Shown piece by piece: positions 1-64,000 of a stretch of DNA of 64,000 bases. Position numbers and translations under genes: made by a program. Below the pieces are notes generated by a model. That model did not search any database, had not been told where the DNA came from, and worked only from the letters and a program-made list of their open reading frames with translations. This stretch comes from Asterias amurensis. Lineage: Eukaryota; Echinodermata; Asteroidea; Forcipulatida; Asteriidae. Where the stretch lies: positions 20,922,450 through 20,986,449 of the forward strand of contig NC_092648.1 of NCBI RefSeq assembly GCF_032118995.1. Reading direction: 5' to 3'. Numbering within the stretch: position 1 is the first letter of the stretch; the number at the start of each line of letters is the position of its first letter.

Positions 1-303
1 AGACTCCCTAGATTGCACCAGAGAGCATCTACGGCCTAAAATTGTCCCGCGGCCCTGAAGCCGGCCCCGGACCCCACGCAGTAAATGTTATGACTAACGA
101 TACCCCCCCCCCATCTTTCACGACAGATTGACGCCCATGAAACAAAGGAACCCCAAATGTGCACTTTAATATCAGAACATGCCAATGATTGTGTGCCCGC
201 TGTAAGATGTGCGGTGTCCCTTCAGGGCCACCGTGTAAAAAAACGGCTACGATGTGCGTACATAAAATGGGTTGCCTGGCAGTTCGCAACACCATTACCA
301 ACC

Positions 304-3300
304 ATGGCTGATCGGGAACAACTTGTACAATTACAAGCAGACAAGAAGTTGGAAGTGCCACTGACGGTTTGTATCCTCATGACTATGTTTGTGACCAGAT
401 AGAGGTAGTGGGGTGTTAAGTGACTAGTCACACGTTTGTGTAATAATGTTGACTTTAAACTCTAAGCTACAATTCTGGGAAAAAATGTTTAGAAAAATAT
501 ATTTACTTATACAAATTAATTTTATCAAATTGCAAACTATTATATTCTCGCACATGGCAGCGATATAGGTGAAAATGATAATTTTCAGAAAGTTGTATTA
601 TTATTATTATTATTTGTATTTTCTATTTATTTATTTTATTTAATCGTTCACTTACACTGGCCACTTTTTGTCATTGAGCATTTTAGGACTAGCCAAAGTC
701 ATATTTCTGAAAAAATGTGGTCCAAATGTAGCCCGGTTTAACATTGCTAAACCCGAATAAATGTAATATGTACATTTTCATAAAGGGACGGGACACGTTT
801 GGTAATATTTTATAGATCCCAGTATTCTCTCTTGTGTATCCCATGAACAACATACAAAACATTAAATCAATGAAAATTTGGGTTTAATATTGGTCATTGA
901 ACTTGCAAGTAAATAATGGGGGAAAAACACCTTTGTTGCACAAATTTGGTGTGCTCTCAGATGCCCGAGAAAGGCTTCAGGCATGCAGTGTTTCTCATAT
1001 TCGAATGTTTCGGTGAGAAATTACAACTTTCTCAAAAACTACGTTAATTTCGATGGAGTCGTTTCTCACAATGTTTTATGAACAGCTCTCCATTGCCTGT
1101 CGTTTACCAAATAACATTTGTATACCGTATTTGTAATTTATAGTCCAACCTTTACAAATGTACGTTGCCTTACAACTTGTATTGTGGACATAGAGCTATA
1201 GTGTAATTAGCTCTTTGGTTGGGGATCATAATGTAACCCTTTTGCCAAATGTTCACGCAATTACATAATGCTGAGTACCAAACATGTCGAGCCGTCGACT
1301 TCACCAAACTCTTCCTAACTTAGGATTAATCTTATGACTTATAGGACGCATCCGAGTAACTCGTCCTAACTTGGGATTAATCTTAAGGTCTGCATGCTAC
1401 ATGCAGGGTTTGAACTCGTCCTGAAGTCCTAAGATTAATCTTAAGTTAGGAAGAGTTTTGTGAAATCGGGCCCTGGGCTGGGACCCGTCATTAGTCTTAA
1501 GATTAATCCTAAGTTTAGGAAGAGTTTGGTGAAATCGACGGCAGTGCCTTTTAATACAACTTGAATGGATGGGGATCATAAAGAAGCACGTAAGCCTGTA
1601 ATATTTCTCGCAATTATTAATACACAATGAGATCTAATATTATAATTCACTGTTTTCAGAGTTTAAAGAACTTTGGAGAGTCATCAAGAGCGGGACTGTG
1701 TGGTGTCGGCCCAACAGGCCCAAGGCAACCAACCATGCCGGTGGTTAATACCCAACCACATCCCCTTCAGCAGGTAAATACAAAAGAAATAATGTTTCTT
1801 GCAATATAATTCCGTGCCGCTGTGGCAGTAGATTCTCCCCCTGGAGATTCTGATGTGTCCCCCCCCCCCCATATGGCGAACTGTATACCAACTACTTCTG
1901 ATAGTGCCCTGTTATAAATCCTCATCCTCACGCCCACATTAATTTCCCATGAGGGGGGACCGAATCTCCGGTGGAGAGAATTCCCTGGGACACAGCCAGA
2001 CAGTGATTTGCCCAAGTGCTTATGATTATTGGCGTTTCCAATATTATATTGCCTTGAAAGTTCCCTTCTTTTATAGTATTATATTCCAATTTGTGCATAA
2101 AGGCCTACTTTCTGAACGGCTCTTTGCCTCAGATATTAATCGAATTGACAAAATATGGACCTTGTAACAAAACCAAGGATGCCCAATAAGTGAACTTCAT
2201 GCAAGACTGATGGAACAAGGGTGCTTGCTGACCAGAAACACAAGGGGTACCCGTGACCTCACGTCATACGATTGGTCCTTTTAAAATGCGCACTCTGCCC
2301 CCACTCTCAAAGACTTGGTAAAGTACCAGCTCAATGACACAAGTGCCACGACCAGGACTCGAACCCTCAGTGTGCTGATCAGAAACACCATAGCTTGAGT
2401 CCGGTGCTCTTAACCGCTCAGCTACGACACGCATAGTGGGGTTGTGTTTCCGAAGAGCGATCGTCATCACGTGCCACGTTATACCCTATTTATTTAGAGG
2501 GATTTGATACTTTCTGTACAACGTAAATTACAAAAGTTCACAGATTTACATCAAACATTACGGTGGTAGAAAGCCTTCCTTAAAACATTACTTGCTGAGG
2601 TGGTTTAAGTGTTTTTTATACATTTTTTTTTAAATGAGTTAAACAATTTCACGAAAGTAATTTTCGTCTCAAGAGACGATTTTTTTTTATAGCGTGTACA
2701 ACGGATTTATGCGGATTCACGCGACTCTCCTTTTAAAGATATGTTTGTGAGAAAGCAAAATAGCAAATAGTGATGATCCATTGGTCAGACTATTATTGTT
2801 ATTACAAATGTATACGTGCTGATGTTGTTAGCAGTATAGGCATATAGATAGGCCTTTATAAGTCAATACTTTTCATGAGCATGAGAGGAGCACCTCTTGC
2901 CATGTTGTGAGGGGTCTTAACCCAGAATTCTTTGTGACTACTGTGCGACCGGGCGGGTGATATGATGTCTTATTTCGGCTGTTGAAACCTGAGTCATTAT
3001 TACACGATATTCACGATTACTGTCTCACCCTCGCCATAATACGACCAAAATAGACACGACGAGCACACGTGGGCAGAACAATACTTGACACAAATTTGAC
3101 CGGGACCTTTGATGTTTTATTTCTCTGACTCGAGTTACCTCGTTGAGATGGTTCACTTTTCAGGTCCCGTTGGGGAGATCACTGCACGACCAACTTGCTG
3201 CGTTCAATTTTAGTCCGTCATCTTGGTCCGTTCTTCAAAACCTGCAAGTTCGATATGGAGGCGAGAGTCGAGCAGTCAGTTCAGTCCAAGACGGACTGAG

Positions 3301-6264
3301 AAATGTCATAGCAACTGCTGGTAACGCTCGCCCGGAAGGTTTTGAGAGTTCTGAAGACAAATACAGCAAACTTAGTGGAGGTTAGTTATATTTGTATTAT
3401 TACTACTTTCTGCATCAACCTGTTGGGGCTACAGGTGAACCTGGGCATGGTCGTGGTGCGCCCTTCCGACCACCTTTGGGACAATAAAGATTTGCATACG
3501 TTCCAGTACTGAGGGGACAGCCAGTGCTGCTCCTGGTGTAAGAATATCGGGTGACCAATCAACATTCAGGTACATGCCCGAACGTTACTATACGTTCATT
3601 TTAGGTTTCCGTATGTCCATTACGTTTACGTTGTGGTACAAACCTACTGAGACGAAAACTGTTTTAGCATGTCCAACGGATTTACGCGACTCTCCTGAAA
3701 ACATTGCTCCGTGGTTTTCACTTTTTCCTCAACAACTTGACGACTATAAACTGAAACTTCTAAAAGTAAATTAAGTTACATACATTCACAGTAAGCCTGG
3801 CAAATAAACTTGATATAAATGTATAAACCCTTTGAAGGGAAGTTATACGCTCAGTAATCATATACTCTCAAAATGAATGGCAATAAAAACTATACTTGGT
3901 TAGAAGTAGGCCTACAGCAGATTGTGAAAGTATAACGCATTATTTGATAATGATATTTATAACACCCCTTGCAAGTATTCTGCCTGCTCATTGGCTTTAG
4001 AGCGCGTCACATGACATGTCTTAGTTTTGCTAGACGACGGCCGTCGGTTTGCCATGCGCTAGTCCGAAGACTAGCACATGGCGCCGTGCGCTAGTCCGAC
4101 AGACTAGCACACGGCGTGCAGTACCCAGACGTCCGTTGCGTGTACGAGTATGATAAATTAATTGTCTGTAACCATTTCGGATTGCACGACACTACAAGCA
4201 ACACATTAAGTAAAAGTGTTTGCAATCTGTATTCGCGTCGTCCGTGGATTGTAGCATTCAGGTCTGTAACTTAATAATAATAGTACAGTATTTAGAAATG
4301 TTTGGGGTGTTATAAAACAAATATTGACTGCTTTTACTTGTGCAATGGTTAAAAACTATGACTCCCTCGGTGATCCCCGGAGCGTTTTATTTTCCCTCGG
4401 CTTCGCCTCGGGAAAATAGAACGCTCCGGGGATCACCTCGGGAGTCATAGTTTTAACCATAGCACTCGAAGCAGTCAATATTTGTATAATATTCGGAGTA
4501 TGTAGTCATTAGTGAAAAATCCATCAGTTTTGGCGCGTAACTTATTAACTGTGTGCCTCTGTGCTGGTAGTGCAGCACGCGTTAGAATGAATATACAAAG
4601 CGTCTGTGAGCAGACGTTTAAAGGTCATAAGCCATTGTATCAGCGGTTACCGGGTAATCTCATACAGCTATCTGAAGTGGTTTAAAGTCTAAATTCAACT
4701 TTGAAATATTTTTAACGACGTATCTGTATCACACTGATAAAATACCAATTTGTTTATAAATTACTTAACACTGCTTCTGAGCTCATAGTTTATTGATCTT
4801 TAAAGATGGTATTCGAAGTATTTGTTAGGTCAAAAAGAAAAACTCGTTTTCAAATTAAAGCATTCATTTCGTGGTTTTTGTTTTTCCTCAAACTCTTTAA
4901 AGTGTTTTTTCTTCAATGAAATTTCGATCAATATAAATTTGCCATTAATGACCTTAAGTTAAAGTTCTGGGCCGGGAAAGTGCAATTTCACACGCTGCAC
5001 GCAGACGATCGAAAGTGCAAGCTTACGTCACTGCACGTTTGTCCAATGAAACCATTGCATCCAATGATCTCATTCATAATAATAATAATAATGGAAATTT
5101 ATATAGCGCCTATCCATGTAAACATGCTCCTGGGCGCTGAACAATTAAAAGAAAACATATTAAAATCCATACAATTAAAATACCCAAGAGAAAATACAGT
5201 AAACATGTAAAAAATGCAGAATTTGTACACAACAATCAATGATTAAAAAACACTGAGAATAAACCTTAGTTAAAAAACTGGAATTGCTACAGAGAATACA
5301 AAAATATATGAACCTGTAAGATCATGTGCATGGGATATGTCTTTATCTTTGGTACCGAATCTGGTATATTGAGTTAACTGGTTTTATACTTTTTTCTTTT
5401 TCATGCAGGGGTTCTGTTTTCAGGAGAGAGGTTCACGGGAAATTACTGTTTTGACTTCAGTAAAGTGGAGTTTCAACACTTACTGGATTCGCAACAGGGG
5501 GTGACTGCGCCGACCAAACCTGCTATGACTGCGGGTCGGATTTACCTGACCAATCAGCGACTAATTTTAATTTCTATAGGAGAGGAGACAGGTGGGCGTT
5601 ACTGTTTTCTCTAATTTCTTTGGAAATTGTGACAAATTTTTCGTCGAAGCCTAGAAAGTAAAAACACCCTTGATGCACAAATTTGTGCGCGTTTAGATGG
5701 CAGCCTAAAAAGGGCTTCAGGCCTGAAGTAGTGAGAAATTCTCTCTTTCTCAAAAACTACGTTACTTCAGAGGGAGCCGTTTCTCACAATGTTTTATATT
5801 ATCAACAGCTCTCCATTGCTGGTTACCAAGTAACAAATATTTTGAGTAATAATTACCAATAGTGTCCAGTGCCTTTAATCTTAAGTGCCTACCGATAACA
5901 TTGTAGTACAACATAATTACAATATTGTTATAATAATTATTTGCTATTATATTTGGTTGCACACAACCAGCTTTTCCTGAAACTTCCCTTTTAAGTGACA
6001 AACTACTGTTGTGGTAAATTATTTCTATCAGGCATGCAGTTGACTGACGAGGGTTCACAGCCAGCGGGAAACCGCAAATGCGTGACCTTATCTATCACCG
6101 GCTGCAAAACCATTACTTTCCGCTACGAGAGCATCCAACTAGCAGACATTCGCGGTATCGACATGAGCTCGGTGTTCAGCGGTACTTCGTCGACAAACGT
6201 CAAAGGCTTCTTACCGCCATCGCCACCGTGTTGCTGCTCATGCTGCTTCTCGTGTTGCTGCCCA
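304..6264 (+). CDS. Uncharacterised GRAM/PH-like gene, copy A (last exon not seen)
   Basis: I do not recognise a named family. Five coding exons can be placed: 304-366, 1660-1773, 3164-3380, 5409-5591 and 6032-6264, all with GT-AG ends. They join in frame (810 nt, 270 codons) and match exons 1-5 of copy B at 13,036-23,531 one for one, with the same phases (0,0,1,1,0). Exon 4 and the start of exon 5 contain a GRAM/PH-like stretch (FSGERF near the start, then AGRIYLTNQRLIL), suggesting a lipid- or membrane-binding fold; this is inferred from pattern only. Exon 5 ends in a proline-cysteine tail with eight cysteines (PCCCSCCFSCCCP). Exon 4 has one codon more than copy B. The expected final exon is absent before the assembly gap at 7,610, and the 3' flank of copy B is matched just after it, so the exon probably lies in the gap. 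The start ATG sits in a good context (accATGG) shared by both copies. Confidence 0.72.
366..1659. other. Intron 1 of copy A
   Basis: The intron holds a diverged foldback related to the AGGCAGTGGACAC family (about 820-1,170), matched in intron 1 of copy B at about 13,260-13,490. It also holds a palindromic element with CGATTTCACCAAACTCTTCC-type ends at about 1,290-1,540. The rest is AT-rich, with nothing recognised. Confidence 0.5.
1822..1992. repeat. Foldback element with GGAGATTCGGTCCCCC-type ends
   Basis: Imperfect inverted repeats begin near 1,830 (GTAGATTCTCCCCCTGGAGA) and end near 1,985 (GGACCGAATCTCC). The same family is at 30,439-30,600. It lies in intron 2 of copy A. Confidence 0.5.
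2164..2440 (-). mobile_element. tRNA-derived SINE in intron 2 of copy A
   Basis: On the minus strand an A-box-like TAGCTGAGCGGTTAAGAG (near 2,424) is followed by CCGGACTCAAGC and a B box GGGTTCGAGTCC (2,366-2,355). The anticodon-loop region ACTCAAG resembles a leucine tRNA (CAA). A tRNA-unrelated tail runs to about 2,164. The related copy at 13,900-14,165 sits in the same intron of copy B, so the insertion predates the gene duplication. Confidence 0.65.
4050..4120. repeat. Two consecutive short hairpins
   Basis: CATGCGCTAGTCC...GACTAGCACATG is followed at once by CCGTGCGCTAGTCC...GACTAGCACACGG. They are two related stem-loops sharing the GCGCTAGTC stem, placed 230 bases before the larger hairpin at 4,313. 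Confidence 0.6.
4313..4488. repeat. Long hairpin in intron 3 of copy A
   Basis: Two arms of about 85 bases face each other around 4,402. They start with AAATATTGACTGC at 4,318 and end with GCAGTCAATATTTG near 4,485. Inner parts are near-perfect (GATCCCCGGAGCG / CGCTCCGGGGATC). Confidence 0.7.
5075..5330. repeat. Dispersed repeat with TTTATATAGCGCC motif
   Basis: An (AAT)n run, then TTTATATAGCGCCTATCC and CCTGGGCGCTGAAC, is a recurring repeat style in invertebrate genomes. Copy B lacks it at the corresponding place in intron 3, so it entered copy A after the duplication. Confidence 0.45.
5640..5874. mobile_element. Decayed AGGCAGTGGACAC-family element, intron 4 of copy A
   Basis: The right half of a foldback ends GTGTCCAGTGCCT before TTAA at 5,875. 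The orthologous copy in intron 4 of copy B is at about 16,739-17,074, so the insertion is older than the gene duplication. Confidence 0.65.
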
Positions 6265-6273
6265 GTAAGCATT

Positions 6274-6981
6274 GTTACGATCCCAAAAACTCAAAACTCT
6301 CCGTGAATATAAATCACTCAAAAAGCCTGAATTTTCTCACAGATGCAACAAAGAAATCAAACAAGGTGACACTGATTTAAAGAACACATAATCAAAGTGA
6401 TTTTAATGATCACACTATTAACCACTTCAGCTACAATGATCGAGTAAAACAAGTGCACAAGGGGCGCTAAATCAGTTCTTTGCCGATGTGGCGGGGTAAA
6501 CTCACTCTGAAAAATGTCCAGAAGAAGACGAAGCAAAAATGGGTACTCTCTGACACCCGCCACAAAACATGGGGAAAAAGACCCCAAAATACCGAACTGT
6601 AGATTAAGTTCGAAAATGTCCTTTCCGAATTTAAATTGTGCTCTTTAAACTGCACTTAGTCAAAAGCGATTTCTATCACAGGCTCCTCCAATGAGTTGAA
6701 AAGCAATCACAGAAGTCGTACCTTCCACCAGTCTTGGATATTTGTGTCCCATCGAAAATGCAGCCCCCCCCCCCCCCCCCCCACTCGTATATCAAGGATT
6801 TGTGATGTTTTCTAGAAAGTACTCAAACTAACTACAAACTTTCAGAGCCTAGATCATTCTAGATCATTATTGAATAACAGATTAGCGCCGCCCACTAGGG
6901 TCAACGGACTTACACACAGAGAATGACTGACAGCGTGCGTTGCACGTAATATTACATGTACATGTATTAGGGTCTCATAAC
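6274..6981. mobile_element. Unclassified insertion in intron 5 of copy A
   Basis: Copy B reads GTAAGCATTGACAAATC without a break. Copy A reads GTAAGCATTG, then 0.7 kb, then AGCATTGCCAAATC. AGCATT is thus duplicated at both ends (6,268 and 6,982). The insert starts GTTACGATCCC and ends GGGTCTCATAAC, short imperfect inverted ends. It contains a C run at 6,763-6,782. No transposase was recognised. Confidence 0.6.
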
Positions 6982-7199
6982 AGCATTGCCAAATCATGCA
7001 GTATTGATGGAAGAAATAAGACGGCACCGTCGCCACATGATTAAAACAAAACCAAATACCGCACTCTTATCGTGCAAGTACGTTTTAGTTATCGCATACG
7101 TTCATGAGTTATCGTGAAACAGTGTGCACTATAAAAATACTTTTTTTTATTCATGTGGCGGCATGTACGTATATCGAGGGAAGTTTGTCCCTGAAAATT

Positions 7200-7315
7200 T
7201 GAGACTTCAGCTGAGGTCTCGAAATCATTTCAAATACTTTAGTGAGAAATTAAAATTCTTTCTCAAAAACTACGTTACTTCAGAGGGAGCCGTTTCTCTC
7301 TATGTTTTATTATAT
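7200..7315. mobile_element. Fragment of AGGCAGTGGACAC-family element
   Basis: GAGACTTCAGCTGAGGTCTC and the phrase AAAACTACGTTACTTCAGAG are central parts of the family. Both ends are missing. Confidence 0.5.
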
Positions 7316-7609
7316 CATTGCATAATAGGCCGAGTAAAAAAAGAAACATGTTTAGCGTCCGGGTTTCTCAAAAAAAGGAAGGAGGAGGTGCTTTTTTTTT
7401 ATAAATTTGTTTATTTCAAGATGGTCGCCATTCTTTTAAAATGTCAAGTATCAATTGTTTTTTCTACTGTTCAAACACACAATACATAAATGAAACATTT
7501 TGGTCAAGACATTCAGACGAGACATTCAAACTGTTTTAGCTGAAATCGTTTAAAATAACCTTTTTCATGTAAAAAAAAAATCAAAAGAAAAAAAAAAAAA
7601 AAAAAAAAA

Positions 7610-8109
7610 NNNNNNNNNNNNNNNNNNNNNNNNNNNNNNNNNNNNNNNNNNNNNNNNNNNNNNNNNNNNNNNNNNNNNNNNNNNNNNNNNNNNNNNNNNN
7701 NNNNNNNNNNNNNNNNNNNNNNNNNNNNNNNNNNNNNNNNNNNNNNNNNNNNNNNNNNNNNNNNNNNNNNNNNNNNNNNNNNNNNNNNNNNNNNNNNNNN
7801 NNNNNNNNNNNNNNNNNNNNNNNNNNNNNNNNNNNNNNNNNNNNNNNNNNNNNNNNNNNNNNNNNNNNNNNNNNNNNNNNNNNNNNNNNNNNNNNNNNNN
7901 NNNNNNNNNNNNNNNNNNNNNNNNNNNNNNNNNNNNNNNNNNNNNNNNNNNNNNNNNNNNNNNNNNNNNNNNNNNNNNNNNNNNNNNNNNNNNNNNNNNN
8001 NNNNNNNNNNNNNNNNNNNNNNNNNNNNNNNNNNNNNNNNNNNNNNNNNNNNNNNNNNNNNNNNNNNNNNNNNNNNNNNNNNNNNNNNNNNNNNNNNNNN
8101 NNNNNNNNN
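7610..8109. other. Assembly gap (500 N)
   Basis: Exactly 500 N follow a poly-A run that starts near 7,587. The round number suggests a gap of unknown true length. It separates intron 5 of copy A from sequence matching the 3' flank of copy B, so the missing last exon of copy A is likely here. Confidence 0.95.
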
Positions 8110-8622
8110 TATTTAGGATAGAAATTGCACACTGTTTGAGTCATTATACGTAAGTACGGCATTAAGACCAGCGCCTACTCCAAAGTGTAAATAATGTTCT
8201 AAGTTTAAGCATATATTTCCTGCTCTCATCCGTCCGTAATTTGTTGTTGTGTTATCTGCGTACACACGAGCTTACTTTTAAACAGGTACTTTATGTTTAT
8301 GTTTTTGTTGATCGTTCGTTTAAAAGTAATTTTCTTAATTCAATACACTTCTGTATTTTTCGTAGTGTTCGATCAACAGTCCCAACCACTGATCATATGT
8401 ATATTATAATAGAGATCAGTGGCCCAAACCCGAAGGTTTTGAAATAAATTAATAAATTAGTTTAGTAAATTCTTCTTTGTTCAACCTTAAATTATCATAA
8501 ACATTTTACCCAGTCAATTTCCCTTGTGGTTTGTTACTTCGATTAGGCAATTGTTTTACAAAATGAGGCGGCAACTTTAAATCAATCAATTAGCGTTACG
8601 ATCGCGTACGTGTGTGCTTTAA

Positions 8623-8985
8623 AGCCACTATTGGTAATAGTCAAAGACCAGTCTTCTCACTTGCTGTATCTCAACATATATGCACAAAATAAAAAACATG
8701 TGAAAATTTGAGCTCAAATTGGTCGTCGAAGTTGCAAGATATGAATGAAATAAAAAACACCCTTGTCACACGAAATGGTGTGCTTTCAGATGCTTGATTT
8801 TGATACCTCAAAATCTAATTCTGAGGTATCGAAATCAAATTCGTTGAAAATTACTTCTTTCTCGAAAACTACGTTACTTCAGAGGGAACCGTTTCTCACA
8901 ATGTTTTATACTATCAACAGCTCTCCATTGCTCGTTACCAAGTAAGTTGTTATGCTAAAAATTATTTTGAGTATTTTATTATGTC
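8623..8985. mobile_element. TTAA element, AGGCAGTGGACAC family (end decayed)
   Basis: It starts after TTAA at 8,619 with AGCCACTATTGGTAAT and contains the central palindrome (GATTTTGATACCTC...GAGGTATCGAAATC). The right end has lost the terminal motif. A second partial copy follows directly at 8,991. Confidence 0.6.
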
Positions 8986-8990
8986 TTTAA

Positions 8991-9215
8991 AGACACTGGA
9001 CACTATTGGTAATTGTCAAAGACTAGTCTTCACAGTTGGTGTATCTCAACATATGCATAAAATAACAAACCTGTGAAAATTTGAGCTCAATCGGTCATTG
9101 AAGTTGCGAGATATTATGTAAGATAAAAACACCCTTGTCGCACCATGGTCACACGAAGTTGTGTGCTTTCAGATGCTTTATTTCGAGACCTCAAATTCTA
9201 AATCTGTAGCCCAAT
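8991..9215. mobile_element. TTAA element, AGGCAGTGGACAC family, left half only
   Basis: It starts AGACACTGGACACTATTGG after TTAA at 8,987 and stops near the centre of the foldback (TTCGAGACCTCAAATTC). The right half is missing. Confidence 0.6.
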
Positions 9216-9791
9216 TCTGTTCAGCATGATTTGTCTCTGCTTATCTCATTTGGGTTTTCTAATAAATAATGGCTTTACAAAACAGGACCCCGCGGTTAAT
9301 ATACTTTGTCTCTAATGCATGTTGAACTATTTTATGAGCTAACTTCAAAGTAAAGTACTCTTAATAAAACTGGTTGTACACAGCATTTTTTGAATGTGTG
9401 TCTGGCAAAGTCTTAAGGAGTAAGGAAATAAACAGTAAAGAAACATCAAAATAATTTAAAACTTGCTTTTTCAGATACTATGAATATTAATATTGTGTTT
9501 TTAAAACACAACAGTCTTTAATCCCGAATTTAACAACTATCATATAGATAATTATGATTCCATTATTGAGAAAATGTTTAACAAACAAAATTCAAGTACA
9601 GTTTGACGTGAAAACAATAAACGGATAAAAAGATCAAGCTTTTACAATCATAAAGCAACTTTCATAGTTGTAGGCTTCTTCACAAACAGTCAACAATATT
9701 TAAATTTTTCAAGGACTTAACTCAAAATATACTTTGGAAAACTTATGATAACACATTGAGCTTCCGGTGGGCACCTCTGAGCCATGTTACT

Positions 9792-9990
9792 AGTAGTCTT
9801 GTCAAAAGGCGATATTGCTCGATATTGGATAGTGTACTTCGCCCCCCACCCCCACCCTCCCCCTTTGACTTGAGAGCTTGACAGGCGAGCTCCCCCGTCA
9901 AAGGAGGGCGCGCTTTAACGATTTACAACTGAGAGCGTCGTATACACTATCCAATATCGAGCACTATCGTCTGTGGCAAGACTATGCTAT
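9792..9990. repeat. Foldback element (CGATATTGGATAGTGTA arms)
   Basis: Inverted arms of about 40 bases, TAGTCTTG...TGCTCGATATTGGATAGTGTA and its complement ending CAAGACTA, flank a C-rich centre. Confidence 0.6.
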
Positions 9991-10606
9991 ACGGTAGGGG
10001 CGCATCATGTTTATTTCTAAGTCACTTACGATGGCGTGTTCTATATTAACCGCGAAGTGCCCGGTGTGTTGGCTATTGATGTTGAGGTCCGATTTGTGGC
10101 TCAGCCAGGGCCCAATTTTAAAAAGCCTTAAAGGTCTTTTGCGTCATTTTGTTGTTTGACCCCCCCCCCCCCCCAATTAACAGCTTGTGATGACGTGTCC
10201 AACTCGGAAACGCTTGCCTGGCTGTCAAGATCATCGGGGTCTGAGATGACCTGTTCATCTCGGGTGCTTTAGGCGCTTATATAAAATAAGATAAACGTTT
10301 TGTTTGCATATTGAAAAGAGCACTTCTATTTGACACCTTTTGGGCCACTATAAAGGCCGAGGATTGAGCACATGGAACCTTATAAAAGGTGTCAGCATTT
10401 TCTATTCTATAAGTTACTTGGTTGGTGTACATAACTAACTGTAAAGAAAAAAAGATGCATTATGAATGTGTGGAATGGTTTGAGTTTCGTTTACGGTTTG
10501 GGTTTCAGAATCAAATCTTTTAAAGTTTTGTTTTATATCGGCGGGGAAAGCTACATACAAGTATAGACCTTACACTTTCATGCAGTGTAGTGTTTTATTC
10601 ATTTAA

Positions 10607-10972
10607 AGCCATTGGACCCTTTCGGTACAGAAAAAAAGAAAAAAGTTCACAGATTTACAAATAACTTACAGGGTTTACAGACGGTAATGGTGAAAGACTT
10701 CTCTTGAAATATTATTCCATGAAATGCTTTACTTTTTGAGTAAACAGTATAACAATATCAATTCTCGTTAACGAGAATTACGGATTTATTTTAAACACAT
10801 GTCATGACACGGCGAAACGCGCGGATACAAGGGTGGGTTTTCCCGTTATTTTCTCCCGACTCCGACGACCGATTAAGCCAAAATTTTCACAGGTTTGTTA
10901 TTTGATATAGAAGTTGTGATACACAAAGTGTGGGACTTGGACAACACTGTTTACCGAAAGGGTCCAATGGCT
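10607..10972. mobile_element. TTAA element, AGCCATTGGACC family
   Basis: It starts AGCCATTGGACCCTTTCGG after TTAA at 10,603 and ends GGTCCAATGGCT before TCAA (decayed TTAA). It has palindromic arms with a central TCTCGTTAACGAGA. It is part of a longer segment nearly identical to 17,860-18,418. Confidence 0.75.
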
Positions 10973-11116
10973 TCAAAGAGCGGATCTAGAATGCCCTGAA
11001 TAAACTAGTTAGTTTCTAAAGGCTATATTGTTATTTTATTCCTGACAGACGAAGCATATACCACAAAGCTGCCCTTGTAGTCATCAAATTACATGAAAAG
11101 GTATAGGCATGCACCT

Positions 11117-11320
11117 AAAGACTACGACGCGGAACTTCACTATAGCAACCCTATGTTGGCCATAAAGGAAAATGCGAGCGAATTGTTATTGCGAGTAGTT
11201 GGGTGAAAAAACACTGCACTTGGCATTGTAAGCAAGTTGTTATTGGAAAACTCGGGAAAACCCCACATTATTGTGGGCATAAAGGAGGTCACATTGCAAA
11301 TCGTATATTTACTGATATTA
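11117..11320. repeat. Direct repeat, first copy
   Basis: It shares long blocks with 12,552-12,785, beginning AAAGACTACGACGCGGAACT. The two copies are 1,435 bases apart. It lies in the spacer between gene copies A and B. Confidence 0.65.
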
Positions 11321-11849
11321 TTGGTTGCTATGGGAGTTTAGTATGGTATAACACTGCTGACTAATATATAATCAAGGGAAATAAAAATTAATAAAGAATA
11401 AAAAAGTCATCAAAAATAAAATAACTTAAACATTTTGCGTTGTAACTGTGAAGCTAATAAATTACACATTAAAAGCAAAAGGTTTGTTACATTGTCTATT
11501 TATTTTCGTTAAATTCTGACATCTATACAACTTACATATAGAGGAGGCCATGTAAGACTAGACATACACCGTCTCACATTGAAATTATGATACAATTAAG
11601 CTGCGATAAGTGCTCCTTTTTTTACAAAAAAAAGTATCATTATGCTGTCGAAGAAAGAAAATAGCAAAAACAAGACAGAAAGGTCATATTATTAAGTTTT
11701 GAGAGCTTTTCTTATATTAAGGCTGCTAAATGAACATGAAGGACGTGTGTTGTAGGGTTATCAGTTCCACATAGTATACCTCTCTAAATGTAAATGAGTG
11801 AACAACACCACTCCTTACATTTCGAGTTGTTCCTCATATGGCTCTTTAA

Positions 11850-12229
11850 AGGGAGTGGACACTATTGGTAATTACTCATAATAATTATTGGCATAAAACC
11901 TTTCTTGGTGACGAGTAATGGGGAGAGGTTGATGGTATAAAACATTGTGAGAAACGGCTCCCACTGAAGTGCCATAGTTTTCGAGAAAGATGTAAATTTC
12001 CACAATTTTTGATTTCGAGACCTCAGATTTAGAACTTGAGGTCTCGAAATCAATCATCTAAACGCACACAACTTCGTTTGACAAGGGTTATTTTTCCTTC
12101 ATTATTATCTCGCAACTTCGATGACCGATTGAGCTCAAATTTTCACAGTTTTTTTAATTTTATGCATACGTTGAGATACACCAACTGTGAAGGCTAGTCT
12201 TTGACAATTACCAATAGTGTCCACTGCCT
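11850..12229. mobile_element. TTAA element, AGGCAGTGGACAC family, full length
   Basis: 380 bases lie between intact TTAA copies (11,846 and 12,230). The ends are AGGGAGTGGACACTATTGG and AATAGTGTCCACTGCCT. The central stem reads GATTTCGAGACCTC...GAGGTCTCGAAATC. No coding capacity. Confidence 0.85.
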
Positions 12230-12244
12230 TTAAAAAGAGTGGTG

Positions 12245-12352
12245 AAAAGTGTAAAATCACTCAAAAAGATGCAAACTTCAATCTAAAATAGTGGAAGGTC
12301 ACTCAAAAAGACGCAAACTTCAATGTAAAATAGTGGAAGACCACTCGAAAAA
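12245..12352. repeat. 42-bp tandem repeat, about 2.3 units
   Basis: CACTCAAAAAGAtGCAAACT recurs at 12,258 and 12,300, with a third partial start at 12,342 (CACTCGAAAAAG). Confidence 0.7.
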
Positions 12353-12551
12353 GAGTTGTCCCTCATATGGCTCTTCAAATTCACTCTTTTGCATTTAGAG
12401 AGAAGGCCCTGCAGAAGAGAAACCGCGGTCACCCTACACTAAATTTTCGTGCAATAGTGGGGTTTTTCGGGTATTTTTTTTCTGGCAGATGTAGCGTGTA
12501 CTTTAAAGCCTACCTTTTATAAAAGTACATCAAAAGGTAGGCTAGTGGCCC

Positions 12552-12785
12552 AAAGACTACGACGCGGAACTTCACTATAGCAACCCCATGGAGGCCATAA
12601 AGGAAAATGCGAGCGAATTGTTATTGTGAGTAGTTAAAAAAAAAAAAAAACTTGGCACTGTGTGCGAATTTTTGTTTGGAAGCTGGAAAACTCCCAAATA
12701 CAATCGTTGCCATGGTTGCGACGCTGTTGGGGGGCAACCTCAATTATGGTAGCCGTGAAAAGACATTGCAAATCGCATATTAATG
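12552..12785. repeat. Direct repeat, second copy
   Basis: It matches 11,117-11,320 (ACTTCACTATAGCAACCC, AAAATGCGAGCGAATTGTTA, GACATTGCAAATCG). It is more diverged in its 3' half, where it has an extra 30-40 bases. Confidence 0.65.
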
Positions 12786-12970
12786 CAAATAATGTTCATT
12801 CTTCTTCTTGATATTATTATCATCATACTTCTGTTAATGAAACCAATGAACCCCCAAGTGTGCACTATATTATCAGAAGGGAGACAGCAACATGGCAATG
12901 ATCGTGTGCCCATTATAAGACTTGTGGTGTCTCTTCAGGGCCACCGTACAGAATGGCTTTGATGTACGTG

Positions 12971-12979
12971 TATAAAAAG
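12971..12979 (+). promoter_or_regulatory. TATA-like box of copy B
   Basis: TATAAAAAG lies 65 bases before the ATG at 13,036. The surrounding 180 bases (12,850-13,040) match the 5' flank of copy A at 145-306, but copy A reads CATAAAATG at 261-269. The TATA consensus is therefore better in copy B. The transcription start is not known. Confidence 0.4.
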
Positions 12980-13035
12980 GGTTGTCTGGCAGTTCGGAAG
13001 AATATAACAGGATTCTGAAACCACCATAACCAACC

Positions 13036-16000
13036 ATGGCTGATGAGCTGGACCCAGTTGAAGAAGCAGTGGAAGGGACTCTGACGGTTTGTATCATCAT
13101 GATTATGTTTGTGACCAGATAGAGGTGGTGGGATGATAGGTAACAATAATATATAGTCACACGTTTGTGTCACAATGTTGACTCTTCTTCTATAAACCAC
13201 AATGTGTTATTATTCCATCTGAAGAAATGTTGAGACAATATATCGGCCTACAAATTTATAAAGTTGCAAACTTAGATGCCTGAGCGGGCTTCAGGCATGA
13301 AGTCTTTCCCAGATTCAAATATTTCGCTGAGACATTAACTCTTTATTAACTACGTTAATTCCGATGGAGTCGTTGCTCAACAATGTTTTTATGAACAGCT
13401 CCGCCCTGTTGCTCGCCGCTTACCAAACAACTTTTTTATGCCGTTTTGTAAGTTTTAGTCAAACTTGTAACCGAAAGGTGTCCTGTGCCTTTAAATACAA
13501 CTTGTGTTAGGGACATAGAGCTATAAAGGAGCATGTAATCATACGCCAAATTTTTCACGCAATTACAAATTTTGAATAATTACCCAAATTTGTCAAAGAT
13601 AGCCTTTTTAATACAACTTGGATTAGGGATCATAAACAAGTAGTAATACCAAATGTTTCACGCAAATATACAACATGAGAATAATTTATGTTTTTCAGGT
13701 TTTAAAGGGCCTGAAAGGTATCGTTCCCAAAAGCCCAGGGCAACCATCCAAACCGGTGGTTACCCAACCATCTTCTGTGCGTCATCAGGTAAGTAATTGA
13801 GAAAGTGTATAGATTCTGGACGAGCCGAATGCGAGTACATTATATTCACGAGTTTACCCTTAAGAGTTGAATTCCTCCCAAAATAACTATTTTTTATACT
13901 ATGGACCGTGCAATAAAACCAAAGATGCCAAATAAGTGAACTTCACGCAAAACTGATTAAACAAGGGGTGCTTGCTGACCAGAAACACAAGGGGTACGAC
14001 ATCACGTCATGGGTTCCTTTAATATGAGCAATCTGCCCCCTCAAAAGAAATGGTAAAGTACCAGTAAAGGACCAAGTGCCACGACCAGGACTCGAACCAA
14101 CTCTCAGTGTGCTGATCAGATTAGAGCTTGAGTGAGAGTCAGGCGCTCTTCACTGCTCAGTAAGTTGCGATTCTTGTCTCATCGTCGCCATATAGGCCTA
14201 CGACCAAAATAATGTGGGAACAATAATACTCATTGCCCTTTTCGAAACCACGGCTTCATTTGCAGACTTGGCTAAACAGGCTAGCTTATTAGCCCCGTGG
14301 TTGTTTCGACAAACTACGCGTGTTTTGCGTGCGTGCTCCATAGATATATCATTATATAGATTTTTTTTCCGTGCTTGACATTTTGGGTCGTGTGACATCT
14401 GGGGTGCCCGTGGGCCTTGACTAAAAGGCTAGGCTTCACTGTGTGAGAGAACAGAGCCTGTAGCCGAATTCATAGCCGAAGCCGTGGATTCGAGAAGGGG
14501 CCTATGACTAAATTGAGTTGATATGGTTCACCTTTCAGATTCCGCGAGATAGACAACTGGAATATCATCTCCATTCGACCACGTTTAGTCCGGCATCTTG
14601 GTCCGTTCTTAAAAACCTGGAAGCTCAATATGGTCAAAAGAGTCAAGCAGTCAGATTGGTTGACAGCGGACTAAAAAATGTCATACAAACTGCACGTAAC
14701 GGTGAAGGCATTCAGAGTTATGAAGAAAGATATAAGCAGCTTAGTGAAGGTAAGCTATATAGTATTGTTTGTAAATTATAGCTAATTTAATCTAAGACAA
14801 AAAAAAAAACCGCAAAAGCCCACATAATTTACATTAAACTATGATAGAACACTTCATTTAAAACATTACCTGCTGATGGTCTGTATTTTTTGAGAAGTTA
14901 ATAAAAAACAACAATTTCGCACGATAATTGTTTAGCATGTAGCAATAGTTGCTCTGTAAATTTCATTTTGCTTTCTTAAGAACTCGACGACTAATTATAA
15001 TTATTCATCCACATCGAGTAGAGATTCATGTCATGGCCCAAAAACATGCTCTACAACAGGTATCAACATCCTTTGTTTCTGAAGGGAATCATACTCTTAA
15101 AATGTGTCAATAAAAACTACACTGGCTGTTATAAGTACAGCAGCTCGTGAAAGTATAAAGCATTGAACTATTTCAATTTGGAGTAATGTGGTCATTAAAA
15201 AAAAACACCAGTTTTTAATATAAAAAAAGCTTAAGTCTCTGAGAAGTGTTTCTGCCAGAAATGTTTCTCAGATTGTTTTTCCTGCGTGGACATAACCGGT
15301 CCGGATATTCGGCAATATCTCAAAAGCTACCACCTTTTAAAAAACACATTTTCACGGGTTAGTTTTATATTGTAGTAATCTACATTAGGATTACAACTAT
15401 TGAACGGTTCACGATTCCTTTATATTGGACAATAGAGTGGGGAGCCGGTTTTCACTGCTTGGTGCCCGGGGTTGGCTCGCGCTAATCGAAAGGGAAAATT
15501 AATCAAAGAAGACAACATTTTCCATTGAAATTAAAAAATATATATATATTGTAAAGTCTATCACGCGATTCTTTAAAATAAAAGCTAGACATACATTTTG
15601 TTTTATAATAGCAACTGGTTATAATGCAATTTAAATTTTTATAAAAGTACGGAATTTTATTTGTTTTTTCATCGACAGAGAAACAAAAATAAAGCTTGGA
15701 ATGAGACGCTTATTTTAAGAAAGCCCATTTGCCGCCAAATTCAAGGAATAATTGTAAGGCAGACATTCAATTCCCATAAAAAGTGATGAGAAGGAAAACG
15801 ATTTTCTCATGTCTTTGTGCACAAAGACACCCCAGCAATGGCGCGCAGCGCATGGCGGAAACCAGCACTTGGGCGCCTGGATCGTTCTATATTTTTCCAT
15901 AAATCTAACTTGTGAAAATTTCATTTCAAAAAGTGGTTTTGGATCCTGCCATAATGTACATTTGTGCCTTTTGAGCTCCTGTAAAATGAGTTTATGTTGA

Positions 16001-19000
16001 TCAAGAAAAGATGTTCTTCATCTTTTTGTTTACGTTTTTTTCTCATTCAATGGCATTTCGATCAATACGTATAAATCAAACTGCCATTAATGACAATGAC
16101 AAATTTACATGCCGCTCGCAGACGATCAAAAGTGCAAGCTGACAAACCTTGAACCAACCATAACACATAGAAAGCTTACGTCACTGCACATTTATCCAAT
16201 GAAATCATTGCATTCAATTGGCACCATTTTGGATCTGTAAGACCAGCCATCGATTTCACAAAATTCTTCCCAACTTAGGATTAATCTTAGTACTAAAAAC
16301 GTGTTAATTCCGAGGACGTTAGAACGCATTGAAACTCATCCTTAACCTGAACGTATGACGTCATTCTTCGAGAGACAGGGGGCCCAGTCTAACACATCCT
16401 TATTTAGGACGACTCGAGATGAGGATTAATCCACGTTTCGTGAAATCAGCTGCTGCTGCAGTGCCTGTCTTTATCTTTGGTACCGAATCTGGTAAACTGA
16501 ATTAACTGGTTCTACGTTGTTCTTTTTCATGCAGGGGTTCTGTTTTCAGGAGAGAGGTTCACGGGAACTCACTGTTTTGATTTCAGTAAAGTGGAGTTTC
16601 AACACGTACTGGATTCGCAACAGGTGACTGCGCAGCTCAAACCTGCTATGACTGCGGGTCGGATTTACCTGACCAATCAGCGACTTATTCTACTTTCTAT
16701 AGGAGACGTGACAGGTGGGTGTCACTGTTGTCCCTTAAACTTCTTTACATGTATTGGACACCTTTGGTATTTGTAAAAGGCCGGTATTTTCACTTGGTCT
16801 ATAAAATAACAAATCTGTGGAAATTTTGAGTCAATATTGTTCGCTGAAGTTGCAGAAGAATAATGAATGTAAAAACACCCTTGTTGCACAAACTTGTGCG
16901 CGTTTAAATGCCTAAAAAGGGCTTTATATTAGGTCTTTGAGTGAGAAATGATCTCTTCTCAAAAACTACCGTACTCGGAGCCGTTTCTCACAGTGTTTGA
17001 TATTATCAACAGCTCTCCCTTGCTTTTCACCAAGACAACTATTTTGAGCAAAATTACCAATAGTGCCAAGTGCCTTAAAGGGAAGGTACACTTTGATAAT
17101 TGTCAAAGACCAGTCTTCTCACTTGGTGTGTCCCAACATAAACATAAAATAAGAAGCCTGTGAAAATTTAAGCTAAATTCAAAAGTGCGAGAAAATGATG
17201 AGAGAAAAAATACCCTTGTTGGACAAGTTTGTGTGCTTTCAGATCGGAATAAAAGACTTCTAACTAGAAGTCTTTTACTATTTTTGTGAAAAATTACCTC
17301 TTTCTCAAAATCTATGCTACTTCAGAGGGAGCCATTTCTCACAATGTTTTACACTATCAACAGCTACTTCTCCATGCCCGTTACCAAGTCAGTTTTTAAG
17401 TTAATATTTGTTTTGAGGATTTACCAAACGTGTACTTTCCCTTTAAAGGCAGTGGACACTATTGGTAATTACTCAAAATAATGTTTAGCTTAGAACCTTA
17501 CCTGGTAACGAGTAATGGGGAGAGGTTGACGGTATAAAACATTGTGAGAAACAGCTCCCTCTGAAGTGACGTAGTTTTCGAGAAAGAAGTAATTTTCCAC
17601 GAATTTGATTTCGAGACCTCAGGTTTAGAACTTGAGGTCTCGAAATCAACCATCTAAACGCACACAACTTCGTGTGACAAGAATGTTTTTTCTCTTTCAT
17701 TATTATCTCGCAAGTTCGATGACCGATTGAGCTCAAATTTTCACAGTTTTTTAATTTTATGCACATGTTGAGATACACCAACTGTGAAGGCTAGTCTTTG
17801 ACAATTACCAATAATGTCCACTGCCTTTAATCTTAAAGCCATTGGACCCTTTTGGTTCAGCATTTTCTATTCTATAAGTTACTTGGTTGGTGTACATAAC
17901 TAACTGTAAAGAAAAAAAGATGCATTATGAATGTGTGGAATGGTTTGAGTTTCGTTTACGGTTTGGGTTTCAGAATCAAATCTTTTAAAGTTTTGTTTTA
18001 TATCGGCGGGGAAAGCTACATACAAGTATAGACCTTACACTTTCATGCAGTGTAGTGTTTTATTCATTTAAAGCCATTGGACCCTTTCGGTACAGAAAAA
18101 AAGAAAAAAGTTCACATATTTACAAATAACTTACAGGGTTTACAGAAGGCAATGGTAAAAGACTTCTCTTGAAATATTATTCCATGAAAACAGCAAAACA
18201 ATATAAATTCTCGTTAACGAGAATTACGGATTTATTTTAAACACATGTCATGACACGGCGAAACGCGCGGAAACAAGGGTGGGTTTTTCCGTTGTTTTCT
18301 CCCGACTCCGATGACCGATTGAGCCTAAATTTTCACAGGTTTGTTATTTGATATAGAAGTTGAGGTACACAAAGTGTGGGCCTTGGACAACACTGTTTAC
18401 CGAAAGGGTCCAATGGCTATAAGTGCCTACAAATAATATTCTATTATATTTTGTTGCACAACCAGCCTTTTCTAAATCTTCCCATTAAAGTGACAAACTA
18501 CTGTTGTGATAAATTATTTCCACCAGGCCTGCAGTTGACTGATGCGGGTTCACGGCCAGTAGGAAACCGCAAATGTGTGACCTTGTCTATCACCGACTGC
18601 GAAACCAGTACTTGGCGCTACGAGAGCATCCAACTAGCAGACATTCGCGGTGTCGGCATGAGCTCGGTGTTCAGCGGTGCTGCTTCGTCGAGAAACGTCA
18701 AAGGCTTAATACCGCCACCGCCACGGTGTTCCTGCTCGTGTTGCGACGATGTAAGCATTGACAAATCATGCCGTAATGTTGGAACAAATAAGACGGCCCT
18801 TTCACCACATGATTAAAACAAAACAAAATGCCGCGCTCTTATTGTGTACGTACATCGCGTACGTATGGGTTATCGTGGAACAGTGTGTATATTCATGTGG
18901 CGAACTCAAGGGATAGTCTGTCCCCGAAAGTTCGTTCCTTCATATTATAGGAAATTTACATGGACTGAAGTGAAACTGTTTACTCTAATAAGAGAGTGCT

Positions 19001-22000
19001 TTATACAAGATTGGCACAGTTGCCGTATTTTTTATTTATTTATTTTGTTTGGGGGGCACGACGAAGTTTACAAAATCCACATTTGTTCTCATTTCTGTTT
19101 CTTTACCACGTCCTGCAAACAAACATAGCAAATTCAATTCAATATAACGTTTATACCATAACCTTTTTGATAAATAATTCAATATACGATTTTATCAGTA
19201 CAGAAAGGTAACAAAATCAAAAGGCAAACTCAAACACAAAAGCGCATAATACGTATAATACAAAATTTATATAGCCACGTTATATTGACTGGTTCCGTAC
19301 TATATACCAAATGTTCACACTATGGGGTTTAGTTTGCTATACAAATATACCTCCATGCATGCATACATTCGGCAAGATATTGCTTCCCTTACACGCACTA
19401 CAGCTATACCACAATAACTAAGATAGCTCGATGCAATACTCAGTAGGTTATTTCTTTCACCTTGGGCATCGTTCGACACGATATAACTCCATGCATGCAT
19501 ACATTCAGCAAGATATCGTCTTCCCTTACACGCACTATAACTACTAGTACTAGCGGGACAACCCCGCTCTAGAAAGCTCTCGTATAAAATGCTGTAAGTG
19601 TAGCGTTGTGTACAGGGGAGGGCTAAAGTCACAGAACAATTCACAGTGGCAAACCACCCATCCTATAGGTTAAGATGAATCTTAGTGCTTTGTGAAATAG
19701 ACACTGTCTTGTCCGTCTTTTTTCCGTTTCGGCATTATTTGTCGATTCCATCCATATTTTCCAGTTTCCAGCGGGTCCAGATAGTGGTTCTTTCCCAGTC
19801 CCGTGTATATCCCGTTTCGTTTCTTTTGTTTCCGTTTAGTTTATTATTTTCCTGTCCTGTATCGTTCTCAAGTTACTTTTCTTTTTTCCACCTCACCAGC
19901 CCCGTTGATTTTTTCCCCAACTCCCTGTCCCACCATGGATGCCCCTTTCCTATCCCGTCCCATATCTAACCCACGCCTCCGTGCCTCCCGTCCCCGCGAT
20001 CCCGTGCATTGGCATTGATCTTTGCTTGCCACTTTTTGCCCATAACACATATTTTCCAGTTTCGCGCGGGTCATGGGCTTGATTTCCCCCATTCAGTTTA
20101 ATATTTTCCTGTCCCATGTCCCATATCATGATAATCCCTTTTCATTTTTTCAATCCATACCCCAGCCCTGTTCATTTTCCCGGTCATTTTATTTTTGCTG
20201 TTCCCCGTCCCCCCGTTCCACAGACGTACCACTTTGTGCCCCTTCCTCCTGTCCCCGTCCCAAATCTAACCCGTGCCTCCTTCCCGTCATCCCGCTCGTG
20301 AATTGTTCTTTGCACTTTTTGCCGGCCCATAACTTTTCTCGTTCCGCGCGGGTCCCGCCAGTCAGGTGGTTCTTCTTCTCTGTCCAGTTTGTTTTTTCCC
20401 TGTCCAATGTCATCATAAGTCCCTTTTTTTCTTCTTCATCTTTCCGTATTATTTTCCCAGCCCTTTCACTATGTTCCCTTCGTTTTGTGCCATTACCCGC
20501 CCCTTCCAACAGACGTACCACACTGCATGCCCCTCCCTTCTCCCTGTCCCACAAAGTGCTCTAATAAGCCCCACCATGCAGTCTTCGTCCTGTCGTCGTG
20601 CCTCGATCCCATGCATTTTTCTTTACTGTATGTTATACGCGCGAAGTTACTGGACGCTCGCGCTGTGACTGTGACATCATAAAGGACGCCTGCCCTCAAT
20701 CCCACAGTTACTACACGCTTACGCTTTAACTGTGACGTCACAAACAACACATGCCCCCAACCCAAGGGTACCCCGAAATTTACCCCAGGACGCATCATTT
20801 TAACACTGTGTGGCGGAACTTAGGCCGTGTCCGATTTGGTGGCTACGGATGCGGCTACGACCGTTGCCATGGGTGTTGCTAAGGGCATCCTATACTTCAA
20901 TGCATGATGACGCGGCGATCCAGCCGTAGCCGTGGCCGTAGCCGCCAATGCGCCTTATTTTTGACCGCGCGAGGGCGCTATAAATAGTATTTTTATCACT
21001 TCCCAGGGTATACGCGATTCGCCCTGCACAAATCAATAGGCGTTTTGTCACTTTTGTTGCGCCGTAGTTTCAATTTGCTTTAGAGGTGGATTATAACGGC
21101 TCCTTTAAAAGTCTTATTGTCCGTGATGGATTAGATGTCTGTGATGGTAATGTGTTCCAGTCTTTAATAAATGGTTTGGGTATGAATGAATATAACCCCG
21201 GAAGTGATTGAGAGCGCCCTCACGCGGTCAAAAATATGGCCCATTCGGATCCGGCCTCGCTACCATGGGCAGCGCGCCGTATCAAGCTAGCTCTGCGTAC
21301 GTCTCTAACATTGATCTCCATTATACTGAAGATATATAATTATACTGAGTATAATGGAGATCAATGGTCTCTAACCCCTGGGAGGGAAACTTCGATCCGT
21401 GTCTTTGATTGGCTATCATATAGGCGCAAAATTGAAACGCCGTGCGTCTCCAAAAAGCTCTGTACGCCGAAATGCGTGCGTATAAAGATATGTAGGTATT
21501 CACTTTTTTTGTCACACAACGCTGAACGCCAAGGCAAGTTGATAACTTTTATTACACACAGCGCATCCAGCGTGTGCGCGACTAACGCCCAACACAGAAC
21601 AGATCAACCACAGGACTAATATAGACCTTATGCATTGACGTCATCCAGCCGCCATCTTAGAGGAAAAACGGTGACGAAACAATCGATACGCACGGATTTG
21701 TACGCGCGGCGCACAGTATACTTGGCCAATGAACAACCTCCTTTTGACCTCTAAGTGAGGGCGCCCTACCGAAATGACGTTATGCGCATAAGGTCTATTG
21801 TAATACCCTTGGATATTTTCGAACTACACTTCCAGGGGTTATGATCGAGCAATGCATGCTAGGGAAAAAATGGCGCTGCGAGATAGATCACCCCTGGGAG
21901 CGAGGTTGGTTCGGGCACAACCTCGTTCCCAGGGGTGATCGATCTTGCCGTGCATCTTTTCCCAGCATGCCTTGCTCGATCATAACCATAGAGTTATATA

Positions 22001-23531
22001 TATAAGAACTAGAGGGCGCACGAGTGATGCTTCGTGCACAAATGCCACGGGACCACAAGATGACAAGCGCGTAATTCTGCACGCGCGTTGATTATGAAAT
22101 ACCATAGATATAGATTATTCTGTTTTATATCTATGTGAAATACATGTTTGATTTTTTTTTATTGAACGCTCACGCGATGCTGTTTGTTCAACTTACAAAA
22201 TAGCCGCACAAACACACGCTGTGAGATGCCAGTTTTGTCAACTTAGGCCGTGTCCGAAACGGCGACTTCGGCTACAGGTACGGCTAGGGCGCGCGCGTCT
22301 GCTATTCTTCAACACTGGCAGACGCGCTGATCTAGCCGTAGCTGTAGCCAAAGTCGCCAATTCGGACACGGCCTTAGAAAATGGCAGCCTGCGCGCATAG
22401 ACCTTATCGCAAATACCAATGCGCAAGCGCAGATTGTTGAATGAGGTGCATTGTGGGATAGATATTAATCAAATTTTGCTACCAGCTAGACCACAATGCA
22501 TCTAAATCCAAGCTTTACGCGCGCGCCCCAGTATTTGCGAAAAGGTCTAGAAAAGGTCTATAGACCTTTTCGCAAATACTGGGGCGCGCGCGTAAAGCTT
22601 GGATTTAGATGCATTGTGGTCTAGCTGGTAGCAAAATTTGATTAATATCTATCCCACAATGCACCTCATTCAACAATCTGCGCTTGCGCATTGGTATTTG
22701 CGATAAGGTCTATGCCGGAGCGCGTATATAGGCCAGTGCGCCCTCTAGTTCTTATATATAACTCTATGATCATAACCCTGTAGTGTAACTCGAAAATATC
22801 CAAATATAAGGGATATTACAATTAGTCCTGTGGTTGATCCGTTCTTTGTTGGGCGTTAGTCGCGCACACGCTGGATGCGCTGTGTGTAATAAAAGTCTTA
22901 AACTTGCCTTGGCGTTCAGTGTTGCGTGACAAAAAAAATGAATATCTACATCTTTGTACGCACGCGTTTCGGCGTATAGAGCGTTTTGAATTTTGCGCGT
23001 ATTATGATAGCCAATCAAAGACACGGATCGGAGTTTCCTTCCCAGGGGTTAGAGACGTACGCAGAGCTAGCGTAATACGGCGTGCTGCCCATGGTAGCGA
23101 GGTTGGTGCGGGTACCACTTGACGTGAAAACGACATGTATCTTCTCGTGACCCAGGTGGCCAATCGATCTCAAACTTCTACAGGTTTGTCAATTAATGCC
23201 AATTAATGTGTTGGATTGCATAAGGTGCTTACACTGACAGCAAGTGTTTTGTTAGCAAATGCAAATATGTAATAATCCTTTAATCACGTCCCTCTTTGAC
23301 TTTGCTTTGTAAATCCAGGAGGCTGAATGGGAATTGTCGCCTCACATCTCATCAACAACACCAGCCAACTTGGTCGGAGTGATCAATCTGGGTACACTCC
23401 TTCCTCCATGGCAGACCGAAAGTAATGTCGCCATCTTCGTGCCGCCAAATAGCAAAATGGATGCGGTGGTGGAGATCATCCGGGCACTTCAGTGTGCTGC
23501 TCATGCTCGTCAACCCAGCCCAGAAAATTGA
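13036..23531 (+). CDS. Uncharacterised GRAM/PH-like gene, copy B (complete)
   Basis: There are six coding exons: 13036-13086, 13699-13788, 14539-14749, 16535-16714, 18527-18750 and 23319-23531. All have consensus splice sites and compatible phases, giving 322 residues and a TGA stop at 23,529. Residues 1-47 are low-complexity and proline-containing. Residues 48-117 hold a probable helical region with SPASWSVLKNLEAQYG. Residues 118-225 form a GRAM/PH-like core (FSGERF, AGRIYLTNQRLILLS, then YESIQLADIRG). A short cysteine cluster follows (RCSCSCC). The last exon encodes LGTLLPPWQTESNVAIFVPP and a terminal amphipathic stretch. A GRAM-like fold implies binding to membrane lipids or a peripheral scaffold role; this is inference, and the function is unknown. 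Intron 4 carries three transposons that copy A lacks. Intron 5 (4.57 kb) holds the tandem and inverted repeats at 19,690-23,103. Copy B is the younger-looking intact model against which copy A was read. Confidence 0.82.
13900..14165 (-). mobile_element. tRNA-derived SINE in intron 2 of copy B
   Basis: It has the same head and tail as 2,164-2,440 (GACTCGAACC near 14,088 on the plus strand, with the tail AAGTGAACTTCACGC near 13,934). Its A box is decayed (CACTGCTCAGTAAG on the plus strand). The shared position with copy A makes it an old insertion. Confidence 0.6.
16243..16450. repeat. Palindromic element, CGATTTCACAAAAT ends
   Basis: It starts ATCGATTTCACAAAATTCTT and ends CGTTTCGTGAAATCAGC, with internal copies of AGGATTAATC. 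It is absent from copy A at this place in intron 3, so it was inserted into copy B after duplication. Confidence 0.5.
16739..17074. mobile_element. Decayed AGGCAGTGGACAC-family element, intron 4 of copy B
   Basis: ATTGGACACCTTTGGTA is at the left and CCAATAGTGCCAAGTGCC before TTAA at 17,075. It is the counterpart of 5,640-5,874 in copy A. Confidence 0.65.
17079..17442. mobile_element. TTAA element, AGGGAAGGTACAC family
   Basis: 364 bases lie between TTAA at 17,075 and 17,443. The ends are AGGGAAGGTACACTTTG and AACGTGTACTTTCCCT, with a central stem GACTTCTAACTAGAAGTC. It is absent from copy A. The related element at 42,829-43,194 has the same centre. Confidence 0.85.
17447..17826. mobile_element. 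TTAA element, AGGCAGTGGACAC family, full length
   Basis: 380 bases lie between TTAA at 17,443 and 17,827. The left TTAA is the same one that closes the previous element, so the two are joined end to end. It is absent from copy A. Confidence 0.85.
17837..18418. mobile_element. TTAA element, AGCCATTGGACC family, long form
   Basis: It starts AGCCATTGGACC after TTAA at 17,833 and ends GGTCCAATGGCT before ATAA (decayed TTAA). Copy A shows the empty site as TTAA at 5,881 followed by the same flank, GTGCCTAC. It contains an inner second AGCCATTGGACC start and a segment nearly identical to 10,395-10,972. Confidence 0.85.
18930..19345. other. Intron 5 of copy B, no feature recognised
   Basis: AT-rich sequence after the end of similarity with copy A (about 18,925). 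I see no coding signal and no clear repeat. Confidence 0.4.
19351..19555. repeat. Direct repeat, 136-bp spacing
   Basis: CTCCATGCATGCATACATTC is at 19,351 and again at 19,487. Each is followed by GCAAGATAT and CTTCCCTTACACGCACTA. Confidence 0.75.
19690..20635. repeat. Pyrimidine-rich tandem repeat, three diverged units of about 290 bp
   Basis: The plus strand is strongly C+T rich. The phrase TTTCCAG/CTCGTT...GCGCGGGTC recurs near 19,758, 20,052 and 20,334. Each is followed in the same order by a TTTAGTTTATTATTTTCCTG-like run, CCCAGCCC, ACAGACGTACCAC (units 2 and 3), CCCGTCCC..ATCTAACCC and a CTTTGCACTTTTTGCC-like end. It looks like a degenerate minisatellite or satellite fragment in intron 5 of copy B. 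Confidence 0.7.
20646..20765. repeat. 61-bp tandem duplication
   Basis: GTTACTGGACGCTCGCGCTG at 20,646 and GTTACTACACGCTTACGCTT at 20,707 start two related units, both with CTGTGACxTCA and CTGCCC/ATGCCC. Confidence 0.6.
20823..20950. mobile_element. Harbinger-like short element, right end lost
   Basis: It starts GGCCGTGTCCGATTTGG after TTA and contains the complementary GCCGTAGCC...GCCGCCAAT arm, like the intact copy at 22,246-22,373. The right terminus is replaced by other sequence. Confidence 0.5.
21309..21366. mobile_element. 58-bp hAT-like miniature element
   Basis: It has perfect 19-bp inverted ends (CATTGATCTCCATTATACT) flanked by the 8-bp direct repeat GTCTCTAA (21,301-21,308 and 21,367-21,374). 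The opposite arm at 23,049-23,056 shows the single uninterrupted site. An 8-bp duplication fits hAT transposons. Confidence 0.8.
21621..21798. mobile_element. 178-bp element with ATAGACCTTATGC ends
   Basis: Inverted ends ATAGACCTTATGC..TGACGTCAT and ATGACGTTATGCGCATAAGG-TCTAT mark it. The opposite arm (22,815-22,830) reads through without it, so it is an insertion. The ends resemble those of the palindrome at 22,395-22,715. Confidence 0.7.
21837..21986. repeat. Foldback inside the left arm
   Basis: Outer arms GGTTATGATCGAGCAATGC / GCCTTGCTCGATCATAACC enclose inner arms GATCACCCCTGGGAGCGAGG / CCTCGTTCCCAGGGGTGATC. The opposite large arm has only GGTTATGATCATAGAG here. Confidence 0.7.
22246..22373. 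mobile_element. PIF/Harbinger-like miniature element
   Basis: 128 bases have ends GGCCGTGTCCGAA / TTCGGACACGGCC, flanked by TTA on both sides (22,243-22,245 and 22,374-22,376). The 3-bp TTA duplication fits PIF/Harbinger. Confidence 0.7.
22395..22715. repeat. Near-perfect palindrome with 155-bp identical arms
   Basis: The left arm 22,395-22,549 and right arm 22,561-22,715 are exact reverse complements as read by eye. They are separated by 11 bases that repeat the arm's last bases (GAAAAGGTCTA). The ends read ATAGACCTTATCGCAAATAC. Confidence 0.9.
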
Positions 23532-23846
23532 TTTAAAAGACAAGGAATGAGGTTTTGGGGTAGAATTTCTGCGTCTATATGCTCGTTTGGCTGTTGTTTT
23601 GTTCACTTTTCCTTTTGAAGAAATGGAAATCTTGCCGCGATGCACGTTTGGTTGGATAGGTTCAGTTCAGTTTAGTTCAGGTCATCAAACTATAGAAAAT
23701 GATTTATCCACTGGTTTTATGTGGAGTGGAGATTTTCGAAAGCAAGAGAATTGTAACAAATTTCCATTCTGTCCAAACTAGATAGGGGTTGGTCTATTTT
23801 CATTGAAGGGTGTAAGCGGTTAAAGACACCTCATATTGTTCGTTAC

Positions 23847-23852
23847 ATTAAA
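23847..23852 (+). promoter_or_regulatory. Candidate poly(A) signal of copy B (ATTAAA)
   Basis: ATTAAA lies 316 bases after the stop at 23,531, just before a transposon. It is a common variant signal; use is unproven. Confidence 0.3.
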
Positions 23853-23854
23853 TA

Positions 23855-24179
23855 CACCCATGGACACTATTGGTAATTGTCAAAGACCACTCTTCTCACT
23901 TAATGTATCTCAACATATGCATAAAATAACAAACCTGTGAAAGTTTGAACTCAATTGGTCGTCGAAGTTGCGAGATAAGTGGAAGAAAAAATACCCTTGC
24001 CACACGAAGCTGTGTGGTTTTTAGATACTTGATTTCGAGACCTCAAAATCTACGTTACTTCAGAGGAAGCTGTTTCTCACAATGTGTCATACTATCAACA
24101 GCTCTCCGTCACTCGTTATACCAAGTAAGGTTTTATGCTAATAATTATTTTGAGTAATTACCATAAGTGTCCACTGCCT
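23855..24179. mobile_element. TTAA element, AGGCAGTGGACAC family, left end worn
   Basis: It has TGGACACTATTGGTAATTG at the left and AGTGTCCACTGCCT before TTAA at 24,180. The central stem is shortened. Confidence 0.7.
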
Positions 24180-24839
24180 TTAATATACACAGATGCATGC
24201 TTGATTATCGTACGTGTATCTGTTGAACTGCCAGTCAGCAGTCACCAGATTATGTTATGACAAACGATAATGGCTGTTTCACAAGCGGGCACCGTGGCAA
24301 CTTGCAAAACGTGCCTCGAGGTGAGTTTCTGTGATTTTGTTTTATTCGGCTAAGCCGTATTTTTTATTGATTTCTGATCAACGTGGGGAGGGGGAGCACT
24401 CGACGAAATCATTTCGCATGATGCTAATACCAACATTATAATCACTGTAAAAAGTAGGTTTAAGATAAACATATTGCATACTGTTTCATTATATTAAAGT
24501 AACGGCCTTCAAAACCAGCGGCCTACTTCAAACTGTCAAGAATAATTTTAAGCCAGTATACATTTCCTGCTTCCAACTACTCAGAAACAAATATTTGTGT
24601 TATTTGCGTCTATAAACGAGCTTCCTTTTAAACAAGTACTCAGGCAATGTTTTAAAACGGGAACGCTATTTTAAACTTGTTTATAATGTTTGTGTTGATT
24701 GTTTGTAAGTAATTTTGATAATTCATTACACACTTCTGAATTTTTCGTAATATTCGATCAACAAAATGGTTCCCAGCCATTGACCTACATATTATTATGA
24801 GATCAGTGGCCAAAGTCCGAAGGTTGTGAAAATAAATTA

Positions 24840-25212
24840 ATAAATTAGTTTTAGTAAATTTTTCTTTGTTCAACCTAAAATTATTTAAACATTTACCCAG
24901 TCAGTTTCCCTTGTGGTTTATTATTTCGAAAAATGCATTATTTTACAAAACGGGGTAGCAACTTTGAATTTGACTATGTAGTTTAAGGGGCAAATCATTC
25001 TGTTAATGTTTATATTATCATGTGGTGATAAATTAGTTTTAGTAAATTTTGCTTTGTTCAACCTAAAATTATTTAAAGCATTTACCCAGACAGTTTCCCT
25101 TGTGGTTATTACTTCGACTAAGGAATTATTTTACAAAATGGGGTAGCAACTTTGAATTTAACTTCGTAGTTTAAGGGGCAAATCATTATGTTATTAATGT
25201 TTATACTATAAT
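24840..25212. repeat. Tandem duplication of about 187 bp
   Basis: TAAATTAGTTTTAGTAAATT begins two units at 24,841 and 25,029. They share CCTAAAATTATTTAAA, CAGTTTCCCTTGTGG and GGGGTAGCAACTTTGAATTT. Copy A at 8,445-8,580 has one unit, so the doubling followed the gene duplication. Confidence 0.75.
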
Positions 25213-25243
25213 GTGTAAGGTGATCGCACTAAATACTCTCTGG

Positions 25244-25390
25244 GGTCGATTTCACAAAGAGTTAGGACTAGTCCTCACTTAGGACTAGTCCTAAGAGATA
25301 TCAAAAATGCATAGCTAGTCTTAAGTTAGGACGAGCAACTCGTCCTAAGTCGAGATAAGACTAGTCCTAACTCTTTGTGAAATCCACCCC
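25244..25390. repeat. Palindromic element, CGATTTCACAAAGAG ends
   Basis: GGGGTCGATTTCACAAAGAG and CTCTTTGTGAAATCCACCCC are the ends; ACTAGTCCTAA repeats lie inside. A close relative is at 55,386-55,519. Confidence 0.75.
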
Positions 25391-25779
25391 TGGTCACTTT
25401 ATCCTTTAAACTGGTACCATAGTCTTGATTCATCGCGTTCAGTGGGTGCTTAAAGGACACATTCAAACTGCAGATGGCGCTGATCCAGTTGTGCACATAT
25501 TGAGACTGTAACTTCTTGGACCGAGACTACGGACACCAACGCGCAAAAGCAAGACCAGTGCCCACAACTTCATAAAGCATAATAAACACAAACACTTGCT
25601 GAGAACAAAGTAGTGTTGCTTATAATAGAAAACCAAGTTTGCATTGTGGCTGGTGCGGCCCAACTAAATCTTTGCTTTGCAAAGAAATCTGGCAAGCAGT
25701 TTTTTCTGCTTAACAATTTTTATGAAATTGGGCCCAGTGCCCAGACTCACAAAATTGTAAGCAGATAGAAAATGCTTAA

Positions 25780-26140
25780 AGCCATTATACACTTTCGGTA
25801 AACAGTATTGTCCAAGTTCCACACTTCGTGTATCACAACTTCTATATAAAATAAGAATCCTGTGGAAATTTAGGCTCATCCGGTCATCGGAGTCGGGAGA
25901 AAATAACAGGGAAACCCACTCCTGTTTTCGCGCGTTTCGCCGTTTCATGACACGTGTTAATAACAAATCCGTAATTCTCGCTAACGAGAATTTATATTGT
26001 TTTACCGTTTTCTCAAAAAGTAAAGCATTTCATGGACTAATATTTCAAGAGAAGTCTTTCACCATTACCTTCTGTAAACCCTGTAAATTATTTGTAAATC
26101 TGTGAACTTTTTTTTTCTGTACCGAAATGGTCCAATGGCT
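25780..26140. mobile_element. TTAA element, AGCCATTGGACC family
   Basis: 361 bases lie between TTAA at 25,776 and 26,141. The left end AGCCATTATACACTTTCGG has drifted; the right end is GGTCCAATGGCT. Confidence 0.8.
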
Positions 26141-26680
26141 TTAAAAGATTCGTTTATCAAACACAACTTTGCAGGGAACCATCCATAAGTAATGTGCATT
26201 ACCTTGAATTTTAGACTGGTAACCCAATTCTGCTCAACATGATTTGTCTCTGCTTAGCTCATTTGGGTGTTATGATAAAAAACAGTTTTAGGTTATTGGG
26301 TTAGTATACTTTGTCTCTAATGCAAAAAAATCTAAGCTAACAGCAAACAGTACTTTTAATGTGTGTCTGGCATTGTTTGAATTAGTAAGGAAATTAACAA
26401 TAAAGGATCATCGAAATAATAAATAAATAATATGCTTTTTTTCAGATATTATGAATATTAATATTGTGTTTTTTTAAACACAAACTATATTTTTTATTCC
26501 TGAATTTAACAGCTATCACTAGGTAATTATTATTTCATTAATGAGAAAATTTTTCACAAAAATAATTGAAGTACAATTTGATGTAAAAAATAAAAGGATA
26601 ACAAGATCAAGCTTTTACAACCATAAAAATAAAAGGACAACAAGATCAAGCTTTTACAACCATAAAGCAACTTTCAAATA

Positions 26681-27720
26681 AGATCTCTTAATTTCTTCGA
26701 TTCAAGGAATCAACTCAAAATTTGACGAGGCTCAACTCCACTGTTTGGAAGGGTGAGGCCACTTTCATTTTGCAAGGGCACTTCCATTGGAAAACCTAAA
26801 AGTCAATGGGAAACCAAGGGGCACCAAGGCAAGGACCAGGGGCAACAGAGGGCATGGCCTTTGTGGCCTGCGTGTAATTCCAGGCCTCTTGCAACTCTCA
26901 CACTAAACTTGTTATGCTCAGAAAGTCTTGAAGTAGTATCTTCATGACCCTTACACTGGTAACAGACAAAACAACAATCATTTAATTTCTGTCAAAAAAA
27001 ACCTTAAAACAGAAACAATTTGTTGAATTTGCGTGACAGCCGGTCCAAACTTGATTCAGTTTGTTGTGACTTCTGCCATCCTAACTTTTACCCTTTTTTT
27101 TTTAATAAAAACATATTTTACTTTTTGTTTTCCTTTTTCAGGATGCATAAGTTTGAGGAAATTGGGCCCCAAGTCTGCAATTATAAAAACAAATGTTTAA
27201 TTCTGACATTTCTCTTTGAAAATATCATCAACAAATATAATGAGGATTTAAGAAAGCTATACAAAGAACATTCTTTGAGAAATAATACTTCTTTTAAGAA
27301 AGAAAAGGCAAACAGCCCACAACTACTAATATAGATTCCAACATTTGATAGAATTGTCAATTATAGCAACAATTTTATTAAGGTTTAAGATCTATTTTTG
27401 TGTCAACATGTAAACACATAAAACAGAAACACACAGCTCTGTTAGATACCCTCTGTGGACATTCCTTTGTACTGTGCACAATCCTATTCTTCATCACTGT
27501 AAAAAAACTGTATAATTGTATGTAAGCCACATAATATTTCAGATCCCTGCCTTGTGTGGACCTCTTTTGTCCTCGGGTCCACACTTCGTATGTAATGCTT
27601 ACCTAGAAATAACAGCCGAAAAACAGATCAAATTAGACTTTTTTCCCACCTTTAAGACAAAGCAAACTCCGATAACTAAGTTTGTTTCAGAAGAACCAAC
27701 AGCCACCTTTTTAGAGACTT
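26681..27720. other. Spacer between the copy B flank and DNAAF2
   Basis: It contains a repeat fragment with GGGGCACCAAGGCAAGG at about 26,740-26,890, related in opposite orientation to 32,620-32,810. The rest is AT-rich. Short open frames here have no recognisable features. Confidence 0.4.
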
Positions 27721-27730
27721 GTTTGGCTAA

Positions 27731-28149
27731 AGGCACTGGACACCTTTTGGTAATTGACAAAGACCAGTCCTCTCACTTGGTGTATCTCAACATGCGCATA
27801 AATAGCAAACCTGTGAATAATTTGACTCAATTGGTCATCAAAGTTGCAAGAGAATAATGAAAGAAAAAAGAAATCTTTTGCTCATTTTTGGACAAAAATG
27901 CAAGGCTTACCCCAAGTGATTTTATCAAATTCTGCACAAAATTATATGTGCAATCACTCAGATGCTACCTCAAATAGGCTTCAGACCTGAAATTTTTCAT
28001 TAGATTTAAGTATTTGAGTGAGATATTAACTCTTTATTATTATGTTATTTCAGAGGGAGCCGTCTGTCACAATATTTTATACTATTAACAGCTCTCCATT
28101 CATTTATGCAAATAATTATTTTGAGTAATACCAATAGTGTCCAGTGCCT
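27731..28149. mobile_element. TTAA element, AGGCAGTGGACAC family, diverged long copy
   Basis: It starts AGGCACTGGACACCTTTTGG after CTAA and ends AGTGTCCAGTGCCT before TTAA at 28,150. It ends 110 bases beyond the DNAAF2 stop and may lie in its 3' untranslated region. Confidence 0.75.
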
Positions 28150-28258
28150 TTAAAAGATTAATGACTTCTATGGAAAAGAGTTTTCAAACTAGTCATCTGT
28201 AATTTGGCATGAGACAAAGGAAAACAACAGGAACCTGAACTATGTAGATGGTTATATC

Positions 28259-31200
28259 TTACTCATCGAGCTCAAACATGACGTCATTGCTGAAAACCAC
28301 AGCGCTGTTAGTCCGATGATCCTGCAGCTCCAAGGGAATACTATCATCCTGGTTGTCATTTTGGTCACATGCTGTTGCCTTTGTATCGCTGTTATGTTGG
28401 ACATCTGCTTTCCCAGTTTTTGGATCATCTTTATCAGCTGTTTTCACACTATGCTGCGCGGCGGCTTTTCCTTTTGCTGTGCTCTCACCTGGGTCATTAC
28501 CGTTTTTATGCTTCTGGTTTTGTTTTGTGCTGACCGTTTGTTCCTCTATCTTCTCCTTGAACCCTTGGTTTTGCCTGGCGGCAGCGATATTGCCTTCAGA
28601 TGAAGTGGCACGAAGTGGGTAGCTGGATTCGAACCACGCTTCCTTCATCTCACGCCTGTCTTCATCGAATGCCATCGCTCTCTTCGCAGCATTCATCTTT
28701 TTCCGTTGACGCTTGCTAGATTTGGGTTTCTTCTTCTTGTTCCCATTTGAGATGACCGTACCACCATCATCACCACCGCTGGAATCGCTGCTCGTCTGTC
28801 TCTCCATGCGGCCTCCCATATCTGGGAAGACGACCTCCTCCAGAAACTCCGGCTCTTCCTCTTCGTAATTGTTCCCGCCCCAGTAGTGGATCTCTGAATC
28901 GCTGGAGGCACCTTGATTTTGAGATCTGTCCCGAAGCTTTGTGATGAACCTCCTCGGTCTGGGAGGTTGGTATCGTTTGTTTTTACCCTTTGCTTTTCTT
29001 GGACTGTTACTAACCATCGTCTCGACAACAACATCTTCACTGAAACTTACTGACCTCTGACTTCTGCGGTAGTGGGTTCCATCTTTTAAGACACTTCGGA
29101 GGCCAGAGGGAGAGCAAGGGGTTGAACACGGGCTGGAAACGTCACTTCCAGTTGAGTCGTCTTGCTTCAGGTCCAGCTTGAGAGAGGCTGCGACATTGGA
29201 GATCTCTCCTATCACAGCATCGACCACTTTGTCTGTGACTGTACCTAACGCAGCATCAGACATGGCTTCTTCACTTGATCTATAATACGCTTCTGGGTAT
29301 CCATTCACTTTGGGCTGAAGGAGAAGTGAAAAACATTGAGAGTTAAATTCAATTAAAAAAAATTTCCGTATTGGTGAAAAAAGGAGATTAGGCCTAATAA
29401 ACAAATTAAGTACAATTATTTGAGTCAAAGACAGTCAAGAACAGGTGAAGAAAATATTCAATGAAAATGAAATGAAAATTGAATGTAATGGATACGGAGC
29501 AAAGCAATATGGGTTACAAGATGAGTTACAACCTAAAATCCATCATACTCAATTACTGGTCAATGTAAAATTTAACGCAAAATGCAGGCCTAATCCAGTT
29601 ATTAAAATATCTTAGGTTTTTACTTTTGTGGGCATTGCCAAACCTATGGGCAGAGCATTGATGCTTGATTCCCGCACATTGTGTTAAATGACAGCAATGA
29701 AAACATCTATGCAATCTTGGTCTATGTGCTATGGTGCAACTTTTTACCCAATACAAATAGCTCCTAGTACTAAATAAAACTCCTGTAGAAAAGATATAGA
29801 TTAGGCCTATAATAAAAATAACATTACTAATTGATAAAAAACAGTATAGAAACGAAAACAGTATAGTAAACTAAAAAAATGAAAATAAATTAATTTCTTG
29901 TGTAAATAAAAAGTACAATAATGCACATGTATTAGGCAAAAACATTCAAAGATACAGCCAAGAGCAATTAAAATACACAGGAAGGAAAAAGAAACAGCTT
30001 GAGCTTGAAGGATTGCCTCAAAGAAACAAAGTTCCTGTCTAGAGGCGCTCCTCTCCAGCTGGTCCTAACATATTGAAATATAAAAAAACATAAATATCCA
30101 AACAGCAAAAATCAGCAATAAAAATGCACATAATTTCCATGTAGTATAGTGCATCGCGCTAAACCTGGTTCATACTTCCTGTGTATTCAAATGCGATACG
30201 AATTTGACGTGAACTTTACGTCACAACTCAGTTTTCGCATCAATATTGGCAAGAGAGTTGACCACAACTCAACAGCTGCGAATTATTTGTTGCAAGTATG
30301 TGACGTCAACACTCGTATCGCATTCGCATTTACAGGAAGTATGAACCGGGCTTTATCCATAAAAAACTTTTTGCATTGCTCGGTGTGTATTGTCATGTTC
30401 AAAATATTGCACTTGCACACAATGCGTTCTGCAGGATGGACACATGGTGCTCCTGTGTCCCAAGGAATTCTGTCCACGGGAGATTCGGTCCCCCATATTG
30501 GAAATTAACATGGGCAGGAGGAGGATAATTCAAAAGAGGGCGCTATCAGAAGAAGTTTGTACACAGTTTGTCATATGGGGGACCGAATCTCCGGGGGAAG
30601 CATCTCCTGCCACACCGGCCTAATTCATAAGGGCCTCGGGGATTTTGATTCGTGCGCCCTCCTGGAGACAAGTGAATATATCAAGACTTTTTAAGTTTTG
30701 TGGCATATCATGGAGGTCAAGCACACTGGACTCAAATCAAACTCTGATGTTTCTGATCAGCAGAGTGTGGGTTCGAGTCCCTGTCTTCACAACAGTGTCA
30801 TTGAGAATGACACCTTAAAGGCAGTGGACACTATTGGTAATTACTCAAAATAATTATTATCATAAAACCTTACTTGGTAACGAGTAATGGGGAGAGGTTG
30901 ATGGTATAACAAATTGTGAGAAGCGGCTCCCTCTGAAGGAATGTAGTTTTCGCGAAAGAAGTAATTTTTCACGAATTTGATTTCGAGACCTCAAGTTTAG
31001 AATTGGAGGTCTCGAAATCAAGCATCTTAAAGCACACAACGTCGTGTCACAAGGCTGTTTTTTCTTTCATATTGTCTCACAACTTCGACGACCGATTGAG
31101 CTCAAATTTTCAAAGGTTTGTTATTTTATGCATATGTTGAGATACACCAACTGTGAAGACTAATTGTAAATCTTGACTGGAGCATTTCAAGGGCACCAGG

Positions 31201-34200
31201 GCAATGACTAGGGGGCATTGGGCCAGTGGTTTCTATTCTTACCTCTAACTCAATGACTAGGCTGTCCTCTGTGGCTTTTATAACCCCACAGTCCATCTCA
31301 CTCCCGGCAGACCGTGGTCGTCTCCCTTTACGTTTCGTTGGCATGGCGGTTACGTGTTCACGAACATTGTCTTCAGTCAGGAACAACTTTTCCTGCAAAA
31401 ATGAAAGTAGACATAGTCAAACCTTACAGCATACACAAAATATGTCGATTAATATCTATACATTTCTATCTAAAACTAAATAATTACGAGGAGAGCTGAT
31501 AAAAAAAAAAAAAACAGCAGTCGATTTTATGACAAGCTAGGATTAATCCTATCTCGAGTTAGGACCAGTTCCCATGCTTACATCCTTACGGACTGGGAAG
31601 GGCGTAACTCTGTTTCAGCCCCTGAAGTAGGTGACAACATGTTCCTGGTAGCAGTTGATTTGGATCAAAAGTAAAAAATGTATGTGTAGCTCTCACCTCA
31701 AAATGGACAGCCGGCTTCGTGATGTTAGGCGATCTCGCATAATTGTTTTTTGGGGGGTAAATAAGAAAATCCCCAATAAGTAATTGTCACTAAACAGCAA
31801 AAAAAGGAAACTACCAGAAAACCATGAGCTTCATGTCACCCAAATCCTAACGATAGACCTACAATGGAGTAGGGCCATCCGCTGAGAGGCGTGTACAATC
31901 ATGGGTACAAATTGTAAATATCATACCTTAATACATGATAACAGGATTAGTGTAGACTGTTAGTGTAGATTACCATCTATTGGCCTCCTCATAGCTACAT
32001 GTATGCAATGTACAAATTGTACTTTAAAACTTGGACCATAACTTCCTCATACTAAAACAGCATGTAACTTCACCTGAGCATAGAAATCTCTCTCTTTAGT
32101 AAGTTTACGTCAGCATAGAAATCTCACTCTTTGGTGCAACAGTGCACGGTATACATGTAGGGTGCAATGGGTAACGCACCCAACTAATGTTGTGGCTACT
32201 TCATCAGTCAGTCAGTGAGCTGTGACACTTATTCCACAAAGTACTGTTAGTGTTACCCTACCCTGCCTATTGGCTTTCAAACATGACCTACAGCTTCAAT
32301 ACAGGTCACCTCTAGTCTTTTCAAGGCTTTCCTATCACTTATCAATGATTCAACAACAAGGAAGTTCAAAGGTCATCTGTGTTTTATTAATAGATTTTGA
32401 ATTTCTGTTTGTTGTGGTGAGTCAAAACAAACAAGTTTCCTGTTGAGGGGTAGGGAAGAGAAGCTTTTGCAAGGACATTATTATTCAAATTTGCTATAAA
32501 GAGACATTAATATTCACTTGTGTGAAAGAACATGTAATATATTTGGGAGGGTAATTACTTGCAGCTGAGAAGCTAAATTATAAAGGAAGTGGCTACAATG
32601 TGTTTGAGCATTGATTTTCAGTGGGACGGCCCAGGGGCCACAGCACTGTGTCTAGATTCTTACATGGAGGGCACAAACTGTGAAGAAATCCACTCATTTC
32701 AGCCCTCCGAGTCTGTTGCCCCATATCTTGGCCTTGGTGCCCCTTCATAATGATTTCCCATAGACTTTTAGATTTTCCAATGGAAGTGCTAATTAAAAAA
32801 TTAAAAATTGCCTTGCCCAACGATATAACAGAGGCACCCTCATCTTAAAAAATTGGGACTTTCAACAGAAACTTTCCAGACTTGGGCCCAATTTCATAAA
32901 GCTGTTTAGCAAAAATTACTACTTGACAAATTTCTTGGCCAAGCATAAACTGAGTCAGGCACCAGCAACAAAAATGCAAACTTAATGTAATTTGAGCTGA
33001 TAATTTGTTTCTGCTAAGCAATACTATTTTGTGTTTAGCAAGTTTTTGTGCTTACAGGCTTTCTGAATTGAGGCTCAGTTCACCCGCAGTAAATACAACA
33101 AAAAAGGACTGGGAAATCTGACCGTGGAGAGCAAGGCCCAATTTCATAGAGCTGCTAAGCAATATTTTCCGAGCATGGAATTTCTTCCTTAATAAAAACA
33201 AGACTACCAACCAAATTTCCACGTGATTTTCAGGAAAAGCAAACAACAGCTGAATACCAGTAACCAGCAATATGCAACAAATGGAAATTTGGTTGGTAAT
33301 CTGTTTTTATCAAATAAGAAATTTCATGCTAAGCAAATGTTTGTGCTTAGCAGCTCTATGAAATTGGGCCCAAGTGTTAGCCCATTACAACATAAAAATG
33401 GCCTTTTGAGCTCCTGGATGAAATTTTAAGGCCTGGGAGATGACCTTTAAGATTCCTTACCTGTAAATCTCCATCTAGAGACGCACCAGCCTTAAATCCG
33501 GACCATTCTCCTTGGGAAGATGTCGCTTTGTGAAGGAGCAAAACTGCCTCTGAGGGCTGGACGTCCAACTCCATCTCTGTAAGTACGCACTGAGGTTGAA
33601 ACACTACGTGTAGTGCGAATGGTACCGCGACTGTGCAGGAAAAACAAGGGATACAGTTAGAAGTAGGACCAATATCAAATTCCTGAAAGGTTTTATGAGA
33701 TGAACCTATAAGAAATTTCATAACAGTTTAGAAAAGGAAAGGGTGTACAGGGGTCGAAATTAAGTGTATTTTCATGGTAGTCAGCAGGGCTAGTAACCAA
33801 GATGTTTTAGTAGCCCTGATGAGATTTTGGTAGCCCAAAAAAAACCCATGTCTTGAGTCCAACACAAAGTTTATAATACACCATCAGCACAGTTCATTGC
33901 TGTTTGTGATAATGATTTTTGCATTATTTTCCCACTAGCCCGCCGGGCTATCAAACTGGAAAAATGAGTAGCCCGGCTTTAAATCTAGTAGTCCTGGGCT
34001 AGCGGGCTAGTGGCAATTTCGACCCCTGGTGTATCTTAAAAGTTTCAGACTTATGTTGGTTTGGTATTGGCCTTTGTGCCCCTTGCCCCCTTCAAGTTTC
34101 CCATAGACTTTATGATTTTCCAATGGAACTGCCCTTACCAAAACTGAATTTGCCTTACCCTCTCAGTGATGAATTGCCAGGCCTGCTCTTAACGAGCTTC

Positions 34201-36527
34201 AGTGGACACTATTGGTAATTACTCAAAATAATTATTAGCATAAAACCTTACTTGGTAACGAGTAATGGGGAGAGGTTGATAGTATAAAACATTGTGAGAA
34301 ACGGAGCCCTCTGAAGTTATGTAGTTTTTGAGAAAGAAGTAATTTTCCACGAATTTGATTTTGAGACCTCAGATTTAGAATTGGAGGTCTCGAAATCAAG
34401 CATCTGAAAGCACACAACTTCGTGTGACAAGGTTTTTTTTTTTCTTTCATTATTATCTCGCAACTGCGACGACCGATTGAGCTCAAAATTTCACGTTTGT
34501 TATTTTATGCATATGTTGAGATACACCAACTGTGAAGGCTAGTCTTTGACAATTACCAATAGTGTCCAGTGCCTTTAAAAGAAAGTTTTGATTGCATATT
34601 GTAAAACACAAATTTCCTTCAAGTTAAAAACTTTTTTAAATATCATTTTCTTTTTGTAACTTCGTAGTGCATCTTTTGTTTTAAATTGTGGAGAAACTTT
34701 TTAATGTGTGTATTCTGTGTGAATTTAAACGTAGTTTAAACTGAGTTTTTGCTGTAAAATCTCATACAAGAGTTTTGTTTACAAGAGGCTGTGTCGTCAT
34801 GGTCAAACATAGAATTATGAACATAGAACATAGAAAACTGTCAACCAGTCCCTCCGTATCATTTCTATAGTAAACAACACTCATGCACGTGCAATAACTG
34901 ATTGAGTTCTTAATTCAATGAGAGCCACATAAATGCTTGGACCATGACAGCAGAGCCCCTTTAAAGGGAACAGAACAAATTAAAAACAAAATTCATCTCA
35001 AGTTATGTCGAGGGTTCTACCTCCACTGATGCTATCCACGGCTGTGAATTTCAGGAACACCGTTGAACCATCTTCGGACATCTGCTTCTGAAGATCCTGT
35101 GTCTCTATTGCAGCCACTTGGATGATGATGGAAACAGTTGCATCATCTTGTCTGAAGATATAGGAAGGGCATCTTGGCTTCGTCATCTCAGCTTGGTCTG
35201 CTCTTGTGGAAGCTTTCAAATCGACGCATTGGATGCTCTTTTCTGGGCTGGATTGAGAAACCTGATTTTTATGATCTAAGAGTTGCTCGTCTTGATTTCC
35301 TTGGTCTTCTTCTTCAGCTGCTTTGGAATCTCCATCAGGTTGGCAATTTTGAGAGTCTTTAACTGACGTGACAGAAGACCCTGCAACAGGCTTTGGAGGG
35401 TCAACCTCTGGCTCTTTGCCGTCAAGGCATTTGGGTGGAATCTCTTCTATCAGGGCTGGTTTCTCCAACTCAGGTGCAAACGATGGCAGTGCCGGGATGT
35501 CAGGGGGTAAAACGGGAAGGGTAATGGTCAGGCAGGACTTGCTTTTGTCAAACTTGGCACTTCCGTGGTCCTCGTCGACAGGGTATGGCAGCGACAGATC
35601 AAGCTTGTATGAAACAGGCTTCTGACACTCCAAGACTATTTGCTTCTCGAAGACATCCAACCGCACTGGTGCGATCGACTTCAACAAGGGAAGCTGTATC
35701 TTGACAACAAGTTCTTGGGGTCTTGTTGTGGGCATTGAATCTGGAGCGTTGGTGAAGTTCTGCATATCGAAATGTCCCCTGTGAGTGATACTGTACTTCG
35801 GTTCAACGGGTCCAGGCTTCTTTTCAATCTTCTTAGCAGGAGGGTTGCTGCTCTCAGACTCTTTCTTCTTATTGAACGGATATTCAACATTGAAATCTTT
35901 CAACGCATCCGTTTCGCCAGATGGGCCATCTTTGCTTTTTGTTCTAATAACGCAAGACCTGGGTTGGCCCATGAATTTCTTTTTAGTCATCTTTTTCATA
36001 TTGGCCTGATCCAGTTTGACCCCAAAATTTGATTCGATGACATTGGCCGCAGTTTCGTCCATGAGCTTGAAGAACCTCGGATCTTTCTCCCCATTCTTGA
36101 AGCACTCGGGATGGAAAACACAGTCATAAACCATGCATTTCTTTCCACCTTTGTCAACATCTTCCCTGCCCGGAGCTAGACTGTGAGGTACCGACCACTG
36201 GGTACCAACTTGCCCGTTGTCTCGGCGTACAGTAGACGAGCTGGGCTTGGCGACTTTATCGCTCTGGCATACATTGATAAACGCCTTCTTCTCTCCGTCC
36301 ACGTTTGTTTTGATTACGTATCCAGGCTCGGGATTCACGAAAACAACATCAGAGCCGCGATTTCTCTCCAACTGAGCAATTTCCTCTTCGTATTTTTTTC
36401 TATTTTCAGGGTCGGAAATCTCCTGGGCATATTCGAAGAAAAGCTGTCTAAACTTCTCGTCTTTTAAAGCTTTGGTTATTCTTTCAACTTCGTCTTTAGT
36501 CACATCGAGGTCCCCGGACGACGCCAT
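28259..36527 (-). CDS. DNAAF2: Protein kintoun / dynein axonemal assembly factor 2
   Basis: Four coding exons on the minus strand, 36527-35021, 33630-33461, 31392-31243 and 29314-28259, join in frame to 960 residues. Kintoun is a cytoplasmic co-chaperone that helps preassemble axonemal dynein arms with HSP70/HSP90; loss causes immotile cilia. Residues about 35-200 are the PIH1 domain (FVNPEPGYVIKT, then WSVPHSLAPGRED and a HPECF motif). Residues about 267-340 form the CS/PIH1D-like beta domain (ELVVKIQLP, DLSLPYPVDEDHGSAKFDKS). Exon 4 encodes an acidic/basic tail with VLKDG and SVSFSEDVVVE, a serine-rich segment resembling the conserved C-terminal block of vertebrate DNAAF2. The protein is somewhat longer than the human one (about 837 residues). 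The start codon has A at -3 and G at +4. Introns contain several transposons at 29,315-35,020. Donor sites read GTAGAA, GTAAGG and GTAAGA. Confidence 0.95.
30161..30354. mobile_element. Foldback element, AAACCTGGTTCATACTTCCT ends
   Basis: 194 bases with inverted ends (the right end reads AGGAAGTATGAACCGGGC-TTT) and inner arms ATGCGATACGA / TCGTATCGCAT. Confidence 0.75.
30439..30600. repeat. Foldback element with GGAGATTCGGTCCCCC arms
   Basis: GGGAGATTCGGTCCCCCATA at 30,479 and TATGGGGGACCGAATCTCC near 30,573 are inverted copies. It is related to 1,822-1,992. Confidence 0.6.
30693..30825 (+). mobile_element. tRNA-derived SINE head
   Basis: GGACTCAAATC, GTTTCTGATCAGCAGAGTG and the B box GGGTTCGAGTCC are in the plus orientation, related to the SINE at 2,164-2,440. 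It is cut at about 30,815 by a TTAA element. It lies in intron 3 of DNAAF2. Confidence 0.5.
30819..31168. mobile_element. TTAA element, AGGCAGTGGACAC family, right end lost
   Basis: It starts AGGCAGTGGACACTATTGG after TTAA at 30,815. It stops after CACCAACTGTGAAGACTAAT, lacking the last 30 bases. Confidence 0.75.
31393..33460. other. Intron 2 of DNAAF2
   Basis: 31,393-32,590 is AT-rich without a recognised element. 32,620-32,810 is a repeat with GCCTTGGTGCCCCTTCAT. 32,886-33,372 holds palindromic elements with GGGCCCAATTTCATAAAGCT-type ends. Confidence 0.5.
32886..33372. repeat. Palindromic repeats, GGCCCAATTTCATAAAGCTG family
   Basis: One foldback starts GGGCCCAATTTCATAAAGCT at 32,886. A second starts at 33,127 (GGCCCAATTTCATAGAGCTG) and ends CAGCTCTATGAAATTGGGCC at about 33,371. 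Relatives are at 50,947-51,137 and, partly, 25,700-25,745 and 58,246-58,378. Confidence 0.7.
33749..34027. mobile_element. Foldback element, GGGGTCGAAATT ends
   Basis: AGGGGTCGAAATTAAG at the left and CAATTTCGACCCCT at the right mark it; the interior is rich in GTAGCCC/GGGCTA motifs. It lies in intron 1 of DNAAF2. Confidence 0.65.
34196..34574. mobile_element. TTAA element, AGGCAGTGGACAC family
   Basis: CAGTGGACACTATTGGTAAT at the left and AGTGTCCAGTGCCT before TTAA at 34,575. The terminal AGG of the left end is lost. It lies in intron 1 of DNAAF2. Confidence 0.8.
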
Positions 36528-36720
36528 GATTGTTGTTTGTTTTCAAACGTGCAAGAAACTATTGCATGATGATGTGTGTAATTATCATAAAACAGTCGTA
36601 AACAGCTTTACGAAACGCATCTAAAATGTCAATAGGTGGCGCACTTACATTTTCTAGAAACGTCTCCGACGCAAACAATGAGAAATTTTGTGGGGAAGGG
36701 GCCCCAGGAGTTAATTGTGA

Positions 36721-37146
36721 TTTTCTTCCGGTGTCGCATGCAATTATGTCCTCTATGCAATACTATCCGGAGGACAGTATTGCATATGCAATAATGTACG
36801 CTGAACGGTTTTGCATATGCAGTTGTGTCCGCCCCGTGCAAAACCGTTCTTGCAGTAAATTGGTCGACGGAACACGTTCGCCATTTGTTGATGTCACGAA
36901 TGACATGGGAAGTTGCAAACATATAAAATACGTAAATATTCATGCTGCATAAAATACGTAGGTTTAGTGCATGCACGCTCGCTTACGCGCGCACATAATG
37001 TACAGTCATGTACATGTCTACCGGACGTTTTTGCATAGCCCCGGACACGATTGCATATGCAAAAATGTCCGGAGCGGACAGTATTGCTCGGCGGAAACAA
37101 TTGCATCTGACAACAGCGTCGTCAAGGCCTTTATAACACATTGGCC
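36721..37146. repeat. Palindrome-rich upstream region of DNAAF2
   Basis: TGCATATGCA occurs at 36,781, 36,812 and 37,052, each within a TTGCATATGCAxxxxTGTCC context with nearby GTCCGG/CCGGAC. At 37,109-37,146 CGTCGTCAAGGCC and GGCCTTGACGACG form a 13-bp perfect stem. It begins about 190 bases upstream of the DNAAF2 ATG. It may be a decayed repeat and may carry promoter sites. Confidence 0.5.
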
Positions 37147-37689
37147 TTGACGACGGATGTGAATGTGCAGTCAACGATGATTTATTAGGATCTATCATTT
37201 TTTGCATCTGGGATTTTTTTTTTGCATTATTTTTTTTCAGTGGGGGCCTAGCTTCAACCTAGGATGGGCTACGTGGGGGTGACCAGGATCCTGTACAGCG
37301 CTCAGCACACATGCAACAATAACAACCTAATGATTGTTCAGGCCATACCATTAGTTTTCTTCATTTAAGAAAAACGTTTTTGGTTTTTTTTTCGTTAAAA
37401 AAAGGTGTAGACCTGAGGCCAAAACGTTTTAGAAACCCAGTATGTCTATATAATACATATCATAATAATAATATGCATATCAAACACATTGCTCTATTTT
37501 CGTGTAGACCGTTAAGCATTGAGGAATAAAGCGATTATATTTGAACTCAATTGGATTTGTGGATTGTGTGATGACTTTACAGAATTCTGGAAGAGCCAGT
37601 CGACATCTGGATCTGGATATATTATTCTCAACGCTCTAAATAGAGCCAAACGAGAAGAGAGAAGAATAACAAAGGAAATTAAGTTTTAG

Positions 37690-37875
37690 ATGTGGGAGGA
37701 AAACCCCAGATAGTTTATTTCAGGGAAAACCCACACAGTCAAGTATACATGTATAGGGACCGTGGAAGCCATCCACATAGTGCCCCTGGTAGGATTCGAC
37801 CCAGGGTCACAGAGGTGGAAGGCGAGGGAAGACACCACTATTACTTTCAAGTCATTGAGATCTTGAGAACCGTAC
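37690..37875. mobile_element. SINE-like repeat with a tRNA-like promoter remnant
   Basis: The stretch GTGGGAGGAAAACCCC ... GAAAACCCACAC ... CCTGGTAGGATTCGACCCAG has a B-box-like core on the minus strand (GGTCGAATCC). It is typical of dispersed repeats in marine invertebrate genomes. The exact ends are not clear. Confidence 0.35.
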
Positions 37876-38239
37876 TGCAAGATGATGTAATGATAGACAA
37901 AAGATGAATTTATCTCTGCCTAAGACTGTATCTAAGTATAGAATGTCATCTTCCATCTTAATTAATGTCCACATCATGAAATGAAGAGATAACTCATCTT
38001 TAAGTGATAACATCTTAAAACTGTCGAGAGGTAACTTATCTTTTGGAAATATAGGACAACATCATACTTTTAGGAGGCTTAGAAATCCCAGGAGATAAAA
38101 TACCGGAAAAGACATTCTAATTTCAAGATGTCGCAAAAAAAATCACTTGGGATGTCATCATCTTACGTTTATGACATCTTCGTCCTGCAGTACATCTCAG
38201 AATCACAGTTGGATGTCACTTCAAAAGCTCCGTCGTTAA

Positions 38240-38681
38240 AGGCACCGGACACTTTCATTTGTAATTGTCAAAGGCCAGTATGCTCACTTAGTGTAACTCA
38301 ACAACATGCCTATTGCATAGAAATATAACAAATCTGTGTAATTGTCAAAGACCAGTATGCTCACTTAGTGTATCCCAGCAACATGCCTATGCATAAAAAT
38401 ATAACAAATCTGCAAAAATTTGACTCAATTGGTCATCAAAAATGCACGAGAATAATACACGAAAAAATACCCTTATAGCACAACAAATTTTGTGCGTTTT
38501 TTCAGGCCTAAATGAAATTATATGAATGAGAAATAATTCCTCTTTCTAAAAGAAATACGCTCATTCAGTGAGAGCCGCTTCTCACAATGTTTTATACTAC
38601 CAACAGGTCTCCATTGCTTGTTACCAAGTATTTGTTATGCTAACAATTATTTTGAGTAATAACCAATAGTGTCCAGTGCCT
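38240..38681. mobile_element. TTAA element, AGGCAGTGGACAC family with internal duplication
   Basis: It starts AGGCACCGGACAC after TTAA at 38,236 and ends before TTAA at 38,682. A 70-base segment (AATTGTCAAAG.CCAGTATGC) is doubled near the left end. Confidence 0.75.
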
Positions 38682-38685
38682 TTAA

Positions 38686-39061
38686 AGGCAGTGGACACTA
38701 TTAGTAATTACTCAAAATAATTATTAGCATACAATCTTTCTTGGTGATGAGTAATGGGGAGAGGTGGATGGTATAAAACATTCTGAGAAACGGTTCCCTC
38801 TGAAGTTCCGTAGTTTTCGAGAAAGAAGTAATTTTCCACGAATTTGATTTCGAGACCTCATATTAACTTGAGGTCTCGAAATCAACCATCTCAACGCACA
38901 CAACTTCATGAGACAAGGGTGTTTTTTTCTTTCATTATTATCTCGCAAGTTCGATGACCGATTGAGCTCAAATTTTCACAGGTTTGTTATTTTATGCATA
39001 TGTTGAGATACACCAACTGTGAAGGCTAGTCTTTGACAATTACCGATAGTGTCCACTGCCT
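38686..39061. mobile_element. TTAA element, AGGCAGTGGACAC family, full length
   Basis: 376 bases start directly after the TTAA that closes the previous element (38,682) and end before TTAA at 39,062. It has a shortened central stem (CGAGACCTCATATTAACTTG). Confidence 0.85.
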
Positions 39062-39065
39062 TTAA

Positions 39066-41055
39066 TCTGAACTTGCCCAGGCATCCGAGTGGTAGTCAAG
39101 GGAACTAGAAAACACAGGTAAACAAAGACCCACTGACGTATAGTCATTTCTTTTCACTCGTTGATTTTTTAATAATATTTGTTTACAATTCAATTAAACC
39201 AATAAGCACACATTGAGAAAAGAAAAAAATCTCCTTGTGTATGAAGTAAAAACCCTTTTACGATTTAAAATGAACAATTATAAACATGTTCCCGGATGTA
39301 TCATATAAGATACTGACTTGAACCCAGCATTTAGTTAATATGTTTCCCTCTGTTCACGAGGAACAACTTTTGTATTGGCAATGTTCTTTCAATGAAACAT
39401 GCGTGCTTTGACAAGTAAGGGCCATGTCACACGAGGCACTTTTCAGACAACTAGTTCTGGGAAATCTCCAGAAGAAGAAAAAAATGTTCGTTTCAATTTC
39501 CACAAAAATCTTTTTGATCGTAAGAAAATTTTCGAAGAATTACTCATTAAAATTGTGCTACCAAGTTGCTTGCCTCTTCTGACAGGGCCTTTGAAGTGAA
39601 CAGTGATCAATCTAGGACCCAACCCCCTACTCAAGCGCAACTACATTTGCTTACTCAAAACATAATCAAACATTTTGATTACCAGAAATTTCGGACACCA
39701 GCCCTACACAATTTCATATGTGTCCAGACTTCTTCTCAATTGCACTGTCTTTAGCATTATCATTTCCAGCTGAAACACAGCTCCATAAAACTTAGCCCAA
39801 GATGGCAATTATAAGCTCAAACCAAAACTGCATGCTTGGTAAGTTTTTGTAACCATTTTTTACTTGCATCCTTGAAGGTTGGTGGTACAGATTGCAGCCT
39901 ATACGTTAATATTGTTGATTGTGTTCTATTTTTGAAATGCCATAATTGTATCCTAATTAGCTCAACTGTCCATAAGAACGTTTTATATAAAAATGAATTT
40001 GTCATTGATTCCATAAAAATATTAATAATAGGCCTGTAAACCCTATTATGACAATCGATTTTAATTTGTTTGAAAGCAAAAATCACTAAGTAAAAATCAA
40101 TGTCAACCAGTCACAAGCACCATGATATGTAACAAAACAATATGAATGGTAAACATCAATTTTTTGTTGTATATTTTCAAACGAGGATTGCCTAGCAATT
40201 TGTGTGTTTTAACTCTAGCCCGGTGACTAATACCCACAATGACCCTTCTTATTCATAATCTTTGACTGAATAAAACTAATCAAATTAATGGTCACGTTAT
40301 TTTGGCAAGTGTGCTTTGTTCAGTTAATGCACTCAACCAGCCTTGTCAAAGACCAGTAGGGCTATTCGCACTTATGTGAGCCAGCACACAATAATGATAA
40401 CCCAGAAAAGTAATGAGATAATTTATACAGTGCTTTATATACACATCGTAAGGGTAAAAGCAAATTATATACATGAAAATAAAGAACCGCTGTGAAATGT
40501 TGAGCCCAATGCCGTTATCGGACTCACAAGATAAACGTGAACTAAACCCTTCTTAATATTTTCACTGTTTTGTAACACCGGGTTTTACTAAAATCTCAAA
40601 ACGTTATTTCAGGCGCAGACAGTTGTACACCATGTCCATTATACCATCTGCAAACCTGTGAATATCAATATTACCAATGTTGTGCACACTTAAGGCGGAT
40701 CTTTAAGACAAAATAATGTTTTTGTTAAAATGTATTCACAGGGCAGGGAAAAGCGGCCATCTTGGATTTTATAGTGACTCTGTAAAGTCAGTAGTAACGG
40801 TACAGATCGATCAAGTTAAGCATCCTTAGCAACTATCCCGTGTGTGGAGGCATGCCCAATTCGCAATACTTTGGGAGTTCCAAAAGTGACGTCATAAATA
40901 AATATTCATTCATGGCAATTAGATTGCTATCATTAAAATACGAAAGCTTTGGGGGAATGATACCTAAAAGTATCCAGTTAGTTGGTTGGCTCCCCGAACA
41001 AAAAGCTGTAGACCATGGTAGATAATGTTTTAACTTTGATTTCTGTATCATTACT
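39066..41055. other. Spacer between DNAAF2 and TMEM26 copy 1
   Basis: AT-rich sequence. 40,320-40,600 has weak resemblance to the TTAA foldbacks (TTGTCAAAGACCAGTAGGG). No gene was recognised. Confidence 0.4.
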
Positions 41056-41061
41056 TTTATT
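41056..41061 (-). promoter_or_regulatory. Candidate poly(A) signal touching the stop codon of TMEM26 copy 1
   Basis: On the minus strand the stop TAA (41,063-41,061) runs straight into AATAAA, whose first base is the last base of the stop. If used, the 3' untranslated region would be only a few tens of bases. Use is not shown by the sequence alone; another signal further downstream is possible. Confidence 0.3.
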
Positions 41062-44000
41062 TACACAACAGTGATCTCTTGCCCTTGGCTAATAGATGCT
41101 ATGACCCCATTTCTCCTTGTACCATTGGACCTTGCATTGTTCCTCATGTTCCCATTTGCGCCCCTGTGGCGAGACGTCTCCCTTAGCTCCAGTGTAGACC
41201 CCCGAGCACTGCGATTGTGATTCTCAGTTAACACAACATTGAGTCTATAAAACTGCAGCACAAGTAGAAGAGCATTCTTACACGTAAAGAAGATAAGTGA
41301 TTGATCGTATACATCCAAACCAAAGATGAGATATATCCGCATGATAAGGTATGGACCGTCTTGAAGGATCACATCGGTCATGAGCGCCCACAGAGCTGTG
41401 CCACAAAACACCCCAGACAACTGGTGCATTGATTTGGCCCAGCGGCTGGTCTCTTCACCATCTACTGTCGTTTCAATAGCACGCCGCCGTCTCTTCGTTG
41501 AAGTCAGGCCCAGAGTAAACTGCAGTAGAGACCAGCTCCACACAATCAAGATGGCTAGATAGATAGTCTTATTACACGCTATCTTCTGGAGTTTGAGGGT
41601 CTCCGAAGAGAATTCCAACATGTCGGCTGCCATGCCGATGTAGACAAGCAAGAGTTGAGACAGTTCGTTCCTGGTTATAGCTCCTTTAGGGAGGACCCAT
41701 CTACCCACGATTAAAACCAACATCAAAGTTTGCTGGTAGATAGCGGATACGCTCAGCTTAAGTTCGTAATTATCCTGAAGAAAGGAGAGGAAAAAATAAT
41801 ATTATGAAAACAATAAATATGAAACAAGTACGGCATTTATTTTTTAAATGTATTGTATACGTTTGATATTATTGGAACCCACTTGTTTCAATCCATAACA
41901 CAAACAGTGAAAAAATTATTTCAAAATATGGTTGGTTTTGAGATTATCGGTGAAAATATGGGATACACAATCTGGATGCGTTATAGTCAGTAACACCTCT
42001 CAGATTCACGCTTTTTTGTATAATAAAGTGATATTTGGAGTTGAAAAGATGCTATCGAAAGCTGCAGGACTTGTTTATGAGTAAGTTTTTATTGCCATTC
42101 ATTTCCAGAGCCCTTACCAAACGTATTATACCCTTTAAAGACAGACTTCAAGGTTGGGAAGAGATAATTAGCTTCAACCCACGTGTTTTTAAAGGCAGTG
42201 TGTATATACTTTTGGAAGTAAATAGCTGTCGATGTTATAAAGCATTATAGAAATGACCACTTTCAAGAAGGCCTATAGTTTTTTAGAAAGAGATATTTTT
42301 TCATCCCAAAATTTGAATCCGAGAGTGGCTTCAGGCATTAAGCCTTTCCAAGGCATGAGCATAAAATAACACAATTTATGCAACAAGTTTGATTTCTCTT
42401 TCATAAATTTCTTGCATTTTCGATGATCAATAATTTAAGCCAACATTTTCATAAAAATACGTTTGTTATTTGATGCATAGTTGGGATACACCGAGTAAGG
42501 ATGCTGGTCTTTGACATGACCAACACCCAGGGAGAAATACTGCTTATCAATTAGTTTTCAAACAATGTAAACTTCAAACAATTGTGACCGGCTATCTTTC
42601 TGTTTCTGCTAAGCATTAGTTGGCTGTGCTTAGCAAGTTTCATGATTACAGGCCTTACGCAATTGAAATCAGAAACAAATCAATTCATATTGAAGCTGTC
42701 GCACTTTCAAAAGCACGTCTACTGTTTTGTCTGTGATTAAAATGCATTGATTACGCTTATGGTTTTCTATTGTTTAAATCGACATTAAAAATCCAGTGTT
42801 TGGTGCAGTTGTTTCACCGCAGCTTTGAAGGGAAGGTACACGTTTCACGTTTTTCAATTACTCAACTTGGTAACAAGCATTGGAGAGCTGTTGATAGTAT
42901 AAAACATTGTGGGAAACGACTCCCTCTGCAGAAGTAACGTAGTTTTTGAGAAAGAGGTCATTTCTCAAAAAAAAAAAAAAAAAAAAGAGACTTCTAGCTA
43001 GAAGTCTTTTATTCTTATCTGAAAGCACACAATTTCGTCCAACAAGGGTGTTTTTTCTTTCATCATTTTCTTGCAACTTCGATAACCAATCGATCCCAAA
43101 TTTTCACAGGCTTGTTATTATATAATGGTAATGATGGGGTACACCAAGTACACCAAGACTGGTCTTTGACAATTACCAAACGTGTACCTTCCCTTTAAAG
43201 GGATACGTAACCTAGGATTGAGCAAGTTTGGCTATATAAAAACCGTTTTTGTGAGAAATGAATTTTAACGATTATGGTCAGAAAGACGTTTTGAACGTAC
43301 AATAAAGTGATCCAAACAACATAATGGCATTAAGGTCTAGCTAAAATGACTGTTGAATGCTGATTCAACGGAGAATGCATTTTCAAACGAAATAGAATTA
43401 GCCGGGTGTTAAAATGATAGGCTTTTTGTTGAAATTGGCAAATAAAACCAATTATTTCAGAAGATCTATTATTTTTAGATTGCTTCAATGATACCTTTAA
43501 CCCATATTATTGTTATACTGAATAATAATTTTGCAAAACATGATAATATACACGCTCAATCAATCACTACGCATCGACCATCTCCCGAATCAATAGGTAA
43601 AGCTATACTCGGTGAATCACTGACTTTGCATTTCATTGCATTTAGAAGGTCACATTATATACAGTCATCTTTTTGTCAACTAAGGTGATTATTGACAAAT
43701 ATTTTATACAATAAAAATAATGGTGGATTTAATAGATGGACGTTTGCATCGGGATAAATAGTTTACCAATGTACACCGATGTGTGTTAGCACTGTATGTG
43801 TACTTTCCCGAGCTCTGTGGAAAACATCACACGCATATTAACCGGGTGGGATTCGAACCCACGACCTTTGCCATTTTCTTGCAAACTAGAGCAATGTCTT
43901 ACCAAATAATGGAAGATAGTTCGCAATATTTGTTATATTTTCGTATTTATGACTATTGTCTCTTGATAAAAGGGTTCTCTCGGCCAATATCAGCAAAAGT

Positions 44001-47000
44001 AACTCAGTTTAATTAACAGGCATTCAAATTCACGTTTCCACAATTCATTGAAACTATGCGGGTTCTAGTAACTGTCGCATTAAATTTCGTTTCTTGTACA
44101 CACATCATTCATGCTGCCCCCATCTTGTTCCTCGTATCGAATAACAATAATGAATGCTATTAATCATTTTGCAAATAGGAACCAGACTACTTTGTTCTCG
44201 TAGCCTCGGTTTGGTAACATCGATATGAATGGGAGAGTTTAAATTCATGTACAGCATACTATCGCCTTTTCACCATTCCTCAGTTGAATTTTCACTGTTA
44301 ATACTGGTTCAAATGAATTAAATGGTCTACCAGCCATTTTACGGTTGAATTTTTCGAAATTAAAAGATTTTATTGACCCAAGGAATTTTTATGATCCTGT
44401 TTTGACCAGTGAATCCTAAAATGTTGAAAGTGAATTATTACTTTTGAATGTTGAATGCTGATGCAGCGGCGATGTCTTCTTTTTCAAACAAATTAATGAA
44501 AATTGGGCGGGAAAACACACAGTAAATATTTCACTTTAAAGGATTCGGGTACTTTTTCAAAATGTCAACAGATTTACATTTAACTTACAGGGTTTGAAGA
44601 TAATGGTAGTGGAAAGCTTCCCTTCAAATATTACTAACTAAGGTTGTGTAGTTTTTGAGAAATGAGTAAGACAATTCACAAAATAGTTTTGGTCTCATGA
44701 GACCAAAATTATTTTAGCATGTAAAATCCCCTTAACCAGTTATGATATTATACCAAAACTATAGCATAACTGGTTAATACGTTTTTACATGCTAAAACTG
44801 AGACGAAAATTATTACTTTTACTTATTTCTCAAAAACTACAGCACCTCAGTAAGTAAAATTTCAAGGGAAGCTTTCAAACTGTGTAAGTTTAATGTATAT
44901 CTGTGGACATTGTGTTTTTTCTAAGGAAAAAGCACATACACCCTTTAACGAATGACACTTCGACCAGTGATCATGACATGAATGAAAATAAAAGATTCTT
45001 ACATGATCAAGCTGTGAGAATATAACAGTGTGATTTCGTTCGCAATCTCCGAGTCGCACTATGCAACCAGGATAGTTCAGTCTCTTCTGAAAGTCAATAC
45101 GGGATTCCAGTAGGGAGACTTCTAGGACCCAGACCACTGGTAGTATGTTGCAAAGGTAGATCAACACCAACGGGAAGAACCTGCCGCAAAGATCGAAAAA
45201 CTATTGTGATAACAGTGCGACCAAAACAGATCTTGATAATTTTCAATCCAAAAAAACAATCGCCCCTGATTTCAAGTTTTTATAAAAACTAGTGAACATT
45301 TTAAATTTACCGTCACAAGGCACCCAGTGCACTGGGGCATCATGATGGGACAATTGTCATACATGCAATATAAATTACCTGGGATAGAAGTTTCAGCTTC
45401 ATTAGTCGAAAACCACAGAGCAATGTCGAAAATTATTACCGTGACATTGTTTTCCTAATTTCGCAAAAAAAAAATACAACCCCCAGCAAGCAATACTCTA
45501 AGGAAAGTCTAATGGAAATATGTGGACATTGTGTTTTATGTTTTACAAAAAGTACCCAAACCCTTAAAATAGGACAACCTTCAAAGACCAATATCAAATA
45601 TAAAAGTGAATAATATAACACGATGAAGAGCTTAAGAAAATTATACAAGCACATTATATAAGATGATGGGTTATATTTAAATTACTATTTTTAGCTGTTC
45701 CGACCTACCGTCGGAACAGGTATTGTTATTATTTATATATTGTTGGTATTGAAACCAAAGATTCCTTTAAAGGGTATAAAATATGTACTTTTTCCTAACA
45801 AAAAACACAATGTCCACAGATTTACATTAAACTTACACAGTTTGAAGATTATGATAGTAGAAAGCTTCCCTTGAAATTTTACTTACTGAGGTGCTGTAGT
45901 TTTTGAGAAATGAGTAAAAGTAATATTTTCCGTCTCAGTTTTAGCATGTAAAAACGTCACTTAACCAGTAATGCTATGGTTTTGGTATAATATCATAACA
46001 TCATAACATTTTACATGCTAAAATAGTTTTTGTCTCATGAGACCAAAATTATTTTGTGACTTGTTTTACTCATTTCTCAAAAACTACAAAACCTTAGTAA
46101 GTAATATTTGAAGGGAAGCTTTCAACTATCATTATCTTCAAACCCTGTAAGTTTAATGTAAATCTGTGGACATTTTGAAAAAGTACCCGAATCCTTTAAG
46201 TTAAACTTAATCACTGTAGCTTGAAAACCTGAGGAAACCGGTAAACAAGGGTACTTGCGTTGTGAACCAGAACACACTAAGCTCTGAGTTTGCATTGACA
46301 TGCACTATTAAATCACACGAGACATACGACTTAATATCCCATCATTAGAGAGAAAGCCATTACGGTAAAGTATCTTGCTCACGGACACAAGTGCCACGAC
46401 CGAGATTCGAACTCACACTCTGCTGATCAGAAACATGCCAGAGCTTAGTGGTTTAAACCCGCCGAGGCCTCTTGATAATTTTACCGAGACGAAACCATCC
46501 TCTAATATAATGTGTTTGTATAATTTTCTTGAGTTCTTTATTGTGTTATATTTATTCACCTTTGCATTTGTATTGGTCTTTGAAGTCTGTCCTATTTTAA
46601 GGGTTGTGGTACATTTTGTAAAACACAAAACACAATGTCCACGAGCGTTTGGTATCCACTCTTAAAATGAATGGCAATACAAACTAACTTCGTTAGAGGT
46701 AGCCTACATCTGCAGCCTTCGATATAGCATAAAGCATTTAGAGAGCCACTTCATTTCCGAAGTAAAATTATATAGAAATTCGATGGTTAAGGAGAAAGGG
46801 TATCAGGTTTTTATCGTACACAATTTTAATCTGAGAAATGTTACTGTCAGACACGTTTCTCAGATTGTGTATTCCAGTTAACGGTGCATTCTTAATGCGT
46901 CACAACCGTTCCGGTTTTTTGGGGTGATATCTAAAAAACGCTTTGAAGTGAAATTTTCAAAAGTTTGATTGTATAAGAATTAAAACAATCAAACGTTTCT

Positions 47001-47769
47001 AAAAAACAAAAGGCACACTTTACCTTTAATCGTTCGGCCACGACACTCCTCATTGAAACTAATCTAGTGAATGGTTACTCCATGTACAAGCTCCCCCCCC
47101 CCCCTTTTTAGAAATATGATTTATAAGTTAAATTAGGCATACTGCTGGTCAATAGTGTCTGCTCGTCAGTTTTTAGTCTGCCTGTCGGCCGGGTGTGTCT
47201 ACTTCCTAGACTATATTATTTGTTTCAGCGATCCTTTCTTGTATGCATTCCTGCCTTGTTGTGTTCCTTATCTTCAAAACTCCGTCCTCATTGTTGTTAC
47301 TATATACTACATGTACTGCAGCCATAGTTCTATTAATATTGTTATATATTTTTTTGTTCGTCCTCTTTGAATTCCAAAAAAAGCCTTTCCGGCTTCTCAT
47401 ATTGTTCTGCTCCGTATTCATTACATTATCATTTCCATGAATTATTTTCTTGATCCGTTTCTTGACTGTCTTTGACTTAAAATAATTGTACTTGATGCGG
47501 TTATTATTCTCAATTTTTGACCAATATGTAGTAAAAATGTTGATTGAATTGAGTTGAATCTGACAATTGAACACTTACCATCTCCACTCCCCATCTTCGT
47601 TATATCCAAACGTGAGTATCATCTCCATCATGTAGACTAACACAGTCACCGAGACGAACCAAAAGTAGTTATTACCCGTAAGATACACCGTCATAAACAC
47701 CCCTATCGTACCGTGGGCCAGGTAGCAAAACCGGACAATCGAAGCCTTTAAGGCTTTCTTGAACAACAT
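41061..47769 (-). CDS. TMEM26: TMEM26-family membrane protein, copy 1
   Basis: Three coding exons, 47769-47579, 45180-45003 and 41774-41061, give 360 residues, close to human TMEM26 (368). Hydrophobic segments fall near residues 10-30, 35-55, 65-82, 137-155, 190-210, 245-280 and 290-315, fitting a polytopic membrane protein. The family signature is clear: LMLVLIVGRWVLPKG followed by LSQLLLVYIGMAADMLEFSSETL, then LQDGPYLIMRIYLI and KNALLLVLQFYRL. Exon 1 ends in GEWRW and exon 2 starts FFPLVLIYL, the same junction as in vertebrate TMEM26 (KWFSPAIFLYL). The family's biochemical role is poorly known; in mouse it is used as a surface marker of beige adipocytes. Introns carry AGGATTCGGG-type TTAA elements. 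The tail after the last membrane segment is short and basic. Confidence 0.92.
42280..42520. mobile_element. Fragment of a TTAA-family foldback
   Basis: GAGTGGCTTCAGGCATTAAG and TTGGGATACACCGAGTAAGG match internal parts of the family; the ends are gone. It lies in intron 2 of TMEM26 copy 1. Confidence 0.4.
42829..43194. mobile_element. TTAA element, AGGGAAGGTACAC family
   Basis: AGGGAAGGTACACGTTTCACG at the left and AACGTGTACCTTCCCT before TTAA at 43,195. The centre GACTTCTAGCTAGAAGTC matches the element at 17,079-17,442. Sequence starting AGGGATACGTAACC follows at 43,199 and may be another family. Confidence 0.8.
43840..43915 (-). mobile_element. tRNA-like SINE head, second type
   Basis: On the minus strand TTGGTAAGACATTGC is followed by a B box GGTTCGAATCC within GGTCGTGGGTTCGAATCCCA. 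It lacks a full cloverleaf, so I call it a SINE fragment, not a tRNA gene. Confidence 0.4.
44540..44944. mobile_element. TTAA element, AGGATTCGGGTAC family
   Basis: 405 bases lie between TTAA at 44,536 and 44,945. The inner arms are TTTAGCATGTAAAA and TTTTTACATGCTAAAA around CTTAACCAGTTATG. It ends 58 bases from exon 2 of TMEM26 copy 1. Confidence 0.8.
45781..46195. mobile_element. TTAA element, AGGATTCGGGTAC family, opposite orientation
   Basis: 415 bases lie between TTAA at 45,777 and 46,196. The ends are AGGGTATAAAATATGTAC and AAGTACCCGAATCCT. It is the inverse of 44,540-44,944, both in introns flanking exon 2 of TMEM26 copy 1. Confidence 0.8.
46250..46485 (-). mobile_element. tRNA-derived SINE in intron 1 of TMEM26 copy 1
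   Basis: The plus strand reads CAAGTGCCACGACCGAGATT then CGAACTCACACTCTGCTGAT and CAGAAACATGCCAGAGCTTA, the complement of the SINE head seen at 2,340-2,430. The tail is near 46,250 (AACAAGGGTACTTGCG). Confidence 0.5.
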
Positions 47770-48992
47770 GTTGTAGAAATGATGGCGATTATAAAATTAA
47801 CCATTAAACACAGTTAATAGGTATATCTACGTGTAAATGAGAGTGGCAATTCAAGGCGAGGATTTGATTGTTGCATACCATGGGCCATGGCTCGTATACA
47901 AGCTGTTGACACATTAAATCAATAGAGTAGGCTATGGGCGGATTCACGGTGAAGCTATAAAACCGCGCGCAAAACACAACATGAACTATTGTTAAGCCAG
48001 TGAGTTATCATCATTAGCCCCTCCTTCGTTTCTCTCCTCTATACGTCGATGATGTTTCCATCGGAACGCACATCAACCAAACACCCGCCATGACGTCCTT
48101 TACTGTGCAAATCCTTCAAATTAATGTTCGGGTATAACAGACGTTCGAACTTTTGAGTATCAGCCATGTACCACAAGGTTAAACATTCATTAAATTAAAT
48201 TTGTAGTTTCATTTGATTGTTGTGTCTGTATACATTATGCTATCTTCCTCTGAACCCCCCCCCCCCTTTCCCAAACAGATGAGAGACGAAATACTGAAAT
48301 AAAAATATGGAATGTTAGCTTGAAATGTTTGCATTATCCATTTTATGGGACCGAAACAATATACATAATGATAGGCCAATAAAAGTATTTGCTTAAAATC
48401 AGCAGTAATTGAGTCCACAGTAATGAAGTCCCGGAGAATGTAATCATGGCTTTTAGTATAATTAAATTATCCATTATTTGTAATATGAGGCTGCTCGTAG
48501 ATATTGAATGAATAACAGTCTGTATTTCGTTGGTTTCTATTGGGGTTCTTCTTTCCTCGTAAGCATCGCACGCAAAGCAAATAATGGCATTAAAGTGCCA
48601 ACCGAACTTGATATAACTATCCAATGAGGGTAAAAGTGGAGTTTGAGTCAGGCCACTTTAGGACCTTGAATCTAGTCAATTCAAACACGGTAGTTTCTAG
48701 ATTGAGATAATAAACCTCCTCCCAAAAAAGTTTCCCTCTCTGACATACTGGAATATTTTTAAGAAAAACAAATCACCCTTATTATGATTGCCGCAACCGA
48801 AATGACACCATTTAGCGTGACCCAAACTTTTAAAAGAATAATGTATTTGTCCACATTTTTTTTTTTTTTTTGTGAAAAACGAGATTTCACTCTCTCAAAA
48901 TAAAAAGAGAAGACAAAGAAAAAGACTTTGACTTGTGAATGATATCTTGTTTTCGAAACGATTGAAGTCACTTATAATTTGTTCACAAAGCT
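47770..48992. other. Upstream region of TMEM26 copy 1
   Basis: This is the 5' flank of the minus-strand gene. No clear promoter motif or repeat was recognised. A C run lies at 48,257-48,266. Confidence 0.4.
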
Positions 48993-48996
48993 TTAA

Positions 48997-50789
48997 AGGA
49001 ACACGTTGCCTTGGATCGGTCGAGTTGGTCTTTGAAAAGCGTCCCGTAACCGTTTGTTATAAAATATATATGGTTAGAAAGATGTTGTAAAAGTATAATA
49101 CAATGATCAACACAAATATGCCTCGAAATTGCGTGGTTTCGTTTTACCTCGTCGACAAACACGGTCGGCCATTTAGGCCAAACAAAATAAATGTTGTGTT
49201 TACGGTAACCCGACCGACCTGAATTTTTTGCGGCCGAATTGCCGACCTCAAAACATTTTTCTAAATATTTTGTGAGTTGGTAACATTTAAAATGAGAATT
49301 TTAACATGTTGCCTCACTTTAAAACTGTTTATTACGACTTACCAGTGTAATAATGCATTTTTGCAAAAATCATGGCGATATCAAAACTTGTGCACCCGGC
49401 CCACGCCTAGCCTAGCTTACTGTACTGCCACAATTTTTTCTGTGAAAGGTGCACGCGCCACCCGATGCCCGGCCCCGACGCACCCGCTGTGTTCACAGCG
49501 TACTTCGGGGCGATCCAATGTCACACGAAACGAAATTGGGCCCCTGGCAGCCGGCCGCATATTGGACACCACAACAAAACACGGTACAACAGTACAGTAC
49601 AGCTAGCTGTCAGTGGTACAGCACGAAACGAAATTGGGCCCCTGGCAGCCGGCCGCATATTGGACACCACAACAAAACATGGTGTAGCTGTCAGTGGTGT
49701 ACAGCACGTGGGTGACCGGCCGCGTACGTTTACAACACGTTTTACACTACGGACAGACTGCGAATGAAAACTGCATCAAAACATGGCGTCGACGTCAGGC
49801 AGTTCTTCGTGCGGTAACATGAACAAATTGTTTAGCTTGAAAACAGAAAAGTGCCTCCATCAGCCAGCCAAGTTGAAGCTAGTAAACATCGATGTCAGCA
49901 AGACATTTCTCAATATTTTCGAAGATCACCATGGGCCAAACTTTTATCACGTTTGTGCTCACAACACACATTCAGATCAGACCAGGCTGACATTCAAAAT
50001 AATAAGTTTGACCCTCAAAAGTGTTTATTCATTTTGCTATATTATTTTGGGGAAAATGTGAGTTGTGAGTTTCGGCTCTGTTGTTAATGTTATGGTACAC
50101 CTTGCACCACTGAGCCTACTGAGTGGCATCATTTTCACCCAGCAACCCGGAGGTTCGTCAGTCTGGGTAAAGTGCAAGTAAGTGTACAACAATGGAATGA
50201 AAAATGTGAACAAAATAACCACACCTCAAATTGAAAGTTGGTAAAACTGATGTCAGCATTTAAAACATGGCCCTGATTTAATGGTAAGATAAAAAGTTTC
50301 CTTGTAACTTCTAAAGCGCTTGCAACTTGACCTATGTTATGTTTTTTCTAAAACAACTTATAAACTTTTATATTTTACCACTTTCCAACATGAGGGTTTA
50401 TAACTTGATGAGTCGAACAAGGTTAGTATAATTCATGGTAACGGGTTTAAAATATTAACAAATAACTCAAAATTCAAGAACTTAAAAATAAAAATAAAAT
50501 TACAAAATAAAATTATTTTCCTACCTACCTACCTGGAATTTTTTAGGGCCGTTACCGTAAACACAACATTTATTTTGTTTGGCCTTATGGGAGTCAAAAC
50601 TTTGACTCCCATAAATGGCCGGCCGTGTTCGTTCGCGACGTAAAATGAAAAACGTGCAATTTTGAGTGATACTTGTGTGGATCATTATATTCTACTTTTA
50701 AAACATCTTTCTAACCATATGCATTTCATAACAAACGGTTTCAAACGCTTTTCATAGACCACTCGACCGATCCAAGGCAACGTGTTCCT
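48997..50789. mobile_element. 1.8-kb TTAA element with long inverted ends and foreign-looking interior
   Basis: It starts AGGAACACGTTGCCTTGG after TTAA at 48,993 and ends CCAAGGCAACGTGTTCCT before TTAA at 50,790. The inverted ends are about 230-260 bases, similar over their whole length; the right one has an extra small palindrome (TGGGAGTCAAA/TTTGACTCCCA near 50,587). The interior 49,440-49,780 is CpG-rich and contains a 96-bp direct duplication (49,526 and 49,622). An ATG in good context follows at 49,783. No transposase was recognised. Confidence 0.85.
49783..50061 (+). CDS. Unrecognised open frame inside the 1.8-kb element
   Basis: 92 codons start MASTSGSSSCGNMNKLFSLK behind a CpG-rich stretch, a setting like a first exon. 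I do not recognise the protein. The second half (after about residue 60) is hydrophobic and may be read-through into intron-like sequence. It could be a captured host first exon or chance. Confidence 0.25.
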   Translation: MASTSGSSSCGNMNKLFSLKTEKCLHQPAKLKLVNIDVSKTFLNIFEDHHGPNFYHVCAHNTHSDQTRLTFKIISLTLKSVYSFCYIILGKM

Positions 50790-50946
50790 TTAATGACATT
50801 ATATTGAGAACAGTGAAAGAAGTTAAGACAACATACAGGGTAAGATCAAAAGAAGAAGACGAAAGAGGTGGGGGCACACACAAAACCACTGAAGTACGTT
50901 CCCTTCATTGCATTCTGTTTTTTTTTTCAACAATGCAATCAACTAG

Positions 50947-51137
50947 GCCCAATTTCATAAAACTGTTAGCAGAAAATTCTGCCTGGCAAAATCCCTTGCT
51001 AAGCAAGAAATGAGTGGGGTACCAGTCACACCAGTGGTAGTTGTACAGTATTTCGACTGGTAACATTCTTTTGCTAAGCAAGAGTTTTCTTTGCTTAACA
51101 AGTTTTTGTGATTACAGGCTTTATGAAATTGGGCCTG
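50947..51137. repeat. Palindromic repeat, GGCCCAATTTCATAAA family
   Basis: GGCCCAATTTCATAAAACTG at the left and TTTATGAAATTGGGCC at the right, with inner TTGCTAAGCAAG motifs. Confidence 0.7.
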
Positions 51138-51990
51138 AAGCACAAAGGCAAAGATGATATATATTGCCAATTCATAATATTTTTTAGTTGGCATTCATTT
51201 TGATTGTCGAAACGCAATGAGGCATTACCAATATTCACACGCGATCAATCTGTATCCCCGGGGCAATTTTTGTTCCAATGTTATGCTGAGTTCTTTCAAA
51301 TTAAATGGCACCGATTTCCAATTCATCTATGAGTTTTACTATAAGGGTTATGATTCACGCCGGGACTCTGGGGGACTAGAATCCCTCGATCCATGGTCTC
51401 TCCGACAACGCACAATGGAGAATGGCGATGCTGGGATTTGCTGCAAAGTTATTCTTCGATATGGTCCATGTTGGAATGTAGGGGGAGAAGCTGGGGTCCA
51501 GTCCCCCTCGGCCTACATACCCCCAGAAGACAAGAGCTTTATGCCTAACTTGGTTGGCTGGAACTAAGGACTCCCTATACCAGCCTCACTAAGCAACGGG
51601 CCAATTTAACCCTTATCAAATAAGTACGCAAAGTGCCAAAACAGATGACGAATAGAAAACCCAACAGCCTCATTATAAAGAGTAAAGTTACACGATCATA
51701 TTTTAAACAAGTCTACACGCAAACTCATTATGCATTTCTGGATTGTTCATGTTGACTTGTTAATCCATAAGTAATTGCACTTAGTGTAAGTGATTTATGT
51801 CGCTTTTTGGCGTTGATGGTGTTCATTTGTTTTCTCCACTGAAGCTTATTAATCAAGTAATTAAGTGCTATGGATGTAGAGTGCAATCGGGTTATACCGA
51901 TGTGAGTGTAACTGATAGTCTCATTCCAAGTCTGCCAAGGACAAGGTCGCCATATTCTACCATGTGATAGATACAATAGATGGATTACAC
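51138..51990. other. Spacer with an unrecognised open frame
   Basis: 51,217-51,567 is open for 116 codons on the plus strand. It has no motif I know and no gene-like setting; I do not call it a gene. The remainder is AT-rich. Confidence 0.3.
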
Positions 51991-51995
51991 ATGAC

Positions 51996-52122
51996 GTCAT
52001 TGGCCGCCATCTTTGATGTAAAACAATGGAAAAGTTCACGCGTGTACGCGCTATACACACGACTCTCCGTCAATGAGAGTCTTTCACGCGTGCACACTAT
52101 TCATCAAAGATGGCAGCCAATG
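51996..52122. repeat. Foldback element, CATTGGCCGCCATCTTTGAT arms
   Basis: Outer arms CATTGGCCGCCATCTTTGAT / CATCAAAGATGGCAGCCAATG and inner CACGCGTG on both sides of GACTCTCCGTCAATGAGAGTC. Confidence 0.7.
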
Positions 52123-52408
52123 CAAGAAGGCCTACATTCAAACCCAACATATTATTATGCGGAAAATTGATTAATTAATTAATTTGGAATTAATTATCGA
52201 GATACGAAAATTTATATTGGTTTAGACTCTAGCTAGAAAATTTACCAATATAGTCAACTTAAGGTTCAAACAAAAAAATTGCTTTTTGTTGATCAGCATA
52301 ATGACGAAGCCATTATTTTAGTGCTTTGTTTATTTAAAATACCCTGTCTTTTACTTCTTCTTTTTCAAAAGGAAATATAATGCAATAGTATTGGAAGTAT
52401 GGGTTTAA

Positions 52409-52725
52409 AGGCATGCGTGAACACTATTGGCAATTACTCAAAACAATTAGTGGCATAAAACCTTTCTTGCTAACGAGTAATGGGGAGAGATTTATAGACC
52501 ATTGTGAGAAGCGGCTCTCTCTCTGAAGTAATAATAGTTTTCGAGTTCAAGCATATGAAAGCACACAACTTTGTGTGACAAGGATGTTTTTTCTTTCACT
52601 ATGTCGCAACTTCAACGACCAATTGAGCTCAAATTTTCACAGGTTTGTTATTTTATGCATATGTTGAGAACCACTGACTGTAAAGGCTATAGTCTTTGAC
52701 AATTACCAATTAGTGTCCAGTGTCT
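52409..52725. mobile_element. TTAA element, AGGCAGTGGACAC family, internally deleted
   Basis: 317 bases start AGGCATGCGTGAACACTATTGG after TTAA at 52,405 and end AGTGTCCAGTGTCT before TTAA at 52,726. The central stem is missing. Confidence 0.75.
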
Positions 52726-52729
52726 TTAA

Positions 52730-55380
52730 ATTGTCTTTTGTGCTATGTTAACGCACCTATTCTATACCAATGTGACGTTATTTGTGTATTGTTTATACAC
52801 TGATGATGTAACCATCCCGATGGTTTAGGGTTCGATCCAGTTTCAGAACAAAAACACAGTGCAATAAAATTAATTGTGACAACTTCAAGTTAATAATTAT
52901 AACTCTTACTTGTTCAGATAAACAGTGTTTTAATAAAAAAAAAAACATTACAAGTATTATTAAACATATACAAATTGAAAAAAAATGTAATGATGTGATA
53001 TTGCAGCGCTAGATGTCAGTATTGCTTCTTGGAAGGCTAGGTGTTGCTGGCAGATTTGGGCGCGAAAATGTTCACAATTATTTGTCTCAGCCCCGTTTTT
53101 TTTATAGGCTAAACAGAGGACGGATTTGTTTCTTCCCATGTACCTTCCCCACGCCAAAACACATCCAGACCCATACTCTACTCTTCAATTTGAAAATGAA
53201 ATTAATTCGGTTGTATCACACATACAAATTGCTGCAATGGACGCCCAAGAAACATGTACATTTTTTGTGGTGGCCTTTGTCACTTTTCAATGTCTTTTAT
53301 TGGCTGTTGAATTGCTCTCACGATTGCCATTATAACCGATGATACTGCCTGAGTATTGCGTAAATTGTATGATATCGGGTCAATTTATGTGATATTTATA
53401 CCTGGCTGTAAGCCAATCAAGTATTTAGGTATTAAAGGATAAATAGAGATTCAGAGATTTGAAATGCATTTGTTGACCTCCTTCTCCCTGGAACATGTAC
53501 TTGATAAGGTTCGAATAACCCATTCTTAGTACAGGGGCCATCAGAAAAACAAGTCAATAGATATATGGTTTTTAAACTACCACTTCCTCTGAAACAGCAT
53601 TATGCCGCATCTCTGAAACAATAATGCCGTTCCTCAAAGCAGTTCTGGTGTACATTCATGCAGAAAACATTTCTGCCACTACAAACAAGCAACTCCCCCC
53701 CCCCCCCCCCTTCAAAAGGGGTAAAAAAAAAACCACACACACACCAACAAACAGTCAAACAAATATGAAAATATCAAAATATGAAGCTGTTTCTTAAAAC
53801 CGATGGTGGTTTTGGACACAGTCAAATACCCGAACATTCATTCAGAACGGTCAGGTTTTATAACTTCAGTTCCACCATTTTTTTCGTCTAAACCCCTGAC
53901 CCCTGACCCTTCAACAAGCATTGCTTAACGTCAGTCTGTAATTCCATTGGCTGCTTACGTCACCAGTGATGAGACCCTATACCTTCCCCTTCTGAGAAGC
54001 CACTTATCTTCTTTCGTCAAACACACCACCCAATCCTTGAGAGGCGAGGAGCAGGGAACGGAAGGGTTGGATAATTGACACAGGTGTGAAGATGCGTTTA
54101 TACGGGACGTCTCGTGAGCTCATCGTTCAGCGGTTGACTCTCTACCGGGTTGATGCAGCTGTCGCCAGGCGCCACCGCCCAATGTCAACCTCCCTACCTC
54201 CGTTTCTTCCTCCGTGGTGTGTATCTATCTACCTCTGGAGCGATGGTGGCTCTTTACGTGCTCGGTATGAGCAAACTGCTTGCGGCATTACGTGCATTTT
54301 CGGCTAATGTATTTGCCAGCAAATCAAAGTAAAATGGGGCCCATGGGTGCTCTTGTGGGGTATTTTACCACAACGAAACAATGGACACCACTACGAAATT
54401 GTCTCTTCAAACTGAACCCCACAAAGACATTTTTATAAAAGGGAATAATGGTGTAGAACAACAATAGCACTTGGGCAGGACCCCATAAACAGCAAGTGTG
54501 TGTACGCACAAAAGGCATATCCTATTATATTAAACATTTAGGAAAATCAGTGGCATGTAGTATGACACAGTAGTGGTACTCATAAAAAGACAAAATGGGG
54601 AAGGCAGGAAAGCAGTATTAGAGGAATATTTTTGTCTGCTTCTTGAAAACCAAACGCGTCAGGGAAACACGAAGACACTTGTTGCATTTGAACCAGAGTG
54701 ATATCGAAAAGCGTTGATATTTTATCAGAACGTTCTTACATCAAATCTATAGGTCAAGAGGTCAGCTGGCTTGGTTTTAAGGTCAAACAAACTGCCAAGA
54801 TCACGCTTATGAATATTATCATCAGAGTACCAAAAGTTTGCTTTTATTTGGTCGTTAACTTTTAAAAACAGATAAATTGAATATTCAGCCGTTCTTTGAA
54901 TTGTGTCACTTTGAATCGAATCGTGTATTAATATTTAGGATTACTTCCCAGAAATTACTAAACAAAAACAAGGGTGTGTTTGACACGTTTAGTTTGTTGC
55001 AGGAAAAGATGGACGCGCCCTTTTTTTCTCATCGGCGTAACGCCTTTCCTCATGGCAGATGAATTCTTGATTTCAAGGATTTGGGTACCGAACGACACAA
55101 AACACAAACGTCCACAGAGCTGCATTAAACTTAACGGTTCAAAGACAATGCTGGTAATAAGCTTCCCTTAAAATATTGCTTGCTGAGGTGCTTGAATTTT
55201 TTATTAAAAAAATTCACGAAAATGACGCGACACTCACGAAAACATTGTTCTGTGAGTTTCACTTGTTCTTAAAAACGTGACGTCTGAGGCTGATACTTCT
55301 GCAGGTAAATTGTTTCACATACATCTTCATTCGCAGTGTGTTATAGGATCCATGCAATGGCTAGAAACTTTGTCTCAAAA
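52730..55380. other. Spacer between the divergent TMEM26 genes
   Basis: AT-rich, with a C run at 53,695-53,710 and a worn AGGATTCGGG-type fragment at about 55,070-55,260. No gene was recognised. Confidence 0.4.
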
Positions 55381-55385
55381 GATAC

Positions 55386-55519
55386 CAGGGGTCGATTTCA
55401 CAAAGAGTTAGGACTAGTCCTAGGAGATATACAAATTGCATGGATAGTCCTAAGTTAGGACGAGTAACTGGTCCTAACTCGAGATAAGACTAGTCCTAAC
55501 TCTTTGTGAAATCCACCCC
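55386..55519. repeat. Palindromic element, CGATTTCACAAAGAG ends
   Basis: GGGGTCGATTTCACAAAGAG to CTCTTTGTGAAATCCACCCC; a close relative of 25,244-25,390. Confidence 0.75.
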
Positions 55520-56985
55520 TGCACCTTTAACATTGAGTCTGCTCAAACAATAACGCCCTTAACCTCAATGGGTGTGGCTCACCACGGAGTTATCCAGGGT
55601 CAGCCTGATCTGGTCAATAACAGTTAGTTGTATGAGTAAGTCAGAGAGATAGGAACATTGATGCGCTTGGGTCAAATTACTGGGGGAAAAGCTAACAAAT
55701 GGAAAACTATGTACTTACTAAGAGTGGGCCCCCCAAAACGCATTTTATTTTTACCGAAACCATCACCTTCTCTTATAACTGCGGCCTGTTATCGTGCAAT
55801 AAAAAATAACATTTCGTATTTTCTCACTGCCTTGACTTCTTTGTTCACGATTACCAAACAATTATGTATTTGTGTCCGTTTGTAAAATGCTTATAATTTC
55901 AAAAAAGTTCACACAGTCGGGGCTTGAACTCCTTCACCTGTTGGTTATTGATGCTTGTGGTTTTTTTTTAGCAAGACTTTCCCATTGCCTTCGGATGGGA
56001 GATGACTGAGTTGTAAGGTCCCTTGCACTATATGACACTGTAGTGCATGTATAAGAAGAAAGAACACATGGGTTAAGATTTACCTCCATGTTTCTGGTTC
56101 CTAGTGCATGGATCGATCACCTTTGTCTCGTTTGTGTACTATTTTGTATAGGTATACTGTTCTTTACCAATATATTAAGAGCTATGGAAACACATTATCA
56201 CAAACGGTGCGTCATTATCAATTTCCTTTATTCGCTTATAATTATCTTTTGTTCTCTCTCTTCCTTTCATAACTGGAAACAGCATTAATCAATAAAGACA
56301 TTCAATCTGCTTAGTACGCAGCTAATGATGTCGTCAATCATAACCTAGACCGTAACACAATGGTACCGGTTGTGGTGGGGAAAAAAGCAATTACACGATT
56401 TTGTATCATTTTTAAAAGGTCACATGAAACAATAGTAAATGAGAAGAGTACAGTGGCTGATTGTGTATACAAGTAAAAAAAAACAGCTCGTTGACAGATG
56501 ACGGGGAAAAACCCAGACAAAACAACAACGCTCGTGACAAGTCGGACAAAAATCAAACGACAAAGCAATTGTCTGGGCAGAAAGATGTGAACAATTTTAA
56601 TGAAGCATTATGAAAACAACATTAGCATACATGTCACGAGGAGAGTTTTAAATTATGGACAGAAACATAATTATGATATTGAGAAAAAGGGACCCTTTGA
56701 AGGAGAATTTGAAACAGTCAGATCACTGAGTTGTTAATCTATTTTTCAAAAGTCCCAAATCATTTAAAAAGTTCGAACAGCATCAGGATTTTGTGAATAC
56801 ATCTTTATCATAACAGTTATCTTTTTCTCTCTTTCTCTCTTTCTTTTTAGTCTTCACTTTGACTATAAACCTATATTTGTTTGCAACAACAACTCTCTGA
56901 AATTGTACCGTTCCTTATAATCGCGATTGTAAATTATAATCGTTGCACATTCTTTAGTTTTTTCTCTTATTACCCGCGGCACTGT
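55520..56985. other. Upstream flank of TMEM26 copy 2
   Basis: AT-rich sequence with no recognised gene or repeat. Confidence 0.35.
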
Positions 56986-56991
56986 GGGTTC

Positions 56992-57005
56992 TATCTATAT
57001 ATATA
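56992..57005 (+). promoter_or_regulatory. TATA-like run upstream of TMEM26 copy 2
   Basis: TATATATATACC lies about 290 bases before the candidate 5' splice site at 57,295. It may be only a short TA repeat. Confidence 0.25.
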
Positions 57006-57179
57006 CCCATCTTGATACGTTCATACAACAGGATGTACACTGGGCGCTGATAATGAATTTCACGCCTCTAAGATCGATTTCCCGGCATATTATTGATATT
57101 GTTGACGGCCGCACTTGGGTGTGATTTTCCCCGCCCAAACCTGGAGCGAAGACGGCGACTTGTTGCTCTAAGGCGGGCG

Positions 57180-57294
57180 GTACACGAAGTCAGTTTCAGC
57201 TACGATCTTGCAAGGCAAACATGGGTTCCTTGATACTCAGTGGAAAACGAGATTGGATATAGCAGCGGTCATCTTCGTTTCAAATCGTTTGCAG
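57180..57294 (+). other. Candidate 5' untranslated exon of TMEM26 copy 2
   Basis: A G+C-richer stretch ends in GCAG followed by GTGAGT at 57,295, a strong 5' splice site. The next strong acceptor is TTTATTCACAG ending at 58,548, which would join this exon to the leader that contains the ATG at 58,674. A TATA-like run (CTATATATATACCC) lies upstream near 56,993-57,006. The 5' end of the exon is a guess. Confidence 0.4.
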
Positions 57295-58553
57295 GTGAGT
57301 TAAAGGCTGTTTTTGTCCGAATAATTAATGTGTGGAAATAACTCAGAAGATGTGATCTTTATTTGGCACACAACGATCTTTGGGGTGATCTTTGAAACAA
57401 TTCATTCGGTGGGACTTCACAACAGCAAATGTTGAACAATATCAAATTCCTTCGAGCAGTTAATTCATAAACCATCCTATATAGCGAAGGGAGTTCTCAA
57501 GGTTTGAAATAAAGTTAAAACATCATTATTGGAAAAAAAACGTTATGTCTTCAAATGAACCTATCATACAACCGTATTATAATTGTATTCAGCACACAAG
57601 TATAATACAAATTGTGAGTTCACGTAAAACTTGCACATGGAATGTTTTGCCGTTGTGTTTTGTTTGTTAATTGATTATAAAAAAATAAAATAAAAAACGG
57701 TTATGATTTTTGTTTTGCTGGTCACGTACACCGTTACTTTGAAGCAAAAACCTGTCATATAACCAGGATTAACACATTGATTTATAAAGCCTCGTGAATG
57801 AGCGCATTGACTATACGGACTCATTTGCATAGGTATGTTTGTATAGTTACCAGCAAGCCGCTCATTCCCTGCGATCCATAGTAAAAGAATGCATAAGACC
57901 TCATTGTTCAATCCTTTGTTAAATGGTGGGGAAAGGGGGAGGGGGGTTCGGAAAGAGGTTGCCGCGTTACCACTAAATACACAATGATTTAGAGAGTGAT
58001 GGGCAACAACCCGTCCAAGAGTTTGATGACGTTCCTATAATTATACACACATTTAAAAAATATAATTCGACAATTTTTAAGGGGATAATGTTTGATAAAT
58101 CCCAACCTTTAATAAATCAATTTTTATTATGTTAATGATTTTGAAAATGGGTCAGCCCTTTATAGTCGATGTTGTTAGAATACTATTTGATTTAAAATGA
58201 TGAAAGTATGAACAACCATAAAGTGGTTCATATTACCTTGACCTGCGCTCAATTTTATAAAGCCTGTTATACAAGCAGAAAAAGAGGAATGTTTGGAAAC
58301 TGGTTATAATTTTGTTCTGACTGTTGCCCCACTCAGTTTTTACTTAGCAGTATTTTCTGCTTTATGGATTTGGGCCCTGCAGCGGCCCTCTACGATTGCG
58401 TGTTCGTAAAACTCTAATCCAGTTATGTTTTGCTCTTTCAACTAATTTGAAGATGATATACAGAATGTCTCACGATTCAGTCCGGCACCATAATATAGAT
58501 AATTTGTTTTCTTCATTTTATTACATCATCATTTTTCTTTATTCACAGAAATC

Positions 58554-58613
58554 ATGAAACCAGCCTGTCAGCCGGGAACCAAAACCCGAAATTTCCAATC
58601 CCTGGGAAAATAA
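58554..58613 (+). other. Upstream ORF in the TMEM26 copy 2 leader
   Basis: If splicing uses the acceptor ending at 58,548, the leader opens with ATG five bases later. It encodes 19 codons (MKPACQPGTKTRNFQSLGK) and a TAA, all before the main ATG at 58,674 and in the same frame as it. Such a uORF would be expected to lower translation of the main frame; this is inference. Confidence 0.4.
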
Positions 58614-58673
58614 GATTTTGACCGGACGATAACATAAGAACTATAAGCATTCAGACACCCCTAAGCAGCCACC

Positions 58674-61600
58674 ATGATGAACCGACGCAAAGCCTTCAAG
58701 GCGTCCATGGTACGCCTTGTCTTTCTCTGTCACGGGATGATCGCTGTTTTCGCTGCCGTGTATACGACCCAGTTGTCGGAGTACTGGTTCATTGGAGTCA
58801 CGTCCGTCCTCTCTATGTTCGAGATGATTCTTACGTACAGACTCAATGAGAACGGAGAATGGAAATGGTAAGAAAAAAGTCATACAATTCTAAACTCTCT
58901 ATATTTGTTGGCGCCCAATCTCCGTTTCAGATTATTCTATGTACAGACTCAATGAGAACGGAGAATGGAAATGGTAAGAAAATGTCTTACAATTCTTTAT
59001 ACTATTACTAACTTTTTGGCGCCCAATCTATCCGTGTTCGAGATGATTCTTATGTACAGACTCAATGAGAGCGGAGAATGGAAATGGTAAGAAAACTGCG
59101 CTACAATTCTTTATCTTAACTTTTTGGCGCCCAATCTATCAATGTTTGAGATGATTCTAATGTACAGATTCAATGAGAACGGAGAATGGAAATGGTACGA
59201 AAAAAGTCCTACAATTCTAAACTCTCTTTACTTTTTAGCGCCCAATCTCCCTCCATGTTTTAGATGATTCTTATGTACAGACTCAATGAGAACGGTGAAT
59301 GGAAATAGTAAGAACAAAGTCCTACCATTCTAAACTCTCTATATTTTTTGGCGCCCAGTCTCCCTCCATGTTTGAGACGATTCTAATGTACAGATTCAAT
59401 GAGAACGGAGAATGGAAATGGTACGAAAAAAGTTCTACAGTTCTAAACTCTCTATACTTTTTAGCGCCCAATCTCCCTCTATGTTTTAGATGATTCTTAT
59501 GTACAGACTCAATGAGAACGGTGAATGGAAATAGTAAGAAAAAAGTCCTACCATTCTAAACTCTCTATATTTTTTGGCGCCCAGTCTCCCTCCATGTTTG
59601 AGATGATTCTAATGTACAGATTCAATGAGAACGGAGAATGGAAATGGTACGAAAAAAGTCCTACAATTCTAAACTCTCTTTACTTTTTAGCGCCCAATCT
59701 CCCTCCATGTTTTAGATGATTCTTATGTACAGACTCAATGAGAACGGTGAATGGAAATAGTAAGAAAAAAGTCCTACCATTCTAAACTCTCTATATTTTT
59801 TGGCGCCCAGTCTCCCTCCATGTTTGAGATGATTCTAATGTACAGATTCAATGAGAACGGAGAATGGAAATGGTACGAAAAAAGTCCTACAATTCTAAAC
59901 TCTCTTTACTTTTTAGCGCCCAATCTCCCTCCATGTTTTAGATGATTCTTATGTACAGACTCAATGAGAACGGTGAATGGAAATAGTAAGAAAAAAGTCC
60001 TACCATTCTAAACTCTCTATATTTTTTGGCGCCCAGTCTCCCTCCATGTTTGAGATGATTCTAATGTACAGATTCAATGAGAACGGAGAATGGAAATGGT
60101 ACGAAAAAAGTCCTACAATTCTAAACTCTCTTTACTTTTTAGCGCCCAATCTCCCTCCATGTTTTAGATGATTCTTATGTACAGACTCAATGAGAACGGT
60201 GAATGGAAATAGTAAGAACAAAGTCCTACCATTCTAAACTCTCTATATTTTTTGGCGCCCAGTCTCCCTCCATGTATGAGATGATTCTAATGTACAGATT
60301 CAATGAGAACGGAGAATGGAAATGGTAAGAAAAACGTCCTACAATTCTAAACTCTCTATACTTTTTAGCGCCCAATCTCCCTCCATGTTTTAGATGATTC
60401 TTATGTACAGACTCAATGAGAACGGTGAATGGAAATGGTAAGAAAAACGTCCTACCGTTCTAAACTCTCTATATTTTTTGGCGCCCAGTCTCCCTCCATG
60501 TTTGATTTAAGGTACAATAATTGTAGATTTAAGGTACAATAAACAAGGTAACAAAACACTGTGGCCACAGTGACGAGGCCTTCATAACTGACATTACCGA
60601 CACCGCTCAACAAATCCTATATCTTTTCTGACGACAAGCAATAACGGCAGTATTGCCAACGGGGTCCAAAACAACGCCCCCAACGCCACGAAGGTCTTAC
60701 TCGAAAACTTCCCAATTATACTTATAGTGGTAGTGGCCGGGGTCAGTTCCTTTGTGATATACGGAACCTCATAAGCCAAGCGCCTTTGGGGCCAAGACAG
60801 ATTGTGAGAGCAATAACTGTTTTGTAAAAGGTTTCCGAAGATTGGTCAAACCTAGCCTGTTCATCTGACGTCACCGAGGTTCGTGAATTACGCGAGGTTG
60901 GCCTCAAGCCTAGGTCAATCCCCGTCCATTATAGCACCTTTCACCTACTTTCAGACGACTGAAAGTACAGCGTAAGAATGAAAGCCGACGTCACTGCACG
61001 GTTATCCAATGAAATCACTGTGTCTAATAAAATCACTGGTTCTGAAAGGCAAGACCTGTCGTTAATCCTTGCGGATAAAAAGGGGGCACAAGTCTAAGCA
61101 AAAGCTGTCTTCCAATACAGGGCATACTCATATTACACTTCTTAATGTACCAACATTTATTTGTCTGCTGCAGGTTTGTTCCATCAGCCTTCATCTATCT
61201 GATGGCAGTCACGCCAGTAGTGTGGATACTGGAACTATCAATGTTGGACTTCAGGCTTACACTTCAAGCGGAAATCGGTGACAAGTCAAATTGCTTCTAC
61301 AAACCAGAAGACTTCTGCGTTTCTGGTGGCAACATTACAACTGTAACGCGGTCTAAGAAAGCAGAGGTAACTCCTTACACAAATTCTTGTCTTTCTTAGT
61401 TTGAGGGGTTGAGCTCTAGACAAAAAGAGAGCTGTCGTTTGAAAGAAGGTCAAAGGGTAAACACAACGTTCAAAAGTTGGGGAGGGGGAATTTTAAAACG
61501 TTGATGTACTTCTTTGACTTTGAATGAAAGAAGGGTACTACGATCCATTAAACAAAAATGAAGGTGTTGGGTCCAAACAAAGTTTGTCCATGAACTTTTT

Positions 61601-62711
61601 AAGGCGTTTATGACTCCCCTCCCCCTCGGAGTCATACGTAATAGCATTAATGTATCCACCCCCTCTCTATGTTGCCAAGACCCGCCTCTACCCCCTCGCG
61701 GCCCCGTTGCTTTTGAATGACACTAATATCTTCTCCAACCTACAGGAAACTTACGAACTCCAATCATCCTTCTCAACAACTCTTCAGCAAACCTTGATGC
61801 TCGTCTTGATCCTAGGCCGTTGGCTTCTACCAAAGGGACAACTGACCCGTGACCAGTTGTCCCAACTCCTGCTCGTCTACATCGGCATGGCGGCAGACAT
61901 GTTGGAGTTCTCATCCGAGACGCTGAGACTGGAAAAGATCGCCTGCAACCTGGACATCTTCTACCTTATCTTAGCAGTGTGGACTTGGAGCTTGATGCAG
62001 TTTACCCTCGGCTTGACTGCCACCAAGGCCAGGAAGCGCCGTGTGGCTGCTAAGGTGTACCGGTCCGAGTTGGAAGAATTGAACAAACGTCGTTACAGGT
62101 ACTCGAAGAAAGTCTCTGTGTTCTGTTGCGGCACTGAGCTGTGGGCCTTACTGACCTCAGTAGTCATACAGGACGGACCGTACCTTTGCGTTCGCCTTTA
62201 TCTCATCTTCGCCTTGGGCATTTATGATCAGTCAACTATTTTCTTTACCTGTAAGAATGCCCTACTGCTAATTCTTCAGTTTTACCGCCTTTCGGTAGTC
62301 CTAACGGAAACCTACAAACAGCATGAGAAGAGTCTACGCATCCGACGTCACGCACAACTTTCAACGGATGAGCAAATCAAACCAGAGGACCCAACCAACG
62401 AAGATTTGACGGCGGTCAACGAAGTTGCATTGGCGGTCATATCCGGTCACATGATCCCCAATGGTGGATCGGCAACCAATCACACCGACGGCGGTAATCA
62501 GGTAGCCAATCACACCACACATGTTGATGACGTAGGACGGCACCGACCCAATGGGGATGCAGTGGTGATCGACATGGGCAATGGACATGTAGAGACAGAA
62601 TCTCCTAAGAATAGATCCAGAAATCAAAGGATGAACGGTGGTCTGAAGGTCGACGATGCGGAAATATATTCACATCATAGTGTGACTTTTAACTTAGATG
62701 ATGACCGATAA
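58674..62711 (+). CDS. TMEM26: TMEM26-family membrane protein, copy 2
   Basis: Coding exons 58674-58867, 61174-61366 and 61746-62711 join to 450 residues with the same phases (2, then 0) as copy 1. Exon 1 encodes two membrane segments and ends GEWKW. Exon 2 begins FVPSAFIYLMAVTPVVWILEL and includes NIT, a possible glycosylation site. Exon 3 carries the family core (LMLVLILGRWLLPKG, LSQLLLVYIGMAADMLEFSSETL, IQDGPYLCVRLYLI, KNALLLILQFYRL). It then has a hydrophilic tail of about 130 residues, longer than in copy 1, rich in N, H, T and D. A second in-frame ATG lies immediately after the first (58,677). Intron 1 holds the 113-bp array derived from the end of exon 1. The gene diverges from copy 1, about 10.9 kb away head to head. 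The role of the family is not established. Confidence 0.92.
58820..60507 (+). repeat. 113-bp tandem array built from the exon 1/intron 1 boundary of TMEM26 copy 2
   Basis: Each unit holds about 48 bases of the 3' end of coding exon 1 (encoding SMFEMILTYRLNENGEWKW or close variants) plus about 65 bases of intron. GT positions corresponding to the real donor (58,868) recur at 58,974, 59,087, 59,195, 59,308, 59,421, 59,534, 59,647, 59,760, 59,873, 59,986, 60,099, 60,212, 60,325 and 60,438. From 59,195 onward the spacing is exactly 113. Units alternate between GGTACG and AGTAAG at the donor from 59,195 to 60,212, making a 226-bp higher-order repeat. Ten of the 15 units keep GTAAG. Most units also have a pyrimidine tract and AG (TTTCAG, TTTTAG or TTTGAG) just before the exon-like part. 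Confidence 0.95.
60955..61110. repeat. Dispersed repeat with GACGTCACTGCACG core
   Basis: The core GACGTCACTGCACGGTTATC followed by CAATGAAATCACTG and AAAATCACTGGTTC recurs at 62,925-63,130 beyond the gene. Parts are at 4,990-5,070 and 16,160-16,230 in the GRAM-like copies. It lies in intron 1 of TMEM26 copy 2. Confidence 0.6.
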
Positions 62712-62924
62712 CATTAACATGAACGTCAGTTTATTTATCTTGCGTTTTAAGTCAGAGACCAGATGTGATACTTTTTTAAAGAACGTAAATTTTGGTAGCT
62801 ACAGCTAAGTTCATTTCACGGATCTTAATGCGTTGTATTACTTAAAGTAATAATTATTTATATTGATTTCACTTTATTGGATAAATCCCACATGACGTCA
62901 TACAGTTTATGATCTCTCTTATGT

Positions 62925-63130
62925 TTTGACGACCGAAAGTAAGCTCCCCGTGTGTTTGGCAGCCAAACATCACTTTGGACCAATCAAAACGCAGATATCT
63001 AAAGCATACGTCACTGCACGTTTATCGAATAAAATCATTGTTTGCAATAAAATCACTGGTTCCGTAAAACCAACCTATCGTTATAATTGCGGATAAAGCC
63101 AAAACCAGTCTAAGCTTGACGCAGCTCAAA
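62925..63130. repeat. Dispersed repeat with TACGTCACTGCACG core
   Basis: Second copy of the repeat at 60,955-61,110, sharing GACGACxGAAAGTA, ACGTCACTGCACG, ATAAAATCACTGGTTC and TTGCGGATAAA. It lies in the 3' flank of TMEM26 copy 2. Confidence 0.6.
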
Positions 63131-63489
63131 GCCAATACCAAAAAGCCAAGTTGTCTATTCAGAGTAATCTGGTAAACTATATTTCAATAGTACATAATAC
63201 TTTGTCTAAAGTTTGTCTAAAGTTGAAGGGAAGAAAATAACATTTATCTTTAAGTACTTTGCCTTTAATGCGTTACAAGAAAACTAATTAATTCATTTTA
63301 ACTTTTCTTTTAGTATATATAGCCGGCCTACAGGACTTTGTTTTTATATTTTTTGAATGACTATAAAGTAATGTTAAATGAAACTTACGCACGAAAAAAT
63401 TGAAGGGATAAGCGAAACGCGCCAGGTCGGGTTGCACGTAGCCTTTATATAGTGTTTGATTGAAACGATTTCGAACATGTGATATACAT

Positions 63490-63831
63490 TAAACCCTTGT
63501 TCCCCTTGAAATTTACAAATTACTTACAGCGTTTACAGAAGGTAATGGTGAAAGACTTCTCTTGAAATATTATTCCATGAAATGCTTTACTTTTTGAGAA
63601 AACAGTGAAACAATTATCAATTCTCGATATCGAGAATTACGGATTTATTTTAAACACATTTCATGACATGGCGAAACGTGTGGAAACAAGGGTGGGTTTT
63701 CCCGTTATTTTCTCCCGACTCCGATGACCAATTGAGTCTAAATTTTCACAGGTTTCTTATTTTATATATAAGTTGTGATACACGAAGTGTGGGCCTTGGA
63801 CAATACTGTTTACCGAAATGGTCCAATGGCT
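63490..63831. mobile_element. TTAA element, AGCCATTGGACC family, left end lost
   Basis: It ends GGTCCAATGGCT before TTAA at 63,832. The central stem reads TCTCGATATCGAGA. The left end has drifted or been replaced near 63,490. Confidence 0.7.
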
Positions 63832-64000
63832 TTAAGGTCTTTAGAAGAAACATGATTATACTCTGGCTAGATTTTATGGAAAATGAAGACGTGTTTGTTT
63901 ATTTTGCAACGTCACATTTTTCTATGCTATTTAGATTTATTTGATAATTTACAGTTAAGAATTCAAATTATCGCGCTTTGTGAATGCATGCAGGCTTTAA

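Follow-up and report, generated by a model that had tools for sequence, protein, structure and literature searches.

In the window (the whole stretch of 64,000 nucleotides of Asterias amurensis analyzed here, from contig NC_092648.1), two TMEM26 genes lie head to head: one on the plus strand at 58674-62711, called copy 2 below, and a second on the minus strand at 41061-47796. The parts recognized in the two genes are as follows.

58674-58867, plus strand: coding part of exon 1 of copy 2, ending in phase 2 (TG/G), from translation and Pfam PF09772
61174-61366, plus strand: exon 2 of copy 2, with the acceptor CTGCTGCAG/GTT
61746-62711, plus strand: exon 3 of copy 2, up to the stop codon
About 47579-47769, minus strand: exon 1 of the second gene
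Near 45078-45182, minus strand: part of exon 2 of the second gene
Within 41061-41801, minus strand: exon 3 of the second gene

The Pfam family Tmem26 (PF09772, gathering score 22.2 bits) is matched by the exon 1 frame of copy 2 with 33.9 bits and by the exon 3 open reading frame with 192.7 bits, in a scan covering these two frames. Exon 2 is matched to the paralogue alone (46% over 35 amino acids). The three recognized coding exons of copy 2 are open and, by a hand count of the phases from the exon coordinates, compatible at their joins. The two proteins are 52% identical over exon 1 and 64% identical over the portion of exon 3 that aligns. Exon 1 of the second gene ends with the donor ATG/GTAAGT (the slash marks the exon-intron border), and a search of the window found no array of the copy 2 type in that gene.

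Intron 1 of copy 2 has 2306 bases (58868-61173), and a tandem array fills its positions 58868-60505. TRF places the whole array at 58811-60505 with a period of 113 (15.1 copies, score 2570); a period of 226 scores higher (7.6 copies, 94% matches, score 2880), far beyond chance. The original prediction of a 113-bp unit recurring 14 more times in the gene's own intron is confirmed by TRF and by the 15 places at which the exon end and donor pattern is found. Unit 1 is the real end of exon 1, and the 14 further units are intronic. As predicted, the unit is made of an exon end, the 5' splice site and the start of the intron. It comprises the last 57 bases of exon 1 rather than the expected 48 or so, because the homology extends back to 58811, with about 56 intron bases after the splice site; the span, given before as 58820-60507, is refined by a few bases at both ends. 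The donor GTs stand at 58868, 58974, 59087, 59195, 59308, 59421, 59534, 59647, 59760, 59873, 59986, 60099, 60212, 60325 and 60438, with spacings of 106, 113 and 108, followed by 11 of 113. The array is matched nowhere else within the window and is thus not a copy of a dispersed repeat there. It divides into the following features.

58811-60505, plus strand: whole tandem array across the exon-intron boundary, 15 units and a 12-base partial unit (TRF, unit table and alignment)
58868-58869, plus strand: GT of the true donor, ATG/GTAAGA
58869-58871, plus strand: in-frame TAA met directly upon use of any downstream donor (translation)
58917-59137, plus strand: edge units 2 and 3, which are divergent; their donors (58974 and 59087) have the 9-mer of the true donor in full
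59138-60267, plus strand: units 4-13, homogenized 226-bp dimers with alternating types B and A, all donors weakened
60268-60493, plus strand: edge dimer of units 14 and 15, whose donors (60325 and 60438) likewise have the 9-mer of the true donor in full
60494-60505, plus strand: partial terminal unit CTCCATGTTTGA, 12 bases

Two small repeats are seen at the downstream end. A 16-base direct repeat, GATTTAAGGTACAATA, occurs at 60504-60519 and 60526-60541, sharing two bases with the end of the array and extending past it, and a perfect 16-base palindrome, CACTGTGGCCACAGTG, lies directly beyond the array at 60557-60572.

The 15 units are not equally related. In the identity matrix, units 2 and 3 share 80-87% of their bases with each of the other units. 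The middle units belong to two alternating types, B (units 4, 6, 8, 10 and 12) and A (units 5, 7, 9, 11 and 13), which are 88-90% alike, with 94.7-100% identity within B and 98.2-100% within A. Several units are identical (8 = 10 = 12, 9 = 11 and 5 = 13). At the downstream edge, unit 14 is of type B and unit 15 of type A; compared with units 8 and 9, they have four and three base differences, respectively. The middle is homogenized and the edges are divergent; therefore, the B-A dimer multiplied after duplications of the monomer. The array probably started with a tandem duplication, with one end in exon 1 and the other in intron 1, that gave the intron a copy of the exon end and its donor. The units would then have multiplied by unequal exchange or slippage, initially as single units of about 113 bp and afterwards as the 226-bp dimer that homogenized the middle. 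The exon-derived parts have drifted, judging from the TAG present in the exon 1 frame of six of the 15 units (5, 7, 9, 11, 13 and 15) and from the changed first part of unit 2.

A GT is present at all 15 donor positions. As the original prediction held, GTAAG is kept at 10 of them; the other five have GTACG. The full 9-mer ATG/GTAAGA is found in units 1, 2, 3, 14 and 15, so that four of the 14 extra donors equal the true one. In the middle, a weakening change is present in all 10 donors, ATA/GTAAGA in type A and ATG/GTACGA in type B. Donors were scored with a matrix of human frequencies, and for pairing with the 5' end of U1; the frequencies are those of a species other than the host, and the scores are rough. 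On that scale, ATG/GTAAGA reaches 8.99 bits and -8.0 kcal/mol, ATA/GTAAGA 5.65 bits and -4.5 kcal/mol, and ATG/GTACGA 5.84 bits and -4.1 kcal/mol; the 10 middle donors have lost 3.15-3.34 bits and 3.5-3.9 kcal/mol of U1 pairing relative to the true donor. The donor of exon 2 scores 7.62 bits with the same matrix. Scores of 8.99, 5.65 and 5.84 bits are reached by 0.5%, 3.8% and 3.2%, respectively, of the 3643 plus-strand GTs of the window; the weakened donors are not dead, being in the top 3-4%. Two other GTs score in between: ACG/GTGAAT, in six type A units (five in the middle and unit 15), with 6.44 bits and -5.6 kcal/mol, and the GT at 60548, directly past the array, with 6.98 bits and -6.5 kcal/mol. 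The ladder of decoy donors foreseen after the true donor is weaker than proposed: four rungs are full copies of that donor, and the 10 others are weakened.

On the acceptor side, where the scores are likewise rough and based on frequencies of another species, no AG of the array reaches the score of the true acceptor (5.86), the best being 4.07 at 59489. Outside the array, the AG at 60953-60954 scores 5.82. Pseudo-exons inside the array were rejected on the weakness of its acceptors relative to the true one. A structured RNA was rejected too: the window has no Rfam match at gathering scores, and one dimer (units 8-9) folds no better than its shuffles (z +1.38).

With any downstream donor, translation reads TGG and then TAA at 58869-58871. 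A decoy donor could only truncate the protein, because exon 1 then runs into this in-frame stop. If a downstream donor were used now and then, the result would be a longer exon 1, an immediate stop and a peptide of 65 amino acids, from a transcript probably degraded by nonsense-mediated decay, so that the effect on TMEM26 would be nil or slightly lowering.

We compared the variability of the aligned columns over five unit lineages. Exon-derived columns (13/58 variable) and intron-derived columns (19/59) vary about equally (P 0.30; 12/58 and 18/59, P 0.29, without unit 1), and constraint on the exon-derived parts was rejected on this ground. A core of 38 columns around the donor, picked by eye afterwards, has 5/38 variable columns versus 27/79 elsewhere (P 0.026; 5/38 versus 25/79, P 0.041, without unit 1). 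Between units 1 and 2, differences number 0/37 in the core and 18/67 in the rest (P 0.0002, with pairs that are not independent). In sliding windows of 30, 40 and 45 columns, permutation gives P values of 0.17, 0.10 and 0.08, so that conservation of the core is not significant on that test; with the core chosen by eye as well, it was set aside. Comparison of the edge dimer with the spread dimer places two of seven differences in the 18 donor positions of the 226 (P 0.10). Of the three changes for which the spread dimer may have the derived state, two fall in donors (P 0.018), both weakening; for the third, at +34, the direction is uncertain, as units 2 and 3 share the type B state. These donor-region and derived-change statistics are leads, not results.

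Tandem repeats across exon-intron borders are known from lancelets, in globin genes and Adh3, under the name of mirages (PMC3087553). The units measure 150-160, 157 and 10-72 bp, splice signals are copied in many units, somatic instability occurs at Adh3, and the BflGb6 mirage has six and three units in two haplotypes (PMC3087553). The globin mirage turns over by concerted evolution within the cluster, with the boundaries excluded; either border of an exon may be duplicated, the 3' boundary of exon 2 in the case of BflGb9 (PMC3087553). Further lancelet mirages are described for troponin C and for PGBD5, in the latter with imperfect repeats of 60 and 108 bp (PMC3902484). The TMEM26 array has the same three features, a tandem unit spanning the boundary, splice signals copied in its units, and a middle in concerted evolution with excluded edges, and by its sequence it would be a further case of this kind. 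It corresponds to BflGb9 in repeating the 3' end of an exon, here exon 1. It differs in its number of units (15 versus the six and three of the two BflGb6 haplotypes, a count that holds for those haplotypes only), in its two-unit higher-order repeat and in the weakened donor of every middle unit. Among the open-access papers listed for TMEM26 with introns and tandem repeats, or with amphioxus, none deals with such an array, judging by title and start of abstract.

We consider it likely that the array belongs to the mirages, as an intronic minisatellite, and that the original donor is mainly used. It is a real boundary minisatellite of rather large size, most likely largely neutral and unstable in length. 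By analogy with the lancelet cases, the array would be removed along with intron 1 through the original donor, the one closest to the cap, and the number of units probably differs among alleles. Consistent with this are the 15 units in register, with divergent edges and a homogenized middle as in the globin mirage; the three coding exons, open and in phase; the lower strength, relative to the true donor, of 10 among the 14 extra ones; the lack of an array AG scoring as high as the true acceptor; the dimer folding no better than shuffles; and the drifted exon-derived parts, about as variable as the intron-derived ones. Some observations fit less well. Four decoys are identical to the true donor and retain its exon flank, and the last of them (60438) is the closest to the acceptor; in classic competition experiments, the donor position nearest the acceptor is favored. 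Even the weakened donors score among the best 3-4% of the window's plus-strand GTs, and the low variation of the 38-column core is unexpected under neutrality.

Human IFI6 (6-16) has a minisatellite with a unit of about 12 bp that, like the TMEM26 array, repeats a splice donor. In the cited accounts, two of its downstream units serve as donors, giving three mRNAs (PMC4526556, citing Turri 1995; also PMC3618361), which makes it a counter-example to silent copies; the TMEM26 array is known from its sequence, and each of its downstream donors brings a stop. The downstream copies of TMEM26 could be active decoys that compete for U1 and the spliceosome, make exon 1 longer and expose the TAA; the yield of full-length TMEM26 would then fall, and the length of the array would act as a tuning knob. 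The four identical 9-mers, the immediate stop, the two donor units of IFI6 (PMC4526556) and the less variable core around the donor, though not significant in sliding windows, speak for this. On the other side, 10 of the 14 extra donors are weakened, and the mirages of Adh3, globins, troponin C and PGBD5 are described or suggested to be harmless to splicing (PMC3087553, PMC3902484). For the lancelet genes, Adh3 data and globin RT-PCR suggest undisturbed splicing, with the authors' caveat that the copies might serve as cryptic sites (PMC3087553). On balance, we regard active decoys as unlikely. Splice choice or output may be affected, as first proposed from the sequence; the claim is weakened, though not refuted, by the lower donor strength of 10 of the 14 copies.

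The weakened middle donors are a hint, from very few events, of selection against decoys. Splicing might even gate the growth of the array, the dimer having spread to 10 units only once each of its two donors had been weakened, that of type B by A to C at +4 and that of type A by G to A at -1, and boundary minisatellites would then disarm their own decoys while expanding. The order of weakening and spread is proposed because the edge units 14 and 15 are of the same types with intact donors. The test is post hoc, with very few events and the uncertain direction of the third change, and the six type A units with ACG/GTGAAT gained another middling GT; we hold this gating, in the array as in boundary minisatellites generally, to be quite doubtful.

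Human paralogues have internal tandem repeats at exon-intron borders, with units of 30 bp on average repeated four times; as in TMEM26, minisatellite expansion alters the exon-intron structure of duplicated genes, but the outcome described there is intron formation rather than a ladder of donors (PMC2812944). The polyubiquitin gene UBC likewise has tandem repeats each with a splice site. Its sites sit at the borders of coding monomers and are dual-specific, working as 5' as well as 3' splice sites (PMC10809524), whereas the TMEM26 repeats are intronic and offer donors only. A hypothetical intron-gain model is published for the globin mirages (PMC3087553), by which a unit could turn into a real exon. 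Six of the 14 extra units (4, 6, 8, 10, 12 and 14) keep a whole exon-like frame from ATG in phase with exon 2; unit 3 retains it with V for M, and unit 2 is open with its first part changed. However, internal exons need an acceptor and the array has none as strong as the true one, and type A units contain TAG, so that a role as a source of exons or introns is very improbable. An assembly artefact, with a wrong unit number or an array made of mis-joined reads, is the least credible reading: the scaffold has a gap (a run of exactly 500 N at 7610-8109) and several identical units make collapse or expansion possible, but the edge units and several middle units bear private, ordered differences, and for the similar 108-bp repeat of lancelet PGBD5 the authors state that re-sequencing argues against assembly error (PMC3902484).

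As a mirage, the TMEM26 array taken alone is one more, rather large, example. Competition between duplicated donors is a classic splicing test, and the array offers it in natural form, with 14 extra donors, exon flanks and graded strengths in one intron. Transcripts across it would reveal how the spliceosome chooses the correct donor, and a comparison of many such arrays, whether decoys get disarmed as arrays grow.

Elsewhere in the window, dispersed repeats occur at 10392-10972, 11844-12233, 17075-18423, 25775-26148, 34200-34580 and 38338-39071; several are found in both orientations, and similarity reaches 94% (among the longest 25 of 221 matching pairs outside the array, one pair being the TMEM26 exons). 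Peptides similar to GLGQYCLPK recur in open reading frames at 18364, 25664 and 63654. Two long open reading frames on the minus strand (34998-36542 and 28259-29434) presumably resemble DNAAF2/kintoun.
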